Shown here: positions 1 to 64,000 of the stretch, one piece after another | Layout of the letters: each line of letters starts with the position of its first letter | How positions within the stretch are numbered: the first letter of the stretch is position 1 | Source of the DNA: Conchocele bisecta | Lineage: Eukaryota > Mollusca > Bivalvia > Lucinida > Thyasiridae | Assembly (NCBI GenBank): GCA_029237695.1 | Contig: CM055269.1 | Location: forward strand, 26,508,956-26,572,955 | Direction of reading: 5' to 3' | DNA: 64,000 nucleotides | The notes under the pieces: model-generated | Database searches by the model: none | Told to the model about the DNA's origin: nothing | What the model saw: the letters and a program-made list of their open reading frames with translations, nothing else | Position numbers and translations under genes: made by a program

Positions 1-1154
1 ATCCTGTGCCCTATGTCAAGTTCAAATTACTTTGAATTGTTTTTTTGTTAAAGTTTTTTCGTGTACTATATCTCTGCAACTGCTTCACCCAATACCTTGA
101 TACTTCACATGGGTGTTTATCATCATTGTCGCACCTGCTTGCGGAAAGCGCGATATCGTCGTCATTTTGGCATACGTCCGTTCGTGTGTCCGGTTAAAGT
201 TTTTTGGTTAAAGTTTTTCCATCTACTATATCTATTTTTTTAGTGTCCATGCCTCGCCCCAAGGCGCGACATGCAGGCCACGGCCATCTAGTCTACAAAA
301 AGTGGGTATAATTATTTTATCCAAGTGTCTATGCTTGGAAAAAACCTGGCCTTCGTGGCTTTGCCTCGTTTCTTGTTAAATTCGTAATTTAATGTCGCCA
401 CCTGTCAAGCAAAACAAACCAAAGAGACTGCCAATCGTAATATTCACACCTCATTAGGCAAACAGATCAGCTGGCGACAGACTTACCTGTACGCACTATC
501 AATAGCACTTTACGTTGATTGACTGACCAAGGGACTGTGACTTCGGTTCGAGAGTTCGACTTTGTCGTAGTTCGAATTTTAGGTAAAAAAGTATATGATT
601 TATATAGGGAAATTTGTCTGAACCACAGGACGAGTTCGAATTTTCCGGAGTGTTCGACAGAGACCTGTTCGAGAGATCGATCTTCCACTGTAGATCAATA
701 TCAGGGTACAGGAGTGTGCTTTTGTCGGGCATTTTGGCTATTGAACATTTCAGAAATTATTTGACAAAGTACTACAGCATGTTGTACAAATATTGGAGCA
801 AATGTAAAATTTATTTTCACGTTAAGAGTTCATTTTGGTTACTAATTTCAACTTAAAGTATGTTTAGGACAAACACCTGATAGTGCTATAAAGCAAGTGG
901 AGGTTTGTGCAGTACTAATTTGTTACTTCACAATTGTGTTTCCCAATAAATATATTGACTTAATCTATGATGTGGACAGAGAGTAGATCTCTTCTTGCTG
1001 GGTCAGTGAAGGTTATTGATGAAGCATATGACATTTGTTTACTGTGTTTTGTGTTTACACTGAGCGACAACAGGTGGCAGATTGGGAGCATGCGAAGGTA
1101 ATTTAACAATGGGGTGTGTTCTTACCAGAATCTTGTAGTCGATTTCATCAGAAT
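1..1154. other. Non-coding flank, no gene recognised
   Basis: No reading frame here looks like an exon. The first 300 bases are diverged fragments of repeats seen again later (a CGCACCTGCTT block like those near 7310 and 44736, and a GCCACGGCCATCT block like that near 11150). The rest is AT-rich sequence without recognised structure. Confidence 0.5.
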
Positions 1155-1428
1155 TGCAAAGTATGCTTTTCGAGCAAAGTAATCATTTATTTTTCCTGAA
1201 ATGCATTATTTCATATAGAACTAACTACTGCATATATTTGATGATTAAAAGTATGCAGAATTATTATACTGAATGTATTACATTATCACAGCCAAAATGG
1301 CTGTGATAATGTAATAAATTCAGTATAATAAAAATTAATAAATTTATCCTAAAATTGAAAATTTCTCCCTCAAAGAATACTTTGCTAGAAAAGTATACTT
1401 TGCAATGTTGGTGAAATAAGCTACAGAT
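1155..1428. mobile_element. Palindrome-centred MITE, copy 1 of 2
   Basis: About 270 bp, matched by 49894-50165. Both copies share the same interior order: ATTATTTTTCCTGAAATGC, then GTATGCAGAATTATTATACTGA, then AAAATTGAAAATTTCTC. The ends carry inverted GCAAAGTATACTTT blocks. No protein is encoded, so it is a non-autonomous element. In this copy the centre has an extra perfect hairpin around GCCAAAATGGC (about 1280-1318). Confidence 0.6.
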
Positions 1429-1429
1429 G

Positions 1430-1660
1430 TCGCGAGTTTGACCCTCGGGTACACATCTGGGTTTCTTTTATGTGACAGTTGAATTTAGGAATGCCAGTTA
1501 TAAGAGTAGTAAGATTAGTACTACTTCTGCTACATTTAGTAGATGTGGCTAGTGACTCTAGTGTGGTGAGGATCTAGCACCAGATCAGGTTATTACGATT
1601 TCAGTCTGGGCTGAATATATTTTTAGCTCGACTATTCGAATAGTTAGAGCTTATGTTGTC
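1430..1660 (+). repeat. Diverged SINE fragment
   Basis: Contains weakened versions of the SINE core phrases seen intact at 51951-52348 (TTTATGTGACAGTTGAAT, then GGCTGAATATAT). The tail is lost. Confidence 0.4.
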
Positions 1661-1679
1661 TCCCGGCGTCGGCATCACC

Positions 1680-3090
1680 GTCACGCCTTGGTTAAGGTTT
1701 TTAGTCAACCTTGTATATGGAATACTACTGGCCCTACACCCACCATACTTGGACAACTTCATCTCCTAGTGATGTACATCAATAACCCCTGATCTTTATG
1801 TTGACCTTGACCTACATTTCCTCTTGAATTACTTGGTTAATTCCCCTTGGTTAAGATTTTTAGTCAAGCTTGTATATGCAATACTACTGGCCCTACACCC
1901 ACCATACTTGGACAACTTTATCTCCTAGTGATGCACATCAATAACCCCTCATCTATATTTGACTATGACCTACATTTCCTCTTGAATTACTTACTTAATT
2001 CCCTTGGTTAAGGTTTTTAGTCTAACCTTGGTTAAGGTTTTTTTCAAGCTTGTACATTGAATACTATTGTGCATCCAGACACCATACTTCGACAACCTTT
2101 TCTCATAGGTATGTACATCAATAACCCCTGATCTATATTTGACATTGACCTACATTTCCTCTTCAATTACTTACTTAATTCCTTTTGGTTAAGGTTTTTA
2201 GTCAACCTTCTATATGGAATACTACTGGCCCTACCTACACCCACCATACTTGGACAACTTCATCTCCTAGTGATGTACATCAACAACCCCTGATCTATAT
2301 TTGACCTTGACCTACATTTCCTCTTGAATTACTTAATTCCCCTTGGTTAACGTTTTTAGTCAAGCTTGTAGATGGAATACTCCTGGCCCTACACCAACCA
2401 TAATTGGACAACTTCATCTCCTAGTGATGTACATCAACAACCCCTGACCTATATTTGACCTTGACCTACATTTAACCTTGAATTACTTAGTTAATTCCCC
2501 TTGGTTAAGGTTTTTACTCGACCTTGGTTAAGCTTTTTACGCAAGCTTGTACATGCAATACTATTGTGCATACAGACACCATACTTGGACAACCTTTTAT
2601 CATAGTGATGTACATCAATAACCCTTGATCTATATTTGACCTTCACCTACATTTCCTCTTGGATTACTTACTTAATTCTCTTTGGTTAAGATTTTATTTT
2701 ACCTTCACCTACATTTAACTTTGAATTACTTGGTTAATGTTTATAGTCAAGCTTGTATATGGAATACTTCTGGGCCTACATCAACCATACTTGGACAACT
2801 TCATCTAGTGATGTACATCAATAATCCCTGACCTATATTTGACCTTGACCTACTTTTATCCTTGGATTACTTAGTTATCTCCCCTTGGTTACGGTTTTTA
2901 GTCAAGCTTGCATATGGAATACTCCTGGGCCTACAGCAACCATACTTGGAAAACTTTATCTCCTAGTGATGTACATCATTAACCCCTGACCTATATCTGA
3001 CATTGACCTACATTTAACTTTGAATTACTTACTTAATTTCCCTTGGTTAATGTTTTTAGTCAACCTTGGTTAAGGTTTCTATGCAGGCCG
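1680..3090. repeat. Tandem array, about 155-190 bp unit, roughly 9 copies
   Basis: Each unit has the order CTTGGTTAAGGTTTTTAGTC, then GGAATACT, then CTACACC...CCATACTTGGACAA, then TAGTGATGTACATCAATAA and TTGACCTACATTT. GGAATACT-type blocks recur near 1719, 1879, 2058, 2214, 2373, 2555, 2760 and 2915. Two alternating variants (CTGGCCCTAC and TTGTGCAT) suggest a higher-order unit. A related single unit lies near 34790-35060. Confidence 0.75.
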
Positions 3091-3254
3091 CAGCCACCTT
3101 CTTTGTCAAGCTATGTGTACATCAACAACCCTCGTAGTCGAGCTATGCTGTTCTCCTACAGCTCTTGTTTATGTAAATACTCGGTTATGATTGGATTCAC
3201 CGCCTCAATCCCCCCCCCCACCCTTCAAATGAAATTTAATATACCCCGATATAG

Positions 3255-3380
3255 GCACTGGCTACCGTGGGGGTGGGAGAGACCAGCCCGGAGCTGAGCG
3301 AAGATGAGGTAATGCACACCATGGCTGGGGTGGAGGCGCGACTACAGGGCACAACCGACGACCTGGCCGCACTCGATCAG
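3255..3380 (+). CDS. Probable internal exon of a host gene (42 codons)
   Basis: An open segment of distinctly higher GC than its surroundings, bounded by a possible acceptor (GATATAG at 3248-3254) and a good donor (CAG|GTATCG at 3378-3386). It is exactly 42 codons long and so phase 0 at both ends, which fits the next candidate exon at 4693. It reads as an acidic, helix-prone stretch (ETSPELSEDEV, then GVEARLQGTTDDLAALDQ). I do not recognise the family. The alternative is a chance open frame beside a repeat; the acceptor has only a weak pyrimidine tract. Confidence 0.45.
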
Positions 3381-3384
3381 GTAT

Positions 3385-3660
3385 CGGTGACTGACTGGAG
3401 AAATGGGGTCGTGGGATTTGTGACCAGTGTAGCTCCTGATCAGATAGCAGACTCCTTTTGACTGATAATGATCTATATTGCTTGTTAGAAGCAATGCAGG
3501 TATTTCTTGATGGAATGGCATCCAGTGCAGATCCTGATCAGACGGCGCCGATGCACATGCTGATCTGGATCTACACTGGTCGCAAAACCCATACGCCCCA
3601 TTATCCAGTCATAGCCACATATGTAGATGGCTCACACATTTGGTGTCATTCATAGGCACA
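3385..3660. repeat. Diverged bivalve-type palindromic repeat
   Basis: Contains ACTGGAGAAATGGGGTCGT, GACCAGTGTAGCTCCTGATC and a reversed ATCTGGATCTACACTGGTCG later. This is the same palindromic family as 51286-51440 and 60690-60830. Confidence 0.5.
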
Positions 3661-3812
3661 GTTTGAAAATCTTTACTAAATTTTCAAAAGTAACCATTTC
3701 CTTATTTTGGAATAGTCTGGGCACAGTTTAATTGTTGAAGGAGTTAAAACCTCAACGCGTGTCATATTCTGTCATGACATTAATTTGTATCCTGTATATT
3801 GCATATACATTC

Positions 3813-4024
3813 AGGCATTCCGCTGGGGAAAATAAAAAAAATCGCCACTTCAAAAAAAATAAAACAATTGGCGATAAAAAATTACAATTTTCAGGAAAAA
3901 AATCAAAACAATTTTATTTTTTTTTCGAAAATTGTATTTTTTTTCTCGAAAATTGTAATTTTTTATCGCCAATTGTTTATTTTTATCGCCAATTGCGAAA
4001 GTGGCGATCGCCAGCGGAATCCCT
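3813..4024. mobile_element. MITE with CGCTGG/CCAGCG ends, copy 1 of 2
   Basis: A near-perfect palindrome about 210 bp long. It starts GGCATTCCGCTGGGGAAAAT and ends GATCGCCAGCGGAATCCCTG, with repeated TCGCCAATTG and TTACAATTTT blocks inverted inside. A shorter copy is at 44440-44580. Open frames through it are products of the palindrome and are not genes. Confidence 0.7.
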
Positions 4025-4112
4025 GACATTGTATCCATACTACATGTATATCCATCATTGCTCATTTTCATCTCTTGAGTTTCATTCTTAACGATGAATA
4101 CATTGTTAATCT

Positions 4113-4456
4113 AGGAATGAATGGCCTTTTTGTGGAATTTATCAGGGTATAAACTTGGAAAAGTCGCGGTAATACTGGACGAAGGCCAGAAGGCCTCGTC
4201 CAGTATTCCCGCGACTTTTCCAAGTTTATATCCCCGATAAATTCAACAAAAGACCATTCATTCCTTATAATTCCAGCATTTGAAATAAATTCATCAAGAA
4301 AATGTGTTTATTTTCCGTTTTCTTAAGAATTATTTTAACTGCACCGGACGGTTACGGAAAGTAGTTCGGCGTGGGAGTTTATTGGGATATAAATTTTGGA
4401 CAGAGACTTGCTACGGGCCAATCAAATGTTGTGTAAATATTTTTGTGCTGGAATTA
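4113..4456 (+). mobile_element. Hairpin-containing non-autonomous element, copy 1 of 2
   Basis: Starts with a roughly 150-bp hairpin (AATGAATGGCCTTTTTGTGG against CCATTCATTCCT; arms meet near 4190) followed by about 190 bp ending GCTGGAATTAT. The same unit lies in reverse orientation at 57596-57949, sharing hairpin and tail. AATTCCAGCA and TGCTGGAATT bound the tail. No coding capacity. Confidence 0.7.
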
Positions 4457-4692
4457 TGGATTGATATCTTAACTATGAATCTGCACACCTGGGGTCAAGT
4501 GATCTAGTGTAATAAGGTTGTCTGACACTGGATCAGGATACTGTCTTTCAGTGCTGAAAGTTTTAATTGTAATTTCATTACTAAATGTACTGTTCCCTTC
4601 CAACATGTCAATTCCATACTGTACATTACATTGCTGTTGTTCAAACGGACTTTTTTAAAACCACAATCAATTAATTCAATTCAATATTTCAG

Positions 4693-4881
4693 GAGTCGGA
4701 AGAGCTGTTGGTGAAATCAAAAGACTTGATAAGAATTGTGAGCATGTGGAACAAACAGGAGCCATCAGAGTTGCAGGCAGCCATGTTTGAAACACCACCA
4801 ACCACACCAGTCACATCTGATTCTGCAAAGTCACGATTACAGAACAATAAAACACAAATTAGCAAAAAATTATTGTGGTAG
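4693..4881 (+). CDS. Probable terminal exon of a host gene (62 codons plus stop)
   Basis: An acceptor TTCAATATTTCAG precedes 4693. The frame is open from GAG in phase 0 to TAG at 4879-4881. It reads as a helical then proline/threonine-rich tail (ESEELLVKSKDLIRIV, then FETPPTTPVTSDSAKS). Phase and character fit the exon at 3255-3380, so both may be the 3' end of one coiled-coil-rich gene, with upstream exons outside the recognisable part of the window. The family is unknown to me. Confidence 0.5.
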   Translation, partial: ESEELLVKSKDLIRIVSMWNKQEPSELQAAMFETPPTTPVTSDSAKSRLQNNKTQISKKLLW

Positions 4882-5009
4882 TTGTGTATGTAGTGAAATA
4901 AGTTTTATGTTCAAAGAGAATTTACTGGGAAAGTAGACATTGCATTTAGGCCGCTGGCTTAGAAAAGGGACATTTATGACTTTTGCGGCCAGCATAGTCT
5001 CAGATCAGT

Positions 5010-5240
5010 GGCCCGTTTCACTAAACTTTGTACGACTAAAATGTTCGTAAGTGCAAATTTAGGATCGTCCGTAAATTTCAATTGATGGATTTACATGTAT
5101 TGAGCATATTGTGAATATGCTCAATAAATGTAAATCCAATAATTGTTTACAATAAAACGTTTGTAATGTGACATTACAGACTATCATAATTTTGCACTTA
5201 CGAACATTTTAGTCGTACAAAGTTTAGTGAAACGGGCCCC
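5010..5240. mobile_element. MITE with CCCGTTTCACTAAAC ends, copy 1 of 3
   Basis: Terminal inverted repeats GCCCGTTTCACTAAACTTTG and CAAAGTTTAGTGAAACGGGC. The interior is mostly palindromic, with ACGACTAAAATGTTCGTAAG near each end and ATTGAGCATA..TATGCTCAAT at the centre. Copies: 7677-7917 and 49306-49525. No coding capacity. Confidence 0.85.
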
Positions 5241-6890
5241 TGCTGTCTAATCAGGGCCTATGCTTTTCACTATTCAATCACTGAGGTAACTTTGCTGGCC
5301 TCAGCAACACTATTAGAGGACAATTATACTGTGACAGTACAAGATGATCATAATCTAGATATTGCAAATGACGTATTAAGGTACCTTGTCTCTGCCTTTG
5401 ACTAATTTACGATAATTTCATACACTGAATGATGACCATTTATCATGCAAGAATGGTAACTTGCTTTCCTATTTTGAGTTGTCTCACATTTTTTTCAAAA
5501 TCATCTCGCCAATGTACATACAAATAAAAAACAGTTCCAAATTTTAATCTGACAGTAAATAATCCAATACAAATGATCATGGCTGAAAAAACAAATAATA
5601 AAAAAAAACAACGATAGTCGTACATAGGAAACACATTCTAAAAGAGGCAGGCATCCAACAAGTCACTTTTCTACTGCCCAAACTGACTGAACAATTGTTT
5701 TATTAATTTAAGATCCCTTAGCAACTTTCCCAGTTTACTCTGAAATGTGCTTAAAGGTCACATTACAAACTATCACTTATTTTCTTCAAAATGCGCTATA
5801 AACACACAACGGCAACCCTACTATTAAACCGATTTCCGTTTTGTTTGTATTTTTCGTGATAATGAGATTTCTCATATCACACCTTATTTGACACCTATAC
5901 AGAGCCATGCAATGAATTGGTCATCGCTTATCTCTCCTGTTACTGCGACCTACTGGCGCGATGTGGCGCTGTAAAAATAACTGCTATGACGTAGCAGTAG
6001 AACAACTTACCTGATTGGTGGATGAAGGTTTCTTATATAATATCGTTTGGATTTATGGACATCATGTATTTGTTGCATAATTTCTTTGTTTTTGTTGTTT
6101 AATATATACGTTAATCGTTATTTTTTCCTTCGCCTAGTTATACTTGGATTATTTATACGTTGGTTGCAATCGTCGGCGGTTGTAATTCACGGTCAAACAG
6201 ACAGCAGAGCCAGAATCAGAAAAAATGTGAAATTAAATGTTATATTTCTATAAAAAAAAATACAAAATGCTAATCTCCGACATTTCGTAAATTGATCCTG
6301 CAATGCAGAATGTTACTTCAGCATATTTGTGCTTCGAGACAATTTTGAGTTGAAATAATCAGTGACACGCGTGTGTAGCTATGTTCAAACGGATGCCGCC
6401 GGAGGTCATTAATAGCAAACAACTTATCCGATGATTTGACCACAGGCAAATAGGGAAGTGGATCTTGGGACAGGTGTATTCTGAATTCAATGAAGGCACA
6501 CCTATTCTATGCTGATTGGTTGTATCCATTTTGTTTATCTGTCCTAGTCATTGACAGACGTGTGAAGCTACGTTCAAACGGATGTCAACAATAATGCGAC
6601 AGGTGTATATTGAATCCGCGAGTACAAGTATTGTATTTTCCTATTGGTCAATTTATAAGAAAATGTTGGGCCATACTTGCATTCAGATTGGTTTTCCGTA
6701 CACCTGTAGTCCTGTTTGTCGTTGAAAAATCATAATGAAAATGCAGGGATTTGAAACACAGATACACTGGTCGTGAAAGTTAGTAGTAAGATCTGTCAAA
6801 TCACAAAAGAAAATTGTTGCGAAAATGTCCAAGTATGAAAATCTCGAAATTTAATAGTTGATAAAGACAGTATATATTTTTTGTCCATGT
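5241..6890. other. Unique AT-rich sequence, nothing recognised
   Basis: I see no convincing exon, repeat array or transposon end. Two related blocks (AGCTATGTTCAAACGGATG near 6377 and AGCTACGTTCAAACGGATG near 6567) hint at an old duplication of about 190 bp. Confidence 0.4.
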
Positions 6891-6894
6891 ATTT

Positions 6895-7010
6895 TTTCAC
6901 ATTGCAGCAGGTTGAATGCGGGTTCGAACCCGTTGGCCCTGCCGTAAATGACATAAACTGTTGATAGGCCTTCAACACCAATAAATTAAACATAATCTGG
7001 GCCATTTGTC
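6895..7010. repeat. SINE 3' tail fragment
   Basis: Contains GCGGGTTCGAACCCGTTGGCC followed by a degraded TGACAT..CTGTTGATAGGCC tail, as at the 3' end of the SINEs near 52260-52345. Confidence 0.55.
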
Positions 7011-7299
7011 ACTTGATTTGATGCTGATCAGCTGGTTCTACACACAAGCGAAGATTTAGTGTGATTGTGCATGTCTAAATTTGATCTATACTTGTGACAA
7101 ATCACTGTGTGTGATTATCATACATCTGTTCTCTAAGCAAGAAATTTGATTTGTCAAGGATGGGCTTCAGTATAAGCTCACTGCTTCTGGCTGTGATCAT
7201 TATCATTCTGTATGTCTGTACATCCGTGTGTGCATTCATCCGTGTATCGGTCTAAAATTTGCGGTAAAGTCTTGTTTTACTGACAATGAATTCGGCATG

Positions 7300-7660
7300 T
7301 TGGCAGCGGCCACATTGTCGCACCTGCTTTAGCAGAAGTTGCGACTATAGTCGCCGCTATATATAGTCGCCGCTTTTTCCGTCGTCGTGATCCGAAATGT
7401 CAAACAAAGTTTGTACACGCTTCGTCATCATGATATATCTTTAATATTACAGATTGCTTCAATATTTGGAGACTTGATACATGTGAGCATTTGGAACACA
7501 CTCCTGCTCCCATTAACATGACCTTGACCTTTTGGACCTTCACATTTTTCAGAATCACTTAGCCATTTCTTTGCGTCAAAAAGTTTGTACAACTTTCTTC
7601 ATCCAATTATAATGCTGATGGTGCCCTGGAAGTAGTTCTACAATATTTTCCAAGTTCATA
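7300..7660. repeat. Interspersed repeat (TCGCACCTGCTTTAGCAG type)
   Basis: Order: CGCACCTGCTTTAGCAG, TATAGTCGCCGC, TCCGAAATGTCAAA, AAAGTTTGTACA, CTTCAATATTTGGA, GAGCATTTGGAACACACTC. The same order recurs near 39935-40035, 44736-45080 and 45121-45305. Not coding. Confidence 0.65.
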
Positions 7661-7676
7661 ACCGATTTACAAGACT

Positions 7677-7917
7677 GGGGGCCGTTTCACTAAACTTCGT
7701 AAGACTAAAATGTTCGCAAGTGCAAAATTATGAGAGTGTAAATATCACATTAACAATGTTTTCTTGTAAACAATTATTGGATTTACATTTATTGAGCATA
7801 GGCTGCATATGCAGCCTATGCTCAATAAATGTAAATCCATCAATTGAAATTTCCAGACGATCCTAAATTTGAGCTTGCGAACATTTTAGTCGTACGAGGT
7901 TTAGTGAAACGGGCCCC
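7677..7917. mobile_element. MITE with CCCGTTTCACTAAAC ends, copy 2 of 3
   Basis: Same ends and centre as 5010-5240, with a central GCATAGGCTGCATATGCAG palindrome. Open frames crossing it are incidental. Confidence 0.85.
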
Positions 7918-8204
7918 AGGTCCATTGGTGGCTTCTGTAATACTAGTGTTGCTCAATGTCTCATTTTACATGGTCAGTATACATGTAGATTGTAAAAGGA
8001 CTGTTCATGACTATAAAACTTACTGAGCATGTAAATGAATGCTAACAGTTTCATTGACCTCGCTTCAAAACAACTCCTGGTTAAACAAATCAAATTATTT
8101 TGTTTTGAAGTTGACTTCAGGAACTCCTGATGTCATGATTGTTGAAATGTTAACTATACAAGCATGCTGTTGTTACTTGCTCTGTTCACTGTTGCTGCAA
8201 GTAT

Positions 8205-9458
8205 GTGTCATTATACCCCCCGCAACGAGTTGTGGGGGGGGGTGGTGGTATACTGGAGTCGGGTTGTCCGTTACTCAACTTAACATCAGAGAAATATGTT
8301 ATTACAATGTACTTCTATTTCCTTCATCTAAAATGCTTAATATGTCACACATGCATTCCTGTAAGGCTCTACTACAGTGCTGTGTCAAATCCACGACCTT
8401 CGAACCTCCGCTGATCCCAAGGTCAAGGTCAAATACTTAGTCTGTTTACAAAACTTAACATCAGAGAAATAGGTTATAACTTTTATTTCCTTCATCTAAA
8501 ATGCTTAATATTTCACACATGCATTCCTGTAAGGCTCTACTACCATGCTGCGCCAAATCCACGACCATCCAACCCCCGCTGATCCCAAGGTCAAGGTCAA
8601 ATACTTAGTCTCTTTACGAAACTTGACATCAGAGAAATAAGTTATAACTTCTCTTTCCTTCTTTGAAAATTCTTAATATTTCACTTGTGCATTCCTCTAA
8701 GGTTGTACTATCATGCTGTGACAAATCCACGACCGTCCAGCCCCCGCTGATCCCAAGGTCAAGGTCACATACTTAGTCTCTTTACAAAACGTAACATCAG
8801 AGAAATATGTTATAACTTATATTTCTTTCATAAAAAATTGTTAATATTTCATGTATGCATTCATCTAAGGCTCTCCTATCATGCTGTGACAAATTCCCGC
8901 TGATCTCATGGTCAAGGTCGTTACAAAAGGTCAAGGTCAAGGTCAAATGACTTAGAAGTTTGCGTTAAAGTTTTCAGATACCTACTATCTCTGTAACCGG
9001 TAGTCGGATTTGCTTGAAACTTTGTATGCTTATTGGTCATCATCCATATATTCATAATGTGTCCCACTCCTGCGGCCCCTGTGCCCCAAGGTCAAATGAC
9101 TTAGAAGTTTGCGTTAAAGTTTTCACATACCTACTATCTCTGTAACCGTAAGTCAGATTTGCTTGAAACTTTGTATGCTTATTGGGCATCATCCATATAT
9201 TCATTCTGTGTCTCACTCATGCGGCCCCTGTGCACCAAGGTCAAGGCCAAATGACTTAGAAGTTTGCGTTATTATAAAATCTGCGTTAACGTTTTTACAT
9301 ATCTTATATCTCCACAATTGTGACTCGAATTTACTGCCAACTTCCAATACTTTTCATCATCCATATTGTCATTCCATAGCATGCCCATGTGGTCCACATG
9401 CCGAAGGTCAAGGTCAAATGACTTTGAAATTTGTGTAAGTTTTTACATACCTTATAGG
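8205..9458. repeat. Two adjoining tandem fields, about 170-185 bp units
   Basis: 8275-8935 has four units containing AACATCAGAGAAATA, CATGCATTC and CCGCTGATCCCAAGGTCAAG. 8940-9458 has three units containing AGTTTGCGTTAAAGTTTT, TTGCTTGAAACTTTG and CATCATCCATAT. Both carry AAGGTCAAGGTCAAA steps. A related field lies at 11745-12240. Confidence 0.75.
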
Positions 9459-10742
9459 TATATAGGTATATAGTTTATTTATACATGTAGTGCAACCTGT
9501 TACACATATACATATTACAAGAAGTTACAACTGATGATAACAGCCAGCCTACAGAGGCTCATGATGCACTAGCATATACATATTCACTGTTTCGTAATAA
9601 TGTTGATATCCAATACTTCACGTTCTAAAGAAATGGTTTTGGTGTTCATTTAGAATATCATGTAATATAAAAGAAAGGAAGATAGCACAATGGAGCATAC
9701 AACGACTTCATACGCCGTGAGAATGTGATTGTGCTTGATCCGAAAACCAGAAACGATCAATTGTCAGTGCGTTACACAGTAGCATTCAATATTGATTGAA
9801 AACAAGACTTTATTATGCAAACTGATTTGACAACGTGTTAAATATCAGATTGACAAGCAACATTGTTTGATCCGGAAACCAATCACCATCACTTGACAAT
9901 GCGATACTGAACACCCATTAACACATTGAATATACCACTTACATTATACTAATGGATGATTTATTTACTGTTAAATATAGCCCTGGCAAGTGACATTGAT
10001 TGATCCGGAAACCAATCACCATCACTTGACAGTGCGATACTGAACATACAATACTCGATTAACACCTGCATACACATTAACCGATTGAAGTTACGACTTG
10101 AATTATGATAACAGATGCCTTATTTCCTGTTCAGTATAGCATTGGCAAGCGTCATTGATTGATCCGGAAACCAATCACCATCACTTGACAGCGCGATACT
10201 GAATGTACATTAACATATTGAATTTACCTCTTACATTATAATAACGGATGCATTATTAACTGTTCAGTATAGTACTGGCAAGCTACATTGATTGATCCGG
10301 AAACCAATCACCATCACTTGACAGTGCGATACTGAATACCCATTGAATATACCACTCACATTGAATATACCACTGAATACATATTGAATATACCAATCAC
10401 ATTATAATAATGGATGCATTATTTACTGTTCAGTATAGCACTGGCAAGCGACATCGATTGATCCGGAAACCAATCACCATCACTTGACAGTGCGATACTG
10501 AATACACATTGAATATACCACTGAATACATTGAATATACCACTGAATACATATTGAATATACCACTCACATTATAATAATGGATGCATTATTTACTGTTC
10601 AGTATAGCACTGGCAAGCGACATTGATTGATCCGGAAACCAACCCCCATCCCTTGACAGTGCGATACTGAATACACAGTAATATATTAAATTTAATAATA
10701 CAGTTACATTCTAATAACGGATGCATTGTTTACTGTTCAGTA
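9459..10742. mobile_element. Insert of about 1.28 kb carrying a 150-bp minisatellite
   Basis: The neighbouring array is broken at TTACATACCTTATA (9458) and resumes with ATATCTCCACAATTG (about 10741), so this block looks inserted. It begins GGTATATAGGTATATAG. From about 9800 it holds six to seven units of TGATCCGGAAACCAATCACC, then CACTTGACAGTGCGATACTG, then TTTACTGTTCAGTATAGCAC. No protein is encoded and the ends are not well defined. Confidence 0.5.
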
Positions 10743-11110
10743 TATCTCCACAATTGTTACTCCAATTTACTTCCAACTTCCAATACTTCCTTTTCATCAT
10801 CCATATTTTCATTCCATAGCCTGCCCATGTGGTCCACATGCCCAAGGTCAAGGTCAAATGACTTTGAAATGTGTGTTAAAGTTTTTACATACCTTATATC
10901 TCCACAACCCTTAATTCAAACTTCAAATAAATACACACCGATTTACTTCAAACTTCAAATAATTCTTTATTATCATCCATATTTTCATTCTATAGCCCAC
11001 CCATGCGGCCCACATGCCCAAGATCAAGGTCAAATCACTTTAAAATTTGTGATAAAGCTTTTACATACGTTATATCTCCACAACCCTTAATTCAAACTTC
11101 AAATAAATAC
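10743..11110. repeat. Continuation of the 170-bp tandem field
   Basis: Two units matching 9293-9458 (TTCATCATCCATATT, then CCCATGTGGTCCACATGCC), restoring the array on the far side of the 9459-10742 insert. The short open frames here are repeats of one another. Confidence 0.65.
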
Positions 11111-11402
11111 ACTCGGAGACCATCAAATTCCTCGGCGGGCTCGACATGCCGGCCGCGGCCATCTGGTATTATAAATATTGTACTGTATAAGCTGTACTGT
11201 ATATATTGATATGTGGGTTAATGTAACTTTTCATGTTCATGTTTATCCATAGGTATCTTTCACCGGTGATCTCAGATGTTACTTATTTTATCAGTTGCCC
11301 TCAATCATCTTCATCCAACTTTGCGGATCCATTTCACCAGGTTAGTTTATTATAATTTCAGGGATGAATATGTTTTTTCTCGATGTAAATATTCCGTTCT
11401 GA

Positions 11403-11510
11403 TTTTTTTATTTCCCCCCAAATGCAGCAGGTTAAAATGGGATCGAACCTGTTTTCCCGGCCTTACATGACCTTAGCTGTTGATAGGCTGTTACAACGCC
11501 AATAAAAAAA
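11403..11510 (+). repeat. SINE 3' tail fragment
   Basis: AATGCAGCAGGTTAAAATGG, a GATCGAACCTGTTTTCCCGG box and TGACCTTAGCTGTTGATAGG, as in the full SINE near 52250-52345. Confidence 0.6.
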
Positions 11511-11744
11511 ACAAATAACATTTCCAACCCCAAAAGGCCATACATCGAATATCATACTCACATACTGTGTGGAATTCTTTTAGACCCAAATGCACAAATG
11601 TCTTCTGTAATGTATAGTGTATGGAAATGGGTGGCTGGGGTATCGTTTTTCAAATGAGCCAATTATTGGGTCCTAGGTCCAAGTCTTCCATCTGTGGGCT
11701 ATACTGGAAACAGGTTGTCCATCCATCCGTCCGTCCGTCACTAA

Positions 11745-12240
11745 ACTTAACATGATCAGAGAAATATGGTATAACTTCTATTTCCTTCATCGAAAATTTG
11801 TAAAATTTCACGCATGCATTCCTCTAAGAGTCCAGTCATGCTGTGACAAATCCACGACCGTCCGACCCGCGCTGATCCCGAGCTCAAGGTCACATACTTC
11901 GTTGCTTTACAAAATTTAACATAGGAGAAATCGGTTATAACTTCTATTTTCTTGCTCGGATCTGCTTCACATTTCAAACACGCATTGCTCCAATGGTCCT
12001 CTACTGCACTGTGACAAATCCATGTTCGTGCCCCCTAACGCTCGGGTAAATGGCTTATAATTTGTGTCCTTTCTCGGTTATGCTTCACATTTCAAACACA
12101 CATTTTTCCAATGGTCCACTACCACCCTGTGAAAATTCAAGTTCGTGCCGCCCCTGCTAAGCCCAGAATCAAGATCATAAGCCCACAGACATGGATTTTT
12201 TTTACATATTTAGGGGTACCTGTGTCCAAGCGGGAGGGTA
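11745..12240. repeat. Tandem field related to 8275-8935
   Basis: Two to three diverged units (AGAGAAATATGGTATAACTTC, then TGTGACAAATCCACGACCGT). Confidence 0.6.
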
Positions 12241-14740
12241 TTCCGTAATCCTCGCTTACTGACAAATCTAGTTATGTATATATCTATGTGACACAATATG
12301 CCAATGATTATATAATTTTCGTCTTTATCGTCCAATGATTCGAGTTTTCATCTGTACATCTGTTCATAACAAAAGTTATAACTTGTTTGGGTAATCGTCT
12401 ATGCAAATTTAAGTCTGATTGACTTGAAACATCATATGCTTGCTTATCATCTGTTGATGTCAAAAGAATTTATGTAAACGTTTTGGTAACATTTGAGTTC
12501 AATTAATTTGCCAGTTTAGGTGGCAGCTGACATTATCTGTGAGACTATGCTCGCTCCGGTTGTTGATATTTAATTTAAGTACATGTAATACTGCTTGCTT
12601 CATTTGTATCTGTATAAATACAATAAACATTGTATCATTTATAATGCAACCATATCTTATTTTAGCCCATTAAGGTCATGTGTCTTGTCCAAGTAGAAAC
12701 TGTTGTAGATTTGTCTTTCTAAATGTGAACCAACCAGTAATCTGAATAAAATATATGAATTTGTTAAGACAAAATAGTGTTTATAGACATACTACTGAAA
12801 AATACTAGAATTGTTTTGCTATTGAGGTTACTGGTTTAATGATATCCCTAACATACAACGAAGTATGCCAAGGGCTGTAGTCATGGTTTTTTGAAAATAA
12901 TACTAATAGGGTGCTGAGTTCAATATTTCTTTGCTAATTGCATATAAATAATTGATGATATGAGATATAAGACACTAATGTAACATGGTCTAATTTTGAC
13001 GTTAGTAAACGTTATGTTGCAAACTGGTGCTCTCCTTACACATTAGATATATTGCACAACTTATATGTTCATCAACTTGACCTCATTGTCATTGTGCATC
13101 TATCCTGATGGGGAGGGATGAGGACATACACAGGGAATTAGGATGCCGAAAAAATCCCCATAATTCAGTTATTTGATAGCAAAACAAGAAATGCGTCAGA
13201 AACGCGGATGCCACCTGCAGCATATTTGAGAAACTGTGACAAAGTGGTTAACCGAAAAGTGTGACGGACGGACGGACAGACAGACAGACAGACGGACAGA
13301 TGGACGGTCCAAAAACAATATGCCACCCGGTCTCGAAGAGACCGGTGGCATAAAAAACACTGGGTAGATGCAAATATATGTCTATATGTCTGCCCATCCT
13401 ACTGCCTCTATAGAAATACTATTCACGTCAATTATTCATGAAGCCTGGAAATATATTTTTGACAAATTGAAGATGTGCACCTTGGTGTTTTTATGCCGAA
13501 ACAATATTTTTTAACAAAAATATCCCCTTTTTAACTTATTCATTTTTTCTACATTGTTCTCTACAATTCTATATACGGTACAGAGTTTGTGTACACAACT
13601 CCTCCGAAACCGTTCCGGTGTCTACTACATGTAAGAGTAGGAAACACCAGTATAGTGATATTTTATCAAGGGACCGAGTTGCAGATATGTACAGAAATAT
13701 GTGACCACGCTTCTAAAGGGATACGTAGATTACATACCCAGAATGGTTAAGAACCGTGGTATTCAAGTCACTGGAATGCAAACGAGAACGACCAGACTGT
13801 AAGATTCTTACCTGCATGAACAATGACAAAATGTTCATGATGACCATTGAACAAGGACACCGTATGAAATATTCAAACAAATGCATCGAATGAACGTACG
13901 TAATATTCATCAAACGTGGTCGGTAACAGGGTTGTCTGGGACTGGCATAATCTTTTCAATTCAGTGTTTAACCCTTCGCCCCTAAATAACTGACATAGAC
14001 TGGTGCATGCTGATATTTTGACTATGATGAATATATTTAAAAACATCCTGACAAATAGTGAAAACCACTGCATATCTCGATGGTACGGCTCGTTTACGAG
14101 TGGCTCATTTTGTATCTACAGTGCTTGTACACGTTAGCATTATTGTCTGCAGGGTTGAACGGTTTAACAATCAGTCGGATACATTTTTCAAATTAAAACA
14201 TGTACAGCATTGATCTTATAACCGTGCAAAGTTCTTCCCAGCCTGTTAGTTACGCAATTACGAGACTTAAATTAATTAAATACTAGTAAGACGACATAGA
14301 CATAATGTACCACACATGCTATACACTTGTTTTGGCAACGGCTGTAGTCGACAATCCGTAGTAAGCATAACGTACAGTATTCAATATACCAGTCAGTCTA
14401 AAAAGTTAGCTCCAATGTCACTGATGAAAAGAAAATAAGTTTCGAACCGAAGCTTTCAAATGGACAGACTGAAGAAAAGGAATGGTGTCACAATTGGACC
14501 AGCCTCTGACAAGAGTTTAGCCTGCCTCACATCATGTCAGCCAATGCACACCGCGTCTGTTTCCTTTTTTATCTTTCAGTGTAGCCCTATAACATACTGT
14601 GCATCCGCGCAGTCTTATCCTGATCAGATTAAACGAATGTCTTGAATATCCCTGAAGTATGTACATATCCATTATGCCTCTAGATAGCATAACGTGACTT
14701 TTAGATCAACACATGGCTATTGTATCCCGAGAACGTAAGG
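12241..14740. other. Long non-coding stretch with one small palindromic repeat
   Basis: No exon is convincing. At 13255-13356 there is a short repeat: a GACGGACGGACAGACAGACA run followed by a hairpin around CCGGTCTCGAAGAGACCGG. Near 14590-14640 there is a fragment of the GATCCTGATCAGA repeat family. Otherwise AT-rich and featureless to me. Confidence 0.45.
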
Positions 14741-15690
14741 CGGGGATACTATGGATTTGACACCGAACATCGTCCGCGTCCACCGCAGACACGTATTGTC
14801 CGGAGCATAACTCGAATACCCTTTGGAATATGTTCATGAAACTTCACGCAAGCATAGATCATGACCCAAAGGTGTGTCGGGCGCAAGAATGACAACTCTT
14901 GCGTCGCTATTTTTTTTAGTTATCTCCCTTTGTTTTTTCGCGCACTGATTTCTTTTAGTATGCTACTAATAACTCGAATAACCTTTGGAATATGTTCATG
15001 AAGCTTCACACATGCATAGACCACGACCAAACGATGTGTCGCGCGAAAGAATGGTAACTATTGCCTCGCTAATTTTCGTTAAATGACCTTAGCTTTTGAT
15101 AGGCCGTTAAACCCCAACAAACAAACAACCATGAAATTTCATACATGACTAGACAAAGACCCAAAGGTGTGTCGCGCACAAGAATGGCAACTCTTGCCAC
15201 ATTCATTTTCGAGTTATCTCCGTTTGTGTTTTTTTTGTATATTGATGTCTTGTTCGGAGCATAACTCGAATACCCTATGGAATATTTTGATGAAACTTCA
15301 CACATGCATAGACCACGACTCGAAGAATGACTACTCTTGCCTCATTGATTCTCGAGTTATCTCCCTTTGTTTTTTCGCACACTGATTTCTTGTATTTAGC
15401 ATAACTCCAATACCCTTTGGCATATTTTCATATCACTTCACACATGCTTAGACCACGACTCAAAGGTGTGTTGCTCACAAGAATGATAAATCTTGACTTA
15501 CTAATGTTTTACATATCTCTCTTTGTTTTTTTCGCAGATTGATTTCCTGTCAATCCAAAGCTTGATTAATCTTTGGAATATTGTCATGATATTTCACACT
15601 TGCTTAAACCATGACCCAAAGGTGTGTTCATGCAAGAAAGACAACTGTCACCTTACTAAAATATTAGTTATCTCATATTATGTTTAGTGC
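14741..15690. repeat. Tandem array, about 140-190 bp unit, 5-6 copies
   Basis: Units run GCATAACTCGAATACCCTTT, GGAATATGTTCATGAAACTT, CACATGCATAGACCACGAC, AAGGTGTGTCGC, AAGAATG..AACTCTTGC, GTTATCTCCCTTTGTTTTTT. The third unit is interrupted at about 15085-15130 by a SINE tail (TGACCTTAGCTTTTGATAGG). The Polinton lies just beyond the end of this field. Confidence 0.75.
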
Positions 15691-15727
15691 CTGTCTGTCG
15701 GCGGGGATGGGGATACACGTGCATGCG

Positions 15728-15733
15728 CTTGTG
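15728..15733. repeat. Polinton target-site duplication, left copy
   Basis: CTTGTG, identical to 34253-34258. Six bases is the usual duplication size for Polinton/Maverick integration. Confidence 0.92.
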
Positions 15734-15975
15734 AGTAGTAATGGGTGACACTATGGTACGGTGTTTTAACATGTGGTTTTTCCATAGACAATTTTGTCTA
15801 TGTAAAATACACATGTTAAAAAACCGTACCATAGGTGGCACCCCTTATTACTCCCATTATCAGGGGAGGGTGGAAACTTCTTGTATTACGCTATAGTGGT
15901 TAAAAACCGTACCATAGTGTCACCCTGAACCAATAAGAGCAGTATGTAAGGTATTCATTTCTTGAGAAAATGTAT

Positions 15976-15991
15976 AGCCCTGAAAAGGGCT
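15976..15991 (-). terminator. Histone-type 3' stem-loop, downstream of the Cys-rich gene
   Basis: Minus strand reads AGCCCT-TTTC-AGGGCT: a 6-bp stem with a 4-nt loop, 17 nt after the stop codon at 16008. About 10 nt beyond it comes CTCAAGAAATGA (15966-15955), resembling the purine-rich histone downstream element bound by U7 snRNA. The first stem pair is A-T rather than the usual G-C. Confidence 0.75.
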
Positions 15992-16007
15992 GTTGTCTTT
16001 TAGTAAA

Positions 16008-16220
16008 CTATGTAGTGTTCAGTTTACTCCACATACAGTCGACGACTAACTCGCACGCCTCACAAATTTCGAGGTCTTTAAGGTCCTCTTCTTCAAAAAA
16101 GCCTGCGTCGAGCTCTGGACAATTGTGTTCTTCCCCGTGAGTGTTCAACACTGCATAACATTTTCTACACTCTATGTAACAGTGTTCCCCGCACATAGAG
16201 CATTCCCCGTTCTTCTGCAT
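16008..16220 (-). CDS. Cys-rich mini-protein, 70 aa, unknown function
   Basis: A short acidic protein with many cysteines arranged as zinc-binding pairs: CSMC (7-10), C14, CRKC (18-21), a His/Cys pair near 30-34, and CEAC near 53-56 (positions approximate). The spacing suggests a small RING-, B-box- or ribbon-like zinc fold; no family is recognised. It sits in the insertion that interrupts the left inverted repeat, with its own promoter module (16278-16375) and histone-type stem-loop, so it looks like a self-contained cassette. The TATA box is 58 bp upstream of the ATG. Small zinc proteins in DNA viruses are often host-modulating, but that is only inference here. Confidence 0.7.
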   Translation of the reverse strand: MQKNGECSMCGEHCYIECRKCYAVLNTHGEEHNCPELDAGFFEEEDLKDLEICEACELVVDCMWSKLNTT

Positions 16221-16277
16221 TCTTATGTAGTTGGTTGAACAGTTTAATGGCTAATGAAATATAGCTGCATGTTTTTA

Positions 16278-16375
16278 CTTTTATACACATCAGAAGGATT
16301 GACCTACTTTTGATAGTTTATTCAATTTTCAGATTTTCGACCAATCAGAAAGCACGTTGTATACGCGTTTTGTGA
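16278..16375 (-). promoter_or_regulatory. Promoter module A, copy for the Cys-rich gene
   Basis: Minus strand: CTTTCTGATTGGTCGAAAAT (inverted CCAAT box), then AACTATCAAAAGTAGGTCAA, then TATAAAAG at 16285-16278. The block is shared with 18378-18480, 24137-24234 and, in part, 25262-25348. Confidence 0.8.
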
Positions 16376-16604
16376 TATCCTAGTGGATTGTACTGTTCTC
16401 CCATATAATTTTCAAATATTTTTGACAACTCCAATATTATCAAATACATATGAAAATGTCCTAGAAATATTTTTCATCCACTTCTGTCAACTCTAATATT
16501 GACAAAAGTTAATGAAAATAAATATTGATTGTAAATCAATATATTGGTATTTTTTCAATTTATGGGAAAAATTGAATACAAGATATGTAAAGTTTTAACA
16601 ATAT

Positions 16605-16610
16605 TTTATT
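16605..16610 (-). terminator. Polyadenylation signal AATAAA in the left inverted repeat
   Basis: Minus strand GTTCAATAAAATATTG, 31 nt after the stop of the leftward gene ending at 16641. The same roughly 45-bp module occurs at 23581-23623 and 33820-33862. Confidence 0.75.
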
Positions 16611-16640
16611 GAACAATAACATATTTTACAACATGTATGT

Positions 16641-17182
16641 TTAACATTCAAGAGGTATGCTCTCTATCCGTGTATCGTGATCACTGTCCATGAAGCGTGA
16701 ACAAGAGGGGCACACACACATTGATTCAGTCTCACTAATCTGTACTATTTCCATTGGTATAATCTCTCTCTGTCCAGGAACCGTGAGCAATGGGGCCCTT
16801 AGCCCTGATATTGTTTCAGTTTTTACACTATTCCGTAAGTTCGGTTCACATCGTTTAAATAAGAAATTCACAATATTGTCATTTTTCAACAACTTCGTTT
16901 CTCCATTGTTCAAATGTTAATTGTTCTACTTTAATCCTTGAATCTTTGAAGAACCCCGTTGTTACTAATAGGGCTTCCTTGAACTCATCAAACATCTCTA
17001 TTTTCTCTAATTCTTCCTTGATGATCCTGGTTGTAAGATATTGTTCATTTGATACTTTTAGTTTGAAAGCAAGTATCAATGCTTTCCTGTATGCTATGTG
17101 ATTTATAGATCTGTCAGAGGATTCATTGTTACTGGTTTCCTGATTTGTCCATATGATTTAATAGATCTGCCAGAGGATTCAT
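16641..17182 (-). pseudogene. Small left-arm gene, frameshifted, unknown function
   Basis: The likely start is ATG at 17182 (MNPLADLLNH...), 54 bp after a TATAAAAG box (17243-17236). The frame is broken near 17130-17110 and again near 16890-16880. Downstream pieces read as a helical segment (EELEKIEMFDEFKEALL), an FEQW..EVVEK patch, and a C-terminus with CVCPSC, a possible zinc pair. A 25-bp-scale duplication (MNPL[AT]DL coding twice, near 17180 and 17125) occurs at the start. The helical and Trp-rich layout resembles the next gene upstream (17259-17615), so the two may be distant paralogues. Transcripts would end at the AATAAA of the inverted repeat. Confidence 0.55.
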
Positions 17183-17235
17183 TGTTTCTTCAACTGTGTC
17201 TATTCATAGAATGATTCAGTTATAATCCGTTCCTA

Positions 17236-17243
17236 CTTTTATA
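17236..17243 (-). promoter_or_regulatory. TATA box for the gene at 16641-17182
   Basis: TATAAAAG on the minus strand. It overlaps the 3' side of the preceding gene (stop at 17259), so genes here are packed with almost no spacer. Confidence 0.5.
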
Positions 17244-17258
17244 GTCTTTAATATCAAT

Positions 17259-17615
17259 CTACTTCCAGGATTGTTTGACTTGTTTCTTTAACTGTTCCAA
17301 CCACGATTCATTGGGTCTAAAACTGATTTTGTTTTTAATTTGTACCCACAGTCTGTATGCTTCCAATTTCTCTTGATCGTCCAATGTCATATCTTTGAGA
17401 ATTGGATACCATTCTTCCATAATTTTATAAGGATCTAATTTCTGTAGAGCTGTCAATATGAATAAATCTGTTTGTTCATCTTGATCTGTGAATAAGCACA
17501 GTTGATGTCGTACTTGACTTGGATGTTCAATCTGACATCCATAACAATTGTCATTTACTTCTTTTTTAATTAATAATTGAAGTTGTTCAAACCATACATT
17601 TATTGAATGTGTCAT
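17259..17615 (-). CDS. Small protein with CYGC-x-HPSQ motif, 118 aa
   Basis: Intact frame. An N-terminal helix (INVWFEQLQLLIKKEV) is followed by NCYGCQIEHPSQVRHQLC (residues about 23-40), a Cys/His constellation that could bind zinc, and a helical C-terminal half ending in WLEQLKKQVKQSW. From general knowledge I associate a CxGC..HPSQ..H.C signature with small Polinton/adintovirus-type proteins of unknown role, but I could not check this. A further upstream ATG (about 17700, MMGHNYELW) opens another frame and could be the true start if a base is missing near 17620. A TATATAA box lies near 17797-17803. Confidence 0.65.
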   Translation of the reverse strand: MTHSINVWFEQLQLLIKKEVNDNCYGCQIEHPSQVRHQLCLFTDQDEQTDLFILTALQKLDPYKIMEEWYPILKDMTLDDQEKLEAYRLWVQIKNKISFRPNESWLEQLKKQVKQSWK

Positions 17616-17853
17616 GTATTGTCTTTCTTTGTCGGGGTATTTCTCGGGATTTCTTTATCAGACAAACATCGTTTTGTAACCACAACTCATAATTATGCCC
17701 CATCATTTTTATTGTTTATTATCTAAAAGTATCTGTATAATATTTGTTGTTTCTAGAGCGAATACCTTGAAGATAATGGCTTATGACAAAATGTAAAACG
17801 TTTATATAGGTACAACTGATTACAAGTTTTTTTCTATTCTCAATATTTGTATT

Positions 17854-17869
17854 GGCCCTGAAAAGGGCC
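17854..17869 (-). terminator. Histone-type 3' stem-loop, downstream of the zinc-ribbon gene
   Basis: Minus strand ACAAAAGGCCCTTTTCAGG...: stem GGCCCT/AGGGCC, loop TTTC, 5' flank AAAA, 20 nt after the stop at 17890. An A-rich purine stretch (GAGAATAGAAAAAAAC, 17841-17826) follows at the distance expected for a U7-binding element. Confidence 0.85.
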
Positions 17870-17889
17870 TTTTGTCTTGATTATGTGAT

Positions 17890-18297
17890 TTAACTTTGTT
17901 GTTGATCATACTTGATCACACTTTCAATGTATTTTTTATGGCCACCACAGTCCCGTGATCCACAGCTTGTACATGTCAAGAGAAATCTGTGGGTACACCT
18001 TTTGCTAGGTTTTCCACGAATCGCAAATGATGGTGCCGGAGCTCGTCGGATCTCCTCATCCCAGTCTTCTCGCTGTGGTTGCACACTCGATCTCTCATCA
18101 TTATCCCGGTTTTCTGTAGGCTTCGCCATAGTGTTCTGTGAAACATGTGTTTTGTTGATATCGTTCAGCAAATCATCGAACTTGTTCCAGTTACATACGA
18201 AGCTATTCGAGGCTTCTCTTGCTTCAAATTTCAAATTATAGTAAGGAAATAAATTCCTAACCACGTACTCGTGAAATAAATATATTAAAGTTATCAT
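17890..18297 (-). CDS. Zinc-ribbon-like protein, 135 aa
   Basis: Intact frame. The N-terminal third is hydrophobic/aromatic (MITLIYLFHEYVVRNLF) but not a clear signal peptide. The middle is polar and acidic. The C-terminus has C-x7-C-x2-C-x4-C spacing with a final His (TCTSCGSRDCGGH, about residues 107-119), a likely zinc-binding knuckle. No family is recognised. The gene has promoter module A (TATA 81 bp upstream of the ATG) and a histone-type stem-loop. Its leader shares about 33 bases after the TATA box with the gene at 25383, a strong sign of common regulation. Confidence 0.7.
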   Translation of the reverse strand: MITLIYLFHEYVVRNLFPYYNLKFEAREASNSFVCNWNKFDDLLNDINKTHVSQNTMAKPTENRDNDERSSVQPQREDWDEEIRRAPAPSFAIRGKPSKRCTHRFLLTCTSCGSRDCGGHKKYIESVIKYDQQQS

Positions 18298-18377
18298 CCT
18301 AAATGTGTAGACTCAGGGTTATACTCTGAACAATGTAATGCTTCTCATAGAATGTAAATTAATGATTTTATGATCGT

Positions 18378-18480
18378 CTTTTATACCCATCAAACGGATT
18401 GACCTACTTTTGATAGTTTAGTCATTTTTTCAGATTTTCGTCCAATCAGAAAGCGTGTTGTAAACACGTTTTTACAGTTA
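18378..18480 (-). promoter_or_regulatory. Promoter module A, copy for the zinc-ribbon gene
   Basis: Minus strand: CGTGTTTACAACACGCTTTC, ATTGG (inverted CCAAT), AACTATCAAAAGTAGGTCAA, CCGTTTGATGGGTATAAAAG (TATA at 18385-18378). It overlaps the last codons of the F-box gene upstream. Confidence 0.85.
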
Positions 18481-18735
18481 AAAATTGTGTATTATATCTT
18501 GCGAAAATTTATATACACCAAATGGCCTCATGTTGTAAACTGTGAATGAGTGATCCCTAAAGTCTTTCCTTAGCATGACAGTCCAAAACGCATCATCTTC
18601 AATGATGCGTTTTGCACGCTCGTCAGTGCGTGCGAGACTTTTGGCATTACTCTCCGACAGATACAATTTTATTAACATAACCAGTAACTCCTCTGGTAGC
18701 ACAGCTAACCGACTGTAGTTATTAAATGTGTCCAT
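18478..18735 (-). CDS. F-box-like protein, 85 aa
   Basis: Residues about 13-59 fit the F-box consensus: LPEELLVMLIKLYLSES, a conserved small/polar stretch, then FWTVMLRKDF. F-box domains bind Skp1 and recruit targets to the SCF ubiquitin ligase. There is almost nothing after the box (about 25 residues, no LRR, WD or kelch repeats), so it would be a minimal Skp1-binding adaptor or decoy. The ATG lies at the edge of a 35-base segment identical to part of polB (18734-18768 versus 21912-21946). The gene sits between polB and the zinc-ribbon gene. The domain call rests on pattern recognition alone. Confidence 0.7.
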   Translation of the reverse strand: MDTFNNYSRLAVLPEELLVMLIKLYLSESNAKSLARTDERAKRIIEDDAFWTVMLRKDFRDHSFTVYNMRPFGVYKFSQDIIHNF

Positions 18736-18768
18736 GACTGAATTTCTGGATATTCAAACAACAATTCT
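18734..18768. repeat. 35-base copy of a polB segment
   Basis: Identical to 21912-21946, which is inside the polB coding region. Here it forms the leader and first bases of the F-box gene. Confidence 0.9.
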
Positions 18769-18789
18769 TAATACACAGTGTATATTCAA

Positions 18790-21700
18790 TCAAAGTCTCA
18801 ATGTGTTGTAACCGTATGGTACAGTATTGAAATTGTCAACAATGACACGTTTTGTGTACACAGACCTAAATGTCTTGCTTTGACATTCACTCGTTACTGT
18901 TCTGTTTGCATGTCTCCGGATTTTACATGCATATACAACTTTCACTTCGGTACTTCGGTCCTCGGCACATTGAACATACGTGTCAAAGTTAACTACTTGA
19001 CTTGTGTTGTAATCGAGTGTCAGTCCTTTAACTTTGCATTTGGATTTTATTTCCCCAGCTTTTGTTAGCAACTTGTATGCATAACTCTTTGGTCCTATTC
19101 CTCTAAAACTTATTATTTTATTTCCGGGTTCTTCATCAGTCCATTTACCAAGCCTACTATTGATAATGGGGGGGTTCCAGGAATTATGTTTGTGTATGTA
19201 CATACAACTGTCTGTATCGAAATACAAGACATGCTCATTTAAACTTTTCCAAAACACTGTATAGTTCAAGTCTTGCATATGCTGTTACATATGATCCCAC
19301 TATAACGTTTGATGTTGCATGGGATTCAATGTGTTCAAGTCTAGTTTCATAGTTAACCAATATGAATGGACATTCATTATCAAATATTTCTACGTGTTTT
19401 ACCATTATACATGGATTTGAAATCAAATCAAAATATTTTGAAGGATTATTGATGTATTCCGTTTGGTGTCATGATTTCACGTTGTGCCAATTTACCCCAT
19501 AAGCAATTTAACATAATCTTGGCAAACTGCTCTACGCCCCGTATTTGATTGTATGTTTGATGGATCAAGACAAATACCTTCAGCATCTTCATAGTCCTTA
19601 ACAAATTTTTCTTTGTCTTTTTCTGTTTACACACCATCCTGGATAACCACTTGCTTCTTGTTTGATTTTAAGAAAATTGTCCACATATCCCGAGAAAAAA
19701 TCATTAGATTTTTCCGAAAAATGCCATACTTCATATGCGTCTAACAACGTATAGCCACAGTCCAATGCTTTAAACAATTCTATTGACACCCATGTACCAA
19801 CAAAGCTCTTTCTTCAATTGTATGTGTACACTTTGTAGAACTTTCTTCTGCACATGTTCTACATAATGGAAACATGAGTTTGTTATTACAATGTGTTGGT
19901 AACACTGGATGAAATAGATTGTCCGGAGGGAGAACTTTACATTTTATCAAACCCTCATACTGTCGGATGTTTTCTATATCAATATTTTCTTTTGTTAAAA
20001 TATCGGGGTGTCCTATCGGATATTCTTTGTGTTTACATACAAATGGAATACAATGAACAAATATCAATATATTTGATTTCATCATCTGAATTTTCTTCAA
20101 TATCATATTTAATTTTTATAGCATTACAACGCCCACCAAACAATCCTTCCCTAGGTTCAATCGGATCACAGTTTGAAAAGAATTGTTCGATCAACTTTTT
20201 GTATTCTTTATCAGTTTTCATTTTTAAATCACCCTCCTTGAAACTTTCATTTGTTCATTATTTAGTGTGAATTTTGTAACCACTTACACTGAAATATTCC
20301 AATCTTTCAAATGTTTGAGAATATAAATTTTGCATTGATTCTCCATTTACCGTGTGAATTTTGTAACCACTTACACTGAAATATTCCAATCTTTCAAATG
20401 TTTGAGAATATAAATTTTGCATTATTCTCCATTTACCGGGTTTTTTAGATTACGATTTGGGTAACATTTAGGACAACCATGCCACAGGTCACCGAGAAAC
20501 TCATAGATAGTATTTGATTCTTTGTGAAACCCATCTACAGTATAAGGACCAATTTGGTATTCACCACCATTTTTTGCATGTTGGATAACAATATTGTTTT
20601 CGTGTGCAATACTTTGCATCCATCGAATACCTTTCATTGAAAATTTGCGTTTAATCGGATCTCTGCTTGAAATAATTCCGATCTGATTACTTGGCCATAT
20701 ATTTGTTACGCCAAACTTTGTTACATGCGTCAGCGATTGTACTGGCTTCTAGAAACGGATCTATACCCCCATATTCCATGAATACCTTCCTGAATTCTCC
20801 ACAACCACGTCTCAAAATATCTACATCCGATCGACAATATTTTTCCATTTCTTGTTTGAAATTGAAACAATCGTTGTTTTTCACACGTTCGTTATACCAT
20901 GATAAAAACTTTTCCCTAGCAGTTATCCCCATTGAATCTGGTATAATAAGAGACATCACGTATGGACCAACAATAAGCGGCAAATTTATCAGTATTTTGC
21001 CCAATGTGGAAAATATCCCTTAGCCATATTTCTTTCAATTCAAAGGTTTCTGAAATTTTGCCAATCCTGAATTTATGAAATTATATGAATCAATCAATCG
21101 TATACCTCCAGCTTCCATAACCATGATGTTATTACCGTTCATTATTACCTTCGGTTGTAACACCCCCCTTTCAATGAGATGATGAAGTATGAACTGACCA
21201 TCATACGCTTTGAAATTATGGGCAATAGCTGTAGCACCTTTATGTTGTTTTGAAAACAACCAATTACAAAATTCTGTCAAAGTATTTTTTCCTTCAAATA
21301 CTACTTCTCGTTCTTCAGGAAACCGACTACAACATTCACAATTAAATTCTAATGGTTCATTTATACATTCATCACAAGCTCTGTGTGCAATACAATAGTT
21401 AGGAATGTGTACACCAGTGTCTTGTTGACATTCGAAATCATAAAATATGAAAAACGGTTCCTGATCATCTTCTTCAGTTTTGCTTTTATACTGCTGAAAT
21501 ATGACCAATTTGTGGTCCAAAATTAACAATCTTTTTACAAAATTTACATTTCTTCTTCCCTTTACATGTATGATTCTTCTTGGAATCGGCAAACTGCCCT
21601 CCACATTTACCGCAACATTTTATGAGTTGACAAATTGATTTCTTTTGTCGTCCTTCAATTTGCTTGTGATTTGCAAAACACGTTCCACTATAAAATGTTC

Positions 21701-22683
21701 TGAGACAATCTTTACACTTAATACAATCTATCACATGACATTTTGTTTTGGAACGACATGCCTTACATGAAGTAGGGCATATAATGTGTTTCGCGATTTT
21801 GGTAACCAACATCACACATCTCACAATAGTACCCACATCCAAGAAATCCTACGATATTTGTAATACAGTCATAGTGATCTTGATTATAGAATACATGTAT
21901 TATTTTGGTGTATGACTGAATTTCTGGATATTCAAACAACAATTCTGTTTTCACATGTTGTTGATGAATCTTGATCACATATTCTGGATACATATATTGT
22001 TGTATTTTCTTATATTCTTCAATTCCACAAGCTTTTTTGTGGTGAAATTCCAATTCATCTTCAATAATTTCTTGGCTTCAATACTTTGTAAAGGACGTGA
22101 TGACTGTCGAATTACATTCCAGCGCATATTCCATGTTGAAGAAACTTCTCTATCAGCATGACATTTTCCAACAACAATAGCCCTGGCTAAGCACATATTG
22201 TCTTTTGAATTTTCAATTTTCACAACAGTTTTCTTTTTTTTCGTGAAAACTCGAGAATCAATTTCAGAGGTCATCTTCTTTCTTCCAGAACCTGTTGGCA
22301 TTTTGGTAAACGTTGTTTCGATTGTCATCTCACCATCGTTCAAATTAAAATCCATATTCGATTGTATAACTTTTTCTATTTCTTGTAACAATATATTCCC
22401 AGTCAAATCTTCAACATTTAAGAATGGAATCGGTATCCCCATCTTTAATGCAGGATGATTTAATGTTACCCTGATTTTGTCGTGTGGATCACCATCAATT
22501 CTTTCGATGATTTGATGTACGATATCATCAAATAATACCCCAACGAAATTTTGAGGGTGTTCGTCTACATCGTCTGAATTTTCTTGATCTTCGACTTTTT
22601 TCTTGTATAAGATCATAAAATCTTCTAACATCTTGTGACTCTTCGGTTTCACTCTCGGTGTCCGAGTATGGTACAAGTGACAT
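18790..22683 (-). pseudogene. POLB: Protein-primed DNA polymerase B, at least 11 frameshifts
   Basis: About 1,290 codons in twelve overlapping open pieces. An acidic N-terminus starts at ATG 22683. Cys/His-rich zinc modules follow (GYYCEMCDVGYQNRETH near 21800; CGKCGGQF near 21610). Exonuclease motifs: FYDFE (near 21439), AHNFKAYD (near 21217), YCRSDVD (near 20830). Polymerase motifs: A, YIDICSLY (near 20065), B, KIMLNCLWGK (near 19520), C, YFDTDS (near 19218). This order is that of the family-B polymerases that replicate Polintons by protein priming. All catalytic aspartates are present; motif A is split by one extra T just after SLY. A tandem 87-base duplication lies at 20265-20437. TATATAAG near 22720 suggests a shared divergent promoter with the gene at 22811. 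Confidence 0.93.
20265..20437 (-). repeat. 87-base tandem duplication inside polB
   Basis: 20265-20351 is repeated at 20352-20437 with one base missing in the second copy. Eighty-seven bases is 29 codons, so the duplication itself would be in frame; the missing base is what breaks the frame. It lies in the region just before polymerase motif A. Confidence 0.95.
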
Positions 22684-22810
22684 GTTGAATTTTATAATAA
22701 AGTATTAATCAATTTACAACAGCTTATATACTATCGTTAAACCGTGACGTCTATAAAAGAAGCCATAAATTCCATATGGTCATCATTAGTCTACTGAACT
22801 CTGAAGCGAC
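22684..22810. promoter_or_regulatory. Promoter module B, divergent (polB leftward, zinc-knuckle gene rightward)
   Basis: Plus strand: CAACAGCTTATATACTATCG, CGTGACGTCTATAAAAGAAG (TATAAAAG at about 22752), CATATGGTCATCATTAGTC, CTACTGAACTCTGAAGCG, then the ATG at 22811. The TGACGTC just before the TATA box resembles an ATF/CREB site. Leftward, TATATAAG serves polB. A second copy is at 24690-24790. Confidence 0.75.
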
Positions 22811-23532
22811 ATGGACTCTCAAGCGACAGATCGATCTTCCATTCAACTACAAAAACACGAGGAACATTTTGTTGACTATTTCGAAAGTATGAAATATTGG
22901 CACAAAGGATGCGAAATGAATTTATATGTAAATCCGTTTACTCAATGCAAGTTGAATTCAGCAACATACCGAAAACCTATCCAATAAAACATATTGGAAA
23001 CTTTGTTGCATCGTTTACATCTTACAATTATTTGGGCGACTCTGAGTACCTGATTTCTACAGGAAAGAGGTTTACAAAATTCAGCATCGATGAGAAATAT
23101 GGAGGGGGTGAAATATCACCAAACAGATGTTACATCTGTCAATCAACGGAGCATTGGGCTAATAAATGTAGCCAGAAGCTACAAGGAAAGTACATGGATG
23201 TGTTTGTGAATCCATATTCTCATGAAGTTCAATTTTTGGATTCTCCTAGTATTACCCAAGACCTGTGTGTTGGAAAATTCATGTCTTATTACAACGAAGA
23301 GAGTCATCTGAAACTACCAAGAAATGTTATGTACGCTGGATGTTTCATCTGTAAATCGAAATCACATTGGGCTTGTGATTGTGACCAGAAACCCACACCT
23401 AATACAGTGGATGTTAAGCCCATAGAGAAACCAGTGAACAATCGTAAACGTAAACGTCAAGATGAACCGAGTGTTCAAATCAAGAAGAGGAAAATTGCGG
23501 TTCCAGTCAAGAAGATGAAAATTGACTTTTAA
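22811..23532 (+). pseudogene. Double zinc-knuckle protein, about 240 aa, one frameshift
   Basis: The start is ATG 22811, directly after promoter module B; the frame shifts once near 22930-22950. Two CCHC zinc knuckles of C-x2-C-x4-H-x4-C form: CYICQSTEHWANKC and CFICKSKSHWACDC. The two halves are alike: each knuckle is preceded by a VNP[FY][ST]..V.F segment (NLYVNPFTQ and VFVNPYSHEVQF), so the protein is an internal duplication. The C-terminus is very basic (RKRKRQDE, KKRKIAVPVKKMKI), likely nuclear and nucleic-acid-binding. It ends upstream of an AATAAA module shared with both inverted repeats. Its role is unknown; single-strand nucleic acid binding is plausible. Confidence 0.75.
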
Positions 23533-23605
23533 ATTTATTTGACTTGTTAAATTAATACAATTTTGAATAGACACTATTACACATGTTGTAAATATATTGT
23601 TGTTC

Positions 23606-23611
23606 AATAAA
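23606..23611 (+). terminator. Polyadenylation signal of the zinc-knuckle gene
   Basis: AATAAA inside TTGTTGTTCAATAAAATATT; the module 23581-23623 is nearly identical to the inner edge of both terminal inverted repeats. Confidence 0.8.
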
Positions 23612-23732
23612 ATATTGTTAAATAAATAAGCTTAACTGTAAAAACGTGTTTTGTTATTTATCATTTTTATAATTTATATGGTTAATTCATATGATTTATA
23701 AAATGCAAGTGTTTCTTTCTGGAAAATATTGT

Positions 23733-23748
23733 GGTCCTGAAAAGGACC
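23733..23748 (-). terminator. Histone-type 3' stem-loop, downstream of the 66-aa gene
   Basis: Minus strand GGTCCT-TTTC-AGGACC followed by AC, 14 nt after the stop at 23762. Twelve nt later comes AGAAAGAAAC (23720-23711), a very good match to the U7-pairing histone downstream element. The T-C/G-A pair in the stem differs from the other copies but keeps pairing, a compensatory change that supports a functional structure. Confidence 0.88.
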
Positions 23749-23761
23749 GTTTGATCTCTGT

Positions 23762-23962
23762 CTAATAGAATTCAGACAGATCAGGATATAAGTTATTCAA
23801 TGTAACTTTCCAAACAATTTTTTGTTTGGAAGGCCAATGATAACCACGCCTTGCAAAGAATTGTTGTAATAATTCTTTATTTCTCTCTTTTTCTTCATTA
23901 ACATCATTTTTCCTGGAGAATACAATGTTTCTCAAACGGTGGAAGAATTTTTTGATCTGCAT
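23762..23962 (-). CDS. Small basic protein, 66 aa, unknown
   Basis: Intact frame, Lys/Arg-rich (MQIKKFFHRLRNIVFSRK), then a helical acidic/basic stretch and FFARRGYHWPSKQKIVWKV. No recognised domain. It ends in a histone-type stem-loop with a strong HDE. The divergent region upstream (23963-24136) holds three ATTGG/CCAAT-type boxes (near 24037, 24059, 24085) but not the full module A, and only a weak TATAGTA. The gene is back-to-back with the module-A gene at 24285, and the two may share CCAAT elements. Confidence 0.55.
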   Translation of the reverse strand: MQIKKFFHRLRNIVFSRKNDVNEEKERNKELLQQFFARRGYHWPSKQKIVWKVTLNNLYPDLSEFY

Positions 23963-24136
23963 TCTGGTATGTAAGAATGAATAGAATGAATACTATACGC
24001 TTTAGATCCAGAAATGATTTCAGCTATGATTTCATTGGTTAAAAATTAGAGGATTTGATTGGTTAAGGATTCTGCCCCTCTCATTGGATGAATTTCAATC
24101 CGTTTTTACAACCAAGCTTATGTAAACAAGCTTTGT

Positions 24137-24234
24137 TCACAAAACGTGTTTACAACACGCTTTCTGATTGGACGAAAATCTAAAAAATTACTAAACTACC
24201 AAAAGTATGTCAATCCGTTTGATGGGTATAAAAG
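24137..24234 (+). promoter_or_regulatory. Promoter module A, copy for the gene at 24285
   Basis: CACAAAACGTGTTTACAACA, CTTTCTGATTGG (24163-24171), ACTACCAAAAGTATGTCAAT, CCGTTTGATGGGTATAAAAG (TATA 24227-24234). The TATA box is 51 bp from the ATG, and the ATTGG-to-TATA distance is about 60 bp. Confidence 0.85.
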
Positions 24235-24284
24235 CATGTGTTTTTTAACACATACTTCACATGTTTCATTGAACACTCAAAGAA

Positions 24285-24500
24285 ATGAATACCGATCGAA
24301 GCAATATGATGGGAAGGCGGATCTCAGATTTGATTGAAGTCGTAGGGTCGATGCAGAAAGATATAGAAACGCTGCAAATGGTTACGGCTGACCTGTTGAG
24401 GAAAATAAAGGAAAAGCCAAAACCTGCTTACAAAGAATTTGAAATGGAGGCGGCAAGAGTTTTACGACAGAAGCAAAACCTGACACTACAGGCGTTTTGA
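24285..24500 (+). CDS. Small coiled-coil protein, 71 aa
   Basis: Intact frame. Residues about 12-45 form a heptad-like helix (ISDLIEVVGSMQKDIETL, then MVTADLLRKIKEK), followed by a proline hinge and a second basic helix. A dimerising helical protein is likely; no family is recognised. It has promoter module A and a histone-type stem-loop 87 nt after the stop. Confidence 0.6.
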   Translation: MNTDRSNMMGRRISDLIEVVGSMQKDIETLQMVTADLLRKIKEKPKPAYKEFEMEAARVLRQKQNLTLQAF

Positions 24501-24586
24501 GAGTTAAAACTCGAGAATCAAACAATAAATGGCGTCGCACTACCATTGAATATTAGTTTGTACAGTTGTACACTCTAAGCAAAAAC

Positions 24587-24602
24587 GGCCCTTTTCAGGG
24601 CC
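24587..24602 (+). terminator. Histone-type 3' stem-loop, downstream of the 71-aa gene
   Basis: AAAAACGGCCCTTTTCAGGG...: stem GGCCCT/AGGGCC, loop TTTC, A-rich 5' flank, 3' flank ACCACA, a near-perfect match to the animal histone consensus. CGAAAAGA at 24617-24624 sits where a U7-pairing element is expected. Confidence 0.88.
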
Positions 24603-24689
24603 ACCACACATTATTACGAAAAGATTACTTTACAATTTATATCCTAATAACTTTGTATATTGTATCATTAGTTGTTAAACATTAAGCAT

Positions 24690-24790
24690 TCTGCAACAGC
24701 TTCTATACTATCGTTACATCGTGACGTTTATAAAAGAAACCACAAATTCCATATGATCATCATTAGTCTACTGAACTCTGAAGCGAAAGC
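24690..24790 (+). promoter_or_regulatory. Promoter module B, second copy
   Basis: CAACAGCTTCTATACTATCG, CGTGACGTTTATAAAAGAAA, CATATGATCATCATTAGTC, CTACTGAACTCTGAAGCGA: the same order as 22690-22810, about 90% alike over 100 bases. The start codon that follows GAAGCGAC in the first copy is lost here, and translation would start at 24819. Confidence 0.8.
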
Positions 24791-24818
24791 ATTACATTTT
24801 TCAGAGTACAACCCTGTT

Positions 24819-25260
24819 ATGGATCAACTAAGAAAACATTGTGATCAGCATCCGGAAGTCGAAGAATGTAAATGTTTCGATTTTTCTCAAAAATTGTACT
24901 ATAGGCATAGTAAACGGAGAATACACTATTAATAATGTAAACATTTATGAATCACCCAAATATCAATATTATCCTTTCATAGGGTACATAACAAACAATT
25001 CTAGATTTATACCGTTTGGTATTTGTCCAAAGATAACTGTGATAGAAAAAAATAAAATGTACAGGTTAGTAAGTTCTAGAACATACGGGGAGGATAGTCA
25101 GATTTACTTTGACAAGGATCTTAAACCTTTGCTTCATCTATACAGCCATAAAATTCCTTTTTCAAGGGATTTGAACATAGAAACTAAAATTATTAAGAGT
25201 TATCCCAGTATCCCTCAATTAAATGTGAGAAAAGAGTACTGTAAATGGAATATTGGTTAA
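24819..25260 (+). pseudogene. Protein of about 146 aa, one frameshift, unknown
   Basis: Starts MDQLRKHCDQHPEVEECKCF in one frame and continues in another from about 24900 (INNVNIYESPKYQYYPF..., RLVSSRTYGEDSQIYFD). Beta-rich and aromatic, with no recognised family. It is driven by the second promoter B copy and has no obvious AATAAA or stem-loop of its own; the next promoter module starts at its stop codon. Confidence 0.5.
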
Positions 25261-25261
25261 C

Positions 25262-25348
25262 AGCTATCGTTTTGTAAGACACACTGTGATTGGTCACTTG
25301 ATTTTTATCAATTTCTAAGTAGGTCAATCCTTCTGATGGGTATAAAAG
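25262..25348 (+). promoter_or_regulatory. Promoter module A, diverged copy for the gene at 25383
   Basis: ATTGG (25289-25293), AAGTAGGTCAATCCTTCTGA, TATAAAAG (25341-25348). After the TATA box, ACGATCATAAAATCATTAAT continues identically with the leader of the zinc-ribbon gene at 18297. The upstream ACGTGTTTACAACACG part is not kept. Confidence 0.75.
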
Positions 25349-25382
25349 ACGATCATAAAATCATTAATTTACATTCGATACT

Positions 25383-25910
25383 ATGGCTGACAACAGAAGT
25401 TACGATTTTGCCGCTCAAGATTTTGATATATTAACAGAGGCGATGAATGAAATATATCAACCAACCTTCCAACCACCACAACAACAACAACAACAACTAC
25501 AACAGCAGCCAACTGTTCCTGTATACATTCCAATAGAGAAGAAGAAAGAAGATTCCATGATATTGAAAGAACTACAGAAACTGAACAAACAATTACAGAA
25601 AGGAATATTACAGAAACTAGAGAACATCGCATCACGACATAGTGTTCAACTGGACCGTATGACAGTCACATTATCAAAGAAACTAGAGAAACAGTGTGAA
25701 AATCGGGACTTGACATTTAACACAAAACCATTGAAAGTGCCTATCAAGTTTGAATTGGACAAGAAAACAGTGGCACAGATCAGTCAACATGCAGAAAGGG
25801 CCCTGTGTGATACAGTTGACGAAAAAATACATTCCCATAAAAGTGGGATTGGTGCACATCGTAAACACATTCGTCCAGAAAAAGAAAATCATTTGATTCC
25901 ACGAAAATAA
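25383..25910 (+). CDS. Gln-rich coiled-coil protein, 175 aa
   Basis: Intact frame. N-terminal acidic head (MADNRSYDFAAQDFDILTEA), a polyglutamine/proline tract (residues about 31-44, PPQQQQQQLQQQP), a strong coiled coil (about 57-85, ILKELQKLNKQLQKGILQKL) and a basic tail. Acidic head plus Q-rich tract is the make-up of some transcription regulators, but no DNA-binding domain is visible; a structural or scaffold role is equally possible. It has promoter module A and a stem-loop at 26116, with an unusual A-rich 3' UTR between. Confidence 0.6.
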   Translation: MADNRSYDFAAQDFDILTEAMNEIYQPTFQPPQQQQQQLQQQPTVPVYIPIEKKKEDSMILKELQKLNKQLQKGILQKLENIASRHSVQLDRMTVTLSKKLEKQCENRDLTFNTKPLKVPIKFELDKKTVAQISQHAERALCDTVDEKIHSHKSGIGAHRKHIRPEKENHLIPRK

Positions 25911-25929
25911 AAAAAGTACCAGTACTCGT

Positions 25930-25975
<46 letters not shown>

Positions 25976-26110
25976 AATAAATAAATAAATAAAAAAAAAA
26001 AATTTGTAAAAAAAATATTGTACCAGTACTCGTGTCTTTTTTATTTTTAAAATTGTACCAGTACTAGTGTCTTTTTTAAAAATAAAAATAACAGTACTCG
26101 CACCTTTACC
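25911..26110 (+). repeat. Poly(A) and GTACCAGTACTCGTG repeats in a 3' UTR
   Basis: Four imperfect copies of [GT]ACCAGTACTCGTG (25917, 26020, 26054 and a partial one near 26090) separated by A/T runs, including about 38 A's (25934-25971) and an AAATAAATAAATAA run. Slippage-prone. It separates the 25383 gene from its stem-loop. Confidence 0.7.
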
Positions 26111-26115
26111 CAAAC

Positions 26116-26131
26116 GGCCCTTTTCAGGGCC
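26116..26131 (+). terminator. Histone-type 3' stem-loop, downstream of the Gln-rich gene
   Basis: CCCAAACGGCCCTTTTCAGG...: stem GGCCCT/AGGGCC, loop TTTC, 5' flank CCAAAC and 3' flank ATCCCA, close to the canonical histone flanks. CGAACAGAA follows about 14 nt later as a weaker purine element. It lies 206 nt after the stop. Confidence 0.82.
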
Positions 26132-26226
26132 ATCCCAAACTATTCGAACAGAATTCCTTTTCAAATAAAACATTGCTATACACATGATAGTATATCATTA
26201 TACATCTGGACCTTGTACTGTAAACA

Positions 26227-26896
26227 ATGGAGAACGAAGACCTGTTGTCTTTGTTATTTCAACATCCCTGTAACATTTATATAGCAGGTCCGAGTGGATG
26301 TGGAAAAACTGAAATTGTACAAAAGATTATTGATTACCGCAAAGATTTATTTAATATTGTACCCGAAAAAGTAATATGGTGTTACAAAGAATGGCAACAC
26401 ATTTATACTATTATGCAAGAAAAGTTCAATTTCCTCAAATTTATTGAAGGTATCCCAGATGATGAAAATGAAATTGTATCCGATGTAACAATTCCACATC
26501 TTGTAGTATTTGATGATATGTTAGGAGAAAAAGATGAAGAAAAAATAAAATTGTGGTTTACAAGAAAAGGTCATCATAGAAATTCAAAGTGTAATAATAT
26601 ATTACACAAAATATGTTTCAACAAAATAAATCGAGTAGAACTATAAGTCTTAATTCTCGTTACATGATTTTATTTAGAATGAACGTGATGGGTTACAAAT
26701 TAAAACATTATCACGTCAAATGCAAAGTCCTCACTTAATTTCAGCCTACAATGATGCTACTTCTCAGGAACATGGTTATTTGTTAATTGATTTTCAATCA
26801 CGAATTAAAAAACAATTTCGTTTAAGAAGTGACATTTTTCATCGCTGGATTACAGATAAGGATGTTAGAGGACCTACTATTTATTCTCCAATATAG
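26227..26896 (+). pseudogene. ATP: DNA-packaging ATPase (FtsK/HerA, A32-like), two frameshifts
   Basis: Walker A GPSGCGKT at residues 21-28 and Walker B HLVVFDD at 91-97, followed by the FTRKGHHRNS sensor-like patch typical of Polinton and adintovirus ATPases. The reading frame shifts near 26595 and near 26680; downstream pieces still read as this family (YITQNMFQQNKSSRTISL, then HGYLLIDFQ, ending RGPTIYSPI). Total about 223 codons, normal for the family. It would pump the replicated genome into the capsid. First gene of the rightward block. Confidence 0.9.
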
Positions 26897-26938
26897 TAAT
26901 ATAGATATCAGTATTGTACTTTCTATCAAGGTACCAAC

Positions 26939-27911
26939 ATGGCTTTCTCATACACATCAGGAAATATTATTCATGCTTTAAGAAATTTGAGTGATGAACA
27001 ACATAAACTTACAAGAGAAATTAATATTGAAATGGATTTAAAAGAGATATTGAAATGGTTTTCAGTAGCTGCTCAAAATATAGTTGAAAATAAAATAAAA
27101 TTACCAAAACAAACAGTGCGATTTATAGAAAAAAATAAAAAAGATGTTAAACAATTAGCGGATCCTACAGTTGATGATGATACAAAGAAAAAAAATAATA
27201 TTAAACCCCAGGTGGTGGAGGATTTTTAGGTGGTGTAATTATTAGAAGTTTACTTCGTTGGACAGGTACAAAAAACGTGAAAAATAGAAAACTAACCAAA
27301 AAACAAACTAAAAATAAAACAATTAAAAAACAAAAGAAAACACGAAATAAAAAATCTCAAAAGAAAACAATTAAAAAGAAAACTAAAAAGCAAAATGAAT
27401 CTTCAAGATTTTCTTCAATGTCTAGTATGTCTACAAATCCTAGTCCTGTTAATTCACGTAGATCTATATCATCGTTTCATACACCCTCATCGACTGGGAA
27501 ACCTCAGTTCACATCGACACCTATTTCCATTAGATCACCACAATTACCATTTACACCAACTTCTAGCAAATCTGGGATCATCATACAATGCATCTTTCCC
27601 AGTAATTCGGGTTCATTTGAGAGACAGCCTCCAAAAAAAAAAAAGAAGTACAAGTATGGCCCTGAAATTGAAAATTGGTTTAGACTTGTTAATAAAACAA
27701 CAAAAGAACATGAAAAAAAAAACTGTTACAGGAATATAATGCATTTGATGAACATCCAATAGCTAGGTTTTCACCGTTAAGAACACCTTTGAGATCTCCT
27801 AAAACCAAAGAAGCTGTCAGAAACAAACTTATTCAAAAAGAAAAGGAAATAAAACATCTAAAAGATTTTGCGTTTAAAAATCCAGAATTAAGAGTAAAAA
27901 TTAAAAATTAA
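26939..27911 (+). pseudogene. Basic Ser/Pro-rich protein, about 320 aa, two frameshifts
   Basis: An N-terminal helical domain (SYTSGNIIHALRNLSDEQ, NIEMDLKEILKWFSVAAQN) is followed by a glycine patch (PGGGGFLGGVIIRSL), a Lys-rich stretch, a Ser/Pro/Thr-rich middle and a C-terminal helix. Frame breaks fall at a CCCC run near 27208 and a long A run near 27711-27720. Part of the rightward structural block; a virion-associated or DNA-binding role is plausible. I cannot name the family with confidence. Confidence 0.55.
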
Positions 27912-27987
27912 AAAGCTACTTAGCTGTATAAAATACAGTTATTAATTAATTTTGTATCATTCAATATAAAGTATTGTTAGTATAAAG

Positions 27988-28380
27988 ATGGGTAAGGTCA
28001 AGAATAAAACCAGTAAAAAGAAACCATTAATTAAAAAACATGGTGCTATGCTTTTGGCTATAGCTAATGAACCTAAAAAATATCGTGAAAAATTAATAAA
28101 ATATGCACCAAATCATATAATTAAGTGTATTTGCGAATGTTGTCACAATCTCTTAAAAGGCAATGTCACACTTACATCTGATCAGAAACATAAATTGTAT
28201 CCTAAGCGTAAGCATCTCAGACAACTTGTATCAAAATCAATTTCAATTAAGAAAAAGAAAAATATTATAAATCAGACAGGAGGTATTTTACCATTTTTAC
28301 TTCCATTAATAGGTAAAGCTATTCTAGGTGGTGCTCTTGGTGTTGGTGCACGAGCAGGTATTCGAGCTCTAGTTAAATAA
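27988..28380 (+). CDS. Small basic conserved Polinton protein, 130 aa
   Basis: Intact frame. A Lys-rich N-terminus, a central Cys-containing helix (HIIKCICECCHNLLKGNV), LRQLVSKSISIKKKK, and a C-terminal hydrophobic GG-rich segment (TGGILPFLLPLIGKAIL, GGALGVGARAGI). The layout of a helical basic domain plus a GG-x-LP-hydrophobic tail is one I associate with a small protein found widely in Polintons and adintoviruses, possibly membrane-active or DNA-condensing; the function is not established. Its stop codon overlaps the next start (TAATG). Confidence 0.65.
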   Translation: MGKVKNKTSKKKPLIKKHGAMLLAIANEPKKYREKLIKYAPNHIIKCICECCHNLLKGNVTLTSDQKHKLYPKRKHLRQLVSKSISIKKKKNIINQTGGILPFLLPLIGKAILGGALGVGARAGIRALVK

Positions 28381-29080
28381 TGTCAGTCCGAAAAATGGCA
28401 CTTGTTCCTTTTCATTTACTGGAAGAAATGAATAAATGGAAAATAGAACAAAGTCAAAAATCACCTCAACTTTACCGGATCCACATATTGTAAATACAGC
28501 TAAACTTCAAAAAAATTTATCTAACCTTTTAGAAAGAACAGATTTATCGGAAAGTGAAAAGGTAAGACAGCACGGAGAAACATTACATAAATTTCAGGAA
28601 TCATTTAAAAAAGTTTTAGAACCTCAACATGTTACAGTAAATGAAAGTACAAAAAGACCACTTAATGATAGGATTTTACAAAGTATACCAAAAACAATGC
28701 AAAGAAAGGCAGAACTTCTTTTAAGCATGCTGAAAGATAATCCAAAAATCAGTTGGGATGAAAATGGTTTAGTAACATATAAAGGAAAACTTATAAAGGG
28801 ATCGAATATTATTGATTTAGTTAATGACACTTTACGTCAAAGAAAAGGATTTAACCCCAGAGGTTGGGAGACATTCAGTACAGCTTTACAGGAACTCAAT
28901 ATACCACAAGACGTAGTTGGTAATAGACAACGATGGAACTGGATGCATAAATATCAAACTGATACATCTGACATTGAGTCGGATTCGATATTTAGTACAC
29001 CTAAAACAGTAATGAAACATCGTAAAACACCAAAATCAAAAATTTCAGTCACCCCAACTGGTATAAAAAAGAAAGTCTGA
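28380..29080 (+). pseudogene. Conserved MALVPF Polinton protein, about 233 aa, one frameshift
   Basis: The ATG at 28380 overlaps the previous stop. Reads MSVRKMALVPFHLLEEM, then the frame shifts near 28455-28465. The rest is a long helical region (TAKLQKNLSNLLERTDL), LNDRILQSIPKTMQRKAELL, SWDENGLVTYKGK, GSNIIDLVNDTLRQRKGF and NPRGWETFSTAL. I recognise this pattern as a protein commonly next to the integrase or capsid genes of animal Polintons; its role is unsettled. Confidence 0.7.
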
Positions 29081-29098
29081 TTCAACATATCTTAAAAA

Positions 29099-30214
29099 AT
29101 GGGAGCCTTATTAAAGCATAAAGAGAAGAAACTTAATTCATTACTAAAGAAAATATATTATGATCCAAAAAGTTCAATTGCCTACACAAGTGCAAAACAC
29201 TTGTATGATTCAATTAAACGAATAAACACATTTTCAGATGTTAGATTAAAACATATACAAGAATGGTTGAGCAGACAGAAAACATATACACTTCATAAGC
29301 AAATTCAAAGACGTTTTACACGTCGTAAGACAATAGTAGGAGGTATCGATCAACAATGGCAGGCTGATTTGGCAGATATGCAACAATTCTCAGGTGAAAA
29401 TGAGAATCAAAGATATCTATTGTGTGTAATAGATGTATTTTCAAAATATGCATGGGTAATACCCCTTCCTAACAAAACGGGGAAAACATTGATTAACGCG
29501 TTTGATTTGATACTAAAAACATCAAAACGCAAGCCACGTTCTTTACAAAGCGATAAAGGAACGGAATTTAAAAATAAAGAATTTCAACATTTCTTGAAAT
29601 CTAAACACATTCATTTTTTCACAACCGAAAACCCTGAAACTAAAGCAAGTATAGTTGAACGATTTCAAAGAACTTTGAAAACACGTATGTGGAAATATTT
29701 CACATATCATCAAACTAGAAAATATATTGATATTTTACAAAATATTGTTGATGGATACAACCGAACATACCATCGTAGTATTAAGAGGACCCCAATTTCT
29801 GTCAATACCTCAAATGAAATTGAGGTTACACATGCATTGTATGGAATGAAACAAGCTATTCCAACCAAAAACAAATTACATGTCGGTGATTTGAGTTCGT
29901 ATTAATAAAACAAAACGCACATTTGAAAGGGTTATCTTACCAAACTGGACGAAAGAATTATTTAAAATATTTCATATTAATAAAAGTTTACATCAACTTA
30001 TAAAATTGAAGATCTTGATGGCGAAAAAATAATGGGTACATTTTACGGAAAGGAAATTCAAGGTATAAAAGATGATGAAATATATGAAATTGAATCAGTT
30101 CTTGCTCGACGTACAAGACGTGTAGGTAATAAAACAATCAAGGAAACTAAAGTTCATTGGATGGGTTATCCGTCAAAGTTTGATAGTTGGATTTCATCAT
30201 CAAACATAATATGA
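29099..30214 (+). pseudogene. INT: DD35E integrase with C-terminal chromodomain, two frameshifts
   Basis: The core is intact for 268 codons. Catalytic triad: D90 (QWQADLADM), D152 (LQSDKGTEF), E187 (KASIVERFQRTL), so D152 to E187 is 35 residues, the classic rve spacing. The frame breaks near 29890 and near 30000. The last piece (YEIESVLARRTRR, then VHWMGYPSKFDSWISSSNI) is a chromodomain, which in such integrases is thought to read chromatin marks at the target. The enzyme makes the 6-bp staggered insertion seen at the element ends. The final codon overlaps the next ATG (ATGA). Confidence 0.92.
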
Positions 30215-30492
30215 ATGAACAAGATATAATTAAAAACGGGAAAATAGAAAAACAAGAGTTTTTATTTTGTGGTAAACGAATACCAAAAAATCAATTTCAA
30301 TATATTTCTCAAGTAGTTATAATATATGCAATTGTTGCAACAGCCATCATTCATTTAAGTATCCAAAGTCCTAATCGCGAATTGTGGCTCGTTCTTTTAA
30401 GTAGTTCTCTTGGATACATTTTGCCAAGTCCCGGGTTAAAATTTAGCAAAAAAACACAGACAGGCTTCGATTTTACAGAGGGTAAAAAATGA
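30211..30492 (+). CDS. Two-helix membrane protein, 93 aa
   Basis: The start chosen is ATG 30211, overlapping the integrase stop as ATGA. Two hydrophobic segments (VVIIYAIVATAIIHLSI, about 42-58, and LWLVLLSSSLGYILPSP, about 67-83) are joined by a short loop; both ends are polar. Small membrane proteins with an LGY.LP motif occur at this position in other Polintons. The role is unknown; capsid-membrane interaction or entry/exit are possibilities only. Its stop again overlaps the next start (ATGA). Confidence 0.7.
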   Translation: MNEQDIIKNGKIEKQEFLFCGKRIPKNQFQYISQVVIIYAIVATAIIHLSIQSPNRELWLVLLSSSLGYILPSPGLKFSKKTQTGFDFTEGKK

Positions 30493-31391
30493 ATTCATTT
30501 TACGTAACCTTACTGAGTGATAGTTCTATGGATATTTATCCATCAAATACACAATGTTGTTTCAAAGTTAAATTACCTCGAACAGTTCGTATCGATAAAG
30601 AAAACTGGGAAATAGCATTAACGGAATTAATTATTCCTTCACAGTTTTTAAATATCACCAAAGACGAAACAGAATTTAATATTATAACAAAAGATTTAAC
30701 TTTCTACTCGGATGTTTCAGAAATAAAAAATAAAAAATTTGATATAAATGAGATAGGCTTTGGTGAAGATGGTACACCTGTTAAATGGATTATCAATTTT
30801 AATTTTCAACCTGGATCCTATTCATCAATAACTCATGTATTGGAAACAATTGATAATATCATTCAAGATTCTTTTGGCGATATTTTTAAAAAAAACAAGC
30901 AAGCGATTAACGTTTCATATTCTCCGGGTATGAAACGTCCAAAATTTAGTTTCCATAAAATTCGCAAAACAGGAATTAAATTTAACTCTACATTGTTTTT
31001 AAAGTTAGGTGGAGATCCAGAGCTAGTAAACGATACATTTTTTTCAAACAGTAATGCAAATGATTTTTTTCCACATTTGTCAAATTTAAATGAGGGGTTT
31101 GAATCATATTTGTTTATTTACTCTGATATTGTTGAATATTCGATTGTAGGACATATTCAAGCTCCGATTTTAAGAGTTGTACCATTCAAAACAAAACATC
31201 AAATTCAATTGAAAATGATATAGGTAGTCACATATTAACCATGAATTTTTAAACTTACATTATAGCCTATATCAAAATCTGAATTTGATACAATTCATAT
31301 AAATATAAGAGGAGATTCTGGCAATCCTGTTCATTTTGTTCTTGGAAAGTCTATGGTGAAGTTACATTTTAGGAAAAGAAAAATAGATTGA
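30489..31391 (+). pseudogene. mCP: Penton-type minor capsid protein, about 300 aa, frameshifted near the C-terminus
   Basis: The first 244 codons are open: MNSFYVTLLSDSSMDIYPSN, the family's N-terminal signature, then WEIALTELIIPSQFLNIT. After the break near 31210-31270 the C-terminal hallmark is found in another frame: FDTIHINIRGDSGNPVHFVL, then KLHFRKR, ending at TGA 31391. This is the single jelly-roll protein expected to form capsid vertices. It starts by ATGA overlap with the membrane protein. Confidence 0.85.
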
Positions 31392-31393
31392 AA

Positions 31394-31795
31394 ATGCATC
31401 CTGTATATCGAGGAGTTACACGACAGTATGGGGCAGGATTAGGATCCTTGTTCAAATCTGCAATTAGAACCGTTTCACCATTTATAAAACCAATAATAAA
31501 AACTGGGGTAAATTCTTTTAAAAATGAAGGAATGAAACAAGGAATAGGTTTAGCTCAAGATATTTTTCTTAAGCACAAAAATCCAAAGGATGCAATTATT
31601 TCACGAGGTAAACAAACAATGAATTCACTAGGAAAATCGTTTTTTAAGAAATTAGGTATAAAAACAAAGAAAAATAAACGGAAACATCAGTCGCGTTCAA
31701 TACATCGAAGAGTTAAGGTGCATAAATCAAGTAACAATCAAAAAGGTCTAAAAAGGAGAAAAATATCTAACAGAAATTTAGATATTTTTGACTAA
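31394..31795 (+). CDS. pVI/pX-like minor virion protein, 133 aa
   Basis: Intact frame from ATG 31394, two nt after the penton stop. Reads YGAGLGSLFKSAIRTVSPFI, an amphipathic glycine-containing helix, then VNSFKNEGMKQGIGLAQDIF and a strongly basic C-terminus (KKNKRKHQSRSIHRRVKVHK). Placement between the two capsid genes and this amphipathic-plus-basic build match the conserved Polinton virion protein compared with adenovirus pVI/pX (membrane disruption, DNA binding). The match is by pattern, not alignment. Confidence 0.7.
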   Translation: MHPVYRGVTRQYGAGLGSLFKSAIRTVSPFIKPIIKTGVNSFKNEGMKQGIGLAQDIFLKHKNPKDAIISRGKQTMNSLGKSFFKKLGIKTKKNKRKHQSRSIHRRVKVHKSSNNQKGLKRRKISNRNLDIFD

Positions 31796-31803
31796 AATAA
31801 AAT

Positions 31804-33114
31804 ATGATGCAAAACGGTTCTTGTGAATGTAGTAAGACTGAGTTGGATGTTCAATCAGTATCTCCAACCATGACTGCTATGCATGAAAGTCAGTGGATTG
31901 AACATTTTCCGATTTCCTCTCTCAACAATAATGCTCCAATAGAATTTGTAATTCCACCACAAACAGATAAATGGACAGATTTATCTCAATCTTACATGTA
32001 TTTGAAATTGAAAATAAAAATAAAAAATAGATAATATGCATTAGACGCAGGTGTTAATATTGCTCCAGTTAATAATTTCTTTCATAGTATCTTCAGTAAC
32101 ATTGATTTATATCTAAACAATAAACTGATAACAAATAATTCTGATACATATCCTTTTCGGGCATATTTAGAAAATCTTTTGTCATATAACGCTGAATGTA
32201 AATCAACACAATTAGCTGCTAGTGAAATGTGGATGAAAGATACCGCCGGTAAATATGAGATTGTTGACATTGCAGGTGCAAATTTAGGTCTTAACAAGAG
32301 GAATTCATTTATTTCTGGGAGTAAAGTAATCGAACTTCAAGCACGCTTGCATTTGGATTTATTTTTACAAGAAAAATATTTACCCAATGGAATTGAAATT
32401 AGAATAAGACTCAATAGAGCATCGTCAAAGTTTTGTTTAATAGGCGGCACTAACGCACCAGAGACAAAAATAGATTTTGAAAATGTTAGTTTCAATGTAA
32501 GAACTGTTGAGCTATTACCTGCTGTGTCTAATGATATGAACAGACTCCATAGCTCAAAAGAATATGAAATTCCAATACGTAGAGTAGAAGTCAAAACATT
32601 CACAATTGCAACTGGAATGCGCTCAAAAATAGAAGATCATCTTTTTCAGGGGCAATTACCAAAACGGATATTCATTGGCATGGTTGATAATGCTAGTTTC
32701 AATGGGGAATACTCAAAAAATCCATTCAATTTTCATCATTTAATCTATCAAAAATTGATGTAAATTGTAATGGTCATGGTTATTTTTAAACCGTCCATTT
32801 GAGCCGGATTTTGAACATAAATTATATCTTAAATCATACATGTCTTTGTATCAAGCTGTGTCTTCACTAGGTCAAAACAAATCATTTGATATTACTAGAG
32901 ATGAATATGTAAATGGATATTGTTTGTGGGGATATGATTGACACCTGACCAAGGCAGCGAAGAGGGACACCTACACCCTATAAGAACTGGAAATCTACGC
33001 CTTGAGCTTCAGTTTGCCAGAGCACTTGAAAAAGTCATCAATCTCATAGTGTTCTCAGAGTTTGATAACCAGATTGAAATAAATAGTCTTCGTGAAGTGA
33101 TCACCGACTATTAA
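31804..33114 (+). pseudogene. MCP: Double jelly-roll major capsid protein, about 436 aa, at least three frameshifts
   Basis: The N-terminal piece (31804-32034) reads ESQWIEHFPISSLNNNAPIE. It continues in another frame with VNNFFHSIFSNIDLYLNN and YPFRAYLENLLSYN, the clearest Polinton capsid signature; 32040-32763 is essentially open. Breaks follow near 32740 and 32780-32800 and near 32940. The end (GNLRLELQFARALEK, then INLIVFSEFDNQIEI) is the family's second signature. Length and motif order match Polinton MCPs, which form icosahedral capsids. Confidence 0.9.
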
Positions 33115-33178
33115 CATTGGACAATTATGAACAAAACAAATCCTAAAAGTAACTTATTGGTGAAATCAGCATCCAAAG

Positions 33179-33766
33179 ATGGAAACCATCAAATTACAAC
33201 ACATTCTGGATCGAGAAATATGGCTGAAGAGATTAAACGGAATAGTATGCCCAAAAGACAAGCTACCAAATCACAGACCATTAGACGTCCAGGCGTACAT
33301 AATCAACACGGATAATTCTGATCAACCTGGAAAACATTGGATAGCCATTGTATTTGACCAGAAGAATGAAGCCATCTACTTCGACTCCTATGGATTACCA
33401 CCACTACATGCAGAAATATTGTCTTTCTTGACAAACAATTCGACGAAATGGACATTTAACAAACAGAGACTACAAAGTGTATTCAGTACAACATGTGGAA
33501 AATACTGTGTGGTTTTGGTGTTGGTTGCAATTGCAAGAGGAAATACTCTGCGTCTCTGTATTCAACAAACATTCAGTTCATCAGATTACTTCAAGAATGA
33601 TAGGACTATAACGATCTGGTTCAAACATCACTTCGGAACACTCTACGAAGGACCTCAACAAAGTTCAACATCTGTCGGGTGTCAATGTTGTAAACCACAA
33701 CAATATCATCATGCCATGTCTTTGCATTTTCCAAAATTACTTCATGTTGCAAATATGTTAACATAA
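33179..33766 (+). CDS. PRO: Adenovirus-type cysteine protease, 195 aa
   Basis: Intact. Catalytic residues by pattern: H53 (GKHWIAIVFD), D69 (YFDSYG), C106 (TTCGKYC); Q99 lies seven residues before the cysteine, as in adenain, and can form the oxyanion hole. An upstream ATG at 33127 is in another frame. This maturation protease would cleave virion precursors. It is the last gene of the rightward block and ends in the AATAAA of the right inverted repeat. Confidence 0.9.
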   Translation: METIKLQHILDREIWLKRLNGIVCPKDKLPNHRPLDVQAYIINTDNSDQPGKHWIAIVFDQKNEAIYFDSYGLPPLHAEILSFLTNNSTKWTFNKQRLQSVFSTTCGKYCVVLVLVAIARGNTLRLCIQQTFSSSDYFKNDRTITIWFKHHFGTLYEGPQQSSTSVGCQCCKPQQYHHAMSLHFPKLLHVANMLT

Positions 33767-33819
33767 TATTGCATGTACTTTTGTAAAGATCAAATATGAA
33801 TATATCTGGTCTATAATTC

Positions 33820-34252
33820 CATGTTGTAAATATGTTGTTGTTCAATAAAATATTGTTAAAACTTTACATATCTCGTATTCAATTTTTCCCACTATAAATT
33901 GAAAAATACCAATATATTGATTTACAATCAATATTTATTTTCATTAACTTTTGTCAATATTAGAGTTGTCAGAAGTGGATGAAAAATATTTCTAGGATAT
34001 TTTCATATGTATTTGATAATATTGGAGTTGTCAAAAATATTTGAAAATTATATGGGAGAACAGTACATCCCTAAATGTTCAGGGTGTTACTATAGCGTGA
34101 TACAAGAAGTTTCCACCCTCCCCTGATAATGGGAGTAATAAGGGGTGCCACCTATGGTACGGTTTTTTAACATGTGTATTTTACATAGACAAAATTGTCT
34201 ATGGAAAAACCACATGTTAAAACACCGTACCATAGTGTCACCCATTACTACT
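33820..34252 (-). repeat. Right terminal inverted repeat, 433 bp
   Basis: Complement of 15734-15930 plus 16389-16635 with few differences; lacks the 458-bp cassette present on the left. The inner edge starts CATGTTGTAAATATGTTG and carries AATAAA. The outer edge ends ATTACTACT. Confidence 0.92.
33844..33849 (+). terminator. Polyadenylation signal AATAAA in the right inverted repeat
   Basis: 78 nt after the protease stop, in the module shared with 23581-23623 and the left repeat. Confidence 0.75.
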
Positions 34253-34258
34253 CTTGTG
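34253..34258. repeat. Polinton target-site duplication, right copy
   Basis: CTTGTG, identical to 15728-15733. Confidence 0.92.
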
Positions 34259-35060
34259 GACAAGCGTCCATTTCTAGTTCAACTTGTATTGCGCTACAAC
34301 CCTTTATAGGTATCAGCCTGCCTGGGTATGCTATTATTACAACATGGGCTACACAAGTGAAAATCCTAGTAAGTCTTTTTTGTTTATTGATGTTTTTTTC
34401 GTTTATTGGTGAGTGTGTGTGTCGGGTGGGGAGATCCTGGCTATTGGATTGGTGAACGACGGGTGGCGGCGCCCAAAATGTTCACCTACTTCGGTTTGGC
34501 AAATTTTCAAATGTTCATTTTATGCCATATTTTTAGTTTCAACAAACCGGCGGGTGGCTGGTCGGAGCATATGCGATCGGTAATTGTACAATCGGGTTTC
34601 ATCCTTACCAGAATCCCGACCGGAGACCTTGTGACCAAGGGGCCAAGTGACTTTGATGTGTATGGACCTGGAAGCATGTCGGGTTATTCTAATTTCGATC
34701 TAGATATTCCGTTCTGATTTTGGGACTCCAGCCCCCCACCCCCCTCCCCCACCCCCAACCCCTAAACATCAGGTTAAATGCGGGAACAACCACCAAACCT
34801 GGACAACATCATCTGCTAGTGATGCTTCTTTTTTTCAGTCTTTAATACCATATATAACGTCACTGGCATATGGTTTACACCGGAAACTGCAGTACGCCAC
34901 ATGGCCTTCATTTGACATTGACCTACTTTTTCCGCTTCAATGATTTAGTCATCTTCATTATTAAGTAGTCGTGTTTAAGTCCGTTTATCACTTACTTTAA
35001 CAGCTACAACCACCAAACTTGGGCATCATCTAGTGATGTACACCATGCAGGAACTTCAGT
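34259..35060. repeat. Diverged SINE and tandem-unit remnants
   Basis: 34545-34790 keeps SINE core phrases (CATCCTTACCAGAATCCCGA, GGGGCCAAGTGACTTTG). 34790-35060 keeps pieces of the 1680-3090 unit (CAAACTTGGGCATCATCTAG, TGATGTACACCATG). No gene seen. Confidence 0.5.
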
Positions 35061-35573
35061 ACGACATATGGCATTCACTTGACATTGACCTACATTTTTT
35101 CACATCAATGTTATGTTCAATGTTTGTTTGTGTGTGTTTAAGTCCTTCGTGGCTCTGTTACGTTTCTTGTTGTTTTATACGCCCGTTTGAAAAAACGGGA
35201 CGTATTATGTATTCATCTTGTACGGGCGGCGGGCGGGCGGGCACAGCTTGTCCACGCAATAACTAGACTCTACTTGATGGATTTTAACCAAATTCGGTAT
35301 ACATGTTTATCACGGCAAGATGAAGAAGCATATTGATTTTTATTTCGCACTCTGTATCCTTTTGGTCAAAACGGCCGCTAAGTTTTGGGAATTTGGTGTT
35401 CGCCAACGTGTTATAGTCTACATGTGCTGTATTTATTCAAATCTATAAAAGACTTATTATCGGCCGTAACGAGTTGTTATGTGGCTGGCTATATTGCAAC
35501 AATTAAATTACATATTTTATCTTACAGTATGGCTATATAGAAATAAATATGTAGATGCAAAATGGTAAACAGT
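35061..35573. repeat. Interspersed repeat (AAACGGGACGTATTATGTAT type)
   Basis: 35178-35320 matches 63838-63965: CGGGAC..TTTGTATTCA, a GGCGGGCGGGC run, CACAGCTTGTCCACGCAATA, CTACTTGATGGAT. A third fragment is near 58085-58145. The remainder is unrecognised. Confidence 0.55.
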
Positions 35574-35890
35574 GTAGATCCCGATCAGACTGTGTGTGAA
35601 AATTCCCATATATATATATATAGCATCATCAAGTGGCTATGTACAATATGGGAAACAGTGTAGATCCTGATCAGATTGTGTGTGCAAATTCCTATATAGC
35701 TATAGTAGATCCTGACCAGACGTTGACAGTGTGTGCAATTTACCATATAGCTATAGTATATCCTGATCAGACTGTGTGTGCAAGTTCCCATATAGCTATA
35801 GTATATCCTGATCAGACTGTGTGTGCAAGTTCCCATATAGCTATAGTATATCCTGATCAGACTGTGTGTACGCTCATACTCAAAAGGAGC
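35574..35890 (+). repeat. 45-bp tandem minisatellite, about 6 units
   Basis: TATCCTGATCAGACTGTGTG then CAAGTTCCCATATAGCTATA, period 45 bases, so the open frame through it is a 15-residue repeat. It is derived from the GATCCTGATCAGACTG repeat family and is not likely a gene. Confidence 0.8.
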
Positions 35891-35986
35891 AATTAGTAGT
35901 TTAAACACTAAATTTAGTCGAAATACTATCCCACCCATCGATAATTGGATTAATTCTGCTATTCAATCAATAAAAAATGAATGTAT

Positions 35987-38970
35987 GACAAAAACCACTT
36001 GGACATAACCCCCTTCGTGTGAAAATTACCACATGTACATAATCCCCTTCATGATTTTTACGGGATGGACAAAACCCCCTTCGTCGTTTTTACAAGGTGG
36101 ACATAACCCCCTTCATTTTTTTTTTAAGAGTTGGACATACCCCACCCCCCACCCTCTCAGTTTTAACGGTGCACATAATCATCTTCATCATTTATGCAAG
36201 TTGGACCCCCCCCCCCCCCCCCCCCCCCCCCTCATGATTTCTACAATTAAAACCATTAATTTCTGGGATGAATAAAACATTTGTTTTCTGTTCATTATTA
36301 CTAATGACATATATGAGCCGCGTCGCGAGAAAACCTGTCTTCGGGTAATTGTTGGTCAATATGACATTTTGTTACTATGAAAATGGTATTTGTATGATGA
36401 ATTTAACGCTTTTTAGTTGATCATGATATCTGCAATATTCATTAAGATATTATAGTTTATACAACACATTAACTATGCAGGTCGTTTGAGCAAAAGAGAC
36501 GTCACGTAAAAGCGACGTCATGCGACGTAAATGACGTTACAGTACAGTACATACCGTTACAGATAGAGTATACGCCAACATTTACAGCAGTTTGCAAGTT
36601 GACACAATCGAACTAGAAGCATGTTTGGCATTGAATAAAGACGGATGAGCTTGAGTCTTTTGGTAACACATGAATGTGCAAAGCGACAAAGTCAAACCGG
36701 TCAGTTCATGTACCAGCAAGTATGAACGTGCACGGGTACGCTGATTCGGTGTGCTGATTTCTTCTTTTTGACGTCGTGTTTATTGAGCGTTTTAACAATT
36801 TATAATTGTAGAAAACCACGAAAGTATATTCATTAACTAATTGTTTGATAGGTCTATAAGACCGTTTAGTTCAACATATACAAATGGAAATACACACGCA
36901 TACGGGGAGAACAATACGTTCAACATTAAATTACATTACAACTAGAGCACATTCGATGGCGCGCCATCGCAATATACCCACGTTTCCCAAATGCGAAGTT
37001 GAAAAGGGGGAGATAATTCATGACCGGGATTCGAATAAAAAATCAAAATTCACTGCGCATCTACACACCATAAGGAAGGCACACACCAAGTTTCAAGACC
37101 CTACCTATTACGGTTAAACAGTTTTACTTCTTACACGAAACATGACGGACGGACAGACGGACGGGCACCCGTGACAAAAACAATATACCCATTTAATTAG
37201 TTTTTTTTTTTTAAAGTGGGTATAAAAAACTGTTTGTTCTGAAAGGCAGTGGTCATGGCTGATGACAGGCGCCCTTACTGTACTGTCATGTGTTACACAC
37301 TATGTACACAATCACAATCACTGGACTAGCGTGAGAGCAAAAGCCTGCATCGCTTACGTGTTATTTCTACTGCATTGCAGTCTCTCATTCGCCTACTAGG
37401 AGACCACATTCAAGGGTAGCGAGTGGAAGTCTGCCACATGGCCAAACTGGCTATGGTAACATATTTGAGACAGTTGTTACCTCAGCTTGTGATCAGCTTG
37501 TCCTACCACACTTGTGTTTGTTTTGGGAGTGTTACGGTAGCAGTTTGTCCTTTGAAGACTCAACTCAAAATACGGGGGTCCCAAAGTACGAAGAAATGAG
37601 AGGGAAGGAGAGATAAAATAATAACAATACCCGCAAGTCAAGAGATCCTTGATAATCGTCGAACACTACTAGAAGAACCATATCAATTGCTAGTGCGCAC
37701 AGTCTTATTGTATTTGTGTCACGACTTGACAATCCTTTTAATATCATCTCACAGTTACTGCATCTATATAGTTCTTGACTTTTTGTATTATTGTTGTTGG
37801 TTTAAACAGTATTTATTTCAAGAGAGATGTGATATTATTGTAGCTGTACGTGTCACATGTCCCAAACATGTTGCCTTGAAATATCATCCCACCGTATTTT
37901 TTATATTAACATGACACACATGTTAGCGTGCATTCAGATTGAAGCTTTTCATATTCAGACAACAGAAACGTCGAATGTTCGCGACATCGTCCCGCTTACA
38001 GCTGTACTTTGACCACATTGTGAAAAAACCCGGACCTTACAATATCTGCAATAAATGTACGATAGGCGACCCATATCATGTCGGTGATCGAGAAAAGATC
38101 CCCCAGTGACTGAATGGCGAACATCGTATGTTCTGATCAGACGGCGCACATGCACATATGAGACTGTTCTGTGGCTATACTAATCGTAACATATCCATGG
38201 CTTTGTTGGTTTTTTTGGCAGGATATATTTATTTCTTAAAATCGGTAAAGGTTGAGCTAATTTTTAATTTTAAACATTGTATTAGAAAGAAAGAATTGAT
38301 CAATAGACTGAAAAGTTGCTACGATTTAACCAGATCTGAAACATATAGTTGTGCGGGAAACCGGGCCCAGGCTACTGTACATAGGTCTACAAATATATAT
38401 ATTTATATGTATATGTAAATAAAAAATGTAGCTTACACGGAGTTTTCACCTGTAAATGGTGGTCGATAACAGTTACCGTGGACAGTTATCTGTAAACTGT
38501 GTCAAAGAAAATATAATGTGAAAATAAAGGAACATAAAAAACACACGTCAACAGACAAACATTGTTATATGTTCTGTTCGTTAGATAACTTTGAACACCA
38601 ATGAACAAACCTAACATGGCGGTCTGACAAACGTCGATAATTGGAAATCTCGGCGGAAATTACGTCAGCTAAGTTCACGACGTCATATCTTGTGACGTCG
38701 TCAGATTCCCGAAGACAGGTTTTCTCGCGACGCGGCTCATATTATGCTACTAAACTTTCAATTTAGAATTATACATAATATACAACAAACAAATATTCAT
38801 ATATTTCTAAAGATTCATTCAAATGATGGTGGGGTGAAGGGGTTATGTCCACCCTGCAAAAACATTGAAGGGGGTTTTGTCCATCCTGTAAAAACTGAGA
38901 AGGGGGTTATGTCCATGTGATAATTTTTACACGAACGGGGTTATGTCCAAGGGGGTTTTGTCCGATACCA
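35987..38970. mobile_element. Foldback-like element, about 3 kb, with subrepeated inverted ends
   Basis: Both ends are built of roughly 35-bp subrepeats (TGGACATAACCCCCTTC, GGACAAAACCCCCTTC) in inverted orientation (35990-36240 and 38825-38968). Inside them the ends continue to match up to GAGCCGCGTCGCGAGAAAAC (36314 and, inverted, 38740). The interior carries no transposase that I can see. It contains an unrelated short repeat (36955-37220, GATGGCGCGCCATCGCAATA to CGTGACAAAAACAATATACC) that is the single-copy relative of the 41.2-43.6 kb array. Confidence 0.7.
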
Positions 38971-39489
38971 TAAAACATAATTGACCATCATGCTAGTGAC
39001 ATCGCGTAACAATTTTCACGAAAATATGAACATATTTTGTAACGAATACGGATAAAATACGGTAATATAACACAATTTGTGTGTTGTTTTATTAAATTAT
39101 ATTAATTGTTATTCATTATAGATCTACTACATTATACAAGCTATACTATTAAAAACTCGGAAAATACATAAAATAAAAAGTACACCTGATTGTTCTTGGG
39201 GGCCGTTTTGACCATTTATTTTGGACGGAGGCCGTTTTGACCAATTTAGGGTGGCCGTTTTGAACATGGGCCGTTTTGACTGTAAACCGTACGAAACGGG
39301 CAGGGGACGACGTAACCCGGAAGTACCGGTGATTGGATACATTATTTTAATCTACACACATGATGTGTTAACACAGACACAGTTATGTAGACGCTGGAGG
39401 CGTTTCTCTAATTTGCGTTCTGTCTTGTGCACGATAACCATTTAATTCAACTGTTTCTAGCTGCGAGGTGTCTACTAAAGCACAACAAA
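38971..39489. other. Upstream region of the candidate methyltransferase gene
   Basis: A run of GGCCGTTTTGACC repeats (about 39200-39280, four units) lies 200-290 bp before the exon at 39490. No clear TATA box. It could hold the promoter and 5' UTR. Confidence 0.35.
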
Positions 39490-39768
39490 ATGCGTCCAAC
39501 AAATAACTGTCGGTCCTATGTCGTTCTGATGTTTATTGCGGCTTTGTTGTGTACTGCATTTCTGATGTTTCAAATGGGCGGCCATTATCATTGTAATGTG
39601 ACATTAGAGACATATCATCCCATCCCCATGTATCTGAGGCACACTGATACAGATGTAAAAGGGAACGAAAACAAGCTTTCGATTCAGACAAACATTAAAG
39701 AAGAACGAAACGCCCTATCGAAACAGATGAACGCCATGAAACAGCAGTTTGGTCGTGAAGAGTGTGAG
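39490..39768 (+). CDS. Probable first exon: signal-anchor of a type II membrane protein
   Basis: ATG 39490 (AAAATGCG context) opens 93 codons ending at a donor GAG|GTATAT (39768/39769), phase 0. After a short basic tail (MRPTNNCRSY) comes one hydrophobic segment (VVLMFIAALLCTAFLMFQM), then a His/Asn-rich lumenal start and a charged helix (KEERNALSKQMNAMKQQF). This is the architecture of Golgi type II enzymes. An upstream in-frame ATG (39427) is possible but gives an uncharged leader. The phase fits the exon at 46425. Confidence 0.55.
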
Positions 39769-41100
39769 GTATATAGACCAAATATGTAGACCAAGAGTTG
39801 CGGGCACAGGCACTTTGTTGTATGGCTGAGAAAAATCCTCTTTAAATCGTACCCAATTTTATTCTGATATTATATATCTAGAAAGTAGGACACTCGCTAG
39901 ACATAGCACCATGGCTCTACTGCCGATACTATTAATATTACTTGATAGATTGCTTCAATATTTGGACACTTAATTGATACATGCATGTAAGCATTTGGAA
40001 CGCACCCATGCCATCTTCAAACTTGACCTTTTTCGTGTTTTAAGCATGCACTTCCCTGACAGTTTTTGTGATGCTTCCTTTATTACATGCTATTGATCAT
40101 GTTACGGTCAAATACCTATTCAGGCGCGACACGAGTGGCACGATTTACCCAAATCTTGCCCAAATCTTCATGTATGATATAATTACTAGATATTTGTTAA
40201 TAAATAAAGCTATACACATCATAATAACGATGTTTGGATTGTACTTACATACTATGATATCTGTCATTAATTTGCTCATACCAGGGCCCATTTTATTGTT
40301 TTGATGCAAAATGGAAATATTTGTATGGTTGTGACATGGTCGTGACGCCAGTTTTCGGGGTAGTCAGACTTTTCGGGGTATTCACATATTTTGTAATTTG
40401 CAGACATGTCTGCAGCCGCGATGTGCTTTACGTCAGGTGATTAAAATAAGCATGAAATTACCTATATTAAGTCCTTTAAAAATGCCAACAAATCCAGTGT
40501 TTGGACTAAATACTGGTAATTTTTATCATTTAGGTCATTTTGTTCACGAACCTACCGTGATTTTCTGCGTTCGCCATTAATCTGCTCTTTAATATTGTTA
40601 AAATCATAATCAATAAAAAAAGTTTCAAGTTTTCCTTCAGTGTGCCTCATTCATCTGCGAGATGATCTAAAGCCAATGAAAACTCGGGACGAATTAGCAA
40701 ATGTATTGACACTTTCGGAACATACCCCGAAAACTCCAACCACAAGTCAGTATTCAAGATGGCTGACTCGTGTGTTGCTAAACGCGCTAACGCGAATTTT
40801 AATCTTAACAATCTTATTTTGAAGGCAAGAAACATTGAAAGAAATGTTTATCATTCTATTTAACTGACACTTTAGCTCATATGTTATGTTTTATAAAAAC
40901 CGCTAGTTGATGAACTTGTTAATACCCCGAAAACTAGACCCACCATCATATATTAAATAGAGGGAGAGTACTGAGATTAACTTATACTAGGAAGCCAAGG
41001 AAGTTAATGCACTTCATAATCATAATAATGGCTAAATGGGAAGGATGCATTTTGATTGAAATACAAATAAAAAACAGTAGAACCTCTTTGATGTTGACAT
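39769..41100. other. Intronic or intergenic sequence with two repeat traces
   Basis: 39935-40035 is a fragment of the 7300-7660 repeat. Between 40340 and 40945 the phrase TTTTCGGGGTA appears twice (40350-40380) and inverted as TACCCCGAAAACT twice (40717, 40924), suggesting the ends of a small element of about 600 bp. No exon is convincing. Confidence 0.4.
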
Positions 41101-41139
41101 CCAAGGAGACGGTGTGTGAAAACTGTTCTGCCAACTAGT

Positions 41140-43625
41140 ATAATTATATATATATATATATATATATTATACCACCCATTTTTTTGTAAAAAAAAAACGG
41201 GTATATTGTTTTCGTCACGGGTGTCCGTCCGTCCTACTGACGTCGTCCGTACGTCCGTCACGTTTCTTGTAACTCGAAAAACTTTTTCACCTTCATACCT
41301 ACGCGCCTGATATTTGGTATGTAGCTTCGTTATCATGTGCAGATGCGCAAAGTGAATTTGGATTTTTGATCCGACCCTCCATCATGGATTATCTCCCCCT
41401 TTCGGACTCAGAATTTCCCATTTTTCTCCTCGTAACTCGAAAAAACTTTTTCACCTTCATACCTACGCGCCTGATATTTGGTATGTAGCTTCGTTATCAA
41501 TGTGCAGATTGCGCAAAGTGAATTTGGATTTTTTGATCCGACCCTCCATCATGGATTATCTCCCCCCCTTTCTTTGGACTCAGAATTTCCCATTTTCTCC
41601 TCGTAACTCGAAAACTTTTCACCTTCATACCTACGCGCCTGATATTTGGTATGTAGCTTGTTATCATGTGCAGATGCGCAAAGTGAATTTGGATTTTGAT
41701 CCGACCCTCCATCATGGATATCTCCCCCTTTCGGACATCAGAAATTTCACCCATTTTCTCCTCGTAACTCGAAAAAACTTTTTCACCTTCATACCTACGC
41801 GCCGATATTTGGTATGTAGCTTCGTATCATGTGCAGATGCAAAGCAAATTTGATTTTTGATCCGAACCCTCCCCTCATGATTATCACCCCCTTTCGGACT
41901 CAGATCCATTTTTCCTCCTCGTAATCGAAAAAAGATTCACCTTCATACCTACGCCTGATATTTGGTATACTTCGTTATCATGTGCAGATGCGCAAAGTGA
42001 ATTTGGATTTTTGATCCCGACCCTCCTCATGATTTATCTCCCCCTCCGGACACGAATTTCCCATTTTTCCCTCGTACCTTCAAACACTTTTTCATTCTTA
42101 CCTACGCGCCAGTGCCAGTAATAAATGTGCCAGTGTATGATATTATCTAATTTATTATAACCCACTTTTTTTGTAAAAAAAAACGGGTATATTGTTTTCG
42201 TCACGGTGTCCGTCCGTCCGTACGTCCGTACGTACGTACGTACGTCCGTCACGTTTCTTGTAACTCGAAAAACTTTTTCACCTTCATACCTACGCGCCTG
42301 ATATTTGGTATGTAGCTTCGTTTATCATGTGCAGATGCGCAAAGTGAATTTGGATTTTTGATCCGACCCTCCATCATGGATTATCTCCCCCTTTCGGACT
42401 CAGAATTTCCCATTTTCTCCTCGTAACTCGAAAAACTTTTTCACCTTCATACCTACGCGCCTGATATTTGGTATGTAGCTTCGTTATCATGTGCAGATGC
42501 GCAAAGTGAATTTGGATTTTTGATCCGACCCTCCATCATGGATTATCTCCCCCTTTCGGACTCAGAATTTCCCATTTTCTCCTCGTAACTCGAAAAAACT
42601 TTTTCACCTTCATACCTACGCGCCTGATATTTGGTATGTAGCTTCGTTATCATGTGCAGATGCGCAAAGAAAAATGGAATTTGGATTTTGATCCGACCCT
42701 CCATCATGGATTATCTCCCCCTTTCGGACTCAGAATTTCCCATTTTCCCCTCGTAACTCGAAACACTTTTTCACCTTCATACCTACGCGCCAGTGCCAGT
42801 ATAAATGTGCCAGTGTATGATATTATCTAATTTATTATACCCACTTTTTTTGTAAAAAAAAACGGGTATATTGTTTTCGTCACGGGTGTCCGTCCGTCCG
42901 TACGTCCATCCGTACGTCCATCCGTACGTCCGTCACGTTTCTTGTAACTCGAAAAACTTTTTCACCTTCATACCTACGCGCCTGATATTTGGTATGTAGC
43001 TTCGTTATCATGTGCAGATGCGCAAAGTGAATTTGGATTTTGATCCGACCCGATCCATCATGGATTATCCTTCCCCCTTTCGGACTCAGAATTTCCCATT
43101 TTCTCCTCGTAACTCGAAAAACTTTTTCACCTTCATACCTACGCGCCTGATATTTGGTATGTAGCTTCGTTATCATGTGCAGATGCGCAAAGTGAATTTG
43201 GATTTTTGATCCGACCCTCCATCATGGATTATCTCCCCCCTTTCGGACTCAGAATTTCCCTATCTCGTAACTCGAAAAACTTTTTCACCTTCATACCTAC
43301 GCGCCTGATATTTAGTATGTACCTTCGTTATGTGCAGATGCGCAAAGTGAATTCCCATTTTTGATCCGACCCTCCATCATCGATTACCTCCCCCTTTCCG
43401 ACTCAGAATTTCCCATTTTTTCCTTTTTCCTTGTAACTCGAAAAACTTTTTCACCTTCATACCTACGCGCCTCATATTTGCTATGTAGCTTCGTTATCAT
43501 GTGCACATGCGCAAAGTGAATTCGGATTTTTTATCCGACCCTCCATCATGGATTACTTCCCCCTTTCGGACTTAGCATTTGGGGAAAGTGGGTATATTGC
43601 GATGGCGCGCCATCGACTTTTTCTA
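41140..43625. repeat. Tandem array, about 160-bp unit, about 13 copies
   Basis: The unit runs CTCGTAACTCGAAAAACTTT, TTCACCTTCATACCTACGCG, CCTGATATTTGGTATGTAGC, GCAGATGCGCAAAGTGAATT, TCCGACCCTCCATCATGGAT, CTCCCCCTTTCGGACTCAG. Three sub-blocks each begin with an AAACGGGTATATTGTTTTCG head and CCGTCCGT steps (41195, 42183, 42860), so the array is itself part of a repeated larger element ending GATGGCGCGCCATC near 43600. Open frames through it are array products. Confidence 0.85.
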
Positions 43626-43689
43626 GTATATATATATAATAATATATAGTTTAAATATATAAAAACTAATACTGCATTAATATATATAT

Positions 43690-43930
43690 GTGGCTGTGAC
43701 TGGATAACTGGAGCTTATTGAAATTGTGAAAAGTGTAGGTTCTGATTAAATAACACCCGTTTGTAGCAACCAATATTGCTCGTTCGAAACATGACTGGGG
43801 TTTCATTTATGGAATGACGAATGTTGCCGACGCTGATCAGACTGCGGTTCTGGGTCTACACTGGTTGAAAAACCCCATTTCTCCAGTCACAGCCACATAC
43901 ATGTATGTGCAATATGCAATCATGATCGAT
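43690..43930. repeat. Palindromic GATCAGACTG-family repeat
   Basis: GTGGCTGTGACTGGATAACTGG at one end and CCCCATTTCTCCAGTCACAG at the other form an inverted pair about 200 bp apart. Confidence 0.55.
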
Positions 43931-44439
43931 GATAACTTAAAGCTAGACAACTGAAACATAATTAATGAGTCTCGATCACAGTAGTCTCCCTTTATAATGA
44001 TGTTATATTACTCTCTTTCCCTCGGAAATATGTGCTTTATTCTTCCTTTTTTCAGTCAAAATGTGCTTATTATATGATCTACTAATGATATATTGTAGAA
44101 AAAGTATATAATATTATCATAAATGTTATTTTTAATGAAGATTGGGATAGATTGGGGTAAGATTTGGGTAAAATCGTACTTTCGCTCGACACCACTTCCG
44201 TGGCGGAATTCTTCTGTTATTTTTTATGTATTAGTGTAAACCAACTTCCTCAACAATATTCAAATTATGCATGAAGAAAGTCACCGATTGTTAAATTGTT
44301 TTTCTCATGTGACTGCCATATTACTACAAATTACTGTCCCCTCTGCCGAATATCATGTAAATCTCCCATATAGCGAGTAATCTAATTTACTTGTTGCCAG
44401 ATCCGCGATCGCGCCCAAGGGTGGACACCATGACAATCC

Positions 44440-44580
44440 AGGGATTCCGCTGGGGAAAATAAAAAAAAATCGCAACTTCAAAATATTGGCGATAAAAAAT
44501 TACAATTTTCGAGGAGAAAAAACGAAAATTGTAATTTTGTGTCACCAATTGCGAAAGTGGCGATCGCCAGCGGAATCCCT
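44440..44580. mobile_element. MITE with CGCTGG/CCAGCG ends, copy 2 of 2
   Basis: GGGATTCCGCTGGGGAAAAT to CGATCGCCAGCGGAATCCCT; a shorter relative of 3813-4024. Confidence 0.75.
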
Positions 44581-44735
44581 GCAATCAATAAAGTAGTGGT
44601 GGTAATTACAAAGTGACTAAACTATGACTACATGTACAAATGTTTTTTGTTTTCTACTTATTTGAAACAGTACATGTACATATATTATACCATCCTATCA
44701 ACAAGCCGTATGTGTTTCGGTTGGACATTTGAGAC

Positions 44736-45310
44736 CATTTTTGTTGTGCCTGCTTTAGTCTACTATAATCGCCAAATTTTCCGCCACCGTTGTCGTCCGC
44801 GTCGTCGTCTGAAATGTCAAAAAGTTTGTACAAGCTTAAGTCCTCATGGTATAACTAATATTACTTGCTTCAATATTTTGACACTTTATACATGTGAGCA
44901 TTTGGAACACACTCGTGCCGCCATTAACATGACCTTTTTTTACCTTCAAATTTTTACAGAAACACTGTTGCATTTTTGCATCAAAAAGTTTGTACAAGTT
45001 CCTTCATCATCGTTTAATATTACTTGGACTGCTTCTATATTTGGAACTTGATACATGTAAGCATTTTGAACACACTCATGTCACCATTAACATGACCTTG
45101 ACCTTCACTTAGCCATTTTTTGTCGCGCCTGCTTTAGCAGATGGCACGACTATAGTCGGCGCATTTTCCGGAATGTTAAAAAGTTTGTACAAGCTTTGTC
45201 ATCATGGTATAACTTTAATATTACTTGACGGATTTCTTCAATATTTGGACACTTGATACATGTGAGCATTTGGAACTCACTCATGCTGCCATTAACATGA
45301 CGTTCACCTT
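44736..45310. repeat. Two copies of the CGCCTGCTTTAGCAG-type repeat
   Basis: 44736-45080 and 45121-45305, in direct orientation, share AAAAAGTTTGTACAAGCTT, CTTCAATATTT..GACACTT and GAGCATTTGGAAC with 7300-7660. Confidence 0.65.
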
Positions 45311-45319
45311 TTTCGCTTA

Positions 45320-46083
45320 AAGGTACATGCCCACTCAGTAGACACAAAATGTTTGTTATAGGAATTAAATAAGTGTACAATGGTGTCGGCTAATTATTAG
45401 CACCTATGGCTCTTCATACAAATTTATATGGCATTACCATCTCCATATTCGGTCAAACTTTCCTGAATAATTCAACGCAGTTCAAAAACGTTTGTGCAGG
45501 TAAAATGTCATAACGTTGTGACGTAAATTGTGTGATGTATGACATCTCGTGCGTGTTTGCAACGTCACATTTGTATCGGCTAATGCTACGCATCTGGTAG
45601 TGTAAACAAAATGGCGAGCAGCATACTGGATCAGCATAGCAAAATTGGTATTAAACATGAAGCAGAACTATCCAGTGACATCATGGCATGTTAGTTTCGT
45701 CGTTTAACAGTTAATTTAGTAAATAAGAGAGCTATTCCATCAGCAGGGTCTGAGGATTTTACACATTTTGACTATATTCGGAATAACTTTTTGCCAAACT
45801 ATCGGAATGTGATAAAATTGTGCCAAAGTGTAGCAATTAATCAGCTTTTTATTCCAAAATCCACATAGTTTATTATGACGTACGCATGGCTAAATTTGAC
45901 GTGAATTGCGCATTAGCCGATGCGCAGAATTAGCCGAAATGACAGTACATGTGTGTCACCATTTCACCAGTTCTAAAAATTACGAGTCCCCGCTATACAG
46001 ATATAATCATTTAGTAATATTTATTTTACTGATAGTGACTCATGGTGGTAACAGGCTATTTTCATATGCAAATGAGGCATGCT

Positions 46084-46115
<32 letters not shown>

Positions 46116-46407
46116 CTAACTAAATGTGTTATATTTTCGATCATTGCACATCAAAAAATACATACAGAATAAAAAAAAAAAAAAAGAAATACAGAGAATA
46201 AATAGTAATGTCCGTTAACATTTAAGGAAACACACACGATTATCGCCCCTGATATTAGTGTGCAAACGTCTGATATAAAATGTATAATACTACCAATCAA
46301 TGAATGCGGTAATAGTGAATGAATGTTTATTTTGCGAGAAAATGTCTGTGATGATGTCTCTGATATATAAAAGAACATTTTGTGCCTGCTGAGTGGGTAT
46401 GTACCTT
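45320..46407. mobile_element. TA-flanked non-autonomous DNA transposon, 1.09 kb
   Basis: Inverted ends AAGGTACATGCCCACTCAGT and, complementary, AAGGTACATACCCACTCAGC, matching over about 35 bases, flanked by TA on both sides (45318-45319 and 46408-46409), as for Tc1/mariner-type targets. No transposase. It ends 15 nt before the splice acceptor of the exon at 46425. Confidence 0.75.
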
Positions 46408-46424
46408 TATTGTCTCCATTGTAG

Positions 46425-47039
46425 AGAACGAAACAACTAACCAACTCCCAGGGGGGTTGGTGTAAAGCTGCCAGTCGTGAAAACTCGGGCCAGCATCGGA
46501 CAGACATGACCTTGATATCGGCACTGACAAAGCTCTTCAAGAACAAGCAAGTCGGTAGTTTTGGAGACGGCCCGGGCGCCTACAAGAGAGAGTTGCTGAA
46601 ACTGAGGGACGTGAAGGGCTATGATGCATATGATGGAGCGCCATTTTGTGAAGAAACCAGCGAGGGTAGAGTAACGTTCTTAGATCTGACGGTTCCTGCA
46701 TTCGGCTTGCCCATGTATGATTGGGTCCTGAGTTTGGAGGTGGCTGAACATATCCCCAGTATTTACGAGAATGTTTTCCTTGATAATATATGCCGGCACT
46801 CCAAAGAAGGTATTGTTCTTAGCTGGGCAGTGCCGAATCAGGGCGGTCTTTCCCATATTAATAACCGACCACTGGAGTATGTTGTTAAGGTGATGGGTAA
46901 ATATGATTTTACGCACGATCAAAAGTTGTCACATGTCTTGCAGAATGCATCAACTATGTCATGGCTGCGTCAAAATGTGAATGCTTTCCGCAGAAAAAAT
47001 CACACTTATCTTCCAAATTTGGAGACCTGGTATACGTAA
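46425..47039 (+). CDS. Probable last exon: class I methyltransferase-like domain
   Basis: Acceptor TGTCTCCATTGTAG at 46411-46424; open in phase 0 for 204 codons to TAA 47039. SAM-binding motif I is FGDGPGAY, an acidic residue follows in GYDAYDGAPF, and the motif IV region is WVLSLEVAEHIP. The N-terminal part (GGWCKAASRENSGQH) precedes the domain without a break. With the signal-anchor exon at 39490-39768 (phase 0 donor) this gives a type II membrane methyltransferase-like protein of about 297 aa. The substrate is unknown. The exon is followed by AATTAAAATAAATAGG, a possible poly(A) signal region. Confidence 0.65.
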   Translation, partial: RTKQLTNSQGGWCKAASRENSGQHRTDMTLISALTKLFKNKQVGSFGDGPGAYKRELLKLRDVKGYDAYDGAPFCEETSEGRVTFLDLTVPAFGLPMYDWVLSLEVAEHIPSIYENVFLDNICRHSKEGIVLSWAVPNQGGLSHINNRPLEYVVKVMGKYDFTHDQKLSHVLQNASTMSWLRQNVNAFRRKNHTYLPNLETWYT

Positions 47040-47221
47040 TTTCCGTTTCAAATTAAAATAAATAGGCATGTGCTTAATATCAAACTTTGTGTACATGTAC
47101 CATTTCCCAGGCTTGGAATCAGATAGTTTGATTAGTCAAGGCTGTCAGTAGAACTGCATGATTTCAAGTACGGATGTTGAAAACATGTTCAGAAAGTGAT
47201 ATAATAGCAGATGTCTTTTGA

Positions 47222-47435
47222 TTAACCCTTACTACGCTGAATTAAATTTGGCCGTCTCTTGGAAATGTTTTATTTTCAATATTTCTCGATAAAAACCCTG
47301 TTTTGACAGCATATGAGAATCGTCTCCACTGGAGATGATTCTCATGTGCTGCTAAAACAGGTTTTTTGTTAAGAATAAAGGCAATAATGAAAAACAGCAG
47401 ACGGCAATTTTCGTCTCCCATGTAGTGAGGGTTAA
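47222..47435. mobile_element. TTAACCCTTA-end MITE, copy a
   Basis: Ends TTAACCCTTACTACGCTGAA and AGTGAGGGTTAA, CGTCTGCTG inverted near each end, and a central hairpin around CTCCACTGGAGATG. First of about ten copies between 47 and 62 kb. Confidence 0.8.
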
Positions 47436-49200
47436 TGCCTCTTGTCAAAAGTTCACTAAGTCTAGCATGGGTGTGCTAGCTAGCACTTTCATTATCATTT
47501 TCAAACAGGAAAGACTTGTCATCTGCAAGACAACAACTTCCATTTTTCATAACCATTGGTCATCAGGGAGGGCATTGTAAGTTTGTAAAAAAAAAAGAAG
47601 GTTTTATGTAGTTTGAATACCAGTATATTTAATATGAACTATTTTTTATGTTTGACTAGGAGTTTAGTAGGAACAATTTCTGGTTAATTTTACACTTTTT
47701 TTGCTATGGTGTTAACATTTTTGTTGAGACAAAAAAAACATACTTGGTACACACAAAACCAACAGCTGTAAAGACCTCTGGGCCCCTGAGCATCCCATGA
47801 TTCATGCACAATTGCTGTGTAAATGTGTTTGGATATATACATAACAAAATTCTCTTCTTGCTATATCCTACACGGTGCATAGAGTTGCTATGTCGGTCTC
47901 TTTAATAGTGTGGACAAGCACCTGAATAAAATTTGGTGCAACATGATGGGGAGACATCAGACTACAGCGTGCTATGCATTGTTTTCATCAAATTTATATA
48001 GGAAGTCTCATATCTGAATGGTTTGTTGACCGTTTGTTAAACTGTTTGAGAATTAAGTAAAGTCGTAAAAGTTAGAAGTTAGAACAATACACAGTGCTGT
48101 AGATACATACCTGTATTAACCTACATACTGTATTGAATCCAGTGACTTGTAAACAGTTATCTTAGTGTATTGTCACTATTGTCTACTTGCCCACTATGCA
48201 AGTAAATATGGCTTTTACCTGTGCCAAATGTACTTCTAATAATAGACAGTTCACCAGTTTGACATTTTACACATTGAACAAATCTTCATTGTATATTTTG
48301 TGATTGACGGTAGAAAAGCTCAGATATCTAACTTTTTGTGTAGTCTGCTGAAATAATATGTATAGGACATTGTCGTCCTATATATCTGGGAAATATTGCA
48401 TCAAATTTTGTTAGATTTCTTGCCATATTATTTGCTGTATGTGTCAAACGCTCTGAGTGTTGAAACTGTCTGATAGCATGTACAAACTAAAATGGCGGAG
48501 ATGGCAACTCAATGCTCTGTATAATATACACTAAGAAGAACAGGGTCAGATATACTATATATATATATCCAGTCACATTTGAAACAAAAGGTCATATTCT
48601 ATAAATGTCGTTCCTTAACAATGCAAACCTGACCTTTTGTACAGATTGATGTAAACAAAACCTTGTCAGTAAACCACCTACATTTGTATTTGGTATTATG
48701 CCATGACATCTCTATATTTATATATACCCTGTCATAATAGGGACATTTAGTGTCAACCATTGCCAGCCACAACTGTTGATTATACATTTTAATCGATAGC
48801 TACAGGATGTATACTTGGTATGTTGCTTCCTTAGAGGTATGGCTTCTATAAGCATGTTGATTTTTTATTCTACCCAGAGACCATTATTACCTCCTGTCCT
48901 TTGGATTTGGAATTTCACCCTATGCTGAAGACACTCTACAGAAAATTCAAAATACATTGTAATCTTTTTTATTTCATGTCACAGGTTTATATCATGACGG
49001 TTGACCACCATATGAACCTTCTCCAATGTCGACGAGACGGTTCAAATGAGTGGCCACAACATATATTTTGAATGAGAAACAAGATTCAATGTTCTAGTCA
49101 AGTATTCAGTTTAATTGAGTACAAATTTACATGCATGAGATTTATTTACAGATACATGTATGTTCCGTGTATTTAATTAACCCTTTCAACATCACATGCC
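47436..49200. other. Unique AT-rich sequence, nothing recognised
   Basis: No convincing exon. Near 49000-49070 a fragment of the ATGGTTCAAATGAGTGG hairpin family (see 53316-53539) is present. Confidence 0.4.
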
Positions 49201-49305
49201 TGTATAGTGGTATTGGCAAACAGTGTAGATCCAGATGATCTTCACTTTTTGCATGTAATTTTCATGTTTTTGAGAACAATAACACCCCTGTTCATAGATG
49301 GACCA

Positions 49306-49525
49306 GGGGCCCGTTTCACTAAACTTCTTACGACTAAAATGTTCGTAAGTTCAAATTTAAGATCGTCTGTAGATGTCAATTTATGTATTTACATTTATTG
49401 ATGCTCAATAAATGTAAATCCAATCATTATTTACAAGAAAACATTGTTAATCTGAAATTTACAGACTATCATAATTTTGCACTTACGAACATTTTAGTCG
49501 TACAAAGTTTAGTGAAACGGCCCCC
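49306..49525. mobile_element. MITE with CCCGTTTCACTAAAC ends, copy 3 of 3
   Basis: GGGGCCCGTTTCACTAAACT to AGTTTAGTGAAACGGCCCCC, with a shortened centre. Confidence 0.85.
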
Positions 49526-49893
49526 AGTTACTTATGGGTGAAAGGGTTAAGTAAAGTTATTGCTACTACTTATCTACTTTCTTTAACCTCTAGCATAAAA
49601 GTATTTGTGTATTTTACACTCTTTATTTTAGCTTATTAAAATGTTCTTGATTTTCCAAAATGTGAGTCACACTAGATCTGTCTGTTCCCATAAGTACATG
49701 TATATACATACAGATGATGATTTAATACGATATTTATTAAGTGAGCTTTCTTTGCAATTGTTACATTCCAGGCCTCGACAAATCCACTTGTATTGGCGAG
49801 TGCATTTTGGATCTGGGCGAGTGTGAATTTGGAGGAATAATGAAGATTAACATGAAAATATATAGGATTGGATTCGTTGAATTGTAATCTGTA

Positions 49894-50165
49894 GCCTATT
49901 TCACCAACATTGCAAAGTATACTTTTCTAGCAAAGTATACTTTGAGGGAGTAATCATTTATTTTTCCTGAAATGCATTATTTCGTATAGAACTAACGACT
50001 GCATATATTTGATGATTAAAAGTATGCAGAATTATTATACTGAATTTATTACATGTAATCAATTCAGTATAATCAAAATTAGTAAATTTATCATAAAATT
50101 GAAAATTTCTCTCTCAAAGTATACTTGCTCAAAGGCTACTTTGCATGTTGGTGAAATAGGCTACT
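49894..50165. mobile_element. Palindrome-centred MITE, copy 2 of 2
   Basis: Starts GTAGCCTATTTCACCAACAT and ends TGTTGGTGAAATAGGCTAC, giving good inverted ends of about 30 bases; interior as at 1155-1428. Confidence 0.75.
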
Positions 50166-50454
50166 GGACAAGTGGAAAATTAAGAATTTGTCGAGGCCTG
50201 GATTCTATTTATACTTATTGCAGCATTCATTGAAATTGTACTGACCACCGAACGTACACAGTGGTTTACTTTACATATTTATTACACTGGTATATTTTGA
50301 TTTTTTTGTTTACTCTGCATTATTACAATACCAAAGCTCATTTAATGCAATAAAATAACCTTCTGAGCAATACAAACTCATAAATGACCTTAGCTGTTGA
50401 TAGGCCGTTAAACCCCAACAAAACAAACTCATATTGATTATATTAAAATGGTTT

Positions 50455-50666
50455 TCACCCTTACAATGCTGAATTAATTTTGTTTGCCTGCTGTTTATTT
50501 TTTATTTTCCATTTTGTTCGTCAACTGCATGGTTTGACAGCACTTTAGAATCATTTCCAATTCCATAAAATGCTGTCAGACCTTGTTTTTATTGAGAAAG
50601 ACGACAAACTTAACTATATAATTTACAGCAGACGACAATGTTTGTTTCCCACATTCTAAGGGTTAA
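50455..50666. mobile_element. TTAACCCTTA-end MITE, copy b
   Basis: CACCCTTACAATGCTGAATT start, TTCTAAGGGTTAA end, inverted TGACAGCACTTTAGAATCAT centre. Confidence 0.75.
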
Positions 50667-50689
50667 TTAGCCCCTCGCATATGTGTGTG

Positions 50690-51285
50690 CGTGCGTTCAT
50701 TAGTAACACCTTTTATTTTTTAATAACTCATGAAACACTTCACCGATTTTGATAATATTTGGCCACAATGTGTGTAGGGATGGTGCTTTGTTTTGTATAC
50801 AACTCACGTCCGACCACCCATGGACACTGAGGACTTGCACTGTAACAGTGCAAGTCCTCAGTGACCATGGGCGGTCGTACGTAGGTCGTATACAAAAAGT
50901 CTGTATGTTCACATTATTTGTAAGGCAAACTGTTTTAAACAAAAATTATCGAGGCTGCCAGCGAGGGGATTAGCTTAGTGATAACGATGTCCTTGTTCTG
51001 ATGTGAGGCTACGCTCGGAATGTTTGTAATAAAATGCTCAAAGTACCCCACTCTATGGGGGTGAGGGCTTTGTGATCTATGGCTGACAAAACTGACCTTT
51101 CAGAATTTGTAACAATGCTCGTCTTGTTATTTATTGATCATCTTGCATGGTGACACCATAGGATACCTATTTAACTCTTTACACGGCTATCTTAATTTAT
51201 TTGTCGTCTGCTGTGAGAAATAAGGCAAGTTATATAAGCAACAGCAGGCGAAAATTGTTGTGTGTAGGGGTCTAAGGGTTAATTG
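50690..51285. repeat. Hairpin repeat and internally deleted MITE copy c
   Basis: 50796-50895 is a long hairpin (TGGACACTGAGGACTTGCAC facing GTGCAAGTCCTCAGTGACCA). 51172-51283 is a short TTAACTCTTACAC...CTAAGGGTTAA element that keeps only the ends of the MITE family. Confidence 0.6.
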
Positions 51286-51450
51286 TTAATATACCTTTCT
51301 CTGTACACACGACCTGTATATGTGGCTGTGACTGGATAAATGGGGTGTATGGCATTTGTGACCAGTGTAGTCTCAGATCAACCTGCGCAGCCACGCAGTC
51401 TGATCTGGGACTACACTGTTCACCATTTAGTCAGTGTCGTAGCAAACGTT
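51286..51450. repeat. Palindromic GATCAACCTGCGCAG repeat
   Basis: GACCAGTGTAGTCTCAGATC against GATCTGGGACTACACTG with a central GCGCAGCCACGCAG; the same family as 60690-60830, 43690-43930 and 3385-3660. Confidence 0.6.
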
Positions 51451-51950
51451 GTTAGATCAGCATTTGTACAGCTCTTGAAAACCCCTTGAATTTGACATCT
51501 GACTTGAAAAACCCTTGAAAATGATCAATTGCCTTGAAAAACCCTTGAAAAACAATAAATAACCCTTAAAAACCATTGAATATTAACCGGCCCACTTTGG
51601 TCTAAACGCCACCACCAAATTCAATTGATTGGTCCAAACAACACCAGCCTTAAATACCATGGCCAAAACGGCTCCAGTCTTAAAAAATCAAGCTTTGTAT
51701 CGGCTCTGGCTAAAAAATTGGGTCATTGTAAAAAAAAAAAGTCCTTAAATTTGAAATTAAATGTCTTGAAAAACCCTTAAATTTTGCTAGTGAAAGTTTG
51801 TATGAACCCTGTCTAAGATCCTTTTATGTATCTCAATGATGAATCCATCCTTAAATATTCAACCCGTCTCTATATGACCTTAGTTGTTGTTGGGACATTA
51901 AACACAGTCGCTAATTTTCTTTTTGTACAATTATTTGTAATCCTATTACT

Positions 51951-52348
51951 TTTGTGGGTGGCAGGTGGGAGCACGCGATGGCTAATTTAACGATCGGGGT
52001 TCATCCTTACCGGAATCCCGACTGGAGACCTGGTTTGGCCCTCACATACGTCTTTGGCATTTTGTATGTGACAGTTGAATCTGGTTATACCCCATATGTG
52101 AGTATTACGATATTCGTAATCCTATTTTAGGGGAAGGGGCCAAGTGACTTGGTGTGGTATGGACCTGGCACCAGGTCAGGTTATTCTAATTTCAGGGCTG
52201 AATATATTTGTTCTCGATGTAAATATTCCATTCTGATTTTGGGATTTTCCCCCAGTGCAGCAGGTTAAAATGGCACCGAACCCGTTTGCCCGGCCTTACA
52301 TGACCTTAGCTGTTGATAGGCCGTTAAACACTAATAAACAAACAAACC
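51951..52348 (+). repeat. tRNA-like SINE, full-length type 1
   Basis: Head GCAGGTGGGAGCACGCGATG, GGGGTTCATCCTTACCGGAA, core TGTGACAGTTGAATCTGG and GGGGCCAAGTGACTTGG, a second box CACCGAACCCGTTTGCCCGG, and tail TGACCTTAGCTGTTGATAGG ending in an AAACA repeat. The GGTTC..-like boxes suggest a tRNA-derived head, but no intact tRNA gene is present. Confidence 0.65.
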
Positions 52349-52350
52349 TA

Positions 52351-52530
52351 TTACTTTTAGGGGAAGGGTCCAAGTGACTTTGCTGTGGTATGGACCTGGG
52401 ACCTGGCACCAGGTCAGGTATTTCAGGCCTGATTATATATTTATTTTGAATGCGGGATCGAACCCGTTGGCCCGGCCTTAAATGACCTTAGTTGTTGATA
52501 GGCCGTTAAACACCAAAAACAATAAATCAA
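52351..52530 (+). repeat. 5'-truncated SINE type 1
   Basis: Begins at CCTATTACTTTTAGGGGAAG, lacks the head, and runs to the TGACCTTAGTTGTTGATAGG tail directly after the previous copy. Confidence 0.6.
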
Positions 52531-52797
52531 ATCGCATTCACTTTAAATTTTCATATCTAAACGATGGATCTTTCTGGGATTCATAACTGGGGCCAAGTGT
52601 TCCGGTGTAGTAATGGTGGCTGTCACTGAATCCGGGCTGAAAGTTTGTAACTTCAGAGCTGAACGTATGGTGCTTCCCCACATACGGGTAAATTCCTCTC
52701 TATATATGTCCTTGATGTTGACGAAAATCCTCATCTGAATCTACACTGTTTACAAACATTGGTTTATGGTTTGTGGTATTGAGATTGTCAGAAATAT

Positions 52798-52965
52798 TAG
52801 CCCTTAGAATGCGGGAAATGGAAATTTTCATCTGCTGTTGATTTTTTTTCTCTAGAAAAGCATGGTTTGGAAATAATTCTTAAGCGTTGTTAAACCATGT
52901 TTTTAATGAGAAAAATGGAAAATAAAAAGCAGACAACAAAATGTAATTCAGCAGGGTAAGGGTTA
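52798..52965. mobile_element. TTAACCCTTA-end MITE, copy d
   Basis: TTAGCCCTTAGAATGCGGGA to GCAGGGTAAGGGTTAA, with a shortened centre. Confidence 0.7.
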
Positions 52966-53315
52966 ATATGGACAAAAGCCATTATTACATGTACAATGTA
53001 AATGTCATGTATGCTTAATTATGTAACACATATTCCATTCACCGTTGGATTCTTGTATAACATTTACCTGTTGTGTCTGTATACAGTTGTATTTGTATGC
53101 ATATTCTCTCGTTTACAGTACCAGGACACATGCTTATAAAACTTTCTCTGCACATTCTCTAAATTCATACTCAAAATCAGGCATGTTAGTTGGCCAAGCC
53201 TGAGCACAGCTCGGCCTCGACCAATCTCCTGATTTTGAGCATGTGAACAGAGTATATGGCCAGAAAGTGTTATAAGCGCAGTTCCTGTTGTTTACAGGGT
53301 TCCCACTGGTCCTTA

Positions 53316-53539
53316 ACCCATTTCAGTCTAAGGATACAATAATTTTGATTGGAAAAATCTCATTCTTTTGTTTATTTCTCCATAAAGGTATATGTTGTTA
53401 CCACTCATTTGAACCGTCTTGTCAAGATGGTTCAAATGAGTGGTAACAACATATACTTTCGAGATGAAATGAAGAAAATAGGATTTCCCCCCTAAAAAGT
53501 TACATACTACTATAAGTGTATCCCGTCTTTAATGGGTTA
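53316..53539. mobile_element. Hairpin MITE with TTAACCCATT ends
   Basis: TTAACCCATTTCAGTCTAAG start and TTTAATGGGTTAA end, with a perfect central hairpin GTTGTTACCACTCATTTGAA / TTCAAATGAGTGGTAACAAC. Fragments of the family lie near 49010, 54340 and 60310. Confidence 0.7.
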
Positions 53540-54057
53540 AATTCCTGGAAAGTCATGGAATTTGGAAAAATGGATTCCAGGCCTGGAAAGTCCTGGAATT
53601 GCCTCTTTTTCTGAAAAGGTCATTGAAAGTCGTGGAATATTGGTGTTGTTTGGGAAAGTTCAGTGCACTTTCGTGATTTTGAGCCAAACGTTTTGGTGTG
53701 GTATGGGCACCTGGCACCAAATCAGGATTTTGTAAATTCATAACTGAATTACTACTTCTCTTCCCAAAACAGTTGTATTCCAGGCTCGAAATGGCTCAAG
53801 TTATGAGTTGATAAGTTGTAAAACACTGTTTCATCAGCATCAACCACGCAAATATGGGTCCTTGAATTTCGAAAACAGGTCCTTGAAAGTCATGGAAAAG
53901 TCATGGAATTTGGTCTTCCCAAAAGAGTGGGAACCCTGTGTTTATGTACATACATGTATATATGTACTCTCCTGCCAATATAATCATTGTTACATATTTA
54001 CTGACATGAATGCATTTACAGTGAGATATTATCAATTTGTCTACAATTGTCATCTGT

Positions 54058-54251
54058 TAACCCTTACAATGCTGAATTAAATTTTGTCGTCTGCTGTTTA
54101 TTTTTTATTTTCCATTTTTGACAGCACTTTAGAATCATTTCCATTGGAAATGATTCTAAAGTGTTGTCAAACCATGTTTTTATTGAGAAATAAGAACAAA
54201 TATATAACAACAGCAGACGACAATTTTCGTTTCCCGCATTCGAAGGGTTAA
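54058..54251. mobile_element. TTAACCCTTA-end MITE, copy e
   Basis: TTAACCCTTACAATGCTGAA to TTCGAAGGGTTAA, central TTTCCATTGGAAATG hairpin. Confidence 0.8.
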
Positions 54252-54817
54252 TATTGTAAATGTCATCCGTATCCACCCTTTAGATTCGGAATATTTTTTT
54301 AGCCATGTTTAAAGTTAAATATTTTATTTTCTATTTCTCAACGAAAGTATTTGTTGTGACAACTCATTTCAAACGTCTTAACTAGACAGTTCAAATGGAG
54401 GCCATAACATATACTTCAGATGATTGTTTTCAGCCACAAATATCAATAGTGAAATTTATCACCCCACATTTCTGAAATGGAGTTCAAAAGTTGCTTGCTT
54501 TCAAGCACGAGATTTGAGAGCATGTTCAGAATAATTATTACCCAACTTACCGTATAAATTGCAATTACACAGTTTTGACTAAAATCCCTGGATTTTGACG
54601 TGTTTCACGTGCTTGGGCAATAATTATGCCTGTGGAATAGTCAAAACTATTTTCGTTAGTTCCCAACATCCATGAATAGCTCACGACAGGACCGCTAGAA
54701 TCCAAGTACCAGCATGGTTTCTGTTTCCATTTCACACGATGCTGAATGGGAACTAACGATAACCACAATTTGGAAATATAGTTTATGTATATGACGCACA
54801 TTTAGACAACTTCACTT

Positions 54818-55013
54818 AACCCTTAGAATGTGGGAACCGAAAATGGTCGCCTGCTGTTGTTTTTTATTTTGTATTTTCTCTCAATAAAACATGGTTTGAC
54901 AGCAGTTTAGAAATGATTCTAAAGTGCTGTCAAATCGTGTTTTTGATGAGAAAAATGGAAAATAAATAATAAACAGCCGACGACAATTTTTAATCCAGCA
55001 TTGTAAGGGTTAA
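54818..55013. mobile_element. TTAACCCTTA-end MITE, copy f
   Basis: TTAACCCTTAGAATGTGGGA to CATTGTAAGGGTTAA; the centre has lost part of one arm. Confidence 0.8.
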
Positions 55014-55560
55014 CTGTATCTGACGTCATAATTGTTGTTGAAGCTTATGAATATGTCATAAAATTCAATGCAATTTATATCTAGTCAGTCGATATGCCCC
55101 ACCCCAAATTCACATTCATTGTATCACATGCAGTATACATGTTGGATAATAAAACATTTATTTTGTCATCATTTATGGAACAGTCAAAACATATTGCCCC
55201 TCGGTGCTGTGTACGACCCTATGCACTATTGCCAGAACTCAATATTTATTGTGTGACTATTGTTTTATTCTGTAGTTATACAATTAAACGTTTTACATTT
55301 ATTTGTTGATACTAGTCAAATTCATCGAGCATTATATTTCGGCATGCGTTCACTTTATGGCTTTTGTGTTTTATTAGCTGTTTGTATTCACATTGTGCAA
55401 GTATTATTATTCCCTTGACTATAGGTGATAGTCTTTTTATGTTAGTACTTCTGTTAGTAACTCATTGGTCCACGATGTGTGTCTAGGAGTTGTACATGTA
55501 CTTTGTTTCACCCCACGTCTGAACACCCAAGGTCAATGTCACTCGGGACTTATGTTCATT
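55014..55560. other. AT-rich spacer, nothing recognised
   Basis: No gene or repeat that I can identify. Confidence 0.4.
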
Positions 55561-55562
55561 TA

Positions 55563-56255
55563 GTGGGTGGCAGGTGGGAGCACGCGATGGGTAATTTAAC
55601 GATCGGGGTTCATCCTTACCGGGTTAAAAGTAAGATTAGCGCTAATCCTATTACTTTTAGGGGATGGGATAAATGATGCTGGTGTGGCGAGGGCCTGGCA
55701 CCAGATCAGGTTGTTCTAATTTCAGGACTGAATATATATTTTGATTGTAAATATTGAGTTCTGAAGTTGGGATTTACCCCCCTTGGACAGGTGGATACGG
55801 GACTCGACCCCGTTGACCCGTCTGCGTGTAGACTCCCTGAGGCTTGTACCTCTATGTCAGAAAAGCGGACGTTAAACCCTATTCACTCACTCACTCACTC
55901 ATCCTTACCGGAATCCCGACTGGAGATCTGGTTTGGCCCTCACATACGTCTTTGGCATTTTGTATGTGACAGTTGAATCTGGTTATACCCCTTATGTGAG
56001 TATTACGATATTCGTAATCCTATTTTAGGGGAAGGGGCCAAGTGACTTTGGTGTGGTATGGACCTGGCACCAGGTCAGGTTATTCTAATTTCAGGGCTGA
56101 ATATATTTGTTCTCGATGTAAATATTCCGTTCTGATTTTGGGATTTTCCCCCCAATGCAGCAGGTTAAAATGGGATCGAACCCGTTTGCCCGGCCTTACA
56201 TGACCTTAGCTGTTGATAGGCCATTAAACACTAATAAACAAACAAACAAACAAAC
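55563..56255 (+). repeat. SINE type 1 interrupted by a truncated SINE type 2
   Basis: The type 1 head (55563-55622) stops at ATCCTTACCGG and resumes with the same ATCCTTACCGG at 55901, so the intervening 55623-55900 is an insertion with an 11-bp target duplication. The insert is the 3' part of the type 2 SINE (AGATTAGCGCTAATCC, GGTGTGGCGAGGGCCTGG, GACTCGACCCCGTTGACCCG, tail of TCAC repeats). Confidence 0.88.
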
Positions 56256-56390
56256 TTATGTTCATTTCATTATTGACGCTATCAGCGAGGGGTTTGGCTG
56301 AGTGATAGCCATGCCCTTGTTTATTCAGCATTATGAATGGACAATTATATATAAGTACCTCTGAATTAGGAGATGTATATTTCGGCATTT

Positions 56391-57111
56391 AACCCTTACA
56401 CCGCTATCTTAATTTTTTGTCGTCTGCTGTTTATTTTCCATTTTTATCGCCCCGTGCAGGCACCGGGGCGGGATCAACTGATCCTGAGAATAGTGCTGCA
56501 GTAGCCATTGCTTGTCGTAAAAGGCGACTAAACTGGCTTAACGATTGGGTTCATACTTTCCGGAACCCACTATACCGGATTTGGCCCTCATGTGCATTTT
56601 TGGCTTTCTTGTATGTGAGAGTTGAGTCGGGCTATGCCCCATATATAAAAGTAAGATTAGCGCTAATCCTATTACTTTTAGGGGATGGGATAAATGATGC
56701 TGGTGTGGCGAGGGCCTGGCACCAGATCAGGTTGTTCTAATTTCAGGACTGAATATATATTTTGATTGTAAATATTGAGTTCTGAAGTTGGGATTTACCC
56801 CCCTTGGACAGGTGGATACGGGACTCGACCCCGTTGACCCGTCTGCGTGTAGACTCCCTGAGGCTTGTACCTCTATGTCAGAAAAGCGGACGTTAAACCC
56901 TATTCACTCACTCACTCAATTTCCATTTTTATCATCAAAAACATGCTTTGACTGCACTTTGGAATAATTTACAACATGCTTTGACAGCACTTTAGAATCA
57001 TTTCCATTGGAAATTATTCTAAAGTGCTGTCAAACCATGTTTTTATTGAGAAAAAGGCAAGATATGGAAGCAACAGCAGACAACAATTGTTGTTGTGTGT
57101 CTAAGGGTTAA
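56391..57111. mobile_element. TTAACCCTTA-end MITE, copy g, split by a SINE
   Basis: TTAACCCTTACACCGCTATC to CTAAGGGTTAA; the middle is broken by the SINE at 56449-56919. Confidence 0.85.
56449..56919 (+). repeat. SINE type 2, full length, nested in a MITE
   Basis: Head GCCCCGTGCAGGCACCGGGG, TAGCCATTGCTTGTCGTAAA, GGTTCATACTTTCCGGAACC, AGATTAGCGCTAATCCTATT, GACTCGACCCCGTTGACCCG, tail of TCAC repeats. Flanked by a 14-bp duplication TTTCCATTTTTATC (56435-56448 and 56920-56933), proving insertion into the MITE. I suspect a known bivalve SINE family but cannot name it from sequence alone. Confidence 0.88.
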
Positions 57112-57396
57112 AGTGACATGGAGAAATGTGGGACACCATAAGAAAAATGGCCCATATGGATTAGCAACCAGTGTAACATCACCTGTTTTCCGCCGGTGCA
57201 CCCACTCGATCTGTATACTTTGTTTTGTGAAACTTTTCCTGGTGCTTAGCCCTGACAATTTAGATCACTATCAGGCTCAGTTCTGAAATCGGTTGGAATT
57301 GGTTGGCAAGCCTTGGAATTCGTACTCGTTTTCTTGCCTTGTCTGATAAACTTGATATTAAAACACACCAGCCTTGTCTGTATATATATATGGGTA

Positions 57397-57570
57397 ATGC
57401 GATGGGTAATTTAAGGATCAGGGTTCATCCTTACTGGAATTCCAACTGGTGACCTGGTTTGGCCCTCACATACATCTTTGGAATTTTGTATGTGACGGTT
57501 GAATCTGGTTATACCGCATATGTGAGTATTACGATTATTCGTAATCCTATTTTAGGGAAAGGGGCCAGAG
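57397..57570 (+). repeat. SINE type 1 fragment (5' half)
   Basis: TGCGATGGGTAATTTAAGGA, GGGTTCATCCTTACTGGAAT and GTGACGGTTGAATCTGG are present; it stops after the AGGGAAAGGGGCC segment. Confidence 0.6.
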
Positions 57571-57595
57571 CCCCAGATCGGAGTGATAATAAACA

Positions 57596-57949
57596 ATAAT
57601 TCCAGCACAAACATATTTACACAATTCCCTAACATTTGATTGGCCCGTAGCAAGTCTCTGTCCAAAATTTATATCCCAGTAAACTCCCACGCCGAACTAC
57701 TTTCCGTAACCGTGAGGCGCAGTTAAAATAATTCTTAAGAAAACGGAAAATAAACACATTTTCTTGATGAATTTATTTCAAATGCTGGAATTATAAAGAA
57801 TGAATGGCCCTTTTGTTGAATTTATCAGGGATATAAACATGGAAAAGTCGCGGGAATACTGGACGAGGCCTTCCGGCCTTCGTCCAGTATTCCCGCGACT
57901 TTTCCAAGTTTATACCCCGATAAATTCCACAAAAAGGCCATTCATTCCT
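57596..57949 (-). mobile_element. Hairpin-containing non-autonomous element, copy 2 of 2
   Basis: Reverse-orientation match to 4113-4456: tail first (CCAGCACAAACATATTTACA to GCTGGAATTATA), then the hairpin (GAATGAATGGCCCTTTTG..CCATTCATTCCT; arms meet near 57870 at GGCCTTCCGGCC). Confidence 0.7.
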
Positions 57950-58168
57950 ATAATGTCACTGCGTCTCAGATATTCAATATGTGTTTTTCGTTTTGTGTAA
58001 ATGACTATCAACCAATATTTTATTTTATCAAATTCCATCACGTTTGTGTTCTATGCTACTACATATATACTATGCTATCATAGGCTGATAGACGGGCGGC
58101 AGCGGGCACAGCTTGTACATGCAATAACTTGAGTTCTACTTGCTGTATTCAATAAACATGTGAAGGCC

Positions 58169-58640
58169 TCGTGCAGGCACCGGGGCGGGATCAACTGATC
58201 CTGAGAATAGTGCTGCAGTAGCCATTGCTTGTCGTAAAAGGCGACTAAACTGGCTTAACGATTGGGTTCATACTTTCCGGAACCCACTATACCGGATTTG
58301 GCCCTCGTGTGCATTTTTGGCTTTCTTGTATGTGAGAGTTGAGTCGGGCTATGCCCCATATATAAAAGTAAGATTAGCGCTAATCCTATTACTAGGGGAT
58401 GGGATAAATGATGCTGGTGTGGCGAGGGCCTGGCACCAGATCAGGTTGTTCAATTTATTTCGGACTGAATATATATTTTTGATTGTAAATATTGAGTTCT
58501 GAAGTTGGGATTTACCCCCCTCGGACAGGTGGATACGGGACACGACCCCGTTGACCCGTCTGCGTGTAGACTCCCTGAGGCTTGTACCTCTATGTCAGAA
58601 AAGCGGACGTTAAACCCTATTCACTCACTCACTCACTCAG
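58169..58640 (+). repeat. SINE type 2, full length, second copy
   Basis: Nearly identical to 56449-56919, from CGTGCAGGCACCGGGGCGGG to the TCAC tail. The target duplication is not clear. Confidence 0.8.
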
Positions 58641-58839
58641 AGATCCACTGCCTTTAACCCATTTAACCCATGTTGAGGGCCTCATGGGAGATTAGGCTTT
58701 GCCTAAATGAGTCGTCCTCATTAAATAAAGTCTATTATTAGTATTATTCATGTTCGGCCAGATATTATTACATTAGCATGAACATTTGTTTGTTTTTCTC
58801 TTTTTCAGTTCAAACGTACCTGTATATAGTCACATATCA

Positions 58840-59880
58840 TATGAGTGGGTGGTTGGTCAGGCGAATGAGACGGCGTAAATTAACGGTATGTGTTCCTCCT
58901 TATAGGAATCACGATTTGTTCATATGGTGGCCCCTGTGTCAAAAATGGGCGTGGCCCGAGGGGTCAACTAGGGGTCAAATTATATTTTTGCCCGTATATG
59001 GTCATATAATATATCAAATCGAAGGTATCGAGCATTTTTTGTCTAAATCAGATGATTTTGTCATCCAAGATGGCCACCGAAAGGTAAAAAAGTTGTTCTT
59101 TTACTAAAGATTTCAAACGTTTTCTTCTTGTGAACTGCTTGGCTGATATTGGCCAAACTTAACTGTAATGGTCTGTGGGTGAAGCCTGTCCATTTTTGTT
59201 AAAATGGAGGTCATCACCAAATCCAAGATGTCCGCGGTTGAAAAGTAGGTCAAATTGTCAAAAAAATCTTCTTCTCACAAACCTCCAGGCTGATTTCGAC
59301 GAAACTTGGTGTGAATGATTGCTATTTAACGCTGTTTCAGATTTGTTCATATGGTGGCACCTGGGGGTCAAATTATATTTTTGCCCGAATATGGTCATAT
59401 AATATATCCAATCCAAGTTATCGACGAGACGATCACTCTGGAGTATGTTTTGCCAAAATCAGATGATTACGTCATCCAAGATGGCCACCGACAGGTCAAA
59501 AGGTTGTTCTTTTACTAAAGATTTCAAAGGACTTCTTCTTGTGAACTGCTTGGCCGATATTGACCAAACTTAACTGAAATGGTTTGTTGGTGAAGCCTGT
59601 TCATTTTTGTCAAAATGGAGGTCATCACCAAATCCAAGATGTCCGCCGTTGAAAAGTAGGTCAAATTGTCAAAAAATCTTCTTCTCACAAACCGCCAGGC
59701 CGATTTCGACAAAACTTTGTATGAATGATCGATAGTTAACGCTGATTCAGATTTGTTCATATGGTGGCCTCTGGGTCAAAAATGGTAATGGCCCGAGGGG
59801 TGAAATAGGGGTCAAATTTTATTTTTGACCGAATATGGTCATTTTATACATCAAATCGAAGGTATAGCAGTAAATCACAT
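58840..59880. repeat. Tandem repeat, about 420-bp unit, 2.3 copies
   Basis: TTTGTTCATATGGTGGC, GGGGTCAAATTATATTTTTG, CATCCAAGATGGCCACCGA, AAAATGGAGGTCATCACCAA recur at about 58915, 59340 and 59755. Noncoding. Confidence 0.75.
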
Positions 59881-60024
59881 GCACATTCGCAATATATGTT
59901 AGATCATAAGGTACCAACACATTCTGTGGAACATTTGAAGTTGTAAGTGAAGAGTCTTTGTGAAATCAAGATGACCACTATGGAGGCTTTTAGGTGAGCG
60001 ATACAGGCCCATTTGGGCCTCTTG

Positions 60025-60465
60025 TTACTGATCCTACTGCTTTTGGGAGGGGCCAAGTGATTCTGGTGTGGCGAGGACCTGGCATCAGATCAGGATTATT
60101 CTGATTTCAGGGCTGAATATATAGTTTTGTTATTGTAAATATTCAGTTTTGATTTTGGGATTTTCCCCCCATTTGTACATGTACTTGAACATGTACTTGT
60201 ACAGGTAATATATGGGATTAGTATGAGTACTAAGCCCATTGACCTGGCCTTAAATGACCTTAGCTGTTGATAGGCCGTTAAACCCCAACAAACAAACAAA
60301 AATGCCTCACATATGAACCATTTCAACGAGATCATTCAAATGAGTGATGACAACATGCATTGTATACTTTTATACTTTTACATATGAATATGCGATCGAA
60401 GCCGGTGACCCGGCCTTAAATTACCTTAGCTGTTGATAGGCCGTTAAACACCAACAAACATTATT
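60025..60465 (+). repeat. SINE remnants
   Basis: 60025-60300: GGGGCCAAGTGATTCTGGTG to TTAGCTGTTGATAGGCCGTT, 5'-truncated. 60390-60465: a tail-only fragment ending in CACCAACAAACA. Confidence 0.6.
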
Positions 60466-60689
60466 CAAATAACCGGGAATCGATACATCAAAGTCATGTG
60501 GAACACTCCGGTGACGTGATGTATCACATCGAGGTGTCCAATATCATATCTACCTCCTTGTTGCGTTTTTAAATTGTTTCAGTATAACTTTGGTGCTGGT
60601 TGTTCCCGTCTGTATATGAACATGCTGTTGAACACACTTAAAACCCCAATCAATCAATCAAAGTTACCAATAGATGCTGATTGAACGGG

Positions 60690-60835
60690 ACTTGTGTGGT
60701 TTTCATATGGGATACAGGTCGAGAAAAGGTACCTTACGGCATATGCAACCAGCGTAGCCCCAGATCAGCCTGCGCATCCGCGCAGTCTGATCAGGGACTA
60801 CACTGTGTCGCCATTCAGTCACTGAAATATGCTAA
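60690..60835. repeat. Palindromic GATCAGCCTGCGCATCC repeat
   Basis: CCAGCGTAGCCCCAGATCAG against CTGATCAGGGACTACACTG, central GCGCATCCGCGC. Confidence 0.65.
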
Positions 60836-61490
60836 ATACCCAAGGAAAGCAATTAGATCCGGAGTTAATGTGCCAAAAAGGACCCAGGTACATTTTCTCA
60901 CCAATGTGTCGCATCATGATTGCTGCCATGGAAATGTATTCTCAAGGTGCATGATCACGTGGTTACAAAAACAACAACGTCGCCCACTCCAAAGTAAGTA
61001 TTATTTGATATTTTCTTTAATATGCAACGGAAATTGACACGGAAATTGATTCTTCGCAAAAATGACAGAAGTTCGGGCGAAAATACAGAGACAACTAAAT
61101 GCAGCTTAACAAGACGCGTTTGATGCGCCATATTTCATCAAAATCTATTACGTAATAAGGATACTATAAAAGAATACGTACTTTGAATCGGTTGGATTCT
61201 GGAAGTTTCAGTACTTGTTGTTGTTAGTACCATGTGATCATACACCTTGATTCTCATAGATGTGTATTCTCGTTGCAGTTAAATAATGTTTTTGTTACAT
61301 TGTGATTATCAACGGATCTGACTACCGTAATTGGTATTGTAAATGTATTTGTGAAGCTTGTAGTTATCAATAAAATATTCCAGTAATTATTCTGGTACTA
61401 ACATGGACTTTCTTGAATACAACGGCCATCTTCACTACACATTTGAACCCCTTACAAGTGGACACCAGATAATGTGTTTAATTTCCCCTG
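60836..61490. other. Spacer, nothing recognised
   Basis: No supported gene. AATAAAATATTCCAG near 61371 resembles a poly(A) signal but no exon precedes it convincingly. Confidence 0.35.
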
Positions 61491-61492
61491 TT

Positions 61493-62141
61493 AAGTTATA
61501 ATGTGGGACACGAAAATTGTCGTCTGCTGTCATTTCATATTTTGTGTTCCTTTTCTATAAAAACATGTTTTGGAAATCGATTCTAAAGTGTTGTTCAACC
61601 ATGTTTTTGTTGAGACAAAGTGAAAATGAATAATAAACAGCAGGCAACAAAATTTAATTCAGCATAGTGTCGGGGGTTAAACCTTACAACACCCTCATGT
61701 ACGTCTTTGGCTTTCTTTTATGTGAGATTTGAAGCTGCTTTTATATCTTGCCTTATTTCTCAATAAAAACATGGTTTGACAGCACTTTCCAATGGAAATG
61801 ATTATGAGGTGCTGTCAAAACATGTTGTAAATTATTCTAAAGTGCTGTCAAAGCATGTTTTTGATGATAAAAATGGAAAATAGAAAATAAACAGCAGACG
61901 ACAAAAAATTAAGATAGCGGTGTAAGGGTTAACCCTTACAATGCTGAATTAAATTGTGTCTTCTGCTGAATATTTTTTACTTTCCATTTTTCTCATCAAA
62001 AACATGGTTTGGCAGCACTTTAGGATCATTTCCAATGGAAATGATTCTAAAGTGCTGCCAAACCATGTTTTTATTGAGAGAAAAGACAAAATATGAATTA
62101 ACAGCAGACGACTATTTTCGGTTCCCGCATTCTAAGGGTTA
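61493..62141. mobile_element. Three adjoining TTAACCCTTA-end MITE copies (h, i, j)
   Basis: 61493-61679, 61745-61932 and 61931-62141 follow one another; the last two share a TTAACCCTTA junction (GGGTTAACCCTTACAATGC near 61927), so one inserted next to or into the end of the other. Confidence 0.75.
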
Positions 62142-62316
62142 CCGGTAATAACATTTTGCCACACTGTGTGTCTAGGGATGGTGCTTTGTTCGCATGTACT
62201 TTACGTGACTCAACGTCACCGAGGAGTGTTCATTTTATTATCAAAGCTGCCAGTGGGAATTAGCTTAGCGATAATGAGGCCCTTGTTTCATTTATTTATT
62301 GGCATTCACATGTATG

Positions 62317-63082
62317 TTATGGTTTTATAAAATGGTGGTATGACAGTTTTTCCATCACATATTTACACATTGTTTGAATAGTTTGTAGATTTCTTTCACT
62401 TAAATTTCGTCTCCATTTGAAAATTGAATCCGTTGAATTTTTGCGGATGGTGCTCATAATTCCTGTTGCTTTGTTTCCAGCTGATGTTGCATTTATAATG
62501 TAATCCTCTGCTACAGAATCTAGTTCTAATCCTAGATATTCATACAACCGCTTTGTTACTGGTACAGGATTCTGTGCAAGATCTTCAAAGTATAATCTGT
62601 GAAGTCTTTCGGGGAATAGTTTTTGTAGGAATTCATATGACAATATATCGTCTTCCATATTCTGACACAGATTGTATGAACATCCTGGAACCCCGTCGTG
62701 TTGCGAGTCGCATTCTGGAAACTTCATCTGTGATTCTATAATTGCACGTGGATCTCTCACAAGATGGATGACTTTCAGTGTGGGAAACTCCTCCAATAAT
62801 TCATTGAGCCACTTCAGGCTGATTCTAATGGATTTTACAAGTCTATACTTGGATTCCAGGCATAATTTAAATAGCAGGCTGGTGCACCGTTTAGTATACT
62901 GCTGCTTGATAATAGACGTGCCTTGTAAACATTCTTTGAACAAGTTTGTTTTCTTCCCATATTTAAAGAATGGTGGAAATGGGCGTGTTTCTTTCGCCAT
63001 GATTAATTTTAAATCACACGTGAACCAAGCTCTTAGAATGTTTAGCATTTTAGTCTTGTACACCATTGTAGTTCGCTTGCCC
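62317..63082 (-). CDS. Carbohydrate sulfotransferase, 3' exon (255 codons)
   Basis: Minus-strand acceptor TTGTTTCAG (63091-63083) opens a frame to TAA 62317. The family's 3' phosphate-binding segment is clear: LKVIHLVRDPRAIIESQM, then YFEDLAQNPVPVTKRLYEYL near the end. The upstream part (GTSIIKQQYTKRCTSLLFKL, LVKSIRISLKWL) fits Golgi PAPS-dependent sulfotransferases of the CHST1/3 type, which sulfate galactose or GalNAc in glycans. The 5' PAPS-binding loop and the membrane anchor must be in earlier exons, beyond 63.1 kb. Frame intact. Confidence 0.85.
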
Positions 63083-64000
63083 CTGAAACAAAACACGAGT
63101 GTAAAAGAAATTGTCAGCTAGCATTGTCTTGTAGACGGCAAGTATGTGTATCTAAAGTGTCTGCCAGAAACATTATTTTACCAGATATTTACACCTTCTA
63201 TAAATTCATAATACAAACGCCCATTTGACGTATTTCATTTACATCCCAATACAATACATTAGACCCACGTGACGTCGCGTGACATTGTTGATTGGTTAAA
63301 GTTTGTTTGACCTCATTAATTTCCACGAGGTTGTCAATAACAGCGCGCTATTGACACGGCAGTGTCACTGTTCCAGGAATGGCGACTAAATGACTAAAAC
63401 AAGATTATTCTTAGTTTTAACGCCATATTTGGTTATTTACATTGTTGAAACTGTCAGAAAATGCTGTGTAAATGTAAGTAATAAACCATGGGCTGCTGCA
63501 TTTATTGGGGTTCACAATACATTTGGTCAGTTTAAAGTGTGAGGAGTCCTTCGGACTCCACACACTTTAAACAGACCAAATGTATTGTACACCCCAAATG
63601 TAGACTATAACTACTTACGCCGGCAGACCTTTGATTGCTAACCTCAATTATTATATTTCTTGGAAATGTTCATACATGTAATTACATGTATATTAAGAGT
63701 GTACACATCGTAAATATTAGAACTTTTGAATGTGTAAGTAATTATGTAAATTCTTTACTTCTATTTGTAAGTCATAACCATCTTTGAATTACAGTTTTCT
63801 CATATAGGTACCAAAAATAGTGGGATTTTTATATGCACATTTGAAAAAAACGGGACATTTTGTATTCACCTTTTACGGGCGGGCGGGCACAACTTGTCCA
63901 CACAATAACTAGAGTTCTACTTGATGGATCGTAACCAAATTCAGTACACATATTTATTATGGGAATACGAGGAACTTTATTCATTTTCAAAATTGTCAGA
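63083..64000. other. Upstream intron with a hairpin repeat and an interspersed repeat
   Basis: 63503-63600 is a hairpin (GACTCCACACACTTTAAAC arm facing GTTTAAAGTGTGAGGAGTC; also CAATACATTTGGTC / GACCAAATGTATTG). 63838-63965 matches the repeat at 35178-35320. No exon seen. Confidence 0.5.

Follow-up and report, generated by a model that had tools for sequence, protein, structure and literature searches.

Five small genes of a Polinton/Maverick-type element in the bivalve Conchocele bisecta end in histone-type stem-loops, and it is likely, judging from sequence, that their mRNAs are made in the same way as replication-dependent histone mRNAs. The histone 3′ end is described as the sole animal mRNA ending without a poly(A) tail and is regarded as the mark of replication-dependent histones. 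Because the hairpins of histone messages are found on five Polinton genes, the element probably borrows the host's route to tail-less, cell-cycle-linked mRNAs. Literature searches did not find reports of histone-type 3′ ends in Polintons.

The element occupies positions 15734–34252 (no strand assigned) of the 64-kb stretch of DNA analyzed here, referred to as “the window”. Its termini were read directly: inverted repeats (TIRs) are flanked by a 6-bp target site duplication (TSD), CTTGTG, at 15728–15733 and 34253–34258. As in other Polinton/Maverick elements, these termini are accompanied by a retroviral-type integrase (rve; 29099–29905, plus strand; Pfam PF00665, 9.9e-14) with a chromodomain piece (30032–30214; PF00385, 5.7e-7), an adenovirus-type cysteine protease (PF00770, 1.9e-5), and a candidate ATPase-like gene (ORF 26227–26646, with weak A32/IVa2 matches in Pfam). 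A protein-primed PolB is tentatively placed on 18790–22683; the only piece of this region given to Pfam (21975–22631) has no match, and pieces on it match other copies of the element and a distant Polinton. Capsid genes are presumed from gene order; the ORFs concerned have no Pfam match above the cut-off. On the proposed reading, the genes of the element would fall into two classes: small genes with a hairpin, and genes for replication, integration, and the capsid without one.

The hairpin genes, hsl1 to hsl5, lie on both strands. The hsl1 ORF (16008–16220, minus strand) encodes 70 aa with nine cysteines and has no Pfam family above the cut-off; it is followed by a stem-loop at 15976–15991 (minus), AGCCCT TTTC AGGGCT, which the Rfam histone 3′ model RF00032 matches at 15952–15996 (31.2 bits, E 1.8e-5). 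The entire gene, i.e., promoter module, ORF, and hairpin, is contained in a 491-nt insert in the left TIR (15898–16388, minus), the counterpart of which in the right TIR is 21 nt long (34068–34088). The hsl2 ORF (17890–18297, minus; 135 aa, with a CxxC motif close to the C-terminus) has its stem-loop at 17854–17869 (minus; RF00032 17829–17874, 32.9 bits, E 4.4e-6). The hsl3 ORF (23762–23962, minus; 66 aa, C-terminal NNLYPDLSEFY) is followed at 23733–23748 (minus) by GGTCCT TTTC AGGACC (RF00032 23708–23753, 36.3 bits, above cut-off). On the plus strand, hsl4 (24285–24500; 71 aa) has a stem-loop at 24587–24602 (RF00032 24582–24627, 39.0 bits, above cut-off), and hsl5 (25383–25910; 175 aa) has one at 26116–26131 (RF00032 26111–26156, 33.8 bits, E 1.9e-6). 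Three environmental relatives of hsl3 are present in the protein database; hsl5 has none there at E 0.001.

The sequence-only reading had proposed these five stem-loops, and all of their positions and strands proved correct. The covariance-model check that it suggested matched all five, with scores of 31.2–39.0 bits (E 1.8e-5 to 2.3e-8); two pass the curated cut-off of 34 bits, the others scoring 33.8, 32.9, and 31.2 bits. Each hairpin has the 6-bp stem, 4-nt U-rich loop, and conserved flanks of a histone stem-loop. The exact form occurs five times in the window, every time inside the element, where simulations of the element under a first-order Markov model give a mean of 0.01. No sixth RF00032 match was seen in 10000–32000, scanned with E values up to 10; the entire window was scanned at the 34-bit cut-off only. 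All five hairpins are on the sense strand, 16, 20, 13, 86, and 205 nt past the stop codons of hsl1 to hsl5, within one base of the distances first given (17, 20, 14, 87, and 206 nt). The proposed stem consensus, GGYYYT/ARRRCC, does not extend to hsl1, since the copy there carries an A-T base pair (AGCCCT..AGGGCT). A compensatory stem change was claimed for hsl3 and is indeed present; the hsl1 stem is compensated likewise. Over 11 distinct rows, which include host rows and were picked by their stems, both sides have changed at three of the six stem pairs.

The hairpin genes also share sequences at their 5′ ends. A module of the form CCAATCA ... GTCAATCC ... TATAAAAG precedes hsl1 (16278–16375, minus; repeat I3), and corresponding modules precede hsl2 (18378–18472, minus; repeats I6, I7, D14, and D17), hsl4 (24137–24234, plus; repeats I3, I6, I7, and D20), and hsl5 (25287–25348, plus; repeats D20 and I11), the last with a reverse-strand CCAATCA at 25287–25293 and GTCAATCC..TATAAAAG at 25323–25348. 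Upstream of hsl3 are three CCAAT boxes (24034–24087, minus), one of them CCAATCA, without TATAAAAG. In the entire window, the combination GTCAATCC..TATAAAAG is found four times, each preceding a hairpin gene; the element has five CCAATCA boxes, and every one lies ahead of a hairpin gene. By hand-tallied counts, the module is found in 4/5 hairpin genes versus 0/15 other genes (P 0.001). A second promoter class, TGACGT with TATAAAAG (repeat D6), lies at 22704–22809 (plus), 5′ of a zinc-knuckle gene (Pfam) that has no hairpin, with another copy at 24681–24786. The module was not seen in the two distinct host H4 promoters with which it was compared.

Copies of the hairpin genes are abundant in the same genome, with 150 scored matches to one of them and 177 matches to hsl5. 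Twenty hsl3 copies were chosen by hand, blind to the hairpin, among the more divergent half of the matches; the 6-bp stem is intact in 17 of them, and 16 have both the stem and a TTT loop. The exact 16-mer is kept in 17/20 hsl5 copies, which were sampled by hand along the match list. In one locus (L010), the hsl3 coding sequence is 66% identical and the hairpin is identical at 16/16 positions. In spanning alignments, hairpin identity is 97.6% for hsl3, 99.3% for hsl4, and 98.4% for hsl5, compared with 96.1%, 91.7%, and 77.6% for the preceding 80 nt; the hsl4 figures are biased, because most hsl4 loci were fetched by the hairpin. These per-position figures cover hsl3 to hsl5, hsl1 having one aligned copy and hsl2 none found. 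The sequence just 3′ of the hairpin is equally conserved (up to 99.4% for hsl5 and 98.1% for hsl3), so retention in this young family cannot single out the hairpin at those two genes. The hsl1-type hairpin form was seen in two other copies only (loci L035 and L037). The hsl2 hairpin with its own flank was found at no other locus among those examined; hsl2-like genes elsewhere in the genome end in an hsl4-type hairpin and flank, indicating that 3′ ends do move. Hairpins are also found on other genes at another slot in other copies. In the table of hairpin rows, the overlapping loci L010/L019, L011/L041, and L014/L040 are counted twice. Of 75 scored RF00032 places, 38 were read with their context, a non-random set made up of the eight best-scoring, 24 on contig C1 (one of which is among the eight), and a few others; 32 of these lie in Polinton copies and six in histone clusters.

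Loss of the hairpins from related Polintons had been named as an outcome that would count against the proposal. Within this lineage, in one genome, they are conserved; by contrast, no hairpin was found in those parts of two distant Polintons from the same genome that were read. As far as the literature searches go, small genes that end like histone messages set the element apart from other Polintons. Further afield, neither IMG/VR integrase and integrase-profile scans nor an hsl3-profile scan gave a tblastn-confirmed match. Two histone-hairpin patterns with flanks returned no places, and a shorter hairpin pattern returned six, none of which RF00032 matched at its cut-off.

In histone pre-mRNA, elements downstream of the hairpin serve cleavage by U7. 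Compared with the host histone core, CAAGAAAGA, the best candidate is at hsl3 (CCAGAAAGA, 23714–23722, minus; 8/9 identical, 10 nt past the hairpin), followed by hsl1 (CAAGAAATG, 15956–15964, minus; 7/9, 11 nt past the hairpin); possible elements are present at hsl2 (ATAGAAAAA, 17829–17837, minus; 6/9) and hsl4 (TACGAAAAG, 24615–24623, plus; 5/9), and hsl5 reaches 4/9. Likeness to the core over the five sites has a joint P of 0.018, carried by hsl1 and hsl3. When the 26 nt downstream were compared with host elements, 0/1000 shuffles scored as high as hsl3 against H4; before correction for 30 tests, P was 0.002–0.003 for hsl1 against H3, H4, and H2A, 0.003 for hsl2 against H2B, and 0.004 for hsl4 against H2A. 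Neither the 9-nt core nor the 26-nt comparison revealed a histone-like element at hsl5. A gene of other copies that ends in a GGCTC hairpin also scores higher than all 1000 shuffles against H4, H3, and H2A, and has none of the motifs of the promoter module within 450 nt. The idea of U7-type elements downstream of all five hairpins therefore holds strongly for hsl3, nominally for hsl1, hsl2, and hsl4, and not for hsl5; purine richness, the mark by which they had been proposed, was dropped as a criterion on its own (P 0.12). For the host U7 gene, Rfam gave no match at E 1 among 65 scored candidates. Two U7 patterns matched 4 and 12 places, and the 10 of these 16 that were read included no convincing U7; a reversed-pattern control for the pattern with 12 places gave 19.

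The host encodes canonical and paralogous SLBP, with five exon matches to PF15247 (the RNA-binding part) over the cut-off. The original suggestion that the element borrows the histone route is favored by this, by sense-strand hairpins just 3′ of stop codons, by their retention in many copies of hsl3, hsl4, and hsl5, and by compensated stems; the downstream elements bear it out in part. On this route, host SLBP would likely bind the hairpin and the U7 snRNP would likely cut just past it, and a poly(A) tail would then not be added. SLBP is abundant in S phase. The hairpin genes may be expressed in a burst in S phase, when the element can replicate its DNA. The likeness to replication-dependent histone mRNA extends to the 6-bp stem, TTTC loop, A/C flanks, short stop distance, small single-ORF genes and, at some sites, a downstream element at 10–12 nt. 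What differs is that the Polinton genes are non-histone and the element is mobile and virus-like.

Several other readings have to be weighed. One is that the hairpins bind SLBP and the mRNAs are nevertheless polyadenylated downstream, with SLBP serving translation or stability only, or with the hairpins acting as an SLBP decoy. This we consider unlikely. It would fit the poly(A)-type hexamers (AATAAA/ATTAAA) near hsl2 to hsl5, which lie between stop and hairpin at 23 nt from the stop in hsl4 and at 61–170 nt in hsl5, and beyond the hairpin in hsl2 (169 nt), hsl3 (222 nt), and hsl5 (253 nt), as well as the weak downstream element of hsl5. However, no hexamer of this kind occurs within 330 nt at hsl1, and both hsl1 and hsl3 have correctly spaced, histone-like downstream elements. 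The hexamers fail to distinguish hairpin from non-hairpin genes.

It is far less probable that the hairpins are the element's own terminators or processing marks and resemble those of histones only superficially. Mimivirus offers a precedent, in that RNA hairpins mark the ends of its genes, and hairpins that end genes, as they do here on either strand of a single virus-like element, would suit such a role. Mimivirus hairpins vary in sequence, however, and lead to poly(A) tails, whereas those of the element carry the histone mRNA sequence in its exact form, with loop, A/C flanks, and RF00032 scores to match, and are followed by host-like downstream elements; moreover, no RNA polymerase was found among the 18 element ORFs searched against Pfam. 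We regard as equally remote the idea that host histone 3′ ends were carried along as passengers, spread by duplication, and are presently functionless. The recurrence of the hsl4-type hairpin and flank behind an hsl2-like gene, the nearness of the hsl3 flank to host H4, and the conservation of flanks as well as hairpins at two genes are all compatible with passengers. Passengers would not readily account for five differing flanks, compensated stems, hairpins kept in 17/20 copies at two genes, or a sense-strand position just past the stop every time. Nor does the loop agree: it is mostly TTTC in the Polinton hairpins but TTTT in all 12 rows of host core histones read (nine distinct places, some assigned at 35–53% identity).

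Returning to the borrowed histone route, a broader version of it, to which we give a slight preference, is that this animal Polinton lineage routes an entire regulon through the host machinery that makes histone mRNAs. A promoter module and a hairpin common to these genes would yield tail-less, SLBP-bound, S-phase-only mRNAs from cassettes that are mobile within the element, and the parasite's top-scoring hairpins would outnumber those of the histone genes themselves (32 versus 6 among the places read). If the borrowing is real, the mRNAs of hairpin genes would escape poly(A)-selected sequencing. The hairpin genes provide a natural experiment on the requirements of the SLBP/U7 machinery, and a histone ending on several unrelated genes of the element would represent a new means of coupling viral genes to the cell cycle of the host.

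The Polinton-type element spans 15734–34252 of the window and is bounded by a direct repeat, CTTGTG, and by terminal inverted repeats (TIRs). Its right part encodes an rve integrase, a chromodomain piece, an adenovirus-type protease and an ATPase-like gene, while its left part carries several small genes and broken pieces of what is presumably the polymerase. The integrase region has six stops in its reading, meaning that this copy is not intact. Both TIRs contain long palindromes (15751–15834 and 34152–34235), with 41-nt arms that are 90% complementary.

Five small genes of the element, hsl1 to hsl5, end in a histone-type 3' stem-loop. The five hairpins claimed by the sequence-only reading are the same five places matched by RF00032, the Rfam model of the histone 3' UTR stem-loop, when run over 10000–32000 (31.2 to 39.0 bits); two of them pass the curated cut-off of 34 bits across the whole window. 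By form search, the exact histone form occurs five times in the element, versus 0.01 expected in a simulated element, and nowhere else in the window. All five hairpins are on the sense strand, downstream of the stop codon of a small ORF (hsl1, 16008–16220; hsl2, 17890–18297; hsl3, 23762–23962, minus strand; hsl4, 24285–24500; hsl5, 25383–25910). Across 11 distinct rows, of which eight are from Polintons and three from the host, three of the six stem positions show paired base changes; as the rows were selected on their stems, the evidence lies in the varied pairs and not in the full pairing itself. An 85-aa ORF without a hairpin (18478–18735, minus strand) has a weak F-box-like match (E 0.086).

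Conservation was searched in the 1.89-Gb host genome. RF00032 scored 75 places, 68 of them over the cut-off; context is known for 38 of the 75, with 32 lying within Polinton copies and six within histone clusters. Counting fragments, there are at least 177 genomic matches to hsl5 and at least 150 to hsl3. For each gene, 20 copies were chosen independently of the hairpin, by hand down the match list for hsl5 and from the more diverged half of the list for hsl3. The exact 16-mer follows hsl5 in 17 of 20 copies and is damaged in three (L050, L052, L061). For hsl3, the 6-bp stem is present in 17 of 20 copies (damaged in L074, L086 and L090), and in 16 together with the TTT loop, which is changed in L081. 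The bases directly 3' of the hairpin are kept as well as the hairpin for both genes. Since most copies are close kin, these data speak more for persistence within a large, young family than for conservation over deep time. At locus L010, hsl3 is 66% identical in its coding sequence and its hairpin is intact (16/16), with a reduced downstream element. Two loci besides this one carry the hsl1 form of the hairpin; none of the other loci read has the hsl2 hairpin together with its own flanking sequence.

Two distant Polintons in the host genome, whose integrases are 41 and 43% identical to a Branchiostoma query, lack a hairpin of this kind in the 9.9 kb before each integrase (Rfam and form searches); for one of the two, it is also missing from 9.0 kb on the far side of the integrase (form search). 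Given this absence from pieces of both, the trait seems to characterize a single lineage. Among the open-access PubMed Central entries listed, we found no report joining Polintons with the histone stem-loop or SLBP, and nothing similar among the entries listed by broader searches, including one on bivalves; transposons, histone stem-loops and polyadenylation together gave a single paper, on Drosophila SLBP.

A recent host histone end does not by itself account for the Polinton hairpins. Core histone genes read have the GGCCCTTTTTAGGGCC ending in 12 of 12 rows (9 distinct places), with a TTTT loop, whereas the last loop base of Polinton hairpins is C, except for G, T and A at hsl3 in L030, L032 and L078. 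A host H1-like ORF (L040, 829–1160) differs from the core histone genes read: it is followed by the hairpin GGTCCTTTTCAGGACC, which has a TTTC loop and is identical to that of hsl3. The host H3 and H4 downstream element, CAAGAAAGA, lies ~11 nt past the hairpin, and the Polinton sites match it at 7, 6, 8, 5 and 4 of 9 positions for hsl1 to hsl5 (joint P 0.018). Over 26 nt, none of 1000 shuffles reached the likeness of hsl3 to host H4; hsl1, hsl2 and hsl4 resemble at least one host element with P 0.002 to 0.004, which fails correction for 30 tests, and hsl5 has no likeness to the host elements. A further hairpin-bearing gene of other Polinton copies, the GGCTC-hairpin gene (L010), scores above all shuffles against H4, H3 and H2A. 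Searches of the host genome found no U7 gene.

The hairpin genes also share promoter sequences. CCAATCA is found five times in the element, upstream of all five; the module GTCAATCC..TATAAAAG is present four times in the 64-kb window, upstream of hsl1, hsl2, hsl4 and hsl5, and is absent from 15 other genes in a list compiled by hand (P 0.001). The hsl3 promoter has three CCAAT boxes without TATAAAAG. In other copies, GTCAATCC is kept at hsl4 and hsl2-like hairpin genes, mostly with TATAAAAG; the GGCTC-hairpin gene has neither. Two copies of a 106-nt repeat (22704–22809 and 24681–24786; 90% alike) combine TGACGT with TATAAAAG and form a second promoter class, preceding two of the 15 genes without hairpins. 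The left TIR contains 491 nt (15898–16388) absent from the right TIR, comprising the hsl1 promoter, gene and hairpin. In other copies, the hsl4–hsl5 slot holds a hairpin-less gene, an hsl2-like gene with a hairpin, or a cysteine-rich gene with another hairpin. It is as if promoter-gene-hairpin cassettes move within the element.

The hsl3 protein shares FFARRG..WP and NLYPDLSEF with three environmental relatives (P0121–P0123). LYPDL, present twice in one relative, belongs to the type of ALIX-binding late domain known from EIAV p9; by this motif, the protein may recruit ESCRT.

In histone mRNA, SLBP on the hairpin and the U7 snRNP direct cleavage just past the hairpin, with no poly(A) tail added, and SLBP is most abundant in S phase. 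A canonical SLBP locus lies on C8 of the host genome. Closely similar RNA-binding exons of SLBP type are present at another two loci (C17:49804172 and C17:51228350) and may represent a second host SLBP, which might favour one type of loop. By analogy, we infer that the hairpin genes use the histone-mRNA route: they would rely on the host SLBP/U7 machinery for 3'-end formation, with S-phase timing predicted.
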